A stretch of DNA of 64,000 nt from Cystobacter fuscus (GTDB lineage: Bacteria; Myxococcota; Myxococcia; Myxococcales; Myxococcaceae): positions 6,820,001-6,884,000 of the forward strand of contig NZ_CP022098.1 in assembly GCF_002305875.1 (NCBI RefSeq), read 5' to 3'. A model generated the notes under the pieces. The model worked only from the letters and a program-made list of their open reading frames with translations, searched no databases and was not told where the DNA came from. Shown here piece after piece: positions 1-64,000 of this stretch. The position numbers and the translations under genes are program-made. Position 1 is the first letter of the stretch, and each line of letters begins with the position of its first letter.

Positions 1-1177
1 CCACCTGCTCCAGGAAGTCCTGATGGCTCTCGGTGTCGGTGGCGGCCAGACTCATGGAGAGCTGGCGCACGGCGATGAGCGGGCTGAGCACTCCGAGCTG
101 GCGCACGAGCTGGTTCTGCGCCGCCTCGCGGGCGAAGGCGTCTCGCGCGTGGCGATCGAACAGCCCGCTCGTCAGGCGCTCGCCCTCCATGCCGACCAGC
201 CCCGCCCACTGGACTGGAAGGTCCTCGACCTTGTCGACGCCATGGCGGGCGAGGGTCTTCGCCTTGAACTCGGAGAAGTAGGGGTCGTCTGGATTGTGGC
301 TGTCGCCGATCCGCTTGAGCTCCCGGTGGATCGTCACGTCCGTCTCGATGCGCGTCGGCGTGGGGAGGCGCGCCACCGCGAGCTCGGGAAGGAGCCGGGG
401 CGCGAGGATGACCACGCCCATCCAGGCCGCGACCAGGACGATCATCGCATCCCGGGCGCGCCGGACCAGCAGCGACACGAGCAGGGCCCCCACCGCCCAG
501 ATGAACAGGTAGACGAGATAGCCGGACACCAGCAGCAGGCCAGGCACGGGGGGCGCCCAGCCCGCGAGCGCCACGGCCGCCAGCACCAGGAGCGCCGGCG
601 CGGCGATCGCGGCCACCCCGCCGGCATGGGCCAACAGCTTGCCCGCGGCGAGCTCGGACGGGCGCAGGCCCTGGGCCAGCAGCAGCCGCAGCGTCCCCTG
701 CTCGCGCTCGCGTGCCACGGCCCCGAAGGCGAGGAAGACGATGAGCAGCGGCGCCAGGGTCTGCAGCACGAAGGCCGGCGTCAACTGGCCGAAGTGCAGC
801 AGCAGTGAGGACTGCCGCGCCTCGCTGAAGTTGGCGCTGTTCTGCCGGTGGCCTTCCAGGAACACCGTGTTGCCGGTGAAGCCATCCACTCCCGGATCGA
901 AGAAGGCCAGGGCCGAGAGGGGTCGGAAGACGAACTGTCCGTAGTGCACCATCCGGTGCGGATGGCGGTCCGGCTGGGCGTCGAACGCCTCGTCCGCCGT
1001 GGCCTGGTAGCGGGCCCGGGCCGCCTGCGTGGCCTCGCGCTGCTCCAGGCCCAGGAGGGCGGAGGTCACCAGCAGGGCCACGAGCGTGAGGCTGGCGATC
1101 ACCGCCACCCGGTTGCGCACCAGGGCGCGCCACTCCTCGGCGGCCACCCGGAGCACTTTCGTGTGTCGGAAGCTCAT
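1..1177 (-). CDS. ABC-2 type transporter permease, DUF3526 family (partial)
   Basis: Inner-membrane permease of an ABC-2 type exporter; the gene runs off the left edge. I translated it from the ATG at 1177. It has an N-terminal membrane segment after about 20 residues, then an extracytoplasmic loop with RHPHRMVHYGQF and HRQNSANFSEARQSS, which is typical of DUF3526 permeases, and then several hydrophobic segments with the cytoplasmic motif AREREQGTLRLLLAQG between two of them. The start ATG overlaps the stop of the upstream ATPase gene as ATGA, so the two are translationally coupled. The substrate cannot be read from sequence. A second permease may follow beyond the edge. Confidence 0.85.
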   Translation of the reverse strand, partial: MSFRHTKVLRVAAEEWRALVRNRVAVIASLTLVALLVTSALLGLEQREATQAARARYQATADEAFDAQPDRHPHRMVHYGQFVFRPLSALAFFDPGVDGFTGNTVFLEGHRQNSANFSEARQSSLLLHFGQLTPAFVLQTLAPLLIVFLAFGAVAREREQGTLRLLLAQGLRPSELAAGKLLAHAGGVAAIAAPALLVLAAVALAGWAPPVPGLLLVSGYLVYLFIWAVGALLVSLLVRRARDAMIVLVAAWMGVVILAPRLLPELAVARLPTPTRIETDVTIHRELKRIGDSHNPDDPYFSEFKAKTLARHGVDKVEDLPVQWAGLVGMEGERLTSGLFDRHARDAFAREAAQNQLVRQLGVLSPLIAVRQLSMSLAATDTESHQDFLEQV

Positions 1178-1914
1178 GCCGCCTCCCCTGCCCGCGCGTA
1201 GCGCTGATGCAAGGCCCGGACGTCGAACCGTTCCGCGCCGGTGGCGGCCAGCTCCTCCTCGAGCCGGCCCTGGGCCAGGAAGCCGATCCGGTCGGCGATC
1301 TCCGCGGCGCTCAGCAGATCATGCGTCACCATCAGGGTGGCGACACCCCGGGAGCGGGCCGTGTCCAGCAGGCGGTTGAAGTCCCCGGTCGCCCGTGGAT
1401 CGAGGCCCGAGGTCGGCTCGTCCAGGAGCAGCACGGGCACGCGCCGGGCGATGGCCAGCGCGATCGCCACCTTCTGGCGCATGCCCTTGGAGAACCCGCC
1501 CACGCGCTTGCCCCACGCCTCGTGCGCCAGGCCGACCGCCTCCAGCGCCGCGTCGATGTCCGACGGCGCGCGCTGCTCGCTCCCCGCGAGGGTCAGGAAG
1601 TAGTCGAGGTTCTCCCGCGCGCTGAGGTGCTCGTAGAGGGCCACGTTCTCGGGGACATAGGCCAGGCGCGACCGCGCGGCCTGGGGATCGGCCGCCACCT
1701 CCTGGCCACACACCCGGGCCCGCCCCGCCGTCGGGCGTACCAGGCCCAGGAAGATGCCGAGCGTCGTCGACTTGCCCGCGCCGTTGCCGCCGAGCAGGGC
1801 GTAGATCCGCCCGGGCTCCACGGTGAAGTTCAGCCCTCGAAGAACGGTCTTCGAGCCATAGCGGTGCTCGAGCCCGACGGCCTCGAGCGCACCGGTGTTC
1901 ACGATGTCGGACAT
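1174..1914 (-). CDS. ABC transporter ATP-binding protein
   Basis: ATPase subunit (246 aa) that powers the DUF3526 permease encoded next. Walker A is GGNGAGKST near residue 43, the ABC signature is FSKGMRQ near 142, Walker B is VLLLDEP near 162, and the switch histidine is in VTHD. The start ATG has a purine-rich ribosome binding site (gaggagag) directly upstream, and the stop overlaps the permease start. This is the usual layout of a self-contained ABC-2 exporter. No substrate-specific feature is visible. Confidence 0.93.
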   Translation of the reverse strand: MSDIVNTGALEAVGLEHRYGSKTVLRGLNFTVEPGRIYALLGGNGAGKSTTLGIFLGLVRPTAGRARVCGQEVAADPQAARSRLAYVPENVALYEHLSARENLDYFLTLAGSEQRAPSDIDAALEAVGLAHEAWGKRVGGFSKGMRQKVAIALAIARRVPVLLLDEPTSGLDPRATGDFNRLLDTARSRGVATLMVTHDLLSAAEIADRIGFLAQGRLEEELAATGAERFDVRALHQRYARAGEAA

Positions 1915-2083
1915 GCTCTCCTCGCTCCGAATGAACCGCGACCACTCGCGGTCCCCCCTGTCCCATCACGAGGATTAAATGCAACCCAGTGGCAATTGCA
2001 AGGCAGTTGTCGGAGAGTGAGGGCGCCTTCACGCTCCGAATGCTCGAGTTCGATCGGCCCGTGGTGGTTCGCCGATGCTGCGT

Positions 2084-2782
2084 TCAACCCGGAATGGTCA
2101 GGCCTTTCTTCACCGCCGGACGTTCGACGAAGCGCTCCAGGCTGCGTCTGACGTGGGTGAAGTCGTCGAAACCGACCAGCTCGCCCGCTCCGTAGAAGCC
2201 GATCAGGTTGCGAACCCAGGGGAAGATGGCGATGTCGGCGATGCTGTACTCCTCGCCCATGATCCAGTCACGGCCCTGCAGGCGGCGGTCGAGCACGCCG
2301 AGCAGCCGTTTGGATTCGGCGACGTAGCGATCACGTGGGCGCTTGTCCTCGTAGTCCTTGCCGGCGAACTTATGGAAGAAACCGAGCTGGCCGAACATGG
2401 GGCCGATTCCGCCCATCTGGAACATCAGCCATTGGATGGTCTCGTAGCGCGCGGCGGCATCCCGCGGGATGAAGCGGCCGCTCTTCTCGGCGAGGTAGAG
2501 CAGGATCGCCCCGGACTCGAACAGCGCCAATGGCTGGCCGCCCGGGCCGTCGGGGTCGATGATCGCCGGAATCTTGTTGTTCGGGTTGAGGGAGAGGAAC
2601 TCCGCCGAGTGCTGGTCGTTGGTCTCGAAACTGACCTTGTGCGCCTCGTAGGGCAAGCCGATTTCCTCGAGCAGGATGGAAACCTTGACGCCATTGGGCG
2701 TGGGGAGCGAGTAGAGCTGAATCCACTCGGGGTGCTGCGCGGGCCACTTCTGGGTGATCGGGAAAGCAGACAGATGGGTCAT
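2084..2782 (-). CDS. Glutathione S-transferase family protein (YfcG/YghU-like)
   Basis: Cytosolic thiol transferase of 232 aa. An N-terminal thioredoxin-fold domain carries LYSLPTPNGVKVSILLEE and the glutathione-binding FESGAILLYLAEK. The all-helical C-terminal domain contains YSIADIAIFPWV, the N-capping box typical of the family. The TPNG motif in place of a catalytic Tyr or Ser is characteristic of the E. coli YfcG/YghU nu-class, which act as disulfide-bond reductases. The ATG at 2782 is preferred over a TTG 45 nt upstream because family homology begins after it. It is a single gene with no obvious partner. Confidence 0.88.
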   Translation of the reverse strand: MTHLSAFPITQKWPAQHPEWIQLYSLPTPNGVKVSILLEEIGLPYEAHKVSFETNDQHSAEFLSLNPNNKIPAIIDPDGPGGQPLALFESGAILLYLAEKSGRFIPRDAAARYETIQWLMFQMGGIGPMFGQLGFFHKFAGKDYEDKRPRDRYVAESKRLLGVLDRRLQGRDWIMGEEYSIADIAIFPWVRNLIGFYGAGELVGFDDFTHVRRSLERFVERPAVKKGLTIPG

Positions 2783-2957
2783 GGAGAAATTTGTACGACG
2801 AGAGGTGGGGTGGGCGCGAGGGATCAATAGCTCATCAGTCGCGGGCTCCCCGTTGACGTGCCGGCTGACATGTTCACCGACACGTCAGCCTCACTCTCGG
2901 GGCCTCCGCGCCCTCCTCCTTCATCGCTTCCACGCGGGGTTGACGGCGAAGCCGGTC

Positions 2958-2973
2958 TGGTCCGTCATTTGCT
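2958..2973 (+). promoter_or_regulatory. Candidate sigma54 (-24/-12) promoter
   Basis: TGGTCCGTCATTTGCT matches TGGCAC-N5-TTGCW at the essential GG and GC doublets, with the required 10 nt between them. It lies 45 nt upstream of the DUF2807 gene start, leaving room for a short leader. The match is by eye; one such site can occur by chance, so confidence is limited. Confidence 0.35.
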
Positions 2974-3017
2974 AGAAGTCCGCCACTCATTCACCCGTAG
3001 TGGAAAAGGTACAACCC

Positions 3018-3704
3018 ATGAGTGCGAACAAGTCCTCTCTGGCCCAGGCGACGGCTGCTCAAACCGGTTCCAGTGGAAATCTCACGACGCAGGAACGGCC
3101 GGTCGGCCCCTTCTCCCAGGTGGAGAACGACACGCTACTGCCGGTCTTCATCGTCGATGGCCCACAGTCCGTGTCGGTGACGGTGGACGCGAACCTCCAG
3201 TCCAAGGTGCTCACCACGGTGAAGGACGGTGTCCTGACCATCACCACCAGCGAGTTCATCGCGGAGGTCGAGGACGGCTCGAAGGTGCAGATCTCCGCCA
3301 CCGCGCTGTCGGCCATCACCGTCGCGGGCTCGGGGCCGGTGAGTGCCACGATCACGCCGGCGGCCAACCTCGCCTTGAGCGTCAAGAGCTCTGGCATTCT
3401 CTCCTTCAATGGCACTGCCCAGGCGGTGAATGCTCAAGTGAGCGGCAGTGGAGGAATGTTCCTCCAGGGCACCACCCAGAGCCTGGACACCCAACTCCGG
3501 AGCTCGGGCTATCTCGATGCCAGACTGCTGCCCGTCAGCGGTGCCGCCTCGCTCATCAACGAAGGCTCTGGTCCCCTGACCGCCACCGCCAACGGCACGG
3601 TCAGCATCGAGCTGAGAAGCAGTGGCCTCATCACCTGGTTCGGCAGCGCCACGGTGACCAAGAGGGTCAGGACCGGAAGTGGATTGATCATCCATCTGCC
3701 GTGA
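3018..3704 (+). CDS. DUF2807 (GIN domain) protein
   Basis: A 228-aa protein built of short repeated beta-strand units with alternating hydrophobic residues and SGSG/SSG turns (KSSGILSF, SGSGGMFL, RSSGYLDA, RSSGLITW). This is the right-handed beta-helix pattern of DUF2807, also called the putative auto-transporter adhesin head domain. No signal peptide is evident, although family members are usually exported. The ATG at 3018 is chosen over a GTG at 3000 because ggaaaagg sits 8 nt upstream of it. The stop is followed within 20 bp by a fragment of the epimerase gene, so this is probably the outermost cargo of the island. Confidence 0.75.
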   Translation: MSANKSSLAQATAAQTGSSGNLTTQERPVGPFSQVENDTLLPVFIVDGPQSVSVTVDANLQSKVLTTVKDGVLTITTSEFIAEVEDGSKVQISATALSAITVAGSGPVSATITPAANLALSVKSSGILSFNGTAQAVNAQVSGSGGMFLQGTTQSLDTQLRSSGYLDARLLPVSGAASLINEGSGPLTATANGTVSIELRSSGLITWFGSATVTKRVRTGSGLIIHLP

Positions 3705-3723
3705 GCGGCACCCGCCGCCGGGC

Positions 3724-3861
3724 TCACCCCTCGTGACCGCGGTACCAGGCCACGAGCCGGGCGAGCCCCTTCTCCAGGGGAATGGAGGGACGGAAGGCCG
3801 TCACGCGCTCCAGCGCCGTCACGTCCGCGCACGTCACCTTCATCTCTCCGGGGGTCGCGGC
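3724..3861 (-). pseudogene. Epimerase 3'-end fragment, copy a
   Basis: About 138 bp nearly identical to the 3' end of the intact epimerase gene at 9817-10782, same strand and same stop codon; it still encodes the terminal WYRGHEG. Identity starts at the stop codon and breaks off abruptly near 3861. Compared with the intact gene it shares the substitutions gtgaccgcgg with copy b (5675), while copy c and the intact gene have gtggccccgg. No start codon or promoter is present, so it is non-functional. Confidence 0.85.
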
Positions 3862-3952
3862 ATTTCGAGAGGCGGCGGCGTGGTGGCATCGGGAGGATTT
3901 CCTGGCCTGCTTTCCTCCCTTCGCCTTCCCGCCGGGTGTCGCGCCTGCTCAA

Positions 3953-3998
3953 GTTCTTTGACACCCTCTCCGGAGGTTCTTTGACACCCTCTCCGGAC
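3953..3998 (+). repeat. Tandem 23-bp repeat carrying duplicated TTGACA boxes
   Basis: Two adjacent 23-bp units (3953-3975 and 3976-3998) differ at one base, and each contains a perfect -35-like TTGACA (3958-3963 and 3981-3986). From the second TTGACA an 18-nt spacer leads to TAGGTT at 4005-4010, a plausible -10 element. The ATG of the DUF6310 lipoprotein gene follows 40 nt further on. I infer a promoter with a duplicated -35 region. Confidence 0.5.
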
Positions 3999-4050
3999 CA
4001 AGCGTAGGTTTCAACCCACTCCTCCCACGCTTGATTGAAAGGACGTGACC

Positions 4051-4894
4051 ATGCGTTTGCACGCTTGTAGCGCCCTTATGCTCCTTCTCACCGCCTGCGT
4101 GAGCGCGCCTGCCCCGCCGTCGATGCCACGGCCTCACGCTTTCGTCCCAACTCCTCCCCCAGGCCTGAGCATCCGCCTCGTGTCCGCGCCGATGGAGCCG
4201 GTGCGGCAAGAGTCGCGGATTGGAAAGGAGGACCTGGAGCAGGCCCGGGCGCGCCAGAGCGTTGGCTGAAGTCCTCCCCCGGGTGGGCCCGTTGCTCGTG
4301 GGCCTCGTCCTGCTCTACCCCTCCAGCACCGCCGGTCCGGAGATCGACCGTCGCCCAGAGTGGGTGGACGCACAAGGGGAGTACGAGGCTCGGCTGCGGG
4401 AGGTGTCGGAGTCCTCGCGGCAGCTCATGGTGGAATTGGAGGCCCAGCCTCGTGTGGCGAAAACACCGGCCCGGGAGCCACCACCGCGAAAGCAGCCCGC
4501 GACCGCCCTCACCCAGGAAGAAGACGACCCGAGATGCAAGCCCATCCCCTTACCGCGCCACCGTGGCGGGCATGATCCGCACAACAAATGCGCCGACAAA
4601 ATGCCGGGCAACACCTTCCCTGGTGGAGATGTGTACGTGAATGGGAAGAACTTCGACGCGTTGCAACTGGCCACGCGCACGCTCTGGGAGGTCAAAACGG
4701 ATGACTTTGAGAAACAACCGCCTCGCTCGCAGCAGTTCTTCGTCGAAATGAAGTTGCCGGAAATACAGCGAGAGCGAAGGCTTGCCGAGGAATGTGGCTT
4801 TAAGTTTGTCGTCGGCGTTCGTAGCGAAGAACACAAAGCAGCTCTGTTCCGAGCAGACCCCAGCCTTGATGTGGTAGTCATGAATTGGTGTTGA
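4051..4894 (+). CDS. DUF6310 lipoprotein, probable nuclease toxin (frameshifted)
   Basis: Myxobacterial DUF6310 family. The N-terminus has a lipoprotein signal (hydrophobic run ending in LLLTAC) and a proline-rich linker. The C-terminal domain contains FDALQ and WEVKTDDF; the Asp with the spaced Glu-x-Lys looks like a PD-(D/E)xK nuclease core, so I infer a toxin. The frame beginning at ATG 4051 stops at 4269. The rest of the protein, from ALAEVLPRVGPL on, lies in the next frame from about 4255, so one base is surplus near 4250-4262 (844 nt, not a multiple of 3). Either a sequencing error or a real inactivation. The DUF5953 gene follows after 1 nt, as expected for a toxin and its immunity protein. 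Confidence 0.7.
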
Positions 4895-4895
4895 A

Positions 4896-5654
4896 ATGTC
4901 AGACACAAAAAACTCTCTCATCCTCAATGTCTACGCGCCTTCACTCATGAACCGTGATGAGCGCAGACTCGCCATCGTTCATGGGATGGAACGAGCTTTC
5001 CCTGGTTTGCGCCTGGGATGGACGATGTCCAAGGAAGAAGGACTCGTCGCTTTGCCCCAACGAGATGAATGGGTCGAAAGAGAGAGAACAGATGGGGATT
5101 TTCCGTTCCTCTGTAATGACGATGACGACCATGTCGTGACGCTAGGCGGATGGGAAATCCCGGCGGGCCGTTATCCGGGCGCCCAGCCGCAGCTTCAAAT
5201 CCATGCGCTGTTGCCGCTGGAGGAAGCCGCTATCGCCGCCGCGGGGGATGTATTGGCAGGTGTGGCAGAGGGTGCACAGGCTTTGTGGGGACATATAACG
5301 CCGGGAAACGTGATGCTCGTCATTGCGGAGCAGATGGGGCCGAAGATGTATGGGCCACCAACGCCACCACGGGGGTTGCCAGCGCTCAAGCGCCCAGACT
5401 CCATCCCCGCGCCCGAGATTCCACATTGTCTCGGGTGGCTGAACTACTGGTCTGACTCTGCCTCACAGGCTGTCGGGTTCCCGGACCCCGCCCACGACGC
5501 GGAACTGCTCTCGCGGGCGCGGAGCACGCCATCGGGCGGGTGGGTTGTGCAGCTCACGGATGCGCCGCTCGACCCCGACAACCCTGCCCACCTGGATGCG
5601 CTTAAACGGGCCTACGAGCGCTTTCCGGAGATCGGCGGGCGCACAGCCCAGTAA
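4896..5654 (+). CDS. DUF5953 family protein, probable immunity partner of DUF6310
   Basis: A 252-aa soluble protein with no signal peptide or membrane segment, recognised as DUF5953. It starts 1 nt after the DUF6310 stop, and the two families recur side by side in myxobacteria, which suggests it neutralises the DUF6310 product in the cytoplasm or envelope; that role is inference. It contains an acidic stretch (NDDDDHV) and a C-terminal segment with WVVQLTDAPLDP. No catalytic motif was found. Its stop lies about 20 bp before another fragment of the epimerase gene. Confidence 0.65.
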   Translation: MSDTKNSLILNVYAPSLMNRDERRLAIVHGMERAFPGLRLGWTMSKEEGLVALPQRDEWVERERTDGDFPFLCNDDDDHVVTLGGWEIPAGRYPGAQPQLQIHALLPLEEAAIAAAGDVLAGVAEGAQALWGHITPGNVMLVIAEQMGPKMYGPPTPPRGLPALKRPDSIPAPEIPHCLGWLNYWSDSASQAVGFPDPAHDAELLSRARSTPSGGWVVQLTDAPLDPDNPAHLDALKRAYERFPEIGGRTAQ

Positions 5655-5674
5655 AGAACTGCGTAGTACCGGGC

Positions 5675-5736
5675 TCAGCCCTCGTGACCGCGGTACCAGG
5701 CCACGAGCCGGGCGAGCCCCTGCTCCAGGGGAATGG
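5675..5736 (-). pseudogene. Epimerase 3'-end fragment, copy b
   Basis: 62 bp matching the last 20 codons of the intact epimerase gene at 9817-10782, in the same orientation. Homology starts at the stop codon and ends abruptly after gaatgg at 5736. It carries the same variant bases as copy a (3724-3861). Non-functional remnant. Confidence 0.82.
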
Positions 5737-5744
5737 CATGTGGC

Positions 5745-5769
5745 GCCACCCCCGTGGGGAAGGGGTGGC
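5745..5769 (-). terminator. Hairpin downstream of the methyltransferase gene
   Basis: GCCACCCC (5745-5752) pairs perfectly with GGGGTGGC (5762-5769) across a 9-nt loop. It is 45 nt beyond the methyltransferase stop on the minus strand. There is no clear T-run, so it is a weak intrinsic terminator at best. Confidence 0.4.
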
Positions 5770-5813
5770 CGGCATGCCCGACGGGCGGCGGGGAGGAGAC
5801 GGGGCGCATCGCC

Positions 5814-6461
5814 TCACTCTTTCCGGCAGTCGATCAACACCGTGTGAGGCTTGCGCAGGTAGGGGCGCAGCGGCTCCGGCGCCTCTTCGACGTCGGTGAG
5901 CCCGGGCGGCATGGGGTCGAGCCATTGGATGGACCCGAAGCCCGCCGCCCGCAGCGCCGTCTCCAGGGCCGCAGCGGACCAGTACCACGCGGTGACACTC
6001 GCCTCGAAGTGGTCGTAGCTCAGCTCCAGTTGGACCGCACCGCCTTCCTCGTGGGGGCGGTCGGAGACGAGGCGCAAGCCATAGGGCCGGTAATACTCCG
6101 GGTCCCCCTCGTAGGCGGGATGAATCGGCAACGTGAGGAGTCGCCCACCGGGACGCAGGAGCCGAGACATGCTCGCGCACATCGCATGCAGCCCCTCACG
6201 CGTGGACGCGTAATGCAATACATAGACCCCCAGCACGACGTCAAACTGCCCCTCCAGGCGGTCCGCAAGTCTTGACGTATATTCAATCCCTCGCCGCTCC
6301 TTCTCCTCGCGCCGGGAGGCATAGCGAAGCATGCCCTCCGCCTCGTCATAGCCAACCACTCGCCTCGCGCCCCGCTTCTTCAAGAGGCGGGAGTACAGTC
6401 CCGACCCGCAACCGAAATCGAGCACGTCCATCTGCTCGACGCTCCCGAGACGCTGCAGCAC
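5814..6461 (-). pseudogene. SAM-dependent methyltransferase, 5'-truncated
   Basis: Class I Rossmann methyltransferase. Motif I is VLDFGCGSGLYSR, the post-I acidic loop is VVGYDEAEGM, and there is a motif IV-like region at FDVVLGVYVLHY followed by LLRPGGRLL. The earliest start (GTG at 6461) lies only 10 residues before motif I. Upstream codons KEIETPSVLQRLG remain in frame and resemble the usual approach to motif I, but the frame meets a TGA near 6514, and the 30-40 residue N-terminal helix of the family is missing. I therefore read it as decapitated, probably when neighbouring DNA was inserted. A shortened active enzyme cannot be excluded. Confidence 0.6.
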
Positions 6462-6646
6462 ACTTGGAGTTTCTATCTCTTTACGGAGAGGAGCGGGACA
6501 TGTTCCATCCCCTCATTTTTCCTTGCCGTGTTGCCAGGAACTATCTACGCTCCAACTGCCATGCCCTGTGTGCCTGCCCGATACGTGGCCATGGCGGAGC
6601 CAAGACGGCTTCAGACAGTGACAAATCAATCCAGAGGGGTGCCTTC

Positions 6647-7201
6647 GTGACAACGGATTTGCAGGCCAAGAAGTTCAATTACGTGTTCAAGTGGTTCGAC
6701 CAGAATGGCGATGGATGGATCACCCGGGACGACATCGAGAAAATGGTCAAGCTGTTCACCCCCCTGGCGGACGAGAAGGATCAAAAGAACAAGAGTGCGA
6801 TGGACAAGGGGTTCATGAACTGGTGGAACCTCCTGCTGGAGGCCCGCGAGAACAAGGCGAGCGAGAAGATCGGGAAGCAGGAATTCATCCGCATCATGGA
6901 TGCTGTCGTGATCGCCCCGAAGAATTTCGAGATTGCCGTGGGCAACATCGTCGACGGGTTGCTGGGCGCTCTTGACCGCGACGGCAATGGCAGCCTCTCG
7001 AAGGAAGAGTACGTGGGGATGTACGACGCGCTTGGAATCCCTCCGACCACCTCCACCGAGGCCTTCAGGAGGCTCGACCGGGACAGCGACGGCGAGATCA
7101 GTCGTGCGGAGTTCCATCAGGCCCTCTTCGAGTACTACCTGAGTGCGGACCCGAACGCTCCTGGCAACTGGCTGCTGGGTCCCATGGATGTCCTCAAATA
7201 A
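6647..7201 (+). CDS. EF-hand calcium-binding protein (calerythrin-like)
   Basis: A 184-aa soluble protein with the four-EF-hand layout of prokaryotic calerythrin or sarcoplasmic calcium-binding proteins. Canonical loops are [12 protein letters not shown] near residue 18, [12 protein letters not shown] near 113 and [12 protein letters not shown] near 147; the second hand, near 65, is degenerate. Such proteins buffer or sense cytosolic Ca2+. The GTG at 6647 is preferred because agagggg lies 7 nt upstream and no in-frame ATG gives a better site. It is cargo between two epimerase fragments, with its stop 23 bp from copy c. Confidence 0.85.
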
Positions 7202-7224
7202 GTGCGAAACTCGATCGTGGCGAC

Positions 7225-7632
7225 TCAGCCCTCGTGGCCCCGGTACCAGGCCACGAGCCGGGCGAGCCCCTGCTCCAGGGGAATGGAGGGACGGAAGCCC
7301 GTCTCGCGCTCCAGTGCCGACACATCCGCGCACGTCACCTCCATCAGTGCCTCCACCACGTCGTCCACGTAGGTGAAGTCGCGCTGGGGCTTGCCCTCGT
7401 CGTGCAGCACCAGCGGGCGGCCCTCCAGCATCGCCCGCAGGAACAGCATGGGCGCCATGTCCGGCCTCCCCCCACGGGCCATACACCGAGAACAGCCGCA
7501 GTCCGGTGATGGGCAGGCCGTACTGGTAGCTGTAGGCGTGCGCCAGCAGCTCGTCCGCCCGCTTCGTCGCCGCGTACAGGTTCAGCGGGTGCGCCGCCGC
7601 CGCCTGCTCGGAGAACGGCACCGGCGTGTCCG
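7225..7632 (-). pseudogene. Epimerase 3'-end fragment, copy c (with internal deletion)
   Basis: About 408 bp homologous to the 3' half of the intact epimerase gene (9817-10385). It has an internal deletion of about 160 bp near 7343 (sequence corresponding to roughly 9934-10096 is missing) and an extra C in a C-run near 7470 that breaks the frame. It still encodes [15 protein letters not shown] and the terminal GHEG. Its variant bases match the intact gene rather than copies a and b. Homology ends at 7632 and the immunity gene ends 33 bp beyond. Confidence 0.88.
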
Positions 7633-7664
7633 TATGGGCCGCGCGCTTCATCACCCGAAGCGGC

Positions 7665-8051
7665 TCACCCCAGGCCTTCACCGTGTACGGCGATCTTCTC
7701 CTGCAGGTTGTAGACGACCATGGCCGGGCACTTCAGGTCCGCGATGATCATGCTGTAGGCATACAAAGCCACATACCGCTTGAGCTGCTCACTATATTCG
7801 GGCACGGCGCCAGGCCCGAGCGAATCAAAATCAATTTGATGTTTATACTTCGAGAAAGGGATTCCCATGTCATCTTCGAGGCCATGGTCCGTGAGCAACG
7901 TCATCCGGTAGCCCAGCCCCCGATGCTCGTAACGAAACATGTCCCGCTCTTCGATACGCCACAAGGTAACGCCGAAGATCCGCTGCAAGTCCAAGGCGAG
8001 ATCAGCAATGCTTCTTTGCGTCCCGAGGAAAACGCTCATAGGTGCCGACAT
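7665..8051 (-). CDS. Small protein, probable immunity protein of the adjacent toxin
   Basis: A 128-aa soluble protein that I cannot place in a named family. It begins with [12 protein letters not shown] behind a strong ribosome binding site (ggagg, 5 nt from ATG 8051). It starts 51 nt after the stop of the PD-(D/E)xK-like toxin gene on the same strand, which is the usual position of the cognate immunity gene in PAAR/toxin/immunity modules. The composition is mixed acidic and aromatic. Function is inferred from position only. Confidence 0.6.
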
Positions 8052-8102
8052 TGGAACCTCCGATGAATCAATTACTGACGTGGTAGCTGTCTCCGATGAC
8101 TT

Positions 8103-8951
8103 CTATCTTATCAATTCGTCCCCGCGAAACACCATCGCCTTGCTGATGCCGTGAGCGGCCTCCTCCTGACCGAGTCCTGAGCCTCTGGCGTCGATGATGA
8201 TGTTTCTTGCCTGCCCGCCCTTGCGAATCGAGTTGTTGACGACGTTCTTGACTGTATTCGGGCTGGCTCCGGGATCGAGGGTCTTGTACTCCGTCTTCAC
8301 TCCGTCAACGAACCTATCACCCTGACGTCCAGCCCCCTCCACTCCCTCAAGTGGATTGGGCTCGGCTTTCCGTCCTTTGCTCTCCAGGTACTCATCAATG
8401 CGAGCGTTCTTCTCCTCCTCGCGAAGCTCTGCCTTGGACTTCTTGGATTTTTCAGCATCCGAATCATCGCCCGCTCCCCCCCCTTCTCCCGAACTCGCCA
8501 TCAACGTGCTCCCCGCAGCGGCCGAAGCGCTCGTCGCACCAGTGCCGACGACGACGGTCGCTTCCTCCACCACCAACACGGGCACCGCTACGCCTTCGGG
8601 AGTAGACAACCAGCGAACGCCTGGAGCCGGGAGCCGCATTGGCGGGACTGTTGGACCCACTCGCCCAGCAATCAGGCCACCCAGGACGTTACCGAGCGCC
8701 TCGCTCTTCTGAGCGTCGGACATCGAGGGCCAGCTCTCGACCAACTGCACAGCTCCATATATACCGAACGCAACCAATCCAATGGTGAGGGCAACGGCAA
8801 GCCAGGCAGGGGCGGAGGCAATCAGGATGAGCGCACCCAAGCCAATGAGCAGCCCTTCCGCAACTCCCTTCAGAAAACAGGGCAGGCAGAACTCGTCAGG
8901 CAGGAGATCGTCGAAGAATTCACAGATACCATTGAAGATCCGCTCGAACAT
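8103..8951 (-). CDS. Polymorphic toxin with CdiA-CT-like nuclease domain
   Basis: 282 aa. The N-terminus carries a Cys-containing amphipathic segment (FCLPCFLKG) and two hydrophobic segments around residues 31-70, which may thread or chaperone the toxin. A low-complexity Ser/Gly and Lys/Glu linker follows (about 135-195). The C-terminal 85 residues contain GDRFVDG, TEYKT and ARNIIIDARGSGL, which resemble the CdiA C-terminal tRNase family; Asp212 with Glu221-x-Lys223 fits a PD-(D/E)xK core. The PAAR gene lies upstream on the same strand and the likely immunity gene 51 nt downstream, so delivery by a type VI secretion spike is likely. The exact target is not known. Confidence 0.7.
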   Translation of the reverse strand: MFERIFNGICEFFDDLLPDEFCLPCFLKGVAEGLLIGLGALILIASAPAWLAVALTIGLVAFGIYGAVQLVESWPSMSDAQKSEALGNVLGGLIAGRVGPTVPPMRLPAPGVRWLSTPEGVAVPVLVVEEATVVVGTGATSASAAAGSTLMASSGEGGGAGDDSDAEKSKKSKAELREEEKNARIDEYLESKGRKAEPNPLEGVEGAGRQGDRFVDGVKTEYKTLDPGASPNTVKNVVNNSIRKGGQARNIIIDARGSGLGQEEAAHGISKAMVFRGDELIR

Positions 8952-9022
8952 ACCAGTGTCTCGTCATCAAGCAGGTGGAGCCGAGGCCTGACCGCAGGAC
9001 GATTCCACAAGAGTATTCATGC

Positions 9023-9238
9023 TCACCCGCTCCTGGCCGAATCGCGGTAGGAACTACAAGCGGTCGCCAGGAGAAGGTTGGCTCGATCTCCGCTGGAGAG
9101 TTTCGAACTGGTCAGGAGCGCTTGAACCCAGGCATGAGCTGAATTCGAATCGAAGTTTTCTCCCAAAAGGAAGCTCACATCGACGAAGCACATCACTTCT
9201 CTCTTGGTGGTCAAACCGTAACGCTTGGCCCGGCCCAT
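9023..9238 (-). pseudogene. Remnant of a T6SS accessory protein (DUF4123-like C-terminus)
   Basis: A 71-codon frame between the PAAR and toxin genes on the same strand. It encodes RAKRYGLTTKREVMCFVD and LLGENFD, a pattern I associate with the C-termini of DUF4123-type adaptor proteins that load effectors on PAAR spikes. An in-frame TAG lies 21 nt upstream of the ATG and no ribosome binding site is clear, so the larger N-terminal part is missing. I read it as a truncated adaptor gene. The rest of the 372-bp gap (8952-9324) shows nothing else. Confidence 0.35.
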
Positions 9239-9324
9239 GCAGAATTCCAGGGGTGGCTATGGAGCACACAGAAGCGGGCCGGGCCATGTCCTGGGAAGTG
9301 CGTTGGTTTCCAGTCCCAGGGGAA

Positions 9325-9684
9325 TCAAGGCTCGACTCCAGCGATGACGGGCATTCCTTTCTTCGCGGCACTCGCCAAACACTGGGCCTGAGCAGGAGTG
9401 CCGATCAGCACGGTCGGGCAACCCACCACGATGACTCCACCGTGCGAGGTCGGGTCCCCAAGCCGTGCGGCGGGTTTACCTCCTATGAGCACCGTGGACT
9501 CGCCCTGAGATACCGAATCAGGAGGCCCCGCACAGACGAGAGAATCTCCAACGCGTGCTGCTGGCATGAAGCCAATCAGCACCGTTGGCTCCCCGGACGC
9601 TGTCGGTCCACCCACGTGGGGGACGGGCCCCGGCTCCACCTTCGGACACGTGTGCATGTCAGTAATTCGGGCGGCGGGCGGCAT
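9325..9684 (-). CDS. PAAR domain protein (T6SS spike tip)
   Basis: A 119-aa PAAR protein, the pointed cone that caps VgrG and carries effectors. The protein consists almost entirely of the PAAR fold: PPAARITDMHTCP at the start, HVGGP, then two GKPAAR/MPAAR repeats and DPTSHGGVI near the end, with the metal-binding His and Cys residues in place. The ATG at 9684 follows ggagga with good spacing. It is 132 bp downstream of the epimerase stop and leads a minus-strand set: PAAR, adaptor remnant, nuclease toxin, immunity protein. No other T6SS gene is in the window. Confidence 0.88.
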   Translation of the reverse strand: MPPAARITDMHTCPKVEPGPVPHVGGPTASGEPTVLIGFMPAARVGDSLVCAGPPDSVSQGESTVLIGGKPAARLGDPTSHGGVIVVGCPTVLIGTPAQAQCLASAAKKGMPVIAGVEP

Positions 9685-9816
9685 GGCATCCTCCTCCAAA
9701 TACTTGGTGGCAGAGCACTTAATGACGCGCCAAAGGGAGGAGTCAACGCCGTTGTCCAGCCAACATCCACAAGAGACCGGAACTAGGTTTTGGAACGGGC
9801 CCCCCACAGTGGCTAC

Positions 9817-10782
9817 TCAGCCCTCGTGGCCCCGGTACCAGGCCACGAGCCGGGCGAGCCCCTGTTCCAGGGGAATGGAGGGACGGAAGGCCGTCACGCG
9901 CTCCAGCGCCGTCACGTCCGCGCACGTCACCTTCATCTCTCCGGGGGGCGCGGCCTGGAGTTCCACCCACGCCTTGCTGCCCAACAGCTCCTCCAGCAGA
10001 TCCACGAGCCGGGCCACCGCCACGGGCACGCCCCGGCCCACGTTCAACACGCGATAGCGCGGCGGGCCACCGGTGGGCGGAGCGTCCAGCACCCGCATCA
10101 GTGCCTCCACCACGTCGTCCACATAGGTGAAGTCGCGCTGGGGCTTGCCCTCGCCGTGCAGCACCAGCGGGCGACCCTCCAGCATCGCCCGCAGGAACAG
10201 CATGGGCGCCATGTCCGGCCTCCCCCACGGGCCATACACCGAGAACAGCCGCAGTCCGGTGATGGGCAGGCCGTACTGGTAGCTGTAGGCGTGCGCCAGC
10301 AGCTCGTCCGCCCGCTTCGTCGCCGCGTACAGGTTCAGCGGGTGCGCCGCCGCCGCCTGCTCGGAGAACGGCACCGGCGTGTCCGCTCCGTACACCGAGC
10401 TCGACGAGGCGAACACCAGGTGCCCCACCCCCGTGCGCCGGCACGACTCCAACACCTGGAGGAAGCCCGAGACGTTCGTCTCCGCGTAGTCCTGGGACTC
10501 CACCGGCTCCGCCCTCACCCCCACTCGCGCCGCCAGGTGCACCACCCGCTCCGGCCGTGCCCCCTCGAACAGCTCCCGGCAGGCCCGCGCGTCCCGGATG
10601 TCCATCCGGTGGAAGCCGAAGTTCGGCGCCGACCTCAGCCGCGACAGCCGCGTCGCCTTCAGCGTCACGTCTCCCGACGCGTCCAGGTTGTCCACCCCGA
10701 TGACCGAGTCCCCCCGGCTCAGCAGCCGCTCACAGACGTGATAACCGATGAAGCCCGCGGCTCCCGTGACGAGCACCTTCAT
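9817..10782 (-). CDS. NAD-dependent epimerase (UDP-glucuronate 4-epimerase-like)
   Basis: Extended SDR of 321 aa. The NAD-binding GAAGFIG motif lies at residues 7-13, the catalytic Ser region is FASSSSVYG, and the Tyr-Lys pair is [21 protein letters not shown] is typical of UDP-glucuronate/UDP-glucose 4-epimerases. It supplies sugar nucleotides for surface polysaccharide. The ATG at 10782 follows ggagcggg; codons further upstream are not conserved-looking. It was probably the last gene of the operon that begins at 19638, now separated from the FAD oxidase gene by the MpaB insertion. Three partial copies of its 3' end lie to the left. Confidence 0.9.
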   Translation of the reverse strand: MKVLVTGAAGFIGYHVCERLLSRGDSVIGVDNLDASGDVTLKATRLSRLRSAPNFGFHRMDIRDARACRELFEGARPERVVHLAARVGVRAEPVESQDYAETNVSGFLQVLESCRRTGVGHLVFASSSSVYGADTPVPFSEQAAAAHPLNLYAATKRADELLAHAYSYQYGLPITGLRLFSVYGPWGRPDMAPMLFLRAMLEGRPLVLHGEGKPQRDFTYVDDVVEALMRVLDAPPTGGPPRYRVLNVGRGVPVAVARLVDLLEELLGSKAWVELQAAPPGEMKVTCADVTALERVTAFRPSIPLEQGLARLVAWYRGHEG

Positions 10783-10877
10783 GTCCCGCTCCATGACGAT
10801 CAGGTGGCAGGGTCTGGGCGCTACCAAGCCCGGGGCCCTGTCTCCCTCCGCAATGCCGACGACATACCACCGAGTCC

Positions 10878-10968
10878 GTCCTCGATCCGCGTCTCGAGGA
10901 AGGGTTTCTGCCGCTCCCGCCAATCCCTGCTACTCGCACCTTCCGAGAGCAGTCGGCCCAACACCCCA
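10878..10968 (-). pseudogene. Duplicated 3' end of the FAD oxidase gene
   Basis: About 90 bp matching the end of the FAD oxidase gene (12240-12330) at high but imperfect identity, in the same orientation, starting just inside the stop codon. The shared peptide is ERQKPFLETRIED. It lies on the other side of the MpaB oxygenase gene, so that gene sits between a complete FAD oxidase gene and a copy of that gene's tail. It lies in the leader region of the epimerase gene. Confidence 0.8.
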
Positions 10969-11048
10969 AACAGGCGATTCGCGCGACGGTCGAGACTGGC
11001 ACGAGGCATGCTCCCAGGGTCGCTGCAAAGCCACACCCGGAGAATGCC

Positions 11049-12224
11049 ATGTCAGCCAGTACCTTGATTCACGACGGAAGCTCGGGCGAGTCCACCCCTC
11101 ACCGCTGGACGGATGCGGTCCTCGAGCCTTTTCGCTCCGTGGGAGACCCCGTGGCCGATCCGGTGGTCGAGTCGATCTTCGCCAACAACGAGGCCGAGAC
11201 CGTCACCCGCATGCTCAGGAGCATCGCGGCGAATGAGCACATCGTCCCGGCGGAGATGCCAGACGCGGTGGAGCAGTACCTGAACCAGACGGACGACTGG
11301 CCGGCCTGGGCCGAGCCAGAGAAGGTCCGCCTCGGCCAGCAGCTCTTCGGCCGCTACGGCATGCAGATGTCGTTGGCCCTCTTCACCTGGTCGCTTCCCA
11401 GTTGCTACGCGTGCGCCAAGGGAGCGGAAGTCCTCGTGTCCACCGGACGCATCGACAAGTACGTGCACCACCGGATCGTCGAGACGTCTCAGTTCCTCCT
11501 GGATGTGATGGCCGAGGGGGGATTGGAGCGGGGCGGCCGCGGAGTCCGCACGGCCCAGAAGATCCGGCTCCTGCATGCGACCATCCGCTACCACGTGCGC
11601 CACTACCCGAAGTGGCAGCCGGAGTGGGGAACGCCCATCAATCAAGAGGATCAAGCCATCACGCTCCTGACGTTCGCGCTGCTGCCCCGCACGTTGACGA
11701 AGCTCGGGCTCGACTTCACCCCAGAGGAGGCGGACGCCTTCTTCCATTGCTGGCGGGTGATTGGCCATATCCTGGGCATCGACGCTGCCCTGCTGCCCCG
11801 CGACCCGAACGAAGGCCAGCAACTCTGGGATGCCATCACCCGGCGCCAGGTGGCCCCATCGGAGGCCGGGCGCACGTTGACCCACGCGCTCATCCATTAC
11901 ATGAAGCAGCTCATTCCCGGAGCGATGTTCGATGGCCTCCCGACAGTGCTGATTCGCGAGTTGTGCGACGAGTCGATCGCCGATGCCGTCCTGACCGAGG
12001 AGCCGGACTGGACCCGCCATCTGCTGGGACCGATGCGCTTGTTCCTCAACCTGACGGACGAGGCGCAAGACCGCTCCGGCCTCGTGGCCAGGATCTCTGG
12101 AACCTTCTCACGCAAGCTGCTCGAGGGGCTCTTCTCCATCGAACGAGGCGATAAGCAGATCATGTTCCACATCCCCCAATCGCTCCAGGACGCGTGGGGG
12201 CTGGACACGGCGGCGACTCGCTGA
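11049..12224 (+). CDS. MpaB-family oxygenase (DUF2236)
   Basis: A 391-aa all-helical protein of the MpaB/latex-clearing-protein superfamily, heme b enzymes that oxidise hydrophobic substrates. Supporting segments are RLGQQLFGRYGMQMSLALF early on, TAQKIRLLHATIRYHV with its candidate heme-ligand His, and FFHCWRVIGHILGID. The ATG at 11049 has ggag 7 nt upstream. It is on the opposite strand to the surrounding operon and sits between the FAD oxidase gene (13 bp from its stop) and a duplicated piece of that gene, which marks it as an insertion. The substrate is unknown. Confidence 0.8.
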   Translation: MSASTLIHDGSSGESTPHRWTDAVLEPFRSVGDPVADPVVESIFANNEAETVTRMLRSIAANEHIVPAEMPDAVEQYLNQTDDWPAWAEPEKVRLGQQLFGRYGMQMSLALFTWSLPSCYACAKGAEVLVSTGRIDKYVHHRIVETSQFLLDVMAEGGLERGGRGVRTAQKIRLLHATIRYHVRHYPKWQPEWGTPINQEDQAITLLTFALLPRTLTKLGLDFTPEEADAFFHCWRVIGHILGIDAALLPRDPNEGQQLWDAITRRQVAPSEAGRTLTHALIHYMKQLIPGAMFDGLPTVLIRELCDESIADAVLTEEPDWTRHLLGPMRLFLNLTDEAQDRSGLVARISGTFSRKLLEGLFSIERGDKQIMFHIPQSLQDAWGLDTAATR

Positions 12225-12236
12225 GCCTCGATTCGA

Positions 12237-13595
12237 TCAGTCCTCGATCCGCGTCTCGAGGAAGGGTTTCTGCCGCTCCCGCCACTCCCTGCTACTCGCC
12301 CCTTTCGCGAGCAGCCGGCCCAACGCCAGACCCGCCGCGCACGCGTGGTGCACGTTGTCGTGGATGAACAGCGCGCTCCTCCCGAGGGGATAGAGGCCCT
12401 CGACCTGGCTCAAGGCCTCGAGCGCGCGCTCCCGGGACAGGGCGAAACCCCGGCGATACAGGGGATAGGCCGCCGCCACGCGGCGCACACGGCTGTCGAG
12501 CACCTCGACCCCCGCGAGGCCCGTGCGCTCCAGCGCGGGCCGCACCCGTCGCGTCAGCTCCTCGGGCGAGGCGCTCCAGAGCGCGTCCCCCACCGCGCAC
12601 GGCAGATCGAACCCCACCACCGTGCGCCCCGGAGGACCATGCCCGGAGAAGTTGCGCGGCTCGAAGAGGCGATTGGCCGGGAGCCGTCCGTCCGCGAAGT
12701 AGTGCACGTCCCGCTCGCTCCCCCGCTCCATCGCGAGCAGCAGGTACAACAGCGTCAGCGCCCGGTAGTCCAGGCCCTCGGCGGACTCGGGCCGGCCCAC
12801 CCAGCCGCACAGCCGTGGCAGGGGCACCGTCGCCACCACCGCCCGGGCCGGCACCTCCCGCCCCGCCACCACCACGGCCCGCACCCGCCCGCGCTCCAGC
12901 ACCAGGCCCTCCGCCGCCGCGCCACACCGCACCTCGCCTCCCGCCCGGCGGATGTGCTCCGCGAGGCCCTCGGCCAGCGCCCCCACTCCGGCCTCCGGGT
13001 AGAAGTAGCGCCGCCCCGCCGAGGCCCCTCCCCTCCCGAGCGCCGCGCGCAATACCTCCAGCGGGCCGCCCTTCCCCACCCGCGCCCGGCCGAGCGCCTC
13101 GTCCAACGCCTCGGGCTCCAGGCCCCACACCTTGCGCGCCGCGGGCTCGTACAGCACCCGCGCCGCATGCCGTCCCAGCCGCCGCGCCGCCTCCGCGCCG
13201 AAGTGGTGGCCCTCGGGGGGACGCAGCCGCGCCATCACCGCCGACACCCCATGCCGCGCCACCTCCGCGAGCCCCAACCCCCGCGCGATGCCGAGCAGGG
13301 ACAATGGATAGGGCAGGCGCTTGTCACCCACGTGCACGAGGCCCCGGCGCGCCCGCACCCGCAGTGCCCCACCGAGCGCCAGCCGGTAGAGCTCCAGCAC
13401 CTCGGGGGCGGCCGCCTGGTGCAGCCGGTGCGGGCCGTAGTCCACCTGGAAGCCCGCGAAGTCGAACGAGCCCGAGAGCCCCCCGACCCGCTCCTCGGCC
13501 TCCAGTACCACCACGCGCTCCCCGGCCCGGACGAGCGCATGCGCCGCGGACAGCCCCGCCGGGCCCGCGCCGATGACGACCGTGGGCGCGCTCAC
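12237..13595 (-). CDS. FAD-dependent amine oxidase / protoporphyrinogen-oxidase-like protein
   Basis: A 452-aa flavoprotein. It begins with a Rossmann motif VIGAGPAGLSAAHAL and the downstream EERVGGLSGSF, and ends with a FAD-contact region AGLALGRLLAKG. This pattern fits the NAD(P)-binding Rossmann oxidoreductases of the HemG/HemY/UDP-galactopyranose mutase group, which often sit in polysaccharide clusters with glycosyltransferases. The GTG start at 13595 overlaps the stop of the GT2 gene (GTGA). The duplicated copy of its 3' end is at 10878-10968. The exact reaction cannot be called. Confidence 0.82.
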   Translation of the reverse strand: MSAPTVVIGAGPAGLSAAHALVRAGERVVVLEAEERVGGLSGSFDFAGFQVDYGPHRLHQAAAPEVLELYRLALGGALRVRARRGLVHVGDKRLPYPLSLLGIARGLGLAEVARHGVSAVMARLRPPEGHHFGAEAARRLGRHAARVLYEPAARKVWGLEPEALDEALGRARVGKGGPLEVLRAALGRGGASAGRRYFYPEAGVGALAEGLAEHIRRAGGEVRCGAAAEGLVLERGRVRAVVVAGREVPARAVVATVPLPRLCGWVGRPESAEGLDYRALTLLYLLLAMERGSERDVHYFADGRLPANRLFEPRNFSGHGPPGRTVVGFDLPCAVGDALWSASPEELTRRVRPALERTGLAGVEVLDSRVRRVAAAYPLYRRGFALSRERALEALSQVEGLYPLGRSALFIHDNVHHACAAGLALGRLLAKGASSREWRERQKPFLETRIED

Positions 13596-14317
13596 CCCGT
13601 GCCTCTCGCGGGAGGCAGCTCCAGGGCCGCGAGCGTCCTCGGGGCCCGGCCCGCCCGAAGCCAGCCGATGCCTCGCGCCACGGTGCGGCCCATGCGCCAC
13701 GTGTCGCGCACGGGCCTCCACTTCGAGCGGCCCACGCGCGCCCGGTAGGCGATGGGCTGGAAGACGATGGGATCTCCCGCCGCCGCCAGGGCCAGCGTCA
13801 GCGTGGTGGTGAGCGAGAAGCGATCCGGCAACACCGGCGCGAGCGACAGCAGATCCGCCGTGCGCAGCACCCGCAGGCCCGAGTTCAAGTCCGGCGCCGC
13901 GAAGCCACCCACCCACCGCACAGCACCCCGGAAGAGCGCCTTCACCACCGAGCGCGCGAGCGACTCCCCAGGTCCGAAGCCCGGCCGCGCGCCGATGGCC
14001 TGCCGTGCTCCCGCGCGCACCGCCGCCACCAGCCCGGGCAACGCCGCCTCCGGGTACGTCCCATCCGCGTCGAGGAGCGCCAGCCACGTGCCTCGCGCAT
14101 GAGCGGCCCCGACCTTGATCGCCGCGCCGTAGCCGATTCCGCCCACCGTCAGGACCCGCGCCCCCGCCTCCCGCGCCGCCTCGCCCGTACCGTCGCGCGA
14201 GCCATCGTCCACGACGAGGATCTCATGCACCTCGTGCGCGAGCGCCTCTCGCACCCGCCGCACCACGCCCGCGACGGCATGCACCTCGTCGCGCGCGGGA
14301 ATGACGACGCTGATCAT
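13592..14317 (-). CDS. Glycosyltransferase family 2
   Basis: A 241-aa inverting GT-A enzyme of the dolichol-phosphate-mannose-synthase type. It opens with ISVVIPARDE and has VVDDGSRDGT (nucleotide binding) and LLDADGTYPE (DxD region). FAAPDLNSGLRVLR is typical of polyprenyl-phosphate glycosyltransferases. The product lacks C-terminal membrane helices. The start overlaps the upstream gene (ATGA) and the stop overlaps the FAD oxidase start, so the three are translationally coupled. The GT-C type membrane protein at the head of the operon could use a lipid-linked sugar made here. Confidence 0.87.
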   Translation of the reverse strand: MISVVIPARDEVHAVAGVVRRVREALAHEVHEILVVDDGSRDGTGEAAREAGARVLTVGGIGYGAAIKVGAAHARGTWLALLDADGTYPEAALPGLVAAVRAGARQAIGARPGFGPGESLARSVVKALFRGAVRWVGGFAAPDLNSGLRVLRTADLLSLAPVLPDRFSLTTTLTLALAAAGDPIVFQPIAYRARVGRSKWRPVRDTWRMGRTVARGIGWLRAGRAPRTLAALELPPARGTG

Positions 14318-14889
14318 TCCCCGTCCGCCTCCACGGGCAGGGGCCGCCACATCTCCCACAACGGCCAGAGCAGCATGGGCAACCAGCCCAGCGCCGCGCC
14401 CACCACCGACACGGGCATGAGCGCGCCCCACCCCGGTCCGCTGAAGCGCACGAGCAACGGCGCCAGCAGGTGCACGAACGTGGCCACCGAGGAGAAGGCG
14501 ATGACGCCCACCTTGAGTCGCACCGACAGCGACGTGAGCATGAACAGGTGCCCCACGATGAGCAGCACCACGGGCACCGTGAACAGGTGGAAGTGGAACG
14601 TCTCCATCACCTGACGTGCCGGCTTCTCCAGCCGCAGGGGCTCGGGGGCCACGGCCTCGTCGGGCAGCTCCAGCGCGGGGCCTCCGGCGTCGTCCGCCAC
14701 GGGCGCGGGCGCGGCGCCGCCCCGGTAGTACTCCGCGGCGCTCCGGGCCGACAGGGCCCCGAACGAGTCCGCGTAGAGCCACACCGAGGAGGCCAGCCCC
14801 AGCACCAGGAACAGCAGGAAGCCGGTGTAGAGGACTCGCGCCTCGAGCGACAGGCGGGTGATGGGAAATGGCCGGGCGAACTGGCGCAC
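14314..14889 (-). CDS. Four-helix membrane protein with conserved-looking histidines
   Basis: A 191-aa inner-membrane protein I do not recognise by name. One helix lies near residue 20, followed by a periplasmic Ala/Pro-rich loop, then three helices from about residue 95 on. His residues lie at ETFHFHLF, LIVGHLFML and TFVHLLAP, spaced as in heme b-binding membrane proteins. The GTG start at 14889 is 7 nt beyond the stop of the FMN-binding protein gene; the downstream GT2 start overlaps its stop. Together with the FMN-binding protein it could form a transmembrane electron path; this is inference. Confidence 0.65.
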   Translation of the reverse strand: MRQFARPFPITRLSLEARVLYTGFLLFLVLGLASSVWLYADSFGALSARSAAEYYRGGAAPAPVADDAGGPALELPDEAVAPEPLRLEKPARQVMETFHFHLFTVPVVLLIVGHLFMLTSLSVRLKVGVIAFSSVATFVHLLAPLLVRFSGPGWGALMPVSVVGAALGWLPMLLWPLWEMWRPLPVEADGE

Positions 14890-14896
14890 GAGCGGG

Positions 14897-15466
14897 CTAC
14901 CCCTTGGTGTTGCGGGACGCGTCCGGCTTGAGGACGAGCTCGTCCAGGAGGATGAGCGCGCGGCGCACGCCAACGGCCATGGAGCGTGAGGAGATGGTCG
15001 CTCCCGTCACCACGTCGATGTCCGTCCCCGCGCGCACCGGATCCTTCACCGTCTTGCCCTGGAACTGGCGGCGGAAGCGCGCGTCGGAGATCTCCTGCCC
15101 GTAGGCCTCGCGGTACACCATCACCTCGTGGCGCTCGACGGTGCCCTCGGGCGACAGCTTCACGGCGAAGGTGATCTGCTCGTGCTGGCCGAGCTCCTCG
15201 TCGATGAGGGCGTAGCCGTCCACGTGCTCGCCCGTGGTGGCCACGAAGAAGACGTACTCGGCCTTCGCGGGCTTGTAGCCGAGCCGCCCCTGCAACGCCG
15301 CCTGCTCCGCGGGACCGAGCTTCACCTTGCGGTAGGTGACGCGCTGGCTCTGGGGGAAGAACTCCTTGAGGACCTGCGGCGTGGTGAAGTACGTCGCCGC
15401 CGCGCGCGCGGGCAGCGCCACCACTCCACCCAGCAACACCATCCACGCCAATACGAAGTGCTTCAC
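14897..15466 (-). CDS. Exported FMN-binding domain protein (ApbE substrate)
   Basis: A 189-aa periplasmic protein with a Sec signal peptide (hydrophobic segment followed by LPARAAA). The C-terminal half is an FMN_bind domain with DIDVVTGATISS, the D-x(2-3)-[ST]GA[ST] signature on which ApbE covalently attaches FMN. The GTG start at 15466 follows aggggagga. An apbE gene is divergently encoded at 19796, so enzyme and substrate are in one locus. A single flavin domain suggests it shuttles electrons between membrane or lipoprotein partners in this operon. Confidence 0.82.
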   Translation of the reverse strand: MKHFVLAWMVLLGGVVALPARAAATYFTTPQVLKEFFPQSQRVTYRKVKLGPAEQAALQGRLGYKPAKAEYVFFVATTGEHVDGYALIDEELGQHEQITFAVKLSPEGTVERHEVMVYREAYGQEISDARFRRQFQGKTVKDPVRAGTDIDVVTGATISSRSMAVGVRRALILLDELVLKPDASRNTKG

Positions 15467-15486
15467 GGCTCCTCCCCTTAGCATGC

Positions 15487-16007
15487 TCATGGCAGCTCCC
15501 GGACCGACTGGATGACGGCCTGCCGGACGTGCGAGCGCCAATTCGTCCGCGATTGATAGAGCCGCTCCGCGGTGGTCGCCCTCCGCTCCCCACTCGTCCA
15601 CACCTGCCCCGTGGGGCCGACCATGAGCGACTCGAGCGTCACCTGCACCTGGCCGAGCGGCTGGAGCGCGGAGAGATCCAACCGCGTGAGCACCAGCACC
15701 ACCGTGGCGTCCGCCTGGCGCTCGCGCGCGAGCCGCGCGGCCTCCTCCACCGTGGGCGCGAGCCCCTCGACGGTCTCCACCCCCAGCACCGAGAAGCCCC
15801 GCGCGCGCAGGGCCTCGGCCGCCTCCCGGGCCACGACGTCGCGAGGCTCCTCGCCGCCGAACACGTCGGCCACCACCCCGCGCGGCGCGGGCCGGGGCAC
15901 CACCGAGGCCCCACCACCACCACGCGGGACGGGGCTCCCGCCGGCCGGGGCGGCGTGGCACACGCGGCGGTGATCAGGAGTGCGACGAGCCATGGAAAGA
16001 AGCGCAT
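15487..16007 (-). CDS. Lipoprotein of unknown function (frameshifted)
   Basis: ATG 16007 begins a clear lipoprotein signal (MRFFPWLVALLITAAC). This frame loses sense after VVVVGPR, while the continuation (GASVVPRPAPRGVVADVF to VRELP, stop at 15487) lies in the next frame. The switch falls in a repeat of GTG triplets ending in GGGG near 15908-15940, and 521 nt is one base short of a multiple of 3, so one base appears to be missing. The mature part has a beta-rich region with VLVLTRLDL and VQVTLESLMVG, and a terminal helix. I do not recognise the family. It lies between the porin (15 nt) and FMN-binding (20 nt) genes. Confidence 0.65.
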
Positions 16008-16022
16008 GGGAGGAGTGCCGGA

Positions 16023-17447
16023 TCAGAAGAGGTAGGCCACGCTGGCGAGGGCCGTCCAATGGCCCTGGCTCCAGAAGTCCCGCGTCCACAGATGGGGCTT
16101 GAGGCCATCCCCACCGGCCTTCTCCCACCAGACGCTCGTCTTGAGCACGTAGGGCGGCAGGGGCCGGAAGTTGAGGCCCAGCGTCAGCCGCGCCGCGTCC
16201 CCCACGGTGATGAACTCCGTGTCCGTGTCCTTCTCCTCGTAGCGCAGCGAGGCGGTGAAGTGGCCGTCATGCCACTCGTCCGGCAGCAGTCGGAAGAAGG
16301 GCTCGATGCGGAAGCGGTAGTTGGCCTGGGCGTAGAAACCGAACATGCCCGTGGGGACGCGATCCCGTGTGTTGCCGGTGGAGCCATCGGGGAAGCCCTG
16401 CACGAAGCCCGGATCGATGAAGGCCCGCACCACCTCGCCCGTGAGATCCCACGCGCCAATCCGCCAGAAGACATCCGCGTTGAGCATGTTCACCCGGCGG
16501 CCCTCGAGATCGTACGCCCCCGTGTAGCCGGACACCGCTCCCTCCAGGCCCAGGAAGGGAGACAGGGACACGCGCGCGGTGAGCGCCTTGTCGTGGTTGT
16601 TGTCCTCCAGGTGGCTGCCCCGCGCCGCCCGGAAGCCCTGCTCATCGAGGATCCTCGCGTCCAGGCCGTTGATGGCATACGCCTCGTAGGACAGCCGCCA
16701 GTCCCGCCCCAGGTCGAAGCCTCCCAGGAAGCCCGCACCGGACTCGAACCAGGTGGTGGGCACCACCGTGGTGTACGCGATGGGCCGCTCGGGCAGCTCC
16801 TGCGCCGGCGCGTCGTGCCGCAGGTTGTACGCCCCCACCGGCACGAGGATGACGCCCGCCCGGAACGTCAGCCAGTCCGTCAGCTTCAGATCCACCACGG
16901 AGAACTCGAGCAACACCTCGCCCGTGGTCAGCATGCCGTCACGCTTGAGCGGACTGCCCGCGAACTCGAACTCGATCTCCGTCGCCGTGGAGATGCGCTC
17001 GGAGATGTGGCTGTAGACGAAGAGCACGTAGCGATGGTTGCGGAACGTGCTCTTGCCCCGCCCCGGCACGATGAAGTCGTGCTCCGCATAGCCACCCAGC
17101 GTCGTCCGGTCGAGGATGGCCGCCGCGCGCTGCGACAGCGTGCTCGTGGGCTGGAGGCGCTGACGGAAGGTGTCCTGCTCGTTCGTCGCGGATGTGCCCT
17201 CCGCGGGAGGCGCGGTGCCCGAGGGATTCGCGGGATCCTCCAGGCCCTCCAGCTCCAGGCGCGGACCCTCCGGGGGCGCGGGTGGCTGGAGCTCGGGCAC
17301 GCGCGGCGTGTCCCGCGCGGGCGGAGGAGGGGCCTCGTCCTGGGCCCGGGCGGCCAGGGGCACGAGCAACAGCGACAGCACGAGGAGCAGCGGTCGGCTC
17401 GGCGTCATGGAAGGGCTCGGAGAAGGACTCGGAAGAGAGGGGCTCAT
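16023..17447 (-). CDS. Outer-membrane porin-like beta-barrel protein
   Basis: 474 aa with a signal peptide (LLLVLSLLLVPLAARA) and a proline-rich linker with a short coiled segment, followed by a long series of alternating amphipathic strands (TLGGYAEHDF, NHRYVLFVYSH, TEIEFEFAGSP) ending in ...ASVAYLF with a terminal Phe, the signal for outer-membrane insertion. It resembles phosphate-selective OprO/OprP-type or DcaP-like porins. ATG 17447 overlaps the upstream stop (ATGA) and has aagga upstream; ATG 17408 is an alternative just before the signal peptide. It may provide the outer-membrane channel for the cupredoxin/flavin module. Confidence 0.78.
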   Translation of the reverse strand: MSPSLPSPSPSPSMTPSRPLLLVLSLLLVPLAARAQDEAPPPPARDTPRVPELQPPAPPEGPRLELEGLEDPANPSGTAPPAEGTSATNEQDTFRQRLQPTSTLSQRAAAILDRTTLGGYAEHDFIVPGRGKSTFRNHRYVLFVYSHISERISTATEIEFEFAGSPLKRDGMLTTGEVLLEFSVVDLKLTDWLTFRAGVILVPVGAYNLRHDAPAQELPERPIAYTTVVPTTWFESGAGFLGGFDLGRDWRLSYEAYAINGLDARILDEQGFRAARGSHLEDNNHDKALTARVSLSPFLGLEGAVSGYTGAYDLEGRRVNMLNADVFWRIGAWDLTGEVVRAFIDPGFVQGFPDGSTGNTRDRVPTGMFGFYAQANYRFRIEPFFRLLPDEWHDGHFTASLRYEEKDTDTEFITVGDAARLTLGLNFRPLPPYVLKTSVWWEKAGGDGLKPHLWTRDFWSQGHWTALASVAYLF

Positions 17448-18154
17448 TCGCCGGTGTCCTTGTCCACGCAGCGGCCTCGCAGGCACGTCTGGTCCAGCGA
17501 GCAATGAAGATCGGTCTCGCAACACACGCCCGGGCAGGTGCAGCACACGGTGCCCTCGGGCGCGATGCCCGCGAGGCAATCGGCGGACGCGACACACGCG
17601 GGAGGATCCACGCACACCACGGCCCGGGGCGCATTGGACTCCCCCACGTAGGTGACCGTGCCGTAGTACGAGTCCACCACCTGCCGGCCCGGCGTGCCCA
17701 TGTTGGTGTCGAAGTACTCGTAGGCTCCGGGCTGAGGGAAGGCGTAGCGCCAGAAGGAGAACGTCTCCTTGCCCTCGGTGCGGGTGTTGTAGGGCCGCAC
17801 CAGGTTGGGGCTGAAGAGCGGCGCGGGCGCCGACAGCGAGGTGACGTTGGTGGGGATGTCGGGCTGGTAGTTGCGGAACTCGACGATCTGCCCGGGCTTC
17901 ATCGCGAGGCCTCCCTCCAGCGGAAGCGGCTCGCCGGGGGGAATGGCCGTGTCCAGCGACGAGCGCAAGACGTAGCGCTGGCCGATGCACGTGGGCGCGA
18001 CGGCGCGGTAGCGGCCCGAGGTGATGCGGTTGAAGGCCACCGAGACCCGGGCCGCGCCCTCGGCCGAGTCCTGCACGGGACGGAACCCGGCGGGGAGCGT
18101 CTCCTCGCAGGCAGTGAGACCGAGCACGAGGCTCAGGAGGACACGGACGCGCAT
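17444..18154 (-). CDS. Cupredoxin-like lipoprotein with Cys-rich tail
   Basis: 236 aa with a lipoprotein signal (LLSLVLGLTAC). The middle resembles a cupredoxin fold: GQIVEFRNYQPDIPTNV, then FSFWRYAFPQPGAYEYFD and YYGTVTYVGES, the usual order of strands. A canonical Cys-His-Met copper loop is not obvious. The C-terminal 50 residues contain about ten Cys (CVDPPACVASADCL, CCTCPGVCC), probably disulfide-bonded. The start overlaps the upstream stop by one base (TGATG). A role in extracytoplasmic electron transfer or metal handling is inferred from the neighbouring porin and FMN protein. Confidence 0.65.
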   Translation of the reverse strand: MRVRVLLSLVLGLTACEETLPAGFRPVQDSAEGAARVSVAFNRITSGRYRAVAPTCIGQRYVLRSSLDTAIPPGEPLPLEGGLAMKPGQIVEFRNYQPDIPTNVTSLSAPAPLFSPNLVRPYNTRTEGKETFSFWRYAFPQPGAYEYFDTNMGTPGRQVVDSYYGTVTYVGESNAPRAVVCVDPPACVASADCLAGIAPEGTVCCTCPGVCCETDLHCSLDQTCLRGRCVDKDTGE

Positions 18155-19638
18155 CAGAGGACCTCGGGCGGAGCGGCCAGGGCTGCGAGCCGGTAGTGGA
18201 AGAGGATGATGTCGTGGGCGTGCGAGCGCACGCGCGAATCACAGGAGAAGCGCGCCACGGGCTCCAGGTGTGGCGCGAGCGCCTCGACGCCAGGCGCGGT
18301 GGAGGTGACGTAGACGTCGGCACCCGCGGCGGCCACGCGCGTCACCTCGCGGCGCAGCTGCTCACCCGTGGCCGGACGGCCCGCGCGGTAGTGGGGCACG
18401 TAATGCTCGAAGAGCCGCGCCTCCTCGCCGGTGAAGAGCAGCGTGCCCGAGGGAGGCAGCGTGGACGCCACGTGCACCACCAGCCGAGCCGCGGGTGAGG
18501 GCTCGCGTCCCTGCGCGAGCGCCACGGGCAGCATGACGGCCGCGCACGCCACGGCCAGCGCGCCAGCGAGCGGCCCCACATAGGACGGCCAGCGACGGGC
18601 GAGCACCGCTACCCCCACCGCCACCAGCAGGGCCCCCGCGAAGACGAGTGGAAGGGCATGCCGGGCCTTGAGCAGGTTCTGCCCGAGGAACATCCACGCC
18701 CCATAGGGCAGGCCCATCGCGAGGGCGAGCCGGAGGATCCGCCCCTCGGCGGCGGACAGGGAGGCGCGCACCGTCGCGAGCACGAGCGCCCCCAGCGCTC
18801 CAGCGAGGCCCAGGGCCAGGAGCATGCGCGCGGCGAGCAGGAGCGTCGGGTCCGCTGGGCCACCGGGCCACGGCAACCCGAAGCCCGCGGCCACGAGGTC
18901 GAACCCGAAGCGCTCCATCCGCCAGCCGAGCTCCGGACGCACGGCCACGGTGCCACCCCACTCGCCCGCGTGGCCGAGCAGGAAGCCCGAGCCGATGCGC
19001 ACGAGCCGCTCCGGGCCGGTGAGAAGGCCCATCGGCACGAGCCACGCCCCCACCCCGAGCACCAGGCCGCCCACCGCCGCCAGCGCGTGACGCCGGGGCA
19101 TCAGGACCGCGAGACCCAACAGGGCTGGGAGGAACGAGGGCCGGGCGCCGAGAGCGAGCCCCACCACCACGCCCGCGAGCAGCGCATGGCGGCGGGAGCG
19201 CTCCGCGCCCAGGACGGCACAAGCCGCGAGCACCAGGAGGGCGAGCCCCGTGCCGTCCGAGCCGGGCGTGGCGCCAAAGAGGACGGGAAGCGGCAGCAGG
19301 GCCAGGAGGGCCGTCGCCGTCAGGGCCCCGGCCGCTCCGAGGAACGGCCGCGCCACGAGCCCCAGCACCCCCAGGCAGAGAGCGCCGAGCACGATACCGG
19401 GCACGGCGAGGGCGCCCACCTCGGAGGCTCCAGCGGCCGAGGCCAGACGGGCCAGGGCGACATACACGGGGTAGCCCGGGAAGTGCGGTGCCTGGGTGGC
19501 CAGATCGAAGCCTCGGAGGGAGCGGGCGAAGTTCACCGCGTCCAGATCCGGCAGGAGTGGGGGCAGCGCGAGCAATCGGGCCCCCACGCCCACCCCCACC
19601 AGTCCCAGCAGCAGCACGAGGAAGGAGCGCGGCGGCAT
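18154..19638 (-). CDS. GT-C type membrane glycosyltransferase-like protein
   Basis: 494 aa with about ten transmembrane helices and a C-terminal soluble domain. The first periplasmic loop contains LPDLDAVNFARSL with acidic residues, as in GT-C/PMT-type enzymes that take sugars from polyprenyl phosphate. HFPGYPVYVALARL is a second typical segment. ATG 19638 has gcgggggg upstream. It is the first gene of the leftward operon and lies 45 bp from a palindrome resembling a Fur box. A protein glycosylation or lipid-linked sugar role is likely. Confidence 0.75.
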   Translation of the reverse strand: MPPRSFLVLLLGLVGVGVGARLLALPPLLPDLDAVNFARSLRGFDLATQAPHFPGYPVYVALARLASAAGASEVGALAVPGIVLGALCLGVLGLVARPFLGAAGALTATALLALLPLPVLFGATPGSDGTGLALLVLAACAVLGAERSRRHALLAGVVVGLALGARPSFLPALLGLAVLMPRRHALAAVGGLVLGVGAWLVPMGLLTGPERLVRIGSGFLLGHAGEWGGTVAVRPELGWRMERFGFDLVAAGFGLPWPGGPADPTLLLAARMLLALGLAGALGALVLATVRASLSAAEGRILRLALAMGLPYGAWMFLGQNLLKARHALPLVFAGALLVAVGVAVLARRWPSYVGPLAGALAVACAAVMLPVALAQGREPSPAARLVVHVASTLPPSGTLLFTGEEARLFEHYVPHYRAGRPATGEQLRREVTRVAAAGADVYVTSTAPGVEALAPHLEPVARFSCDSRVRSHAHDIILFHYRLAALAAPPEVL

Positions 19639-19682
19639 CGCCCCCCGCGCCACGTCAGGTGCCTCCACCGGGGAGGAGATGA

Positions 19683-19703
19683 TGTTGAAACTCAGTCTCA
19701 ACA
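19683..19703. promoter_or_regulatory. Fur-family-like 21-bp palindrome
   Basis: Half-sites TGTTGAAACT and AGTCTCAACA flank a single central C and mirror each other with one mismatch pair. Read on the minus strand, the core TGAGACTGAGTTTCA fits the 7-1-7 Fur-family form TGAnAnTnAnTnTCA. It lies in the divergent intergenic region between the GT-C gene (45 bp away) and apbE (93 bp away) and could control both. The metal specificity (Fe, Zn, Mn) cannot be told. Confidence 0.5.
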
Positions 19704-19795
19704 AAAGGCCCAGGGGCGTACTACGCACCCACACAAACGGTCAAGCCAACCAGGGGGCTGGTGCGAGGCGGACGCGCGTGGGACAGAACGAGGCC

Positions 19796-20818
19796 ATGGT
19801 GCTCCCTGCCCTGCTGATGATGTTGGCCGCCACTCCCGAGCCGCGCGTGCGTACCGAGACGCGTCCGATGATGGGAACGCACGTGACGGTGACGCTGGTG
19901 GGGGGCACGTCCCGAAAGGCACGAGAGGGGTTCGACGGAGCCTTCGCGGCCTTCACCCGGGTCAACGAGGTGATGAACGAGTGGCGGCCGGACAGTGCGC
20001 TCTCCGAGGTGAATCGGCGGGCGGGAGATGGGAGCTTCGTGCCGGTGCCCGAGGATCTCTGCGCGGCATTGCGGCGCGCGGTACGGGGGGCGGAGGAGAC
20101 GGGCGGGCTGTTCGATCCGACGTGGGCGGCACTGCGGGGGCTGTGGCGCTTCGGCACGGAGCTGACGCCCGTCCTGCCCGACCCGGCCGAGCTGAAGAAC
20201 CGCTGCGCGCTCATCTCCTACCGGGGCCTGGAGTTCGCCCCGGAGGCGGACGGAGGAGGCGCGGGGTGTGGGGTGCGGCTCGCGCACGCGGGGATGCAAC
20301 TGGGGTTGGGGGGACTGGCGAAGGGCTGGGGGGTGGACCGGGCGGTGGAGAAGCTCCGGGCGCTGGGCTTCCGGGACTTCTTCGTGCAGGCGGGCGGAGA
20401 CTTCTACGCGGCGGGGAAGAAGGCGGGCCGGCCGTGGAAGGTGGGCATCCGGGAGCCCCGGGGCGAGCCGGGCAGCGTCTTCGCGGTGCTGGAGGTCTCC
20501 GACGCGGCGTTCTCGACGAGCGGGGACTACGAGAACTTCTTCCTCCTGGAGGGCAAGCGCTACCACCACATCATCGATCCCCGGACGTGCTACCCGGCCA
20601 TGGCCTCGCGCTCGGCGACGATCCTCGCGCCGAGCGCGGTGGACGCGGAGGTGCTGACCAAGTCCGTCTTCATCCTCGGGGGCGAGGCGGGACTGGCGCT
20701 CGCGCAGAAGCACGGCGCCTCCGCCGTGGTGGTGACCGCGGAGGGAGAGGTGCTCACCTCGCCCGGGCTGCGCGGAAAGCTGCGGCTGACGCGGAGCCCG
20801 GACGAGCCACCGCGCTAA
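19796..20818 (+). CDS. apbE: ApbE, FAD:protein FMN transferase
   Basis: A 340-aa exported flavin transferase that attaches FMN from FAD to Ser/Thr of FMN_bind domains using Mg2+. It has a short hydrophobic N-terminus and then TRPMMGTHVTVTL; the FAD/Mg-binding region GGLAKGWGVDRA; VQAGGDFYA; and YHHIIDPRTCYP, the metal-site loop. The ATG at 19796 follows acgagg. It is divergent from the operon that contains its likely substrate (14897-15466), with a palindromic operator between them. Its 3' end overlaps the imuB 3' end by 4 bp (convergent). Confidence 0.92.
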   Translation: MVLPALLMMLAATPEPRVRTETRPMMGTHVTVTLVGGTSRKAREGFDGAFAAFTRVNEVMNEWRPDSALSEVNRRAGDGSFVPVPEDLCAALRRAVRGAEETGGLFDPTWAALRGLWRFGTELTPVLPDPAELKNRCALISYRGLEFAPEADGGGAGCGVRLAHAGMQLGLGGLAKGWGVDRAVEKLRALGFRDFFVQAGGDFYAAGKKAGRPWKVGIREPRGEPGSVFAVLEVSDAAFSTSGDYENFFLLEGKRYHHIIDPRTCYPAMASRSATILAPSAVDAEVLTKSVFILGGEAGLALAQKHGASAVVVTAEGEVLTSPGLRGKLRLTRSPDEPPR

Positions 20819-22326
20819 TCGAACAGGCCCTGGAGGTAGAAGCGGCTGTCGCGCGCGTCGCGGAACACCCACGCCTGACCCAGCCCCTCGAAATGCACCC
20901 GGTAGTAGTCGCGGCTGTACGGGCGCTCATCCCACCAGTCCCCATTGAGCCGCTCCGGGCCCATCAACGCCACCACCCGGCGCCGCTTCCCGCCCACCCG
21001 CGCCGCCAGCAACTCCCCCTCGGGCGTCATCTCCACCTCGATGGGCGTCGGGCTGCTGAGCATCCGCGAGGGCCGCTCGCGCAGCACTCCCGGCACGGCC
21101 TCCGGGGCCTCCACCGCCTGGAGCAGCTCCCCCTCCAGTCCCCGGCTCACCGTAGGAGGCCGGAAGGCGCGCGGTGAGTACCCCGCCTCGGGACGGTGCG
21201 AGTCCTCCAGCTTCGCCATGAAGAGCGACTCCTCGCCCAGCGCCGTCGCCAACCGGGAGAGCACCACCTCCAGCGCCGCGTCTCCCTCCGGCGCGTCCCC
21301 GAGCGACAGTTGCTGGCCCCGATCCTCGCAGTCCTCCTCCACCCGCAGGAGCAACCCCGCCACGGGCCCCTCCAACCGCACGTCGCCCAGGCGATGCCGC
21401 GTCAGATCCAACAACATCTTCGACTGCGCCGTGGGCCGCGCCAGGGTAAGTGGCACCACCGCCTGCCCGGAGGGATCCAACTTCAACGTGAGGCTCAACC
21501 GCACCGCCGCGCGGCGCCGACCTCCCAACCGCCCACAGAGGCGATCCATCACCGTCTTGAGGGCGAACTGCAGGGGCTCCAGGGACTCGGCGGGCCACTC
21601 CAGCGTCAGCCGCTCCTCCAGCACCTCCTCCAGTACTTCCGGGATGAACGGCGTCTCATCCCCGCCCCGGCAGCGCGCGTGCGCCCGCATCCCGGCCGCC
21701 CCTCCTCGCGCCGTCACCGCGCCCACGGGCAGCGCACCCACCTCCCCGAGCGTGCTCAACCCGAGCGACGCGAACGCCGTCTGCTCCGGACCCTCCAGGG
21801 CACTCAGGGGCAACGGCGCCAGCGCCCGGGCCTCCTCCCCATCCGGCACCACGGCGAAGCGCTTCTCCCCATGCCGGGCGAGGGCCCGCGCGGTGAACTT
21901 CTCCGAGGCCACCACCACCCGCCCCCGCCAGCCCAGCTCCGCGCATTGGGCCAGCACCTTCGCGCACAGCCCCTCCTCGCCCTGCACCAGGTTCGCCGCT
22001 CCCGCGTCGAGCCACATCCCATCCGGCGTCGAGAGCTGGAAGCCCGGGGCCAACCCCATCAACATCTCGCCCAGCGCCACCAGCGCCCGCCGCTCCTCCT
22101 CGGGCTTCCAGGCGAAGTGCCGCAGCGAGGGCTCCAGCGCCGTCGCCGCCGTGAGCGTCGTGCCCGGACGCACGCCCGCCTTCAAGGCGCTCGTGGACGC
22201 GCACACCACCCGCTGCTGGCCCCGAACCTCCTCCACCAGCACGAAGGGCTTGCCCGCGAGCTCCGGCAGCTCGATGACCTTGCGCTGCACCGCGAAGCGC
22301 GGAAAGTGCAGATAAGCCAGGCGCAT
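20815..22326 (-). CDS. imuB: ImuB, inactive Y-family polymerase subunit of the mutasome
   Basis: 503 aa, resembling the Y-family polymerase fold (MRLAYLHFPRFAVQ..., then fingers and little-finger regions) but without the acidic catalytic residues of active enzymes. In other bacteria ImuB is the hub linking ImuA/ImuA', DnaE2 and the beta clamp in SOS mutagenesis. The last residues RFYLQGLFD end in a Q-x-L-F element that may touch the clamp. The start ATG follows ggaggg, 21 nt after the imuA stop, so they form one operon. No dnaE2 is in the window. Confidence 0.9.
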   Translation of the reverse strand: MRLAYLHFPRFAVQRKVIELPELAGKPFVLVEEVRGQQRVVCASTSALKAGVRPGTTLTAATALEPSLRHFAWKPEEERRALVALGEMLMGLAPGFQLSTPDGMWLDAGAANLVQGEEGLCAKVLAQCAELGWRGRVVVASEKFTARALARHGEKRFAVVPDGEEARALAPLPLSALEGPEQTAFASLGLSTLGEVGALPVGAVTARGGAAGMRAHARCRGGDETPFIPEVLEEVLEERLTLEWPAESLEPLQFALKTVMDRLCGRLGGRRRAAVRLSLTLKLDPSGQAVVPLTLARPTAQSKMLLDLTRHRLGDVRLEGPVAGLLLRVEEDCEDRGQQLSLGDAPEGDAALEVVLSRLATALGEESLFMAKLEDSHRPEAGYSPRAFRPPTVSRGLEGELLQAVEAPEAVPGVLRERPSRMLSSPTPIEVEMTPEGELLAARVGGKRRRVVALMGPERLNGDWWDERPYSRDYYRVHFEGLGQAWVFRDARDSRFYLQGLFD

Positions 22327-22347
22327 GACCGTTTCCCTCCCCTCGAC

Positions 22348-23211
22348 TCAGTGCAGCCCCGGCTCCGAGGCCAGCATCGGCCGCAGCGACGGCATGGGCA
22401 CGTCCCGGCCCGGACGTTGTCCCAGGATGCCCCGGTGCCCCTCGCGCTCGGGGCCTGGCTCGCGCACGAGCTCCGGCACCGTCACCGCCTCGGTCGGCGG
22501 CAGTTGGGCTCCCCAGGGACACTCCCCCTCGCTCAGCTCCGGGTAGAGCGCCCGCCAGGGCAGCAGGGTTCTCGTGCCCAGCCCTCCCTGCCGGCTGCGC
22601 ACCACCTCCACGGACAGGCCCCGGTCCCCACGCGACTCGGTGCGCAGCCGCAACATCCCGTCCGCGGGGGCCTCCGACGCCGTCAGCAGCAACAGGAGGC
22701 TTCCTCCCCGTCCCGCCGCGTCCATCAGCCGCTTGCCCTCCGCCGGGGACAGCCGCACCCCCTCCTCGCCCCGCACCATCCCCGGAGGTGCCCGCGTCAA
22801 ATCCAACACCACGCACGCGAACGCGCCGCTGCGCACCAACTGCACCGCCGACCACGCCAGGTGCTCCACCGTCCGGGGCCGCACGATGAGCAGCCGGGAC
22901 GGATCCACCCCCGCCGCCACCGCCGCGGGCGGGTAGAGTTCTCCCGGTCCATCCACGTACGCACACAGCCGGCCTTCCCGATGCGCCGCGGCCACCGCCC
23001 GCAGCGCCAGACTCGTGCGCCCCGAGGCCCGCTCGCCCCACAGCTCCACCACCTGCCCCAGCGGCAGCCCGCCGCCGGGCAACAGCGCGTCGAAGGGCTC
23101 CACCCCCGTGCGCAGCGCCGCGAGGTACTTCCTCGGCGCCGCCTGCAACCGGCGGATCTGCTCCCTCAACGCCTCCACCGTCACCGCCAGATTCCCGGCC
23201 GTCGCACTCAT
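22348..23211 (-). CDS. imuA: ImuA, RecA-like mutasome protein
   Basis: 287 aa of the RecA/SulA-like ImuA family. The P-loop-like GERASGRTSLALRA lies near residue 61, and FACVVLDLTRAP is the Walker B-like strand. It works with ImuB and DnaE2 in damage-induced mutagenesis. ATG 23211 is used, directly behind an in-frame GTG; aggtg lies upstream. The LexA-type palindrome 25 bp upstream predicts SOS control of imuA-imuB. Confidence 0.88.
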   Translation of the reverse strand: MSATAGNLAVTVEALREQIRRLQAAPRKYLAALRTGVEPFDALLPGGGLPLGQVVELWGERASGRTSLALRAVAAAHREGRLCAYVDGPGELYPPAAVAAGVDPSRLLIVRPRTVEHLAWSAVQLVRSGAFACVVLDLTRAPPGMVRGEEGVRLSPAEGKRLMDAAGRGGSLLLLLTASEAPADGMLRLRTESRGDRGLSVEVVRSRQGGLGTRTLLPWRALYPELSEGECPWGAQLPPTEAVTVPELVREPGPEREGHRGILGQRPGRDVPMPSLRPMLASEPGLH

Positions 23212-23235
23212 CACGTCACCTGCCCCGCACTGGAC

Positions 23236-23251
23236 CTGAAACGAGGTTCAG
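23236..23251 (-). promoter_or_regulatory. LexA-type SOS box of imuAB
   Basis: CTGAAACGAGGTTCAG contains the two conserved ends of the Myxococcus LexA box (CTRHAM...GTTCAG); the inner variable bases do not fit that consensus. It lies 25 bp upstream of the imuA start, as expected for repression of an imuAB operon. Confidence 0.6.
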
Positions 23252-23404
23252 TATGCCGGGCGTTCTGACATGCGCCAGCAAATGTCACCTGGGGGCCGAC
23301 GATCGAGTGGGTGCGCGGGGGGATCACACACCCCCACGCACGGCTTCTCTTCGCGGGAGGTGCTCAGGGGACAGACTTCAGAAGAGCCCCTTGGGGAGCA
23401 CTCC

Positions 23405-24619
23405 TCAGTTGGCGCACAGCAGCTTCACCTCGATCTTCTGATCCGTCAGCTGGCGCGGGCACGAGGACTGGAAGTACAGGCGCGCGGCGCGGCCTTGCGC
23501 GGACGGCACATACGACACGTCTCCCCCGACCACACTGCAAGTCTGGATCGAGCCGTCCTCGCGCGTCACGCGCACCTGGACGAGCCGGGGATCGGGCAGG
23601 TTCATCACCTCGATGCTCTGGGACGTGCGGGCCACGGAGGCGATGGACACCAACGTGTCACGGAAGCTCGCCCGGCAGACGGAGTCCAGGTTGCGCAGCC
23701 CCGAGTCGAACAGGGACGCCATCTCCCGCTGGCGGTAGCCGGGCCCGTAGGAGGTCGGGCAGTCGGCGTTGCGCACGAACGTGCCCTGGGAGGTCGTGTC
23801 CACCACCAGCTCGGCCCGCTTGTCCGTCAGCCCCACGGGGCCGATCGTCGCCCAGAGAACCTCGCGCGTCGCCCCCGTGCCATCCACCAGCCCCCGGAAG
23901 AGCTGGTAGTACTCCCGGACGGGCGTGAGCAGGTGGGCCTGCTCGCTGCACAAGTCCCTCGAGGTGTCCGTCGTCAGGGCCACCGGAGCGGGCCGCTGCG
24001 TGGAACTGCAATCTTCCTCGTCCGAGACCACCACCACGACCAGCCGGGCGCCATCGCGCAGGAAGCCCCCGTTGCCGCCCGCCCCCACGACCGCCGTGGA
24101 CAGCGGGGGGGTGACCGCCAGGCGGACGGCCTCGAAGGGCGTCTCCTGGCCGCTGCCCTGGGTGCCCTGCTTGACCAGGCGGCGGAACTTCTCGAGCAGC
24201 TCTGGATCCGACCCCTCGAGGTAGCGCTCGGCGGTGGGCCGGCCCTGGGCATCCGGCACCGGCTGCAGCCGTCCGGCCTGGTCGTTATAGAGGGAGAACT
24301 GGACGTGGCCATTGATGTCCGCGTTCAGGTAGACCGACGTGGTGATGACCCCCACGCGGAAGTCCTGTTCCAACCCGTTGTCCCGCCGGAGCTCTTCCAG
24401 GAAGGCGGGCAACTCGGTGGCGATCGCCGCCTGCTCCTCCGCCATCGAAGCGGAATTGTCGATGACGAAGAGCAGATCCGTCTTCTGCGCCGACAGGAGC
24501 GGAGCATTGGCCTGGCAGGTGCCAGGCAGGGTGGAGCCAGGTTCGTCCACCGGAGTGGAGCAGCCCCCGCTCCACAGGGTGAGGGCCAGCAGTGCGCTCA
24601 GGGGGATGGAATGACGCAT
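23405..24619 (-). CDS. Von Willebrand factor A domain lipoprotein
   Basis: 404 aa with a lipoprotein signal (LLALTLWSGGC). A vWA domain starts near residue 45 (KTDLLFVIDNSASM), with an intact MIDAS DxSxS, and continues through DGARLVVVVVSDEEDC. Two further domains follow with paired cysteines (about residues 195-330) and a beta-rich tail. This type is common on myxobacterial outer membranes and probably mediates metal-dependent protein binding. ATG 24619 has ctggag upstream. It is divergent from lon. Confidence 0.82.
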   Translation of the reverse strand: MRHSIPLSALLALTLWSGGCSTPVDEPGSTLPGTCQANAPLLSAQKTDLLFVIDNSASMAEEQAAIATELPAFLEELRRDNGLEQDFRVGVITTSVYLNADINGHVQFSLYNDQAGRLQPVPDAQGRPTAERYLEGSDPELLEKFRRLVKQGTQGSGQETPFEAVRLAVTPPLSTAVVGAGGNGGFLRDGARLVVVVVSDEEDCSSTQRPAPVALTTDTSRDLCSEQAHLLTPVREYYQLFRGLVDGTGATREVLWATIGPVGLTDKRAELVVDTTSQGTFVRNADCPTSYGPGYRQREMASLFDSGLRNLDSVCRASFRDTLVSIASVARTSQSIEVMNLPDPRLVQVRVTREDGSIQTCSVVGGDVSYVPSAQGRAARLYFQSSCPRQLTDQKIEVKLLCAN

Positions 24620-24686
24620 GGAGTCTCCAGGGGAAATGCGGCGCAGCGTAGCGTGTGCCACGCCGTATCGCCCCTTTCGAATAGAG

Positions 24687-24702
24687 GGACGGGTAACCGT
24701 CC
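24687..24702. repeat. Short perfect inverted repeat between the vWA gene and lon
   Basis: GGACGG-GTAA-CCGTCC, a 6-bp perfect stem with a 4-nt loop, in the divergent promoter region 68 bp from the vWA start. It could be an operator or a leader hairpin. A -35/-10-like pair TTGCCA-16-TACGTT follows at 24740-24767. Confidence 0.35.
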
Positions 24703-24864
24703 GGCAGCCGACGACGAGGGGGAAAAGTACAGGTCGCGTTTGCCATGTCCGTTTTGATTGCTACGTTGGAACAACCCCCGAAGAGAAATTCGCCACCAGA
24801 ACCACTTGACGGGCCCGGGACAGACGACGATCCGGCCGGGCCGCCCATCGAGGCATCGAAGACA

Positions 24865-27327
<2,463 letters not shown>

Positions 27328-27366
27328 GAAGGCGCGCCAGGCGCGAGCCGGGCGATGAAGTGATGG

Positions 27367-27396
27367 CGGGCGGGTCTCCTTCACGGGGCCCGCCCG
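27367..27396 (+). terminator. Hairpin after lon
   Basis: CGGGCGGG (27367-27374) pairs with CCCGCCCG (27389-27396) across a 14-nt loop, 40 nt after the lon stop. There is no real T-run, so it is at best a weak terminator. Confidence 0.45.
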
Positions 27397-27443
27397 TCGT
27401 CGTTGCGGGGAACGTCCGTGCGCCCCCGAGTGTCCGAGGTGCC

Positions 27444-28288
27444 ATGCTGAAACCCTTCCTGGGGCTCCTGCTGATCGCCACGAGCCTGTCCGCCCACGGC
27501 GCGGAGTCGACACCGGCCACGTCCTCCCCCACCCCGCCCCATCCAAGTGCTCCCCCCGCGACTCCATGGCCCTCGGCGAGCGCGCCGCTCACGGTGGCGA
27601 AGGTGGAGTTCCCCCGAGGCTTCGGACGCCCGCGCATCTACCTGGACGCGGGACATGGCGCGCCCGGCAACGAGGGCAACTCCTCCGTCACCTGCGAGGC
27701 GGAGGAGACCTATACGCTGCGGGTGGCGCGGGAGCTGGCGCGGCGGCTGGAGGCAACGGGCCACTTCCAGGTGAAGCTGAGCCGCCGCGAACCGGGCCAG
27801 CGGCCCGCATATCCCCAGCGCCTCCAGGAGGCGGAACGGTGGGGGGCGGCGCTCTTCCTGAGCCTGCACTCGGACGCGCGGGGCGAGGCGAGCGAGTGGC
27901 TGGCGACGCCGGAACGATGGTGCTCGCGCAACGACGCGGCTCCCGGCTACAGCGTGCTCTACGCGGATGACAGCGGCACGCCGTTGGTGTCACGAAGGCT
28001 GGCACTGGCACGAGCGCTGGCGAGGCGCATGGGCGAGGCGGGCTTCCTGCCCTACGGAGGCGAGGACTACGTGGGTCTGTACTCCGCGGATGGCGAGCAA
28101 CCGGGGACCTTCGTGAGCCGGCATGTTCCAGGGCGGCGCATCTTCGTGCTGCGCAAGCCGAGCATGCCCTCGGTCATCATCGAAACGCACCATGCCTGGG
28201 ACTGGCACGCTGGCGCGAGGAACGCACGCTGGAGGCCTTCGCCGCGGCGGTGGCCCAGGGGCTGGTGGACGCGCTGGCCGCGAAGTGA
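27444..28288 (+). CDS. N-acetylmuramoyl-L-alanine amidase, Amidase_3 (frameshifted near the end)
   Basis: Exported zinc amidase cutting peptidoglycan stems. It has a signal peptide (LLLIATSLSAHGA), a proline-rich linker, then IYLDAGHG (first zinc His), EAEETYTLRVARELA (zinc Glu), FLSLHSDA (second His) and PSVIIETHHAWD. After this point the expected end (EERTLEAFAAAVAQGLVDALAAK, here in two parts: EERTLEAFAAA and VAQGLVDALAAK) is in another frame and stops at 28288; 845 nt is one base short of a multiple of 3. Without the shift the frame runs to 28358. The missing base lies near 28195-28215. ATG 27444 follows gaggt. Confidence 0.8.
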
Positions 28289-28359
28289 TGTGTCAGGTAG
28301 CGCCCAAGGTGTTGATTTCAGCGTTTCCAGGTACTCGGGCCCGGGATACGAGGCATGAG

Positions 28360-28968
28360 ATGAGCCTCGGAAGCCATACGGCCGTGGTGATGGCAGTGCT
28401 GCTGATTTCCTGCGGCACCAGCCAGCATGCGATCCCTTCTCACGACTCAGCGGTCGCGAAGACAGAGGAGCTCGCTCGCCTCGTGCTCATCTTGAAGGAA
28501 GCACGCCCTGGCCAGGTCCACCATGACTGGCGCTCCGTCGAGAACGTCCACCCAGCATTGAGCGATGCTCCGCGAATCGTGCTCGCTTCCGGGCGGGACT
28601 GTTACGCGGAACTCCTGGAGTGCATGCGCGAGTGCATGAGCCGCCCTCTTCCCCGCGGATTTGGGCACACCACACAGGGGCGAGGGAAAGGCGGAAAGGA
28701 AGAGTACTGCAACAAGCGATGCATGCGACCGTATCGTGACTGCATGGACTTGCAGGATCTCAAACCGCGAGAGTTCTCTTCCGGAGAAGCGGCAACCGAT
28801 TGGTTGAAGCGCCATCACCAATCCATTCTGGTCGGAAGTGTTTTCGCCATCGCGGGTGTGGCCTTTGTCGTGGCCTCTGCCGGTGCGGGAGTCCTCATCC
28901 TCATCCCCGCGACACTCATGGCCTCCGCAGACGTTTCAACGGAAGCCGCAATGGCGGTGGTTCCATGA
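28360..28968 (+). CDS. Lipoprotein, SitA-like polymorphic toxin candidate
   Basis: 202 aa with a lipoprotein signal (AVVMAVLLISCGTSQ). Conserved-looking cysteines lie in GRDCYAELLECMRECMSRP and YCNKRCMRPYRDCMD, followed by a hydrophobic segment SILVGSVFAIAGVAFVVASAG and a short tail. Lipoproteins of this build followed by an overlapping small gene resemble the SitA/SitI toxin-immunity pairs that myxobacteria pass between cells by outer-membrane exchange. I cannot assign it to a numbered SitA family. The stop overlaps the next gene start (ATGA). Confidence 0.5.
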   Translation: MSLGSHTAVVMAVLLISCGTSQHAIPSHDSAVAKTEELARLVLILKEARPGQVHHDWRSVENVHPALSDAPRIVLASGRDCYAELLECMRECMSRPLPRGFGHTTQGRGKGGKEEYCNKRCMRPYRDCMDLQDLKPREFSSGEAATDWLKRHHQSILVGSVFAIAGVAFVVASAGAGVLILIPATLMASADVSTEAAMAVVP

Positions 28969-29522
28969 CGATTGAAGAGCTTTCTCTTGAAGTGGAGGGA
29001 CTGCTCGGACGGCTCCGCGAGGACAACCCTTCGCCGGAAGAAAAGGGGCTGCTCCTCGTTGCCATCGACGCCATCCGATTCATTTCATCCACGGGTCATT
29101 CCTATGACTTCGAGGACTACCGCAAGAGCCTCTCCGCGCATGAGCCTCCTCCCGTCGTCGCCGTCTTCAAGACCCGCGAGGAAGCGGACGCATGGCTGAA
29201 TGCGCATCCCAAGCCGCCTCATCTGACCTACGTGCTCATCGCGGATGCGTATTACATGGTCGTGTATCTGCGCGACCCCGACCGTCGCTCGCTCGGCCCG
29301 CACCCCGCCCTCGCCTACCATCTTCAGGAGATGCTGGAGGCGGGTCTCCCGCCAGCGGTCGCCACGTTCAAGACGCGAGCGGAGGCAGACGCGTGGTTCA
29401 GCCAGCAAGCCGATCCGCCCGCGCAGAGTGTCATCCAGATTGGAAACGAGCCCTACCTCGCGGTGCATCACCGCAACGTCCATCATCGCGCAATCTACCC
29501 CTTCTCCCTTGCGCGGCGATGA
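28965..29522 (+). CDS. Small protein with internal repeat, possible immunity partner
   Basis: 185 aa, soluble. It contains two related units: PPPVVAVFKTREEADAWLNA with YVLIADAYYMVVYLRD, and PPAVATFKTRAEADAWFSQ with SVIQIGNEPYLAVHHRN. Each unit looks like a beta-alpha-beta fold, so the gene arose by internal duplication. ATG 28965 overlaps the stop of the lipoprotein gene, the arrangement expected for an immunity gene. Family unknown to me. Confidence 0.55.
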   Translation: MTIEELSLEVEGLLGRLREDNPSPEEKGLLLVAIDAIRFISSTGHSYDFEDYRKSLSAHEPPPVVAVFKTREEADAWLNAHPKPPHLTYVLIADAYYMVVYLRDPDRRSLGPHPALAYHLQEMLEAGLPPAVATFKTRAEADAWFSQQADPPAQSVIQIGNEPYLAVHHRNVHHRAIYPFSLARR

Positions 29523-29603
29523 GGCCTCCACGAGGAATGAGCCCTGGGACTTCGTAGGGGCGTTGAAGAAGGTAGCCCCACGCCGTGCTCGGTTTCCGAC
29601 CGC

Positions 29604-30578
29604 TCAGGGCTTCTCCTTCACGAGCGCGTCCACCTCCGTCTGCAACTCGCGCGTGTCCTCGAAAAAGGAGTCCATGCTCCGGGCGGGCACCACCCGGAAC
29701 GCGGGTGGCAACAACGTGCGCTCCACCGGCAGGGCGGACGAGAACTCCTCCTCGTCCAGGAGCGAGTCCGCCTGCGTCAGCGCCCCGAGGCACACGAGCA
29801 CACCCCCGAGCATGAAGCCGAGCCTCCGGGGCTCCGCTCGCGTCACGTAGCGCAGGTGGTGGAAGAGCACGAAGCCCACCCACCCCAGCGTGCCCGCCAG
29901 GAACAGCCACCGCGTCCACGCGCCCAGCGCCAGGCTGTACACCACCAGGTGCAGCACCAGGGGAACGGCGATCACCCCGAGCAGCCCCAGGCTTCCAATG
30001 GTGCCATGGGCCCCGAAGTGGAAGTGCCGCCGCGTCACCTTGCTCGCCAACGACCACATCCCCGACCAGACGAAGGCGGCGGACACCGGCAGCACCACCG
30101 CCAGCGCGAGCGCGCCCCAGTTCGTCTTCTGGAAGTTCGTCAGGTACTCGTCGAGCAGGGCGACCACCACCGTCGCCGCCAGCATCACCGGGAAGGCGAA
30201 GGGCCGCTCGAAGAGGTGATTCCGAGGCGCCACCGGTGCCGCCGAGATGCGCGTGTCCTCCACGACGTGGCTCCGGCCACGGAAGCGCAGGATCGTGTCC
30301 CCCACCGCCACGCGCGCATCATCCGTGAGCACCAGCTCCGCCAGCCGCGCCCAGGGCGCCACCCGGAACGTGCCGTTGTGGCTGCCCACGTCCCGCAGCA
30401 CCAGCACCCCCTCCTCCGTGCGCTCGATGCGCAGGTGCGAGGCCGACACCTTCGGATCGTCCAGGATGACGTCGTTGGTGTAGCCCCGTCCCACCGTCGC
30501 CGGAAAGCGCTCCAGCCGGTGCCGCGAGGCCACCACGTCATCCCCCTCCAACACCTCCAGGAAGATCACTTCGTCCAC
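29604..30578 (-). CDS. FHA domain membrane protein
   Basis: 324 aa. The N-terminal FHA domain, which binds phosphothreonine, has GRGYTNDVILDDPKVSASH near residue 30 and the SHNGTF strand; residues 115-270 form five hydrophobic helices, and the tail is soluble. The GTG start at 30578 follows tggagg with 7-nt spacing and lies inside the last codons of the upstream protease gene, so the two overlap by 13 bp and are co-translated. It likely recruits phosphorylated kinases to the membrane. Confidence 0.8.
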   Translation of the reverse strand: MDEVIFLEVLEGDDVVASRHRLERFPATVGRGYTNDVILDDPKVSASHLRIERTEEGVLVLRDVGSHNGTFRVAPWARLAELVLTDDARVAVGDTILRFRGRSHVVEDTRISAAPVAPRNHLFERPFAFPVMLAATVVVALLDEYLTNFQKTNWGALALAVVLPVSAAFVWSGMWSLASKVTRRHFHFGAHGTIGSLGLLGVIAVPLVLHLVVYSLALGAWTRWLFLAGTLGWVGFVLFHHLRYVTRAEPRRLGFMLGGVLVCLGALTQADSLLDEEEFSSALPVERTLLPPAFRVVPARSMDSFFEDTRELQTEVDALVKEKP

Positions 30579-31909
30579 GCGAGTGCCTCCAGGTAGCGGC
30601 GCGCCAGCGCGCGGGCGTTGTCCGCGGAGAATCCCGCCAGATCCAGGCTCGTCTGCACCCCCGAGGTGCTCGCGTTGTTCGTCGCCGCCCGGAGCGCCAG
30701 ATCGTACAGGCCAGGGAACTTCTTGTAGGCGCGCAGGCACAGCGCCGCGCGCACCTCCATGCCCCCCACCTGCACGAACTCCGTCTTGCAGCGGAAGTTC
30801 GTCACGTCCGCCTTCGTGGCGTCCACGCCCCCCGCGTCGTCGCCGAAGGTGGCCGAGTAGAGCGCCGCGAAGCGCAGCGGCCCCAGCTCGTCGCTCGACA
30901 CGAAGGCATGATCATAGGCCACCACCCCCGTGCGGTGCTCTCCGCTCAGGAAGATGTCCTCCTCGGAGGAGCACTGGTAGCGGGTGACGGTGTACGGATT
31001 CTCCGGCTCGAGCGGCGTGTCGCCCCAGCACTTGAGGAAGGGCCGCCAGCGGCCCGGCACCCGGTAGTCCCCGAGTCCTTGCGACGTCAGGGGCTCGGCC
31101 AGCAGGCGCTCGGTGATGCGCTGCTGGTTGTCCAGCAACTGCGCGCCCACCACGGCGAGCAGCGCCGCCGGATCTTCTCCTCCCTGCCCTCGAGCCCGCT
31201 CCACCAGCGTGCGGGCGTGCACCACCGGCACCAGGAAGCCGAGCTGGTTGCCCAGGGTGGCCACGTTGACCCCCACCACCCGGCCCTCGCTCGTCACCGT
31301 GGGACCGCCGCTCATGCCCGGGTTGATGGCGCCACTGAAGTGCACCTTGTCGTAGAGCGCGTCCTGCACCAGGCCGTTGTAGGTGCCCTCGACGATGGTG
31401 GTGCCCAGATCGTGCGGATTGCCCATGGCGTACAGCCGCGTGCCCTGGGGCGGCTCCGTCGCCGCCAGCTCGAACCAGTCCTTCACCGGCACGTCCTGCT
31501 GGATGACGGCCAGGTCGTGCACCACGTCCACGTCCACCACCCGCACCGGCACCGCCTGATCGCCCTGGCCCTCGCGCACCAGCTCGACGGTGTAGTCCTC
31601 CGGCTGGTGCACGATGCTGGAGATGACGTGGTAGTTGGTGACGGCGCGGCCCTGGGCGTCCACGAAGAACGCCGAGCCGATGGACGACTTGGTGCCGCTG
31701 CGCCGCTCGATGATGCGCACCTGGGCCACGCGGCGCTTGATGCGCTCGAAGAGTTCGTGAGTGGCCGGGGGCAGCGTGGCCACCGGCAGGGGAGGCACCA
31801 CGGCCGGGGGCGCTTCGTCCGGAACCTCGATGTCTTCCGGGGGCGCTTTCTCTTTCCCGGGAAGCGCCGGGGCCTGGGCCAGCGTGGCGAGCAGAAGGAA
31901 GGTCAACAT
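30566..31909 (-). CDS. Trypsin-like serine protease (S1/HtrA-like) with C-terminal extension
   Basis: 447 aa, exported (signal MLTFLLLATLAQA). Protease domain about residues 55-240 with His in VTNYHVIS, Asp in VDVVHDLAV and Ser in NPGMSGGP; the triad is complete. There is no PDZ domain; residues 260-447 form an extra domain with paired cysteines (KCWGDT, YQCSSEED, FRCKTEF, ALCLRAY) that I do not recognise. Overlaps the FHA gene. The role is probably envelope proteolysis linked to phospho-signalling. Confidence 0.82.
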   Translation of the reverse strand: MLTFLLLATLAQAPALPGKEKAPPEDIEVPDEAPPAVVPPLPVATLPPATHELFERIKRRVAQVRIIERRSGTKSSIGSAFFVDAQGRAVTNYHVISSIVHQPEDYTVELVREGQGDQAVPVRVVDVDVVHDLAVIQQDVPVKDWFELAATEPPQGTRLYAMGNPHDLGTTIVEGTYNGLVQDALYDKVHFSGAINPGMSGGPTVTSEGRVVGVNVATLGNQLGFLVPVVHARTLVERARGQGGEDPAALLAVVGAQLLDNQQRITERLLAEPLTSQGLGDYRVPGRWRPFLKCWGDTPLEPENPYTVTRYQCSSEEDIFLSGEHRTGVVAYDHAFVSSDELGPLRFAALYSATFGDDAGGVDATKADVTNFRCKTEFVQVGGMEVRAALCLRAYKKFPGLYDLALRAATNNASTSGVQTSLDLAGFSADNARALARRYLEALAWTK

Positions 31910-32036
31910 GCGCCGTGCACACTAGCGGAACGGCCGCGCATTGCCCGCTCAACCGCATGGGGGAAGCGCGCTCCCCTGTCCATACCCCTTCGGGGGGATT
32001 GAGGGCCCGGGGTGCTCGCGGGAGTGTGGGTGCCCC

Positions 32037-33068
32037 ATGGACACGCTCGATACCCGGTTGACGGGGCTCGCCCTCTGTTGGCTCATCACCCAACCCAAGC
32101 GCAAGGGTTCTCGCTCGAAGCTGGAAGAAGCGCTCGGGCCCCTCGTGGAGCACCACTTCGGCCGCGCCCAGTGGAAGCAACGCTGCCCGGCCCTCGTCGA
32201 GCACCTGCGCCAGGAGTCGCTCGTGAGCGTGGGTCCCCGGGGGGGGTTGACCCTGTCCGACGAGGGCCTCGCCCGGGGGTTGCGCCTGCTTGGCACGGAA
32301 GCCCGGCCCCGGGGCTTGACGTGGAAGAAGTTCAAGGCCACCTACCTGCAGGCGCTCGGACTGGGGCTGCCCTCCTCGCCCACGACGCTCGCGTGGCTCG
32401 CGGACGCCGATGGGTTCCGCGCGGCCCTGCTCCAGCGCCAGCTCGGCGGCGGAGGCAAGCCCCACCCCACGCTCCTCCAGGTGCGCGACCGGCTCCTGTG
32501 GCGCCAGCTCGGCGTGGACACCCACCGGCCCTTCACGCTGAGCGCCGTCCAGGCCCACCTGCTGGGCTCCCTGTTGGAGCTGGACGTGACCGACCCGGAC
32601 CACGCGCTGGAGCAGCTCGCCGCGCGGGCCGTCGGGGCCACCCGCGTGGACGCGGACGCCGTGCGGCTCGCCAACGCACGCGCCTGGCTGCTCTCCGGGG
32701 AACAACCCCCGTCCGCCACCGAGCCTCCCCCACCCGAGACCCCCGCCCCGGCCCCGCGTCCAAGCTCCGCCCCGAGCTTCGCGGAGCAGGTGCTCGCGAC
32801 GGCCCGGGCGCTTCCGGCGGGCCACCGCTTCGGACCCGACAAGGTGTTCATCGCCCACGTGTGGCGGGCCCTCCAACCCGAGTGGCGTGACCGCGAGTCC
32901 TTCAACGCCGCGCTCCTGGAGGCCAACCGCACCCGGCGGCTGTCGCTGAGCCGGGCGGATCTCGTGTCGGCCATGGACCCCCGCGTGGTGTCCGAGTCCG
33001 AGGTGCGCACCCCAGGCGCCCGTTTCCACTTCGTCGTCGTCGACTCCCCTGCCCAGGAGACTCCATGA
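32037..33068 (+). CDS. Winged-helix protein paired with the dual ATPase
   Basis: 343 aa, cytoplasmic, family not recognised by name. Residues 5-85 look like a winged helix (KLEEALGPLVEHHF then GGLTLSDEGLARGLRL); there is a Pro-rich linker near 225-250; residues 255-340 form a second winged-helix-like unit (FGPDKVFIAHVWRAL, RRLSLSRADLVSAMDP, ARFHFVVVD). It probably binds DNA. Its stop overlaps the start of the dual-ATPase gene (ATGA), so the two form one functional unit. Confidence 0.65.
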   Translation: MDTLDTRLTGLALCWLITQPKRKGSRSKLEEALGPLVEHHFGRAQWKQRCPALVEHLRQESLVSVGPRGGLTLSDEGLARGLRLLGTEARPRGLTWKKFKATYLQALGLGLPSSPTTLAWLADADGFRAALLQRQLGGGGKPHPTLLQVRDRLLWRQLGVDTHRPFTLSAVQAHLLGSLLELDVTDPDHALEQLAARAVGATRVDADAVRLANARAWLLSGEQPPSATEPPPPETPAPAPRPSSAPSFAEQVLATARALPAGHRFGPDKVFIAHVWRALQPEWRDRESFNAALLEANRTRRLSLSRADLVSAMDPRVVSESEVRTPGARFHFVVVDSPAQETP

Positions 33069-36000
33069 CCTCCGATCCCCGACTCAAGGCCTTCCTCACC
33101 GACGGCGAAGAGGTGTTCAGCGGCATCCAGCAGGGCCAGCACCTGTGGAAGCAGGATCCCTTCGACGTGGAGTCCGTCAACGCCACCGCGCGACGTGCCT
33201 TCCAGCGCCTGTTGAATCGCGCGGTGGCCTCGCCCCCGCCCGACACGGGGAAGATCCTCTTGTTGCGAGGCGAATCCGGCAGCGGCAAGACGCACCTGGT
33301 CCGCGCGTTCCGCAACCTCGTGCACGGGCACACCCAGGGCTATGTGGGCTACCTGCCGATGACGGTCGACACGCCCCACTACGGGCGTCATGTCCTGCGC
33401 TGCGTGATGGACTCGCTCGACCGCCCCTATGACGAGCGCGTGGATGAGACCTCGGGGCTGATGAAGCTGTCGGACGCGCTGATGGGCACCAGCAAGAGCG
33501 TCTTCGCCCCGCTCATCGCCGCCGATCGCATCCTCGAGGACGAGGAACTGCACGAGATGGTGTCCACGGTCGCCTACGAGCTGCAGCGGGAGGATCCCCG
33601 CTTCCGCGCGGTGTCCGTGGATCTGCTGCGTGCGCTGATCTTCCTCCAGAACCGGGACGTGCGCCTGCACCACGCGGTGCTCCAGTGGATGCGTTGCCGG
33701 GAACTGTCCCCGGCGGATGCCCGGGTGCTCGGCAACCTCGTCTCCCATGCCGACGAGGAGGGTCCGCAGTGGATGCTGGAGCAGGTGGGCCACCTGCTGG
33801 GAGTGCTGGGCCAGGCGTTCGTGCTGTGCGTGGACCAGGTGGAGGACATCGCCGACTTCGCCTTGCGGCCGGGCATGGAGCCCCCCTTCCGCCGGGCGAT
33901 GAACTTCCTCGTGCACCTGGCGGGCAACGTGCCCACGGCGATCATCGTGGTCTGCTGCCTGTCCGACTTCTGGGTCAGTGCGCGCGAGGGGCTCATGCGC
34001 CCCATGCTCGATCGCATCGAGCACGATCCCGAGCCCGTGCAGCTCGATCACCTGGTGACGGCCCAGACGGCACGGGACATCGCGGCGCTGCGCTTGAAGG
34101 TCCTCTACGAGCGGCGGGGCGCCACGTTCAATCCGGGCGATCCCACCTGGCCCTTCCCCCCGGCGGGCTTCGAGTCGCTGAGCGGCTGGCGTCCCCGCGA
34201 CGTGTTGGATCTGCTCCGCCGCTACCGCGATCGCGCCATCCTGGAGGGCCGCCTGCCCGAGCGCTTCCCCCTGGAGGACGCGGGTGCGAAGACGGAGGGC
34301 GGAGAAAAGACGGAGGGGCACCCGCCACAGCCCACGCCGGTCGCGGAGCTGGAACAGGCGTGGATCGACTTCCGCGCGACCTTCCAGGCGCAGGTCCCCA
34401 CGGAGGACGAGGATCTCTCGATCCTGCTCGCCTGGAGCCTGAAGACGGCCAACGACGAGCTGGACAGCGCGGCGCGCGTCACCGTGCGGACGCGGGATGG
34501 CGCCTCCCTGGAACTCACCTCGGGACCCGAGGGCCAGCGGCTCCTCGTCGCGCTCTGCAACAAGTCCTCACGGGGTGGGCACCTGGGCCGGCAGATGGCC
34601 GAGGCGATCCAATCCGCCAAGGGACAGGTGCCCGTGCTGGTGCGGACCACCGAGTTTCCCTCGAGCACGGGCACCGTCGTGGCCGACCAGCTCCTGCGGC
34701 TGCAGAAGAAGGGAGGACGCCGGGTGGTGCTCGGAGATGGAGATCTGCGCGACCTGCTGGCACTGCGCGCCTTCCTCCAGAAGCCACACGACGCGAGCAC
34801 CTTGCAGGCCTGGCGCCAGACGGAACGGCCCCTCACCCGGCTGAAGCTGCTGGGAGACATCCTGGGAATCGATCCCAACAGCAGCCCCCGTCAGGGCCAG
34901 CCGTCCTCCGGGTCGGGGCCCGCCTCCGGGCCACGTCCGAGCGAGGACGCCACGACTCCCGCACCGAAGTCCAAGGACGCGCCTTCGAAGACGAGTACGC
35001 CGGAGCCCCGGATGCCCACGGGTCCGTTGCGGCTGGGTAGCCAGGAGGGGCTCTTCGAGAGCATCATCACCCTGGATCCGCAGGCGCTCACCCGGCACAG
35101 CGCCTTCCTGGGGAGTACCGGCAGCGGCAAGACGACGGTGGCGCTCAACATCGCGGAGCAGCTGCTCGCGCGTGGCATCCCCGTCATCCTCGTGGACCGC
35201 AAGGGAGACCTGGCCGGGTACGCGCGCGAGGAGGCCTGGCGCGAGCCCCTGGCGGACCCGGCCCTCGAGGAGCGCCGCCGCCAGTTGCGCGAGCGCCTGG
35301 ACGTGGCGCTCTACACCCCGGGCCGCTCGGATGGACGTCCGCTGGCCATTCCCGTGGTGCCCCGAGGCCTGGACACCCTGCCTCCCGAGGAGCGCGAGCA
35401 GGCCGTGCAGCAGGCGGCGGACGCCATCGCCGGCATGCTCGAGTACAAGAGCAGTCCACGGGACAAAGCCGCGCGAGCCCTGCTCGGCCAGGCGCTCCAG
35501 TTGCTCGTGCGCCGGCCTCTCGGTGGCCGGGACGTGACGCTCGAGATGCTCCAGCAGTTCGTCCACTCGGCGGATCCGGAGCTCGTGCGCGAGGCGGAGG
35601 GACTGGATCCCAAGTCCTTCACGAAGCTCACCCAGGATCTCACCATGCTGCGCCTCAACTCGCGCGTGCTGTTGTCCGCGAGCGGGGAACGGCTCGATCT
35701 GGAGGCGCTCCTCGGCCGGAGTGGCTCGGGCGGGACGGGACGGACGCGGCTGAGCGTCATCAGCACCAAGTTCCTGGGCGGCACCCCGAGCGTGCTCTTC
35801 TGGGTGTCCCAGTTCCTGCTGGAGACCCTGCGTTGGGCGAGCCAGCACCCCTCCTCCCAGTTGCAAGCGGTGCTGCTCTTCGACGAGGCGGACCTGTACC
35901 TGCCAGCGCAAAGCCAACCCGCGACGAAGCAACCCATGGAGAGCCTGCTCAAGCGCGCGCGCTCGGCGGGCGTGGGGGTGATGCTCGCGACCCAGAGTCC

Positions 36001-36295
36001 AGGGGACCTGGACTACAAGTGCCGCGAGAACGTGGGCACCTGGCTGGTGGGCCGCGTGAAGGAGGACACGGCGCTCAAGAAGCTCAAGCCGATGTTCTCC
36101 AATGGCCGGGGCGCGGATGGGACCCAGAAGCTCGCCGCTCAGGAGCAGGGACAGTTCCACCTCCAGGCCGAGGGGGCCACGCGCCAGCTCAAAGCGGATC
36201 GCAACCTCATCCTCACCCGGCAACTCTCCGAGGAGGAGATCCTCCAGCTCGCGCGCCTCACCCTGGAGCGGGTCGCCGGGTCACGCTCCACGTGA
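33065..36295 (+). CDS. Dual ATPase: AAA-type module plus HerA-like translocase module
   Basis: 1076 aa. The first P-loop GESGSGKTHLVRAF is at residues 69-82, with FVLCVDQVEDI as its Walker B-like strand. Residues about 430-615 form a middle region of unknown fold (VPVLVRTTEFPSSTGT). A Ser/Pro/Lys-rich linker (about 617-655) leads to the second P-loop GSTGSGKTTVALN (Lys near 689), DRKGDLAGYA and VLLFDEADLYLP (near 937), with RSAGVGVMLATQSPGDL, the pattern of HerA/DUF87 ATPases that move on DNA. Two NTPase engines in one chain with a DNA-binding partner suggest a DNA-processing or defence role. Chromosomal housekeeping in myxobacteria is the alternative. Confidence 0.75.
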   Translation: MTSDPRLKAFLTDGEEVFSGIQQGQHLWKQDPFDVESVNATARRAFQRLLNRAVASPPPDTGKILLLRGESGSGKTHLVRAFRNLVHGHTQGYVGYLPMTVDTPHYGRHVLRCVMDSLDRPYDERVDETSGLMKLSDALMGTSKSVFAPLIAADRILEDEELHEMVSTVAYELQREDPRFRAVSVDLLRALIFLQNRDVRLHHAVLQWMRCRELSPADARVLGNLVSHADEEGPQWMLEQVGHLLGVLGQAFVLCVDQVEDIADFALRPGMEPPFRRAMNFLVHLAGNVPTAIIVVCCLSDFWVSAREGLMRPMLDRIEHDPEPVQLDHLVTAQTARDIAALRLKVLYERRGATFNPGDPTWPFPPAGFESLSGWRPRDVLDLLRRYRDRAILEGRLPERFPLEDAGAKTEGGEKTEGHPPQPTPVAELEQAWIDFRATFQAQVPTEDEDLSILLAWSLKTANDELDSAARVTVRTRDGASLELTSGPEGQRLLVALCNKSSRGGHLGRQMAEAIQSAKGQVPVLVRTTEFPSSTGTVVADQLLRLQKKGGRRVVLGDGDLRDLLALRAFLQKPHDASTLQAWRQTERPLTRLKLLGDILGIDPNSSPRQGQPSSGSGPASGPRPSEDATTPAPKSKDAPSKTSTPEPRMPTGPLRLGSQEGLFESIITLDPQALTRHSAFLGSTGSGKTTVALNIAEQLLARGIPVILVDRKGDLAGYAREEAWREPLADPALEERRRQLRERLDVALYTPGRSDGRPLAIPVVPRGLDTLPPEEREQAVQQAADAIAGMLEYKSSPRDKAARALLGQALQLLVRRPLGGRDVTLEMLQQFVHSADPELVREAEGLDPKSFTKLTQDLTMLRLNSRVLLSASGERLDLEALLGRSGSGGTGRTRLSVISTKFLGGTPSVLFWVSQFLLETLRWASQHPSSQLQAVLLFDEADLYLPAQSQPATKQPMESLLKRARSAGVGVMLATQSPGDLDYKCRENVGTWLVGRVKEDTALKKLKPMFSNGRGADGTQKLAAQEQGQFHLQAEGATRQLKADRNLILTRQLSEEEILQLARLTLERVAGSRST

Positions 36296-36581
36296 AGGGA
36301 CTCAGCGGGAGAGCCACGAGAGTGGGCAGACGCATGTTCCACGTGGGGAAAAGGTGGGGAAGAAATCCCCGCGGGTCCCCCCACTCCACCACGCCTTCGG
36401 ACAGGCAAATGGTGCATGAGCAAACGCATGCACTCCCTCTAAGCCATCGCCAAGCGCGGTAAGCCCTTCACCTTCGTTCCTTCCACGCTCCTCCCCGCGG
36501 GCAGCGCAGGCGGTAACGACCGCTTGACTGGACATCACGGCATCTCATCCCATCTATGTGTTTCGGCCGTGTGCTGGCGAA

Positions 36582-37517
36582 CTAATAGATGTGAAAGGCT
36601 GCTTGGAACCGGTTCTCGCAACGCTCCGGTGTCCGCGCATCGAGCGCTTCGCATAGGCGGTTGCGGCTGGACACCGCGTGCTGAAGGAATTTGACGCGGT
36701 GCTGTTCCTCCAGCCCTGCCACGAGGTTGCTTCCCGTGCCAGCGACATCGGGGACTGTGGGAGTCCAAGCCCAGCGGCTCAGCTTGATACCGAAGTCACT
36801 CCTCCAGTTCTGCCTGGCTTCTCCCACAAACTGGGCCAGAAAGTCGAAGAACAGGAGCGCACCTTCCGTGAACGAGCTGAAACCGACCTCGGAGAAGAAC
36901 CGCACCGCGATCGTCTCAATGGCAAAGGACTTCAAACACGCGGTGGGAGGGATGCGCTTGTTCCAGAACTTTAGTACCTTGACTAGGGGGACAAACCGTC
37001 CCTCCCGCTGTTTATTGACATGTGTCGTGTGCTCAGCATGAACCCTGGGAGCGGAGAGAATCCACTCCTCCGTCTCTGAGTCCAAGACATAGATTCGGCC
37101 GCTCTCGGAGGACTCGAGAATGGCGGGCACCGCGTCGATATGCATCTTGTTGAGCGCCAGCCCCACCGAGCGGCGTTGCCTCTGGACTACGCTGTCGGGA
37201 TATCGATAGCGAATAGCGCGCTCGAACGTGGTGAGGACCACGCTGGGACGGGGCTTATCCGCAAGAAAGCCGCGCGGCCACTTGGACGGATCGATAAGGA
37301 AGATGATGTCGACGTCATCGAGCGGAGCAATCGCTGTATGCCGCACATAGCTGCCGCTCAGATACGAGTCGATGATACGAAGCCCGATGTTCCCAGAGTC
37401 CAACCGGTACCGCAGGGTGTGGTGTGTCCGCTGGGCATCCTCTTTCTGGCTGGGGGTGGGTTCGACATCCTGAATCAGGTCCAGGAACAGCTCTTCCAAG
37501 AACTCCGCGCTCCTCAT
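36582..37517 (-). CDS. CD-NTase-like nucleotidyltransferase (third copy)
   Basis: 311 aa. Nucleotidyltransferase core GSYVRHTAIAPLDDVDIIFLI supplies Gly-Ser and the two metal Asp; the third Asp is in MHIDAVPAI. The helical C-terminal part has VPLVKVLKFWNK, as in OAS-like/SMODS enzymes. ATG 37517 is preferred over GTG 37547 because ggaggt lies 4 nt upstream. It is paralogous to the copy at 40581-41522 (common SQ.E.AQR.H start and SGSY.R.TAI.PLDDVDI core). It follows the E2-E1 gene after a 262-bp gap and could have its own promoter. Predicted to make cyclic or linear oligonucleotides. Confidence 0.82.
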   Translation of the reverse strand: MRSAEFLEELFLDLIQDVEPTPSQKEDAQRTHHTLRYRLDSGNIGLRIIDSYLSGSYVRHTAIAPLDDVDIIFLIDPSKWPRGFLADKPRPSVVLTTFERAIRYRYPDSVVQRQRRSVGLALNKMHIDAVPAILESSESGRIYVLDSETEEWILSAPRVHAEHTTHVNKQREGRFVPLVKVLKFWNKRIPPTACLKSFAIETIAVRFFSEVGFSSFTEGALLFFDFLAQFVGEARQNWRSDFGIKLSRWAWTPTVPDVAGTGSNLVAGLEEQHRVKFLQHAVSSRNRLCEALDARTPERCENRFQAAFHIY

Positions 37518-37779
37518 CAGCACCTCCGTCGCATCCGCCTTTCGCACTCAATAGGGAAGACGCCCAAGCGGGTGAAAGCCATCACGAGCCGGTGCTTTTT
37601 TTGAAACGGCTACATGGCCTCTCCACCGGCCCGGCGCACAGCCCGCTTCGGCCTTCCGTTCGCGCTCATGGGTGGCGGCCTGTACCGTCGGCGCCTTGGG
37701 GGATTCGAGGGGTGGGGCACCATCTATCTATGCGCCGGCCAAAGAAAACAAGCCGTGCTCTCCCGTCCATTCTGACTGG

Positions 37780-39549
37780 TCAAGACCTCTTCAACCGGTC
37801 CACTTGCAGGGCAGCCAATTCCTTCTCCTCCTCCGAGGCCAGTGGGAGTTCATCCCCAATCCCACATACGGGGCACGCGGGATCTTGTGGGATGCGCTCC
37901 ACCCTCACCTGAAGCGGACCATCAACTGCCCATCCTCCGTGATTGGACCAGATCAGGTGATCCCCGTGAGCCTTCGGGTAATCGAGCCCACCCTTGATCC
38001 GCTCTCCGAGAGTCTGCAACGTCATCCGCGCGGTGATCAGCGCGACTTGCTCAACGTCCATCCCGAGCCCGGGGAATCCTGATTGCTGATAGGCAGGGAC
38101 ACCCATGTCAACGCGGTCGAAGCGCGGAAATCGACCGGGCTCCGCGTGTTGAGCGTTCAGCACACATTGATAGCAGGGCGTTACCCCCGGCAGAACCCTG
38201 AATATCCGCCCGTGCTCCGCACGTCCCAATACTGCGGCGAAGATCCCGGGGCATGCGCCGGTCACACACAGATGGTTGACCACGCGCTCCACCTCGGTCG
38301 TGGCGGTGGCGCAGACGACAATGCCCAGCGGGTTATGTGTCACCTCGATGAGGTGCTGCGTCGGATCCATCCCCCAGCCGACCGGATCCAACGAGAGCGC
38401 GGCTTGCACCTGGAGCACTTCCGCAACGGGGTTGATCCGACGAATCGCTCTGCTCACGACCTCCACCTTGGGCAAACAGATCTCGTCTACACCGCCCACG
38501 TGCCGCGCCACGTTCTCTGGGTCGAGGAACTCCGGGTCGAGGAGCACGAACCTCCCCACGCCGGTCTTCGCAAGCGCGACCGCAACACTGCTGCCAAGGC
38601 TGCCTACCCCGACGATCGCGACCTGCGCGCGCTGGAGTCCCTTGCTGTCCCCCAGGCGATCGTCAACGCGCTGGAATATGCGCTCCTCGAGGTTCTCTTC
38701 GAAAGGTTTTACATAGATCAACCTCTCTTTAGGGTCCGTGTCCGGAGCGGTTCCGGTCCTCATGAGGACGAATCTCAACCCATCGTTCAACACCAGCAGG
38801 ATCAACGCCTGCTCCATGAACAACTGTCGTGCTTGTTCGTTCGGGAGCTGCTGTCGAATCCACTCTTCAAGCATGTGCAGCGACAAAGGGACCTGCTCCA
38901 CAGTCTTGTTGATCCTGCACCACAAACCCTGCCGCAGACGGCTCAACCCCAGCGAGGCAACCCACTGCGCCCCAAGGTCGGCCGCGAGAGGTCTGGTAAT
39001 GATCAGCGAGGGCGAGGTTCCGTCCACGCTCATCACACGTAGGAGCCGCCCGTCCTTTCTACCAAGCACCATCAGCATTCCCCATTCGCCCCCCTGACGC
39101 AGCGCCGCCACGATGCTCGGCGGCACGGAGACCCGGATGGAGTGCGTCGTCAGGGGGATGTCCTCGATTCGAGGGAACTCGCCGCGAGTCTCCTCCTCCA
39201 GGTACGTCACGAACCGATCGAGAGCCTCTCCTGCTGTGTACTCTGGTCGCCATCCTCGTCGAGGGTCATGCGCGAACAAACACAGACTTAGATCCGGGAA
39301 CATGTACCCATGGGCGCGATGGTCGATCACGTCTGCGCCATCGACTGACAACTCCCAGGTAACGGGCGGGCGCAAGGGAAACTCCGGCGGCCATACCAGC
39401 CGGTATCGCCGGGGTCCAACTGCGGTATCGACCGTGCCTTCGGCGAAGGTCACCGGGCGCTCCTCAATCCGCAGGATGTTGGGGTGTCGTTGGTGGAGGA
39501 CACGCAGTTCCTCCAGCCACCGCCGTCGGTCACTGTCAGGGAATGGCAT
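37780..39549 (-). CDS. cap2: E2-E1 fusion protein, Cap2-like
   Basis: 589 aa. An N-terminal E2-like domain (about 1-125) carries YMFPDLSLCLF with the candidate catalytic Cys90. After a linker domain comes a ThiF/E1 adenylation domain with VAIVGVGSLGSSVAVALA (near 309) and LDPEFLDPENVARH. Cys pairs CYQC (459-462) and CPVC (559-562) look like a zinc site. In type II CBASS, Cap2 joins the C-terminus of the CD-NTase to targets and primes it. Here the CD-NTase gene directly upstream (6 nt) ends in Gly. No JAB peptidase gene (Cap3) is nearby. Confidence 0.85.
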   Translation of the reverse strand: MPFPDSDRRRWLEELRVLHQRHPNILRIEERPVTFAEGTVDTAVGPRRYRLVWPPEFPLRPPVTWELSVDGADVIDHRAHGYMFPDLSLCLFAHDPRRGWRPEYTAGEALDRFVTYLEEETRGEFPRIEDIPLTTHSIRVSVPPSIVAALRQGGEWGMLMVLGRKDGRLLRVMSVDGTSPSLIITRPLAADLGAQWVASLGLSRLRQGLWCRINKTVEQVPLSLHMLEEWIRQQLPNEQARQLFMEQALILLVLNDGLRFVLMRTGTAPDTDPKERLIYVKPFEENLEERIFQRVDDRLGDSKGLQRAQVAIVGVGSLGSSVAVALAKTGVGRFVLLDPEFLDPENVARHVGGVDEICLPKVEVVSRAIRRINPVAEVLQVQAALSLDPVGWGMDPTQHLIEVTHNPLGIVVCATATTEVERVVNHLCVTGACPGIFAAVLGRAEHGRIFRVLPGVTPCYQCVLNAQHAEPGRFPRFDRVDMGVPAYQQSGFPGLGMDVEQVALITARMTLQTLGERIKGGLDYPKAHGDHLIWSNHGGWAVDGPLQVRVERIPQDPACPVCGIGDELPLASEEEKELAALQVDRLKRS

Positions 39550-39555
39550 GGATGT

Positions 39556-40515
39556 CTACCCGAACCTGGAGCCGTGACCATCTGGAGCGGACGGCAGCGA
39601 TGCCGAAACGCCGATGACGGTCGAGCGCCCCTCCTTTCCCTTCTCCGGGTAGGGATCCCCAAAAAGCCCGTACAGGAGGTCATGGGCCCGCTCCGTGTGG
39701 CCAGCCTGCGCGAGTTCCTTCGCCTCCTTCAGCGTCACGGCAACCTGGCTCAACCGTGTCTTCGCGGCGGTCTTCTCCGCGTCGGTCATGCCCTGGTTGA
39801 TGTATGGCCCCAGCGCCGCCGGATCCTGCGTATCGAGGAGCACGCGAGAAGCCAAGCCCTCGAAGATCTGGATGAGGCCATCAAGCCGGTTCTCCGGCTT
39901 CGCCACGAGCACATCCCAGATCATCACCTCAATGAGGAACGACCGCAGTCGCGCCCCGTCCGGCTGCCGCCGGTTCCAGTGCTTCACCGCCTTGGTGAGG
40001 GGCTTGAGTTCCTTGCCCGCGGCCTCGTTGGCCTCCACCGACAAGCGTTCGTGGATACGTGGGTTGGAACGGATCCAGGTCTTCGCCTGGAGGTCCGGGA
40101 TCCAGAAGATCTCGCTGTTGCCCTTATCGAGGAACGCGGGGACGACATCGTAGGCGATTCCCGTGGTGGAGAATGAGATGTTCACCGAGCGGTTCTGTGG
40201 ATCGGCGGTCTTGCCCGAGTACTGATCCTCAAGCGCGCGTCGCACCGTCTTCAGTGCATCCATCGGGCTGCTGATGGCCGGGTCGAGTTCGGGCGTGCGC
40301 TTCAGCACGCAGAACAGGTCGATGTCCTTGAGCGGACGGATGGCCGTGCTCCGCGCGTAGGAACCGGTGAGGAATGGGTAGTGGTCGGGCTCGATCTCCA
40401 GCCGGCTGGCGAGTCCATCGCGCAGGAACTTGTGCTGGTCGCTGGCGGCCGTCCTCTCGGCAGAGGTGAGCTCGAGTGCGGAAATGAAGTCATGAACTGC
40501 TTGTCGAACCTGCAT
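39556..40515 (-). CDS. CD-NTase-like nucleotidyltransferase ending in Gly (Cap2 substrate candidate)
   Basis: 319 aa. The core GSYARSTAIRPLKDIDLFCVL has the Gly-Ser and metal Asp residues; the third Asp is in IAYDVVPAF. The C-terminal part is helical (LKPLTKAVKHWNRR, then a long helix), and the protein ends ...DGHGSRFG on a flexible Ser/Pro/Gly-rich tail. A flexible Gly-ending tail is what a Cap2-type E1-E2 would need, and the Cap2-like gene starts 6 nt downstream. It is distinct from the two other nucleotidyltransferases, which resemble each other more. ATG 40515 follows ggagg. Confidence 0.85.
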   Translation of the reverse strand: MQVRQAVHDFISALELTSAERTAASDQHKFLRDGLASRLEIEPDHYPFLTGSYARSTAIRPLKDIDLFCVLKRTPELDPAISSPMDALKTVRRALEDQYSGKTADPQNRSVNISFSTTGIAYDVVPAFLDKGNSEIFWIPDLQAKTWIRSNPRIHERLSVEANEAAGKELKPLTKAVKHWNRRQPDGARLRSFLIEVMIWDVLVAKPENRLDGLIQIFEGLASRVLLDTQDPAALGPYINQGMTDAEKTAAKTRLSQVAVTLKEAKELAQAGHTERAHDLLYGLFGDPYPEKGKEGRSTVIGVSASLPSAPDGHGSRFG

Positions 40516-40580
40516 GGTGTCCTCCAGAAAGAATAGATGCCGTTAGCGCGAAGATCGCGCGCACGGGAGCGCCCCGTGGG

Positions 40581-41522
40581 TCACCAACCGAGCTCTCGCA
40601 GATGGCTTCCAAACGCCTGCTCGATCTTGCGCTCTGCCTCATTCCATGTCCTGGCTTGCTCCGCTTGGAGAATCCATTCCCGGCTGGCCGCGGCCCGGCG
40701 GAGGAAACACTCGCGACCTTGCCTCGTGACGCTGACCGCCACGTTCGTGCACTCGGCCGTATCCGGCACCACGCAATTCCCGAGGCGGAGTGACATGCCA
40801 CGATCATCTCCCCAGGGGTATTCACACGGGCCACCGCCGATGTAGCAGACGAAATCGAAGAACTGAACGAGGCCGGTCTGAAGAGAGCGTAGCCTAGCTG
40901 AAGCAAACAGCCTCGCAGCAATCGTCTCAACACAGAACGACTTGAGGCGCAGATCCTCGGACGCGCCCAGATTCCAGGTCTTGAGCAGCTTTACCAACGG
41001 CTTGAATAATCCTCCCTGCCTCTGGTTGATTTCCGTCGAGAGCGCACCGTGTATTTTGGGCGCGGAGCGGATCCACCCATCATTTTCCGCGTCCGGGATG
41101 AGGAGTCGCTCACTGCCTCTTCCGTCCGCGCTGACTGCGGGGACCACGTCCACATTCAGGTGCCACATCTGGAGCCGAATGGATCGACGTTGAACCCGGA
41201 GTTCCGTCTCCGGATACCGCCACTCCAATGCCCGCTTGAAGGTCTGAAGCACCGCGCTGGGGTCAGGGAGAGCGCCGCCACTCGGCGTTTTCCAATGGCC
41301 AGGATCCACGACGAAGATGATGTCCACGTCATCGAGCGGACGAATGGCGGTTGCCCGTGGGTAGCTACCGCTCAGGAAATGCTCCCGGATGATCGACTCC
41401 ATGTTTCCGGTCACCAGGATGTCTCGGAGGTAGCGGTGGCTGCGCTGCGCGCCCTCCTTCTCCTCCTGCGAAGGCTCGACGCTGCGAAGTATCCTGCGCA
41501 GTGACTCGGTCAGATCCATCAT
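40581..41522 (-). CDS. CD-NTase-like nucleotidyltransferase (paralogue of 36582-37517)
   Basis: 313 aa. Core GSYPRATAIRPLDDVDIIFVV, third Asp in LNVDVVPAV, and FKPLVKLLKTWN in the helical part. The C-terminus is ...LRELGW, not Gly. Two ATG codons stand in tandem (41522 and 41519); the 38 nt between the SAVED gene stop and this start contain ggtga. Shared motifs with 36582-37517 along the whole length show a duplication. Catalytic residues are kept, so it is probably an active nucleotide second-messenger synthase. Confidence 0.83.
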   Translation of the reverse strand: MMDLTESLRRILRSVEPSQEEKEGAQRSHRYLRDILVTGNMESIIREHFLSGSYPRATAIRPLDDVDIIFVVDPGHWKTPSGGALPDPSAVLQTFKRALEWRYPETELRVQRRSIRLQMWHLNVDVVPAVSADGRGSERLLIPDAENDGWIRSAPKIHGALSTEINQRQGGLFKPLVKLLKTWNLGASEDLRLKSFCVETIAARLFASARLRSLQTGLVQFFDFVCYIGGGPCEYPWGDDRGMSLRLGNCVVPDTAECTNVAVSVTRQGRECFLRRAAASREWILQAEQARTWNEAERKIEQAFGSHLRELGW

Positions 41523-41559
41523 GTGGGTTTCACCGTTACGCATGGCCCGAGCATCCCCG

Positions 41560-43290
41560 TCAAACAACCCACGGAGTCAACACCGAGTGCTCCTTCTCCA
41601 CCACGTATTCCATCATCGAGCGGAGTGCGCTCTGATCGAACGTCCGCACGACGTCCACGAGGTCTGCGGGATCGAACCCGGGTCGTCGCTGATGTCTCAT
41701 TAGGCGTCTCCCCCAGACGACGAACATCTCGGTATCGGGAAGCGCCTCGACGACGACCTTGTCGTGCACGTCGTCGAAGCTTCCGTGGAGAGGGGCCAAC
41801 TCGACAATCAGACGCTCGCCGAGCACCTTCCAGATGCCCGTATCGGAGCGAAGCGTCCTGGCTCGTGCGAGCTGGAGCGCCCAGATAAGGTAGCGCCGCA
41901 AACGCCGCTCAAGCAATTTCCCCATGCGATCACCGCTCTCCATGCGATCGAAGGTCTCGATTCCCCGAAGGCTCACGTCGATCTCTTCGGCAAGAACCCT
42001 TCCAGGCTCGCGCTGAAGCTGTGGGCCCCCCTCTCTCATCCGCCAGCTCGCCAGCGTGCCGATCGCCAGGGTGTCCGCCCAATAATCCACCTCCTCCAAG
42101 GCGAAGCCCCCACGTCCGACGCCACGGTAGTTCTGGGAAGTCAGCTCCTGATCGAAGTGGAAGAGCTCATGCAGCAGATACTGCAGAGCCAAGGGCTCCC
42201 GGTGGCGCTCGTCCAGCTGGCGCATGCCCTCGAGCAGTCCGCGCCCGAAAGTCAGCCGCCGCTGCCCGACGCTCAGACGCGTCTCATCCCCCTCCGGTGC
42301 ATCGGCGATCGTCAGCTGGTGGAGACGCGTCAGGAGCATTTCCCCCTCGGACGACGCGAGGAACGGCGGGAGATCCTCACGCTGGAGGGTGGCCTTCAAT
42401 TTCTGGGCACCCGCCAACACCGCCAGCAGGACCTTCTGACGCGCCTGCTCATGCTTCGGTCCACGGCGTAACTCCACCCTCGATACGGGCTTCCACGGCA
42501 AGGTGAACGCCAGCTCGTATCCGGGCGGTGCATAGCTGGCCACCCACGCCCTCCCCATCGCCCTCGGGTTGAAGGCCCGACCCGCCATGAACGCGAGCGA
42601 CGCCGGTCCCGAGGCGAAGAGCGCCAGGCCCGAGTGATTGGGATACGCACGCCGGGTGGCTGCCAGCACCTGCGCCAGTTCCTCCGCGATCGCGGGTGCA
42701 TGAGCGGCATCCACCGGCGTGCCGGTGCTGTTCCGGCATTCGACCACGCCGGCGATACCGTTCCCCTGCGCCCTCAAGAAGTCACGTACGGCGTCGCGCG
42801 GCAGCATGGCCTGGGTTGAGATGAAGACCCCCACCAAGCCGTTCGCCTCCGAAGGCACATCACTCAGCCCGACCACCGTGTCGAAGTAGCGAACCCCACT
42901 CGGGCGCTTGTCATCCAGCCTCAGGACATCCCACGTGGTGTCCTTTCGAACGTTGAGAAATGTCTGGGGTTTCGCCCACGCAGAAAGCTCGGCCCCCAGG
43001 AGAACGAAGAGAGGCAACGGCGCCAAGCCCATGACGAAGAACTCCACGGGCGTGGAGGATGAGTCCCGGAGCGCGAGCGCCTCGCCCGCCAGCCGGGATA
43101 CGGCGTTCGCGAGCGCGATCCAGTCCACAGGGCCGGACGTTGGTCGCTTTCCTTTCGGCCCCTGGGTAACGAAGGTGCTCAGGCGCAGGAATTTCAGCTC
43201 CCTCCGTGCTGGAGGAAGAAGGGGCAGGATGTCGTCGTCCGCGACGGGAGCATCCACATCGAGGCAAAGCACGGCATGTATCGTGTTCAT
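41560..43290 (-). CDS. SAVED domain fused to an HExxH metallopeptidase-like domain
   Basis: 576 aa. The first half reads as a SAVED sensor: VEFFVMGLAPLPLFVLLGAEL (given as VEFFVMGLAP, LFVLLGAEL) at 82-102, and GLALFASGPASLAFMAGRAF at 221-240 followed by YELAFTLP. The second half has LLHELFHFD with an HExxH zinc motif at 374-378, then FALEEVDYWAD at 397-406 with candidate third ligands, inside a helical domain to the C-terminus. SAVED domains bind cyclic oligonucleotides made by CD-NTases, so I predict a ligand-gated protease effector. It lies 38 nt after the kinase gene and 37 nt before a CD-NTase gene. Confidence 0.8.
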   Translation of the reverse strand: MNTIHAVLCLDVDAPVADDDILPLLPPARRELKFLRLSTFVTQGPKGKRPTSGPVDWIALANAVSRLAGEALALRDSSSTPVEFFVMGLAPLPLFVLLGAELSAWAKPQTFLNVRKDTTWDVLRLDDKRPSGVRYFDTVVGLSDVPSEANGLVGVFISTQAMLPRDAVRDFLRAQGNGIAGVVECRNSTGTPVDAAHAPAIAEELAQVLAATRRAYPNHSGLALFASGPASLAFMAGRAFNPRAMGRAWVASYAPPGYELAFTLPWKPVSRVELRRGPKHEQARQKVLLAVLAGAQKLKATLQREDLPPFLASSEGEMLLTRLHQLTIADAPEGDETRLSVGQRRLTFGRGLLEGMRQLDERHREPLALQYLLHELFHFDQELTSQNYRGVGRGGFALEEVDYWADTLAIGTLASWRMREGGPQLQREPGRVLAEEIDVSLRGIETFDRMESGDRMGKLLERRLRRYLIWALQLARARTLRSDTGIWKVLGERLIVELAPLHGSFDDVHDKVVVEALPDTEMFVVWGRRLMRHQRRPGFDPADLVDVVRTFDQSALRSMMEYVVEKEHSVLTPWVV

Positions 43291-43328
43291 GTCATCCAGG
43301 CTGAAGTGTGGAGACCCAGGAGTCCGGG

Positions 43329-44201
43329 CTACATGAGAGGTGTTTCCGCCAGCCGCCGAGCGACCTCGCGCATCGCCGGTCGCTCCAGCGGTTTCTTGCG
43401 CAGCATTCCTGCGATCAGGTCGCGGGTAGCCTGTGAAGCCAGGCCCTCCAGCAACTCGATTGGGGGTTTCTCCAGGAGGTGCAGATACATCAGATCCTTC
43501 TGCTGCTCGGCGACGAATGGCAGCCTGCCCGCCACCATCTGGAACAGGAGAATGCCGAGCGCGTATACATCCGCAGGTCCACTCGCGGTCTTGGATTGCA
43601 CCCACTGCTCCGGAGCCATGTAGTCCCACGTTCCGAGGAGGGCGCGTCCTGCCGTCGAGATCGCAGAGGCCGCAAGCCCCTTTCCGCCTTCATGGCCCTC
43701 CTCGCGCGGGATCTTGGCCAGTCCGAGATCCGCGAGCTTGACCTCGATGAGTGCGAGGTTGTCGGTGGCCACCAGGATGTTGGCCGGCTTCAGGTCGCGG
43801 TGGAAGATCCGGGAGTCATGCAAGAACGCGAGCGCGGCGCCGAGCTGCGCGGCGACACGGGTGGCGGCCTGGACCGGGAGCTGGCCTCCGGCGCGCTTGA
43901 GCAGTCGATGCAGATCTCCGGGAAGCCACTCCAAGACGAGGAAGGGCTGTCCCGTAGGTAGAACTCCCGAGGTGACGGCCTGGACCAAGTGCTCGTGACG
44001 CAGCTGCTGGAGCGCCTGCGCTTCATTGAGGAAGCGCCCTCCCACCTCCTCGTCCGAGCAGAGGCTGGGGGAGAGCATCTTCACCGCCACGGCTTGCCCG
44101 GTGACCGAGTGGTGCCCCTGATACACATCACACGTGGCTCCGGACGCCACCCTGCGGGCAAGGACATATTCTCCGACACGCATCGCCGCGCTCCCCATCA
44201 T
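43329..44201 (-). CDS. Ser/Thr protein kinase
   Basis: 290 aa, a kinase domain with almost nothing else. The Gly-rich loop is degenerate (RRVASGATCDVY), the ATP Lys is in AVAVKML, the catalytic loop is IFHRDLKPANI, the metal motif is DLG in place of DFG, and MAPEQW is the APE-type motif. No membrane segment. ATG 44201 overlaps the sigma factor stop (ATGA), and the SAVED-protease gene follows after 38 nt on the same strand. It probably phosphorylates the sigma factor or a product of the CBASS-like genes. Confidence 0.87.
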   Translation of the reverse strand: MMGSAAMRVGEYVLARRVASGATCDVYQGHHSVTGQAVAVKMLSPSLCSDEEVGGRFLNEAQALQQLRHEHLVQAVTSGVLPTGQPFLVLEWLPGDLHRLLKRAGGQLPVQAATRVAAQLGAALAFLHDSRIFHRDLKPANILVATDNLALIEVKLADLGLAKIPREEGHEGGKGLAASAISTAGRALLGTWDYMAPEQWVQSKTASGPADVYALGILLFQMVAGRLPFVAEQQKDLMYLHLLEKPPIELLEGLASQATRDLIAGMLRKKPLERPAMREVARRLAETPLM

Positions 44202-45130
44202 GTCTTCTTCGTCCGTTGACCCGCCCGCGCCGCCGGGGGTGGCTTCGGACGCAGATCGCGGATGCGACCCAGCAACTCCAGCTTCGCCCGCAACTCGTCG
44301 GCGCAGTCCGGGTAGGCCGCGATGAAAGCATCCTGGTCCACAGTCTCCCCGGCATCGCGCTTCTGCAGGTACGTCAGCAGCGCGGCCCGCGTCGCGTCCG
44401 AGCTGGCGCCGGCAGCGCCCTCCTGCATTCGAGCTCTCAAGGTCCGCAGGCCCCGCAGGAGCAACCCCGCCACCGACGCTTGCGTCTTCCCCATCCGGCG
44501 CGCCACCTCCGCGACCGGGAACTCGTCCAGGTGACAGAGCTTGATGGCCTCCTGCTGCTCCTCGGGGAGCTCATAGAGGTAGATGAGGAGCTGGCGCCAC
44601 GCTTCCCGCTCAAAAACGACCTGACTCGGACTCTTCCCGCGGGAAGGGGTTGCCTCGGCCTCGGCGCTGTCCAGAGGCACGGTGCTCCCAGCGGAGCGCT
44701 TCTTCCGCCGCGCGCCCCGGTCCAACTGCACGGCCTGGTTTGCGAGGATGCGCTTGAGCCACACCAGCAGCTCGGCCTCCGTCGTCCCACTGAACGTGGA
44801 GAATTTGTCGAACGCGCGCAGCGCCGTGTCCTGCGCGATGTCCGAGGCGCGCGCCACACCCGGTGGCGGCTGAGGAGTCCGCAAGGCCCATTTCACCAAC
44901 TTGCGTTGGTAGCGCCGGAAGAGCTCCTCCAGCGAGGCCTTATCCCCCCTGCGGGCTCGACGGATCAGCTCCTCTACAGCCACCTTCGACCACGCATTGC
45001 GGCTCATCCCCAGGTGACCCTTCCACTGCGCCCTTCGCGCAGGCAACCGCGGTGCACGCGGTGTCTCCTCGCGAGCAATCAGGTGGGCGTCGATCATGTC
45101 CGTGTTCTTCCGTTGGGATTCCGGCTCCAT
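44198..45130 (-). CDS. ECF-type RNA polymerase sigma factor with C-terminal extension
   Basis: 310 aa. Region sigma2 starts at LIRRARRGDKASLEELFRR and includes DIAQDTALRAFDKF; sigma4 is YELPEEQQEAIKLCHL to VAEVARRMGKTQASVAGLL. The extension of about 80 residues contains FIAAYPDCADELRAKLELLG, a segment often seen next to kinase domains. It resembles ECF groups controlled by Ser/Thr kinases rather than anti-sigma factors, and the kinase gene overlaps its stop. Starts at 45130, 45097 or 45007 are possible; I use the first. It heads the gene set that contains the SAVED and CD-NTase genes. Confidence 0.85.
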   Translation of the reverse strand: MEPESQRKNTDMIDAHLIAREETPRAPRLPARRAQWKGHLGMSRNAWSKVAVEELIRRARRGDKASLEELFRRYQRKLVKWALRTPQPPPGVARASDIAQDTALRAFDKFSTFSGTTEAELLVWLKRILANQAVQLDRGARRKKRSAGSTVPLDSAEAEATPSRGKSPSQVVFEREAWRQLLIYLYELPEEQQEAIKLCHLDEFPVAEVARRMGKTQASVAGLLLRGLRTLRARMQEGAAGASSDATRAALLTYLQKRDAGETVDQDAFIAAYPDCADELRAKLELLGRIRDLRPKPPPAARAGQRTKKT

Positions 45131-45264
45131 TCCCTAGGACGCCATTCGCGGACGGATCGCGCGCGGGGTCGGACTTTTTTCGGAGCGCCAGCTCAACGAC
45201 ATGCCAGGGACTTGAACGGGGTATCCCCAGGGCTCTAGCGCACAAAGCCCCCCATGGACTCACA

Positions 45265-48200
45265 TCACTGTCCGGTTCCTTGAGGGACGGGGGACCCATG
45301 GCAGACGAACCTGTCAAACCGGTGGTCCTCACCATCCATCCCCACGAATGCGCTGACCAACCCACAGCGTTCGTCGCGCAGTGAACGGGCCTGTGCGACC
45401 GCTCCCCGACCACTCAGCAACGCCTCATGCTCCAACAAACTCTGGGCCAGGACGAGGCCATAGCGCTTGTTGGTTCGCTCGCCGCGGACGAGACCTCTCC
45501 CCAGTTCCTCCGCCGCACGATATCGGTCGTCCGTCTGAGGCCCACCACGAGCCGCCTCCATCGAGGCCGACCCGAGGTAAGCGCGGGAGAGGATCCACCG
45601 GATGAACTCATTTCCCGCCTCCACTTCATTCAGCCTGCGAGCAAGACCGAGCGCACGCTCGAGATCGGCCGCGGCCTCCGGGAGTCTTCCCGCACGATGG
45701 AGTGCCTCCGCGCGCCAGCACAGCGCATCGGCGAGGAGTGCTTGCTCGTACGCATCACCACTCCGGGCATTCTCTTCGAACAGAGCGACGGCTCGGTCGT
45801 ACCGCTCGACAGCTTCGGCAGCACCGGACGCCAAGTCGAACTCGCCTTGCTCCGAATAGCTCGTCGCCAGGGTCCGCCGATAGTCATCATCGACGTGGTC
45901 CGGCGGCCGATCCAGGAATGCGAGCGCATCAGCGAAATGGCCGCGAGCTTCGTCGAGCCGGCCCCGGGCCAGCGCGATCTTCCCGAGCTTGGAGTGGTTC
46001 AGCGCCCGGAGCAGCTTGAGCTCCTCATCCTCCGGTCGAACGTCCAGGCCCTTCTGGATCTCCACGGTCGCAGCATCCAGGAAGCCTTCAGCCCGAGCGA
46101 GCGATTCGTTCTGAAAGGCGAAATCCCCGAGTCGATGCTTCGTTGCGATGATTGCCTCGCGAACCTCGGGGAGTTGACGGTCCGCGTGCGGGAGAGACGC
46201 CAAGTTCTCGTCGATCTTGTGCAGCATGGCCCGCCGCACCTCGAGCGTATAAGCGACCCTGCCAAGCTTCCAGTCGGCGTCGGAAACGAACTGGTGCGTG
46301 GCGAGGACGATGCGCTGGAGATTCTCTTGAGCTCGCCGCCACTCGCGGTAGGCGCTGAGCGCGCTGAAGGAGATGGCGACCACCGCAGCCATCGCCGCGA
46401 GTGCCAGTCCCTGCCTGAGCCGGACACGACGGCGATCAAGACCTCGCGCGGCAGTGAGAAAGCGGGAGGCACGCTCGCTCACCCCGCGGCCCGGGGAACC
46501 GCTTCTGGAGGATAGGCCCGCCGCATCCCCGTAGTGCGCGAGCAACGAGCCGGAAGGCAACCCTTCCGTCGGGCATCCTGCGTGCTCCCACGATTGCGCG
46601 GCGATCTCCAGAGCCGCCTGCCGCTCGAGCAAGACGCGCTCGCTCTCGATCCAATCCGCGAGTGACGGAACCTGCTGCAGGAGCGACTCGTGTATCAAGT
46701 CCACACGCTGCTCCGCGGGCTCATCTCCGGCAGAGAGCACGATGAGCCGGAGCCCCTCCTCGGCGACGTCCCGAGTCCCGGTCCGCATGCCGGAGAGCCG
46801 CATCAAGACCTCCAGCGACAACGCGTCTCCCCCGCCGGCCTCGAATACCTCCCGCCGGGTGCGGGGCCGCCGCGTGTCTGGGACACCGCGGCCGACCTGC
46901 ACGAGATCCAGGAGAATCCACTTCGCGCGTTCGCGTCCCTGGGAGCCGAGCCCGTCGAGTAACCGTTCCGCCTGCCGCGCCAGGGCTCCGCCGACTCCAC
47001 CGAGCTGCTCGTATCGCTCATGGGTCAGCTGGGCACCGCTGCGCAGGGACCCCACAACGCGTGGAGAGCTTGGCCAAGCAGCAGAAGCTGGCTTCCTTCG
47101 CTCCTCGCGTCACGAACCATCCGCAGCGACAGTCCCTCGGAGAGCCGCAGTCCGACGCGCTGGGCCATTCCTTCGATGACTTGCGTCAGCGCCTCCTCCT
47201 CCATCGGTAGGAGGTGATAGCGCGCAGCCTGGTTGAGCCGCGCCGCCATTCGCGGCATCTGCTCCAGCCGGTGGATGAAGTCGCTCCGAATCGTCGTGAG
47301 CAACCGCAGGGGTGAACCAAGCGTGGCGAGTGCTGTCTCCACCCACACGTCAATCTCCGAACAATCCGCGCCCCCCAGCGTGGCGAGTTCCTCCATCTGC
47401 TCGATCACCAGCAGGAAATGACCCTGCGGAGGCGTGTGCGCGCTTACTATCTCCGAGAGCGCGCGAACATCCGCGCGCAGCGCGCGCTCCAACTCCCGAG
47501 CCGAGAAGGTGAAGTCGCTTCCGGCAAGCGCATCACGCACGGTCACGGCAAGTTGATGCACCGGATCGTACGACGGGCGAAGGACCGCGACCCTCCAGGC
47601 AGGAGCGAGCTGCGAGGAGCGCTCCTTCAAACACGGAAGGACGCCCGCCTGTACCAACGACGATTTCCCTACCCCGCTCGGTCCCTCGACTTGCACCCAC
47701 CGGCGCTCGCCGCACCGCGCCTCATCCAGAAGGCTCAGGACGGTGGAGATCTCCATCTTACGGCCGAAGAACAGCTCGGCATGTGCTTCGGTGAAGGACG
47801 CGAGCCCTGGCACTGGACACTCATCCCGTTCGCTCTGCCAAGATCGCCGTCCGAGCATATCCCGGCAGCGGAGCATCGTCGGACGGGACGCCGGCTCCTT
47901 GGCCAACATGGAGGCAACCAATGCGGACAGCGCGCCCGGAACGGCCGGAGCCAGCTCGCGCAACGGCGGCGGCTCAGCGCGGATGTGCATCGAAATCAAA
48001 TCGACCGCGTCGTCGGAGACAAACGGTGTCCGACCGGCGAGGAGTTCGAAGAGCAGCACCCCCAGGGCATAGACGTCCGCGCCACCATCCACCTCCGCCG
48101 CGTTCCGGCACTGCTCAGGGGCCATGTACATGGCCGTGCCCAGAAAAATGGGTGCCGCAGTGTGCACCTGCGTATCGCCCCGGGCATTTACCTCCGGTGG

Positions 48201-48698
48201 CACCTTCGCGATGCCGAAGTCCAGCAGTTTGACGCGGTACCCCAGTGTGACCTCGGCATCGGGGCACAGGAACACGTTCTCCGGCTTCAGGTCCCGGTGA
48301 ACAATGCCCTTTGCGTGGATGTCGGCCATCACTGCGGCGATCTGTTGGCACAGAGAAAGCGCGGCTTCGCTCGGCGCTGGCCCCTGCTGGTGCCTCATCC
48401 ACTCGCGCAACGACAGCCCCTCGAGGTGCTCCATTGCCAGGAAGGCCGTGCCATCCTCCGTGCGGTCGCAATGGAGGATGCGGACCACGCCTGGGTGCTG
48501 AAATTGCGCGAGGGCCCGCGCCTCCTGGACGAACCGAGCCACGAGCTGCGGATCAACGACTGCAGCCGGAGACAGGAGCTTGAGAGCAACCACCTGGTTC
48601 ATGCGCTCGTGGAGCGCGGTGAAGACCTCGCCCATGCCGCCTCTGCCCAGCGGCCGCACCAACCTGTATGGACCGACGTGATCGCCTGTTTGCCTCAT
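45265..48698 (-). CDS. Ser/Thr kinase-nSTAND ATPase-TPR protein (frameshifted)
   Basis: About 1145 aa when the frame is repaired. Kinase domain (RLVRPLGRGGMGEVF, IVHRDLKPENV, LLDFGIAK) at 10-275; nSTAND module with VEGPSGVGKSSLVQAG and LLVIEQMEEL; then a transmembrane helix (LALAAMAAVVAISFSAL) and TPR-like repeats. The kinase/nSTAND frame ends at 47025 while HALWG...SLRSGAQLTHERYEQLGG continues in the next frame; one G seems lost in a G-run near 47050 (3434 nt, one short). ATG 48698. Such proteins sense stress or phage products. It is oriented with, and 135 bp upstream of, the sigma factor gene. Confidence 0.8.
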
Positions 48699-49180
48699 GC
48701 ACGCACGCCGATCATGACCCGAAACGCAGGTCGACGTCTCCTGTTCCCCGGAGCCACACCGCCTCCTGCGGCAGGGAAGTTGTCGCCTCGGCTGACCGGC
48801 CGAGCTAATCACTCCAGAGGGGCAAGAACAGGCGGGTACTGGCTGCGACCGGCCTGCGCGTTCCCCCCCTCCCTATCTACTTGGTGACCCGTTCGAACGA
48901 TCGCTGTTCGCCGTGCTGGATGCGGACAAGGTGGACGCCTCAAAAAACCAGAAAGAAACGCCTAAGCTGAATATGCTTTTTCCGCGATGATCCTTGATAA
49001 CTCACCGAGTTGGCCCATGCTGCCCACTTCCAAGGTCAAGCGGCAAGCACCGGATGTCCCGGACCCGGAGTCCAGCGCTCCGTGGCGACCGTGCCGCGGG
49101 TGAAGGCCACTCCACGAGGCGTGAGAGCCGCCGAGACTTGGAGATGACTTCCGCGCCCCGCACGGTAACCTGAGGCGCAG
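48699..49180. other. Divergent intergenic region
   Basis: 482 bp between the kinase-nSTAND gene and the TPR gene. It contains a GTTCGAAC palindrome near 48891 and an AT-richer patch (about 48935-48990), which may hold promoters. I see no coding sequence. Confidence 0.6.
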
Positions 49181-49666
49181 ATGACCCCCGAAGCCCGCGC
49201 CGAGATGGTCGCCCAAGCCGAACGCGCCCTGCGCCGCGGAGAACTGGACGAGGCCCTGCACCTCTACGAGACCCTCGGCCAGGCCTTCCCCGACGATTCC
49301 GCCCTCGCCAACAAGCTCGCCCACCTGCGCGAGAGCGTGGATCCCGAGGAATTGCAGGCCGCGCGCGCCCTCCAGGCAAGCAACCTGCCCCAGTCCATTC
49401 CCCAGGGGCCCTCCTCCCCCGTCGCCGAGGGCGAGCGCCTCTTCAGCCTGGGCGACTACGCCGGCGCCGCCGCCGCCTACCGCCGCGCCCTCCAGGAGCG
49501 CCCCGACAGCGAGCTCATCCGCGAACGGCTCGAGGAGCTCTACCGCCTCGCGCGCACCCTGCCCGTTCACTCGCCAACGGACCGCTCGCTTCCCCGCCAG
49601 GCCGAGCCGCTCCTGCACGCCCTGCTGGACAGGCTCGCCGCGCGCCGCCGTCTCAAGCGCGACTGA
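49181..49666 (+). CDS. Tetratricopeptide repeat protein
   Basis: 161 aa with TPR units ALRRGELDEALHLYETLGQAFPDD at the start (seen as ALRRGELDEALHLYE, LGQAFPDD) and LFSLGDYAGAAAAYRRALQERPDS (LFSLGDYAGAAAAYR, ALQERPDS). Each unit has the small/large residue pattern of the fold. Soluble and without a signal. ATG 49181 follows gagg. The kinase gene begins 112 nt downstream, so the TPR protein may be a partner or scaffold. Confidence 0.8.
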   Translation: MTPEARAEMVAQAERALRRGELDEALHLYETLGQAFPDDSALANKLAHLRESVDPEELQAARALQASNLPQSIPQGPSSPVAEGERLFSLGDYAGAAAAYRRALQERPDSELIRERLEELYRLARTLPVHSPTDRSLPRQAEPLLHALLDRLAARRRLKRD

Positions 49667-49778
49667 TGCGTTGCGCCCCGACGGGCTCGGCTTCTAGACT
49701 CCACACCCCGACTTCGCTGTCATACCCGCCGCCTTCTCCCTGACACGCGCGCCCGTCTCCTCCCCACTCCCCGCCTCC

Positions 49779-51594
<1,816 letters not shown>

Positions 51595-51598
<4 letters not shown>

Positions 51599-52545
51599 GC
51601 CGCTGCCTGCGCCTGCTCATCGTGCTCGGGCTGTGGGTGCCCGGGCTCACGCTCGCCGCGGAGTGGGTGGACGAGGAGGTGCCCGCCCTGCGCGCCACCT
51701 ACGAGTATGGCCACTACGCCGAGGTGCTCGAGCGCGCGACGAGCCGCATCGACCGGGGGCGGCTGTCCGAGCAGGACCTGGTGGAGCTGCACAAGCTCGC
51801 GGGGCTGAGCGCCTTCCACCTGCACCGCACCGACGAGGCCACGCGCCACTTCCGCGCGCTCTTGCGCCTGGATCCCGACTTCCACCTGGATCCCTTCGCG
51901 GTGCCGCCCCCGGCGGTGAACTTCCTGGACAACCTGCGCGGGGACATGGCGGAGGAGCTGGAGCGGGTGCGCCAGGAGCGCAGGACGCGGCTGGAGCGCG
52001 AGCGCGTGGAGGCCGAGCGCCGGGAGCTCGAGCGCGCGGAGGCCGAGGCGCAGCGCCGCCGCATGGAGGAGTTGTCACGGCAGGTGACGGTGCGCCTGGT
52101 GGAGAAGCGCAGCCTGCTGGTGAACTTCGTCCCCTTCGGCGCGGGCCAGTTCCAGCAGGGCCGCACGGGCATGGGCGCCCTGTTCGCGGCGACCGAGGGC
52201 CTGCTCGCCGCCACCAGCCTCGCCACCTACTTCGCCCACCAGGGGCTCTTCCAGACGGAAAAGGTGTCGGTGGATGACGTGCGCGGCCCCCGCGAGGTGC
52301 AGGTGCGCTACATCCCCACCAGCAGCAAGAAACAGGCCGAGCTGTTGTCGACGATCAACAGGAGCACGGCCCTGGGCTTCTACGGAGTGTATGCCCTGGG
52401 TGTGCTCGAGGCGCTGTGGCGTCATCAGGACGAGGTGGTGAGCACGCGCATCGAGACGCCCCCGGACCCGGCCGCGCCCCGGGCCCGGCTGCACCTGGTC
52501 CCCACTTCCGGTGGCGCGAGCGCCGGCTTCACCCTCGCCTTCTAG
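51595..52545 (+). CDS. Exported coiled-coil protein with TPR-like N-terminus
   Basis: 316 aa. Signal peptide (LRLLIVLGLWVPGLTLAA), then a TPR-like helical region (YGHYAEVLERATSRI, FRALLRLDPDFHLDP), a charged coiled coil of Arg/Glu around 118-165, and a hydrophobic glycine-rich segment (FVPFGAGQFQQGRTGMGAL) followed by helices that may insert in a membrane. Overlaps the kinase gene and is followed after 14 nt by the sigma54 activator gene, so the three are an operon. Possibly the envelope sensor partner of the kinase. Confidence 0.72.
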
Positions 52546-52559
52546 GAACGCGTCCGCTC

Positions 52560-54467
<1,908 letters not shown>

Positions 54468-54528
54468 TTCACGACAGGGTTGTCACGGTTCGTTCCCCCC
54501 CGTTGCCGTGGCCCCCGGGTAAACACGC

Positions 54529-55134
54529 ATGGCGACGACGAAATCCCCCCCGAGTCGGCTGGCCAGCCAATTGCTAGGACTCTGCCTCCGAAAGGGGTGG
54601 GGTTTGGGAACCGCGGTCTGGGTCCTGGGAGGCTGCATCCTTCCCCAGGACGAGTACTACCTGGACGAGTTGCCCGTCCCACGCAACGACCCCCCCCGGA
54701 TCGTGGAGAACCTGGTGCAACCTCCCTACCGCATCCTCCGAGGCTTCGGGTCCAAGCCCCGCTGTGAGCTGGAGTTCTCCATCATCGTGGAGGATCCCAA
54801 CCTCGGCGACACGCTCACGGCGTACTGGTACGTGGACTACGATCCCAACCAACCGCGTGGCGCGGACCGGGAAGTGACCCTCCTGCCCAAGGGCGACGAT
54901 CCGAGACGTGACGAGCGCCCCACCATCAAGCCCATCTTCAACTCGGCCGAGTTCAGCCGGCTCAACACCCCGGGCGACCATGTCGTCGAGGTGGTCGTCG
55001 CCGACCGGGCCCTCCAGGGACGGGTGCCCCAGGCGGACATCGTCCAGCTGCCCAATGGCGACATCCTGACCAATCCCGGCTACGCCACGTCCTACGTGTG
55101 GTTCGTGCGGACCGAGCAGGGAAATTGCCCATGA
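54529..55134 (+). CDS. Lipoprotein-like protein of unknown function
   Basis: 201 aa. A hydrophobic segment ends in WVLGGCILP, a lipobox-like site, but the preceding part is unusually long (about 35 residues), so the start may lie further inside. The mature protein is beta-rich (ELEFSIIVEDPNLGDTL, TAYWYVDYDP, VVEVVVADRAL) and lacks a recognised domain. It is followed by a second lipoprotein gene with an ATGA overlap, so the two are co-translated and may form one envelope complex. Confidence 0.65.
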   Translation: MATTKSPPSRLASQLLGLCLRKGWGLGTAVWVLGGCILPQDEYYLDELPVPRNDPPRIVENLVQPPYRILRGFGSKPRCELEFSIIVEDPNLGDTLTAYWYVDYDPNQPRGADREVTLLPKGDDPRRDERPTIKPIFNSAEFSRLNTPGDHVVEVVVADRALQGRVPQADIVQLPNGDILTNPGYATSYVWFVRTEQGNCP

Positions 55135-56768
55135 GCCGCTCGGGCATGGGACTGCTGAAAGGGGTACTGCTCGCGGGGGTGCTGCTGCTGGGCTGTGGCA
55201 TGACCTCCGAGGATTGGTTCCTGGGCTGCCGCGACGACAGCGACTGCGCGGACGACCAGGTGTGTTTCGTCAACGGGTGCGGCGATCCGGGAAGGAACCT
55301 CGTGGTGGAGGTCATCCCCAACGCCAAGGAGGGCCTGTTCGCCCAGGATCTGCCGGTGGACGAGCTGCGCGACCAGCAGACGCTGCTGCTGCGCGGCCCC
55401 TCCACGCTCAAGGGGAAGGTGCTCGTACAACAGGGGGAGACCTCCACCACGGCCTACTCCGCCCCCGTCACCCTGCGCATCACGGGCGAGAGCCTGCTCA
55501 TCCCCGGAGTGCAGCGCACACAGGAGGACAGCACGCTGGATCCAGACTCGCAGGGGTCCTTCTCGCTGCCGGTGGCCTCGGGGCGCTACACGGTGGAGCT
55601 GCTCACCGCCAACTCCGAGCTTCCACCCCTGTCCAGCAGCAGCGACGTGCAGCCGGGAAGCAGCGCCCCGCTCGAATTCCGCCTGCCCGATCCCACCCAG
55701 CTCGTGCGGATGACCGGCAGGGTGCTGCGCTACGACAACACCCCCATGCCCGTGAACGTGCCCCTGGAAGTGCAGGTGCTCGACGAGCAGAAGAACCCGC
55801 TGACCCAGCGGGCGACCGTGGTGCCGGGCACGGGACTGTTCACCCTGGTGTTGCGCCGGACGGACCTCAAGAGTGACTCGCTCACCCTGCAAGTCACCTC
55901 GACGAACTACCTGGTGCCCCAGATGCTCGTCCACCTCGATCCGAGCCAGGCGCTGACCGAGCCCGTCCTGCTGCCCGACTACGGGGAGCCGGTGCGACTC
56001 CAGGGACGGGTGGTGGACCGGGAGGGCAATCCGGTGGCCGGGGCCACGCTCTTCGTGTCGGGCTCGGTGCTGGGCGGCGGGCAGTACCGCAGCCCGCAGG
56101 TGGAGTCCCAGGCGGATGGCTCCTTCGAGCTTCTCACGCTGCCCAGCCCACCGCTGGGCAGCGGCCGCGAGCTCCTGCTGACCATGCTGCCGCGGGCGGG
56201 CGCCCCGGCCGGCTCCACGGAGACGAGCATCCTGGTGCCGCGCGTGAGCGTCTTGAAGCTCGGCAACGTGGTCTGCCAGACGCGGCGCAAGGTGGTGGGC
56301 ACCGTGCTGGGGCCCGTCGGCTCACTGCCCGCCGCGGGCGTCCAGGTGGAGGCCACGCTGCTCAAGGAAGTGGCGGGCACGCCCCGGCCCGCCTCCAGCC
56401 GCGTCGCGGCGGACCGCCGCACGGACGAGCAGGGCCACTTCGAGCTCTGGCTGGATCCCGGCGTCTACCGCTTCGACTTCGCCTCCCTGGAGAACCTGCC
56501 CCGCTACAGCCGCATCGTCACGGTGCATCCCGCGACGGCGGCCACGACCCCCTCGCCCCAGGAGGTCGCCGTCACGCTGCCCAAGGGCCGCCGCGTCACC
56601 GGCTATGTGCGCTTCATCGAGGGGACCCAGGCGCGGCCCGACGTGCCCAACGCCGCCCTGCGCTTCTACCGCCTGGTGGCCGTGGAGGGGGAGAACTCCG
56701 CCCTGCTGCTCGGCGAGACGACGTCGGACGCGACCGGCGCCTTCTCCACCACGCTGCCCCTGCCCTGA
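55131..56768 (+). CDS. Lipoprotein with carboxypeptidase-regulatory-like domains
   Basis: 545 aa. Lipoprotein signal (GVLLAGVLLLGCG), then a small Cys motif (GCRDDSDCADDQVCFVNGCG) and at least three beta-sandwich repeats of carboxypeptidase-regulatory type (RVLRYDNTPMP, VRLQGRVVDREGNPVAGA, KVVGTVLGPVGSLPAAG). No enzyme domain is present; such proteins are surface binders. ATG 55131 overlaps the preceding stop. Confidence 0.75.
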   Translation: MSRSGMGLLKGVLLAGVLLLGCGMTSEDWFLGCRDDSDCADDQVCFVNGCGDPGRNLVVEVIPNAKEGLFAQDLPVDELRDQQTLLLRGPSTLKGKVLVQQGETSTTAYSAPVTLRITGESLLIPGVQRTQEDSTLDPDSQGSFSLPVASGRYTVELLTANSELPPLSSSSDVQPGSSAPLEFRLPDPTQLVRMTGRVLRYDNTPMPVNVPLEVQVLDEQKNPLTQRATVVPGTGLFTLVLRRTDLKSDSLTLQVTSTNYLVPQMLVHLDPSQALTEPVLLPDYGEPVRLQGRVVDREGNPVAGATLFVSGSVLGGGQYRSPQVESQADGSFELLTLPSPPLGSGRELLLTMLPRAGAPAGSTETSILVPRVSVLKLGNVVCQTRRKVVGTVLGPVGSLPAAGVQVEATLLKEVAGTPRPASSRVAADRRTDEQGHFELWLDPGVYRFDFASLENLPRYSRIVTVHPATAATTPSPQEVAVTLPKGRRVTGYVRFIEGTQARPDVPNAALRFYRLVAVEGENSALLLGETTSDATGAFSTTLPLP

Positions 56769-56827
56769 GCCTCCCGCCCTCCGGGGCGCGGGGGGGCTGG
56801 CCGCCGCGTTCGCCACGTATTTGCCCC

Positions 56828-56865
56828 TTGCGTGTATGCAGCATTGCGAATATCCATGCACGCTC
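56828..56865 (+). promoter_or_regulatory. Candidate argC promoter with possible ArgR site
   Basis: TTGCGT (56828-56833), 17 nt, TATCCA (56851-56856) is a plausible promoter whose transcript would start only a few bases before the argC ATG at 56866. The overlapping imperfect palindrome TGCGAATATCCATGCA resembles the AT-centred ArgR sites of other bacteria. There is no Shine-Dalgarno sequence before the ATG. Confidence 0.35.
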
Positions 56866-57930
56866 ATGCATAAGGCGGCGATCGGCATCATTGGCGCGTC
56901 CGGCTACTCCGGCGTCGAGGCGACCCACATCCTGGCGGCCCACGGGCAGGTGGAGCTGCGACTGGTGACCAGCGACCGCTGGAAGGGCGAGTCGGTGGGC
57001 CGCCGGCTGGGCCTCATGGGGCCGGTGGGGCAGCTGCGCTATGCGCCGCTGGACCAGAGCGCCGAGCTGGCGCGCGAGTGCGAGGTGGTGCTGCTCGCCA
57101 CGCCCGCCGAGTCCTCGCTGGAGCTGGTGCCGGGGCTGCTCGAGGCGGGCGTGCGGGTGATCGATCTCTCGGGCGCCTTCCGCCTCCAGGACACGGCCGC
57201 CTACCCGACCTTCTACAACTTCACCCATGGCTCGCCCGCGCTGCTGGCGGAGGCCGTGTATGGCCTGCCGGAGCTCGTCTCGCGCGAGCGCATCGCCCGG
57301 GCGCGGCTGGTGTCCAACCCGGGCTGCTACGCCACCGCGTGCGCGCTGTCCGTGGCGCCGCTGTTGCGCGCGGGGCTGCTCGACGAGGGCTCCCTCGTCT
57401 TCGACGCCGCCTCGGGCACCACGGGCGCGGGCCGCAAGGGCAGCGAGGACATGAGCTTCAGCGAGGTGGACGAGGACTTCCGCGCCTACCGCGTGCTGCG
57501 CCACCAGCACACGCCGGAGATCGCCCAGACGCTCGCGGGGGTGGCCGGGCGCCCGGTGCCGCTCACCTTCACCGCGCACCTGTTGCCGCTCAAGCGCGGC
57601 ATCCTCGTCACCGCCTACGCGCGCCTGGCCAGGGGCGCCACCGCCGCCGAGGCCCGCGCCGCCCTGGAGAAGGGCTACGCGGACTGCCCCTTCCTCTCGG
57701 TGGAGTCCTCGCCGGACGCGGTGGGCCTCAAGGCCGTGGTGGGCACCAACCGCTGCACGGTGGGGCTCGCCGTGGACGCCACGGGGTATGATCCGGGCCG
57801 CGTGGTGGTGACGGCGGCGATCGACAACCTGGTCAAGGGCGCCGCGGGCCAGGCCGTGCAGAACCTCAACCTCATGAAGGGCTGGGAGGAGACGCTCGGC
57901 CTGTCCACCCTCCGGGGCTTCACGCCGTGA
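56866..57930 (+). CDS. argC: N-acetyl-gamma-glutamyl-phosphate reductase
   Basis: 354 aa, the third step of arginine synthesis. NADP-binding IGIIGASGYSGVEA at the start, catalytic Cys in VSNPGCYATAC, and FTAHLLPLKRGIL near the substrate site. ATG 56866 is chosen because homology begins there; an in-frame ATG at 56836 has no better leader. No ribosome binding site is seen, so translation may be leaderless. First gene of the arginine operon; its stop overlaps the next start (GTGA). Confidence 0.93.
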   Translation: MHKAAIGIIGASGYSGVEATHILAAHGQVELRLVTSDRWKGESVGRRLGLMGPVGQLRYAPLDQSAELARECEVVLLATPAESSLELVPGLLEAGVRVIDLSGAFRLQDTAAYPTFYNFTHGSPALLAEAVYGLPELVSRERIARARLVSNPGCYATACALSVAPLLRAGLLDEGSLVFDAASGTTGAGRKGSEDMSFSEVDEDFRAYRVLRHQHTPEIAQTLAGVAGRPVPLTFTAHLLPLKRGILVTAYARLARGATAAEARAALEKGYADCPFLSVESSPDAVGLKAVVGTNRCTVGLAVDATGYDPGRVVVTAAIDNLVKGAAGQAVQNLNLMKGWEETLGLSTLRGFTP

Positions 57931-60002
57931 GGGTCCCTCCGGGATTCTTCTTCGCGGGACAGCACGCCGGCCTCAAGCCCCAGCGCAAGGACGTGGCGCT
58001 CGTCTACAGCGACACCCCCTGCGCGGCCGCGGGCTGCTTCACCGCCAACAAGGCCCGCTCCGCGCCCGTGCAGGACGCCGAGCCCCGCCTGCCCGCCGCG
58101 GACGTCCAGGCCGTGCTCGTCAACTCGGGCAACGCCAACGCCCTCACCGGCGCCGCGGGGCTCGAGGCCGTGCGCACCCTGCGCGAGGAGCTCGGCCAGC
58201 TCCTCTCCGTCTCCCCCTCCGCCGTGCTCTGCGCCTCCACGGGCGTCATCGGCCATCCGCTGCCCGTGCCCAAGGTGCGCGCGGTGCTCGCCCCGCTCAA
58301 GGAGGGCCTGCGCCCCGAGTCGGATGCCGCCGCCGAGGCCATCATGACCACCGACACGCGCCCCAAGCAGGTGTGGCGCTCGGTGCGGCTCTTCGATCGG
58401 GACGTGACGGTGTCCGCCATCTTCAAGGGCTCGGGGATGATGCACCCGTCGCTCGCCACGGTCATCGCCGTCATCGTCACCGATTGCGCCATCGCCCCGG
58501 AGCCGCTCGCCACCGCCCTGCGCCAGGCCGTGTCCTGCTCCTTCAACAGCCTGACGGTGGACGGGGACATGAGCCCCAACGACACCGTGTACGTGCTGGC
58601 CAACGGCCGGGCGGACCACCCCCCCCTCACCGGTCCCGGGCCGGAGTGGGACGCCTTCACCAGCACCCTGACGGACCTGTGCCAGGAGATGGCGCGGGAG
58701 ATCGCCGCGGATGGCGAGGGCGCCACCAAGCTCCTGGAGGTGGAGGTGACGGGGGTACCCACCCCGGCGATCGCCCAGGATCTGGCGCGCGCCGTGGCGG
58801 GCTCCACCCTGGTGAAGGCGGCCGTCTTCGGGGCCGATCCCAACTGGGGCCGGGTGCTCGCCACCGTGGGCGCGCGCGCCGGCACCCAGGGCTACGCCGT
58901 GGACCCCTACCCCGCCCGGGTCAGCATCCAGGGCATCTGTGTCTACGAGGGCGCGCCCCAGCCCTATGACGCCACGGTGCTCAAGGCCCGCATGCGCGAG
59001 CCCGAGGTGCGCGTGGAGGTGCACCTCACCGACGGCGAGGCGTCCGCCGTGGCGTGGGGGTGCGATCTCTCGTACGACTACGTGAAGATCAACGCGGACT
59101 ACACCTCGCTCATCGTGTCCAAGCCGGACGGCGGCGTGGGCAAGGATGACCGGCTGGCCAACTACAGCCCCGCCTTCAAGACGACGCTGCTCGTCGAGTC
59201 GCTCTCGTACATCTCGCGCTTCCGCGGCAAGCGCTGCGTCATCCGCTACGGCGGCGCGGCCATGGTGAAGGAGTCGCTCAAGCAGGCCTTCTGCCGCGAC
59301 ATCGAGCTTTTGCGCTCCGCGGGCCTGCAACCCATCATCGTGCACGGGGGCGGGCCGGAGCTCACCCGCACGCTGGACAAGCTGGGGCTGCGCCAGGAGG
59401 GCGTGCTCGTCTCGGACGACTCGGGCCTCAAGGTGGTGGAGATGGTGCTGTCGGGCTCGGTCAACTCCGATCTCGTCACCATCCTCAACAACATGGGGGA
59501 CCGGGCCGTGGGCCTGTCCGGCAAGGACGGGGCGATGATCCGCGCCCGGCGCATGTCCACCGAGGACGGGCGCTCGCGCGAGCACGTGGGCGAGGTGACG
59601 CGCGTCAACCCCGAGTTCCTGGAGATGATGCTCGGCCAGGGCTACGTGCCCGTCATCTCCCCGGTGGGCCTGGGCGAGGACGGCCTCACCTATGACCTGG
59701 GCTCGGACGTGGTGGCCGCCGAGGTGGCCAAGGCCCTCAAGGCGCACAAGCTCGTCTACCTGCACGACGCACCGGGCATCCTCAAGGACAAGGAGCTCTT
59801 CAGCGAGCTGACGGCCGCACGGCTCCAGGAGCACCTGGACGCCGGCGCCTTCAGCGGCAGCATGCAGACGCGCGCCATCATGGCCATCAAGGCGATTGGC
59901 GGGGGCGTGGAGCGGGTGCACGTCATCGACGGGCGCGTGCCCCACAGCCTCATCGCCGAACTCTTCACCGACAAGGGCGTGGGTACACTTGTCACGCGTT
60001 GA
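57927..60002 (+). CDS. argJB: ArgJ-ArgB fusion: glutamate N-acetyltransferase plus acetylglutamate kinase
   Basis: 691 aa. Residues 1 to about 400 are ArgJ: KGSGMMHPSLAT, and the self-cleavage region EGATKLLEVEV with Thr as nucleophile. Residues about 410-691 are acetylglutamate kinase: VIRYGGAAMV, PIIVHGGGPEL, SGKDGAMI and YDLGSDVVAAEVAKAL, with no stop or start between. ArgJ recycles acetyl groups from acetylornithine; ArgB phosphorylates N-acetylglutamate, the feedback-sensitive step. The GTG start overlaps the argC stop. Self-cleavage of the ArgJ part would leave the kinase on the beta fragment. Confidence 0.92.
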   Translation: MRVPPGFFFAGQHAGLKPQRKDVALVYSDTPCAAAGCFTANKARSAPVQDAEPRLPAADVQAVLVNSGNANALTGAAGLEAVRTLREELGQLLSVSPSAVLCASTGVIGHPLPVPKVRAVLAPLKEGLRPESDAAAEAIMTTDTRPKQVWRSVRLFDRDVTVSAIFKGSGMMHPSLATVIAVIVTDCAIAPEPLATALRQAVSCSFNSLTVDGDMSPNDTVYVLANGRADHPPLTGPGPEWDAFTSTLTDLCQEMAREIAADGEGATKLLEVEVTGVPTPAIAQDLARAVAGSTLVKAAVFGADPNWGRVLATVGARAGTQGYAVDPYPARVSIQGICVYEGAPQPYDATVLKARMREPEVRVEVHLTDGEASAVAWGCDLSYDYVKINADYTSLIVSKPDGGVGKDDRLANYSPAFKTTLLVESLSYISRFRGKRCVIRYGGAAMVKESLKQAFCRDIELLRSAGLQPIIVHGGGPELTRTLDKLGLRQEGVLVSDDSGLKVVEMVLSGSVNSDLVTILNNMGDRAVGLSGKDGAMIRARRMSTEDGRSREHVGEVTRVNPEFLEMMLGQGYVPVISPVGLGEDGLTYDLGSDVVAAEVAKALKAHKLVYLHDAPGILKDKELFSELTAARLQEHLDAGAFSGSMQTRAIMAIKAIGGGVERVHVIDGRVPHSLIAELFTDKGVGTLVTR

Positions 60003-60027
60003 GCCAGGACCCCGGAGGCCCCACAAC

Positions 60028-60513
60028 GTGAGTCCGCTTCGGAACAATGGAGACAAGGCCGCGCGCCAGGACGCCATCCGCCGCATCGTCCGCACGCACC
60101 AGGTGGGCACCCAGGAGGAGCTGGGACAGCTGCTCTCGCGCGAGGGCTTCGACGTCACCCAGGCCACGCTCTCGAGAGACCTGGCGCAGCTGGGCGCCAT
60201 GCGCGTGTCCCTGCCCGAGGGCGGCACGGTGTACGGCCTGGAGGCGGCCCCCCCGCGCGGGGGCGAGTCCCGATTGATGGAGCTGGGGGAGATGATCCTC
60301 TCGGTGGAGGACAACGAGATGCTCGTCGTCGTCCGCACCCGTCCCGGCTCCGCGCCCCTGGTGGCCTCGGCCATCGATCACGCGCGGCTGCTCGAGTGCC
60401 TGGGGACGCTCGCCGGAGATGACACCATCTTCGTCGCCCCGGCGCGGGGCCGCTCCACGCGCACGTTGAACCGGAAGTTGAAAGCCTTCTTTGGAAAGGA
60501 AGACACCCCATGA
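60028..60513 (+). CDS. argR: Arginine repressor
   Basis: 161 aa. An N-terminal winged helix (QDAIRRIVRTHQVGTQEELG, then TQATLSRDLAQLGAMRV) and a C-terminal oligomerisation and arginine-binding domain (LVVVRTRPGSAPLVASAID, TLAGDDTIFVAPA). It likely represses this operon in response to arginine. The GTG start at 60028 follows ggagg with 10-nt spacing. The gene lies inside the arginine operon, between argJB and argH. Confidence 0.92.
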   Translation: MSPLRNNGDKAARQDAIRRIVRTHQVGTQEELGQLLSREGFDVTQATLSRDLAQLGAMRVSLPEGGTVYGLEAAPPRGGESRLMELGEMILSVEDNEMLVVVRTRPGSAPLVASAIDHARLLECLGTLAGDDTIFVAPARGRSTRTLNRKLKAFFGKEDTP

Positions 60514-61955
60514 CGATTGCCAAGACGGCCGCTACGGGCGGAACCGGCCTCCACCCGGAGGTGCTGGCCTTCACCAGCTCGCTGTCGCTCGACAAGGCCC
60601 TGCTGCGCGAGGATCTGGTGGGCAGCCTCGCCCACCTCACCATGCTCTCGCGCACCCGCCTCATTCCCTCCGAGGACGCGCGCGCCATCCGCGAGCAGCT
60701 CGTGGCCATCTGGAAGGCCTCCCAGGCGGGCACGCTGGCACTCCCCGACGAGGAGGACGTGCACATGGCCGTGGAGGTGGAGATCACCCGCGTGCTGGGT
60801 GAGCGCGCGGGCCTGCTGCACACGGGGCGCTCGCGAAATGATCAGGTGGCGGTCGACCTGCGGCTGCACGTGCGCGAGAAGGTGGCCGAGGCGCTCGACG
60901 TGCTGGCGACGCTCATCGAAGGCCTGGTGGCCCGGGCCGAGGCCGAGCGCGGCGTCATCCTCCCCTCCTATACGCACCGGCAGCGCGCGCAGCCCATCTC
61001 CCTGGCCTACCAGTTGTGTGGCTACGCGGCCATGTTCGTCCGGGACGTGGACGCGCTCGGCTTCGTGCTCCAGGGCGTGGCGCCGCTGCCCCTGGGCGTG
61101 GGCGCCATCGGCGGCACGTCCCTGCCCATCGATCGCGAGGTGACGCGCGAGCTGTTGCGCTTTCCCCGCGTGACGATGAACGGCCTGGACACGGTGGGCG
61201 ACCGCGACTTCGCCATGGACTTCGCGTACACGGCGATGCGCTCGCTCCTGCACGCCAGCCGCGTGGCCACGGACTTCTACGACTTCGCCTCGCCCGAGTT
61301 CGGCTTCGTGAAGCTGGACGGGGAGATCGCCTGCGGCTCGAGCATGATGCCGCAGAAGCGCAACCCGGACGTCTTCGAGCTCATCCGGGGCAAGGCGGGA
61401 CGCGCGGTGGGCAACCTGACCAACCTGGCGGTGCTCGTGAAGGGCCTGCCGGTGGGCTACAGCCGCGACCTGCAGGAGGACCGGCAGGTGCTGCTGGAGA
61501 CGGGGCCGCTGCTCACCAGCGTGCTGTCCATGCTCCACCTGGCGCTGGGCAAGGTGTACTTCGACAAGGAGAAGTGCCTGGCCGCGGTGGAGTCGGACTA
61601 CATGCAGGCCACGGACGTGGCCGAGGCGCTGGCGATGAAGGGCATTCCCTTCCGCACGGCCTACAAGTCCACGGGCGCGCTGGTGCGCGCGTGCCAGGAG
61701 AAGGGGCTGCCGCTGGCGAAGGTGACGCTGGAGCTGGCCCAGTCGGTGGATGCGCGCTTCGACGCCGAGGTGCTCAAGAGCGCGGATCCCCGGCGCGCGG
61801 TGGAGCGCAAGGCCAACGCGGGGGGCACCGGCCCCGCGTCGGTGGAGAAACAACTGGTGGAACTGAAGTCCCACGCGGCGCGCGCACGGGAGATGGCCAG
61901 GGCCATTCCCCGGCTCGCCCCCCTCTTCGACTCGTTGCAGGAGGCAGCACTGTGA
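60510..61955 (+). CDS. argH: Argininosuccinate lyase
   Basis: 481 aa, the last step of arginine synthesis: argininosuccinate to arginine and fumarate. Signature GSSMMPQKRNPDVFEL with the catalytic Ser loop, LLHTGRSRNDQVAVDLR and TLPIDR-type segment GTSLPIDREVT are present. Full length for the family. ATG 60510 overlaps the argR stop, and the argF start overlaps its own stop. Confidence 0.94.
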   Translation: MTIAKTAATGGTGLHPEVLAFTSSLSLDKALLREDLVGSLAHLTMLSRTRLIPSEDARAIREQLVAIWKASQAGTLALPDEEDVHMAVEVEITRVLGERAGLLHTGRSRNDQVAVDLRLHVREKVAEALDVLATLIEGLVARAEAERGVILPSYTHRQRAQPISLAYQLCGYAAMFVRDVDALGFVLQGVAPLPLGVGAIGGTSLPIDREVTRELLRFPRVTMNGLDTVGDRDFAMDFAYTAMRSLLHASRVATDFYDFASPEFGFVKLDGEIACGSSMMPQKRNPDVFELIRGKAGRAVGNLTNLAVLVKGLPVGYSRDLQEDRQVLLETGPLLTSVLSMLHLALGKVYFDKEKCLAAVESDYMQATDVAEALAMKGIPFRTAYKSTGALVRACQEKGLPLAKVTLELAQSVDARFDAEVLKSADPRRAVERKANAGGTGPASVEKQLVELKSHAARAREMARAIPRLAPLFDSLQEAAL

Positions 61956-62857
61956 AGCAAGACTTCCTCTCCCTGGCGGACCTCTCCGCGGCCGACTACC
62001 GGTCCCTCTTCGACCGGGCACATGCCCTCAAGGCGAGTCGCAAGCGCAAGGAGGTGGTGACGACGCTGGCCGGCCGCCACCTGGTGGCGGTGTTCGAGAA
62101 GGCGTCCACGCGCACCCACCTGTCCTTCGAGGCGGCCATGTACCAGCTCGGCGGCACGGTGACGACGATCACCTCGGCGAGCAGCCAGATCGCCCGCGGC
62201 GAGACGATCGAGGACACCGCGCGCGTCATCTCCGGCTACGCGGACTGCATCATGTTCCGCACCTTCGGGGATGACCGGCTCCAGGCGTTCGCCAAGGCGT
62301 CGGCGGTGCCCGTCATCAACGGCCTGTCCGAGGGAGGCCATCCGGTGCAGGTGCTGGCGGACCTGTTCACGGTGGAGGAGCGGCTGGGCGGAGTGAAGGG
62401 CAAGACGGTGGCGTTCCTGGGCGACTGCGCGAGCAACATGGGCCGCTCGTTCGTGGAGGCCACGCGCTTTTTCGACTTCCACCTGCGGCTGGGCTGTCCC
62501 GAGGGCTACCGTCCGGCGGCGTCGCTGCTGGCGGAGGCCGGGGGGCGCGTGCACGTCACGGCGGACCCCACCGAGGCCGTCCAGGGCGCGGACGTGCTGG
62601 TGACGGACGTGTGGACGAGCATGGGCCAGGAGGCCGAGTCCGCGCGGCGCATGAAGGATTTGAATGGCTACCAGCTCGACGAGGCGCTGCTGGCCAAGGC
62701 GAAGCCGGGCGCCATCGTGCTGCACTGCCTGCCGGCGCACCGCGGCGAGGAGATCTCCGCGGGGGTGATCGACGGTCCCCAGTCGGCGGTGTGGGACGAG
62801 GCGGAGAACCGCATGCACGTGCAGAAGGCGCTCATCGAGCGGCTCATCCTCGGCTGA
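61952..62857 (+). CDS. argF: Ornithine carbamoyltransferase
   Basis: 301 aa. Carbamoyl-phosphate site FEKASTRTHLSFE, the HPVQ motif in GGHPVQVLADL (usually HPTQ or HPVQ) and the ornithine site VLHCLPAHRGEE are intact. Makes citrulline. The GTG start at 61952 follows ggagg and overlaps the argH stop. Last gene of the operon; argG is absent from the window and must lie elsewhere. Confidence 0.94.
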   Translation: MKQDFLSLADLSAADYRSLFDRAHALKASRKRKEVVTTLAGRHLVAVFEKASTRTHLSFEAAMYQLGGTVTTITSASSQIARGETIEDTARVISGYADCIMFRTFGDDRLQAFAKASAVPVINGLSEGGHPVQVLADLFTVEERLGGVKGKTVAFLGDCASNMGRSFVEATRFFDFHLRLGCPEGYRPAASLLAEAGGRVHVTADPTEAVQGADVLVTDVWTSMGQEAESARRMKDLNGYQLDEALLAKAKPGAIVLHCLPAHRGEEISAGVIDGPQSAVWDEAENRMHVQKALIERLILG

Positions 62858-62867
62858 GCCCCGGCGG

Positions 62868-62894
62868 CTCCCGGCGGCCTCTCCCCGCCGGGAG
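62868..62894 (+). terminator. Hairpin terminator of the arginine operon
   Basis: CTCCCGGCGG (62868-62877) and CCGCCGGGAG (62885-62894) form a perfect 10-bp stem with a 7-nt loop, 11 nt after the argF stop. The following bases are not a T-run, as is common in GC-rich genomes. Confidence 0.7.
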
Positions 62895-63545
62895 CGTCTC
62901 AATCGCAATACCGCCAGGCTCCCACGAAACTCCGCCAAACCCGCGCTGGGAGTGCCAGGCGGCGGGTTCGCTTCCCGCCGCTTCCAGTAGAGGTTGCCCG
63001 CCGCCTTGAGTCGAACCCACTCCTAACAAGGAGCCGCGGCTCGCATTAGGGGACCAAATCGATTCTTGTCGGACCAAATTTGGACCAAATCCGTCGGCGT
63101 ATAGGCGGGATGGGGGCCCTGTTGAGGAAGGGCTGGAGCCGAGGGGGCGAGGAAGACCGCTGACGGGTGCCGCCAGGGCTGTGCGCCGGGCCGGTGCAGA
63201 GGCGGTGCAGCCCTCTTCAGGCACACGCCGGCCCAAGCAGCCCACCCAGCAGGGGGGGGCGGCTTGGGGCTGGGCTTCTGGGGCACCGTTACGGCTTGGG
63301 GCTCAACACCACGCGCGCTGGGCTAGCCCCTGCGCTTTAGCCACTCTCGCCCTCGACGTGGGCAGTCCCAGGTGGCTGATCGCGCCCTCGGCGTCACTCG
63401 TCACCAAGAAGAATCACCTCTTCCTTGAGATGAAGATCGACTACGTGAACCGGCTGCCCCTGGGCGTGGATGGGCACTTCGTCCAGGCCGGCACTGGAGG
63501 CTGAGTCGCTCCGTGCGCTCGTCCACCCTGACTGTGAGAGACTGC
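62895..63545. other. Intergenic region with possible gene remnant
   Basis: 650 bp without a convincing gene. It holds the GGACCAAAT repeats (63051-63090) and, at about 63385-63504 on the plus strand, a stretch encoding LVTKKNHLFLEMKIDYVNRL and ending in a stop, which looks like the end of a lost coding sequence but lacks a credible start. Nothing else was recognised. Confidence 0.4.
63051..63090. repeat. Three direct copies of GGACCAAAT
   Basis: Identical 9-mers at 63051-63059, 63071-63079 and 63082-63090, that is at spacings of 20 and 11. The last two form an inverted-looking GGACCAAATTTGG. They may be a regulator binding site or an old recombination site; no gene starts nearby. Confidence 0.5.
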
Positions 63546-64000
63546 CTATTTCAGGCGTACTTTCAGGTGCTCCTCCGTGGCGTTGGGCCGCCCCATGAAG
63601 GTGTCGAGCAGGCGTTCCTCGACATGGTGCTGATCCCAAACAGCCATTCGCTCGAGCCCAACACACTCGTGGGGCTCGGCACTCCTCGAATGACCGTCCA
63701 GGTCGAAGATCGTGCAGTTATGGAAGTCCAATATGTCCTGCCTGAATGCGACAATAGGTTGAGTCAGCGGTTCCTCAAGCTCTCTCCGCCCGATGATCTC
63801 CCATAAGTTGGGGTCCAAATGACGGACAGCCACCTTGAAGAGGATGGGCTTGGATGCAATCCGATCGAGGTCTGCATCAGGACTCTCGGTCTTGTAGTCG
63901 TAGAATGCATCATGCGTTCGCGTCATCGCCCTCCCGTAGCCGAAAGAACCGTCCGCGAGGCGGATTCTCAAAAACGTCCCTGGCCTATAAAATCTCGGCA
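63546..64000 (-). CDS. Imm26-family immunity protein (partial)
   Basis: The reading frame enters from the right edge and ends at 63546 (about 151 residues visible). It contains PGTFLRIRLADGSFGYGRA, AFYDYKT, PILFKVAVRH, WEIIGRRELEEP and HECVGLERMAVWDQHHVEER, in the order expected for Imm26, an immunity family found beside many toxin types. The TTG at 63971 is probably not the start since homology continues upstream. A toxin gene is expected beyond the window edge. Confidence 0.75.
   Translation of the reverse strand, partial: PRFYRPGTFLRIRLADGSFGYGRAMTRTHDAFYDYKTESPDADLDRIASKPILFKVAVRHLDPNLWEIIGRRELEEPLTQPIVAFRQDILDFHNCTIFDLDGHSRSAEPHECVGLERMAVWDQHHVEERLLDTFMGRPNATEEHLKVRLK

What the first reader, a model, noticed from the sequence alone, without database searches (positions are those of the whole stretch)
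43329..45130. ECF sigma factor and Ser/Thr kinase at the head of a CD-NTase operon: a CalpL/CalpT/CalpS-like logic
In type III CRISPR, CalpL (SAVED-Lon protease) cuts the anti-sigma factor CalpT to free the sigma factor CalpS. Here a SAVED protease also lies next to an ECF sigma factor, but no anti-sigma gene is present and a kinase takes that position. The sigma C-terminal extension (about 80 residues) could be the cleaved or phosphorylated regulatory part.
Basis: inference. Interest (0 to 1): 0.82.

Follow-up and report, generated by a model that had tools for sequence, protein, structure and literature searches.

The report
Kinase-sigma switch for bacterial immune genes
Myxobacteria carry a conserved three-gene switch (a sensor-like kinase, a sigma factor and a second kinase) that appears to turn on several antiviral systems at once, including CBASS and type III CRISPR, through one shared promoter sequence.

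Summary
In detail: an ECF-type sigma gene (SIG) and a Hanks-type kinase gene (KIN) head a CBASS operon with a SAVED-metalloprotease, and no anti-sigma gene was recognised. In 195 Myxococcota genomes this sigma subfamily occurs 27 times, always with KIN (and KST wherever the contig reaches); an HExxH protease is adjacent in 26, a CD-NTase in 24, type III-B Cmr/Cas10 in 10. A bipartite promoter-like element (CCGCGATGG-N16-GCGTCCT) lies directly upstream of CD-NTase and protease genes and, found genome-wide, of unlinked Cap4-like SAVED, Cmr and CD-NTase genes. In the window's 12.3-Mb genome it occurs twice, both in this locus. SIG has an invariant Ser at the position that kinases phosphorylate in EcfP/EcfK. 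Best reading: a phosphorylation-gated sigma switch acting upstream of the SAVED protease, the reverse of the CalpL order. The C-terminal extension is a folded helical domain without conserved Ser/Thr, replaced in one relative by fusion to the kinase: docking is likelier than cleavage. Phosphorylation, trigger and promoter recognition are inferred. ECF control of type III-B (DdvS/DdvA) is known; this controller type was not found in the literature searched.

The parts
47025..48812 (-). KST, N-terminal part: Ser/Thr kinase + first part of nSTAND1 NTPase
   Evidence: Pkinase 7.4e-44, nSTAND1 3.9e-51; PADLOC C3a189 'kinase' 1.6e-119; intact homologue of 1320 aa in L057
45265..47055 (-). KST, C-terminal part: rest of nSTAND1 + TPR; separated from the N-terminal part by a 2-nt difference from L057 near 47052-47053
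   Evidence: nSTAND1 6.8e-25, TPR; DNA comparison with L057
45124..45180 (-). Promoter-like element upstream of SIG (A-tract, CCGCG, GGCGTCC)
   Evidence: 28.0 bits, second best site in the 12.35-Mb genome, next 16.9; site was in the training set
44198..45130 (-). SIG, ECF-type sigma factor; likely true start Met42 at 45007
44843..44845 (-). Ser96 codon, invariant Ser of sigma region 2.2 (EcfP/EcfK phosphosite position)
   Evidence: 29 of 29 sigmas; PMC8999054, PMC13147305
44624..44632 (-). Ser167-Pro-Ser169, conserved linker site between sigma2 and sigma4
   Evidence: S/T167 29 of 29, S169 28 of 29
44243..44398 (-). C-terminal extension (residues 245-296): conserved folded helical domain
   Evidence: AF2 helices 245-259, 266-271, 274-291, pLDDT about 90; not found elsewhere in 8 genomes
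43329..44201 (-). KIN, Hanks-type Ser/Thr kinase without sensor domain
   Evidence: all catalytic residues conserved in 27 of 27
41560..43290 (-). SAVED + HExxH metalloprotease effector (576 aa; H374, E375, H378, E399)
   Evidence: PDLC02018 2.2e-208; SAVED 1.4e-17; motif invariant in 26; SAVED fold Z 30.3 to 8tl0
40581..41567 (-). CD-NTase 1 (SMODS)
   Evidence: 3e-29
39556..40515 (-). CD-NTase 2 (SMODS), C-terminus RFG
   Evidence: 1.9e-20; CBASS_cyclase_b 5.9e-56
37780..39549 (-). E2-E1-like (Cap2-like) ThiF protein
   Evidence: ThiF 8.7e-27; PADLOC E1-E2 6.7e-25
37546..37602 (-). Promoter-like element upstream of CD-NTase 3
   Evidence: 35.3 bits, best site in the genome; found by the PWM at 26.8 bits before it was used for training
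36582..37547 (-). CD-NTase 3 (SMODS); GTG start overlaps the element, so a later start is likely
   Evidence: 3e-24

Best explanation
KST-SIG-KIN is a transcriptional controller of immune operons. KST (kinase-nSTAND1-TPR) senses infection. KIN, alone or after activation by KST, phosphorylates the sigma factor at the invariant Ser of region 2.2 (Ser96) and/or the S/T-P-S linker site, supplying the negative charge needed to bind RNA polymerase; the sigma C-terminal domain holds the kinase. Active SIG then reads promoters of the type CCGCGATGG-N16-GCGTCCT and raises expression of the CD-NTases, the SAVED-metalloprotease and, in relatives, a Cap4-like SAVED nuclease and the Cmr/Cas10 type III-B operon. 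In the window SIG would also read its own operon (positive feedback) and CD-NTase 3. Nucleotide messengers then activate the SAVED protease as effector. Shown by sequence: co-inheritance, conserved residues, the shared element and the genes behind it. Inferred: phosphorylation, that SIG is the factor reading the element, the trigger, and the order of events.
For: 27 of 27 sigmas of this subfamily lie in such immune loci. A PWM built from sites before CD-NTase genes finds untrained sites directly before protease genes, mostly at 20-41 bits, against at most 16.2 bits in a 646-kb null. Genome-wide, 14 of 18 untrained sites of 24 bits or more away from the trained ones precede immune genes: Cap4-like SAVED x7, Cmr1 x4, CD-NTase x2, SAVED-M48 x1. 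Of three modules without an adjacent CD-NTase, two (G075, G077) have an unlinked CD-NTase behind this element. Sites of 21.9 bits or more: 22 of 25 SIG+ versus 3 of 25 SIG- genomes, Fisher 8.5e-8. The invariant Ser sits at the EcfP/EcfK phosphosite; six other ECFs of the window's genome have E, M, A or K there. Kinase catalytic residues are conserved throughout. L080 is a natural SIG-KIN fusion lacking the C-terminal domain. SAVED-M48 CBASS loci without SIG have a WYL protein (L116) or an XRE HTH with an HExxH-bearing neighbour (L115) in the controller position.
Against: No direct evidence of phosphorylation or of SIG binding the element. The HExxH protease accompanies SIG in 26 of 27 loci, in L074 even without SAVED and an adjacent CD-NTase, which is more than a pure effector role would demand. 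Orphan elements exist in SIG-lacking G117 and G119, so another sigma may read them or they are remnants. KST is frame-broken in the window's genome, so the sensor may be dead there. Members L122 and L128 have only a divergent element seen by eye, below threshold. The model R1 was trained on SIG+ loci, so the Fisher test is not fully independent.
Confidence: 0.7

Rival explanations
1. CalpL-like logic: CD-NTase (or Cas10) messengers activate the SAVED-metalloprotease, which cleaves SIG, KIN or KST and so starts the transcriptional response; the sigma acts downstream of the protease.
For: Protease adjacent to SIG in 26 of 27 loci and kept in L074 without SAVED or adjacent CD-NTase; SAVED fold also matches CalpL (Z 18.5-20.2); known precedents CalpL and Csx29.
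Against: No anti-sigma or Csx30-like target recognised; the extension lacks a conserved unstructured site and is dispensable in the L080 fusion; the promoter element lies before the CD-NTase and protease genes, so these are outputs; the same protease family works without SIG in L115-L117.
Confidence: 0.15
2. The promoter element is read by another factor (for example a DdvS-like ECF sigma or an activator), and SIG-KIN-KST control something else.
For: Orphan elements before SAV2 in G117 and a remnant in G119, both without SIG; DdvS is known to drive a type III-B promoter in M. xanthus (cited in PMC11237760).
Against: Element tracks SIG presence (22 of 25 versus 3 of 25); in the window's genome its only two sites are in the SIG locus; the window/L057 and L058-L061 sites share a variant (GATCC...GATGGCGTCC) and their sigmas are also the closest to each other.
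Confidence: 0.1
3. The sigma-kinase pair is an unrelated stress regulator that merely sits in a defence island.
For: Myxobacteria have very many kinases and ECF sigmas, and defence islands collect unrelated genes.
Against: 27 of 27 co-occurrence across several genera plus Polyangium and a Myxococcales MAG, conserved orders, and promoter elements before the immune genes.
Confidence: 0.03

Closest known systems
CalpL/CalpT/CalpS (type III CRISPR: Lon-SAVED protease, anti-sigma, ECF sigma)
   Same: SAVED-protease next to an ECF sigma factor in an antiviral locus (PMC11417357)
   Different: SAVED then HExxH metalloprotease, not Lon then SAVED; no anti-sigma; two kinases; the promoter element puts the protease under sigma control
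DdvS/DdvA ECF sigma/anti-sigma control of M. xanthus type III-B CRISPR (Bernal-Bernal 2018, cited in PMC11237760)
   Same: An ECF sigma switching on a Cmr operon in Myxococcus
   Different: DdvS is paired with an anti-sigma; here a Hanks kinase and a STAND kinase are the partners and targets include CBASS genes. Whether SIG is DdvS could not be tested (sequence and paper not held)
EcfP-PknT and EcfK-PknS (ECF43: sigma phosphorylated by the adjacent Hanks kinase)
   Same: Adjacent sigma-kinase pair; Ser/Thr replaces an acidic residue at the same sigma-2.2 position; second site in the linker (PMC8999054, PMC13147305)
   Different: Folded C-terminal domain, kinase without membrane sensor part, third partner KST, immune targets; one acidic residue (D97) kept
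CapW, CapH+CapP, CapK+CapS controllers of immune operons
   Same: Small regulatory cassettes at the head of CBASS and other immune operons (PMC13373217)
   Different: CapK+CapS relieves a repressor (abstract), and CapW and CapH+CapP are repressors too (own knowledge); this would be a positive sigma switch acting also on unlinked operons
Type III-E Csx29/Csx30/CASP-sigma
   Same: CRISPR-linked protease and ECF sigma (PMC10028731)
   Different: Works by cleaving the inhibitor Csx30; none recognised here

Membership tests
CalpL/T/S-type system | Lon-family protease fused to SAVED | tested here: not met
   HExxH metalloprotease C-terminal to SAVED; Pfam finds only SAVED
CalpL/T/S-type system | Anti-sigma factor (CalpT) encoded with the sigma | tested here: not met
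   None recognised among annotated ORFs of the window locus or its relatives
CalpL/T/S-type system | Messenger-triggered cleavage that frees the sigma | not testable with these tools
   Needs biochemistry
Kinase-activated ECF sigma (EcfP/EcfK type) | Adjacent Hanks-type kinase with intact catalytic residues | tested here: met
Kinase-activated ECF sigma (EcfP/EcfK type) | Ser/Thr in place of the acidic residue at the sigma-2.2 phosphosite | tested here: met
   Ser in 29 of 29; six control ECFs of the same genome have E, M, A or K
Kinase-activated ECF sigma (EcfP/EcfK type) | Phosphorylation switches the sigma on | not testable with these tools
   No phosphoproteomic data
ECF43 group proper | Sequence membership in ECF43 | not tested
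   No ECF-group library at hand; nearest NCBIfam model is Sig-70_plancto1, below its cut-off
CBASS (type II-like) | CD-NTase plus effector, with E1/E2 enzyme | tested here: met
   SMODS, SAVED effector and ThiF/E1-E2 present; CD-NTase 2 ends in RFG
CBASS (type II-like) | Cap3 JAB deconjugase | tested here: not met
   None among the annotated genes 36582-48812; short type II systems also lack it (own knowledge)
Controller of immune operons (Cap regulators) | Regulatory genes at the head of diverse immune operons | tested here: met
   Same block before CBASS, Cmr/Cas10, SAV2 and helicase operons
DdvS/DdvA system | Sigma orthologous to DdvS with anti-sigma partner | tested here: inconclusive
   DdvS sequence not available; no anti-sigma recognised beside SIG

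The most novel reading that the evidence does not exclude
KST-SIG-KIN is an interferon-like induction switch: a STAND kinase detects infection and, through phosphorylation of a dedicated sigma factor, switches on a multi-operon immune regulon (CBASS CD-NTases, SAVED-metalloprotease, Cap4-like SAVED nuclease and type III-B CRISPR), with the near-constant metalloprotease acting back on kinases or sigma to close the loop.
Probability: 0.25. Interest if true: 0.93.

Novelty: new variant of a known kind. Interest (0 to 1): 0.78.

Why it matters
If true, bacteria have an inducible immune regulon: one kinase-sigma switch that raises two messenger-making systems (CBASS and type III-B CRISPR) and their shared kind of SAVED effectors together. 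Known CBASS controllers act on the adjacent operon by relieving a repressor; this one would be a positive switch with unlinked targets, and would give a kinase cascade a direct role in antiphage immunity. It also makes a question testable: what a STAND kinase senses, read out simply as promoter activity.

Tried and rejected
Extension as cleaved or phosphorylated tail: rejected as the main idea (no conserved Ser/Thr, folded model, lost in the L080 fusion). My own first thought that the extension is the N-terminal stretch seen in planctomycete kinases came from memory; a search of eight genomes found it only in this sigma family, the rest at chance level. Sigma relative L082 (33% identity) was used as an outgroup: no immune locus and no element. 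CRISPR-Lon and CHAT identity of the protease: sequence and fold matches cover SAVED only; the protease half was not folded or searched alone, so its fold relatives stay open. Foldseek with the sigma model gave only sigma factors for the matched part and nothing telling for the extension. DdvS comparison failed because paper and sequence are not held. My tally (23 of 26 versus 3 of 24) was slightly wrong because G081 has no SIG; the corrected table is.

Full report
What is there. On the minus strand the window holds, in order of transcription, a kinase-nSTAND1-TPR gene (KST, here in two overlapping ORFs 48812-47025 and 47055-45265), an ECF-type sigma gene (SIG, 45130-44198), a Hanks-type kinase gene (KIN, 44201-43329), a SAVED-metalloprotease (43290-41560), two CD-NTases (41567-40581, 40515-39556), an E2-E1-like protein (39549-37780) and a third CD-NTase (37547-36582). 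CD-NTase 2 ends in RFG and stands before the E1/E2 gene, as in type II CBASS. The protease belongs to a family already listed by PADLOC as a CBASS effector (SAVED_peptidaseM48). No anti-sigma gene was recognised.

KST belongs to the set. KST is intact (1320 aa) in a relative about 93% identical over the locus (L057). In the window a 2-nt difference near 47052-47053 breaks the frame inside nSTAND1; this may be a real loss or a sequence error. PADLOC's type III CRISPR accessory model C3a189 'kinase' matches KST at 1.6e-119.

The association is conserved. In 195 Myxococcota genomes a profile of this sigma finds 27 copies at 241-420 bits, and then nothing above 96 bits. All 27 lie beside KIN; KST precedes them wherever the contig reaches; the HExxH protease is adjacent in 26 (not in L065, which has a Cap4-like SAVED gene instead) and a CD-NTase in 24 (not in L064, L072, L074). 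Behind the core stand Cmr1-Cmr2/Cas10 in 10 loci, a Cap4-like SAVED protein in 7, and the E1/E2 gene in 3. Cmr and Cas10 were confirmed with NCBIfam and CRISPR arrays lie next to Cmr in L164, L165 and L169. In L074 the protease has no SAVED domain recognised. Outside the family the full block is found in Polyangium fumosum (L122) and a Myxococcales MAG (L128). In three other contigs (L115-L117) the SAVED-M48 CBASS exists without the block; there a WYL protein (L116) or an XRE HTH with an HExxH-bearing neighbour (L115) stands upstream, as CapW or CapH+CapP would (the names are by analogy, and Pfam did not recognise the neighbour in L115).

A shared promoter-like element. The gap between KIN and the CD-NTase gene shows, in most loci, an A-tract and CCGCGATGG-N16-GCGTCCT with constant spacing. 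A PWM from 11 such sites, left out one at a time, finds further sites that were not used for training directly before protease genes, mostly at 20-41 bits; the best null score is 16.2 in 646 kb. A structureless covariance model of 27 sites finds only two sites above background in the window's 12.35-Mb genome: 35.3 bits at 37546-37602 before CD-NTase 3, and 28.0 bits at 45124-45180 before SIG; the next is 16.9. Both are in the training set, but the first had been found by the PWM beforehand. The window/L057 site before SIG and the L058-L061 sites before SAVED share a variant (GATCC...GATGGCGTCC), and their sigmas are also closest to each other.

Genome-wide targets. Of 18 sites of 24 bits or more that were not used for training and lie away from the trained ones in SIG+ genomes, 14 precede immune genes: the Cap4-like SAVED gene in seven genomes (about 63 bp away; next to a type I cas3 where checked), Cmr1 in four, a CD-NTase in two, and SAVED-M48 in one. 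The two CD-NTases are in G075 and G077, two of the three genomes whose module has no adjacent CD-NTase. Four sites are unassigned. Sites of 21.9 bits or more occur in 22 of 25 genomes with SIG and 3 of 25 without (Fisher 8.5e-8); two of the three are an orphan SAV2 promoter (G117) and a remnant (G119). The model was trained on SIG+ loci, so this contrast is supportive rather than independent.

How the sigma is probably controlled. In EcfP and EcfK, sigma factors activated by an adjacent Hanks kinase, a Thr replaces the third residue of the DAED motif of region 2.2 and is phosphorylated; EcfK has a second site in the sigma2-sigma4 linker (PMC8999054, PMC13147305). Here Ser96 holds that position in 29 of 29 sigmas, and the linker carries S/T-P-S in nearly all. 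Six other ECFs of the same genome have E, M, A or K at the first position. KIN keeps all catalytic residues in 27 of 27. One acidic residue, D97, remains, as in EcfK. Phosphorylation itself is inferred.

The C-terminal extension. It is conserved, models as a folded three-helix domain, has no conserved Ser/Thr, and in eight genomes is found only in this sigma family. In L080 SIG and KIN form one ORF of 497 codons without stop, and the extension is missing. The simplest reading is a kinase docking domain, not a cleaved tail. The sigma start is probably Met42 (window 45007), where homologues start, which puts the 45124-45180 element about 120 bp upstream of the gene.

Direction of the pathway. 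In CalpL the protease acts on the sigma's inhibitor. Here the element stands before the CD-NTase and protease genes, so these look like outputs of the sigma. The near-constant protease, also in L074, keeps a feedback by cleavage possible. I therefore give 0.7 to the controller reading, 0.15 to CalpL-like order and 0.1 to another factor reading the element.

Relation to what is known. ECF control of a type III-B system in M. xanthus by DdvS/DdvA is known (cited in PMC11237760); whether SIG is DdvS could not be tested. [quoted passage not shown] Nine literature searches of the open-access library found no STAND-kinase/sigma/kinase controller of CBASS; subscription papers are not covered.

Noticed in passing
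window 47050-47055: KST is broken by a 2-nt difference from its relative L057, inside the nSTAND1 domain; could be a real loss or a sequence error.
   Followed up: partly
window 36582-41567: Three CD-NTases in one CBASS locus; the third has its own copy of the promoter element.
   Followed up: partly
L080:6438-7931: Natural fusion of the sigma factor to the kinase in a Hyalangium-like genome, with the sigma C-terminal domain gone.
   Followed up: yes
L074:9339-10667: The metalloprotease without a recognised SAVED domain, followed by large proteins without Pfam matches; a GDN/IG-rich stretch is shared by its C-terminus and the next protein's N-terminus.
   Followed up: partly
L168:7914-7964 (G110:C1:2393913): A promoter-like site of 24.7 bits directly before a 67-aa ORF in a region that looks like a prophage (TerL-like gene nearby): a phage gene under the immune sigma?
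   Followed up: no
L166:4993-15001 (G075): An unlinked operon behind the element: CD-NTase, helicase, and further on a VWA-like, a PP2C-like and a kinase ORF (reading by eye).
   Followed up: partly
L065:7561-10695: KST in one ORF of 1044 aa that lacks much of the nSTAND1 domain, in a locus that has also lost the adjacent metalloprotease.
   Followed up: no
L200:2608-2666 and L171 (G117, G119): Promoter elements in genomes without SIG: before an intact Cap4-like SAVED gene in G117, and without that gene in G119.
   Followed up: partly
L167:10399-10443 (G043): A strong partial element (32.2 bits) with no clear gene behind it.
   Followed up: no
L125 and L117: Public records labelled Comamonas and Klebsiella carry myxobacterial or deltaproteobacterial-looking loci; probably mislabelled or mis-binned.
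   Followed up: no
window 33065-36295: A HerA-like ATPase gene converges on the CBASS operon.
   Followed up: no
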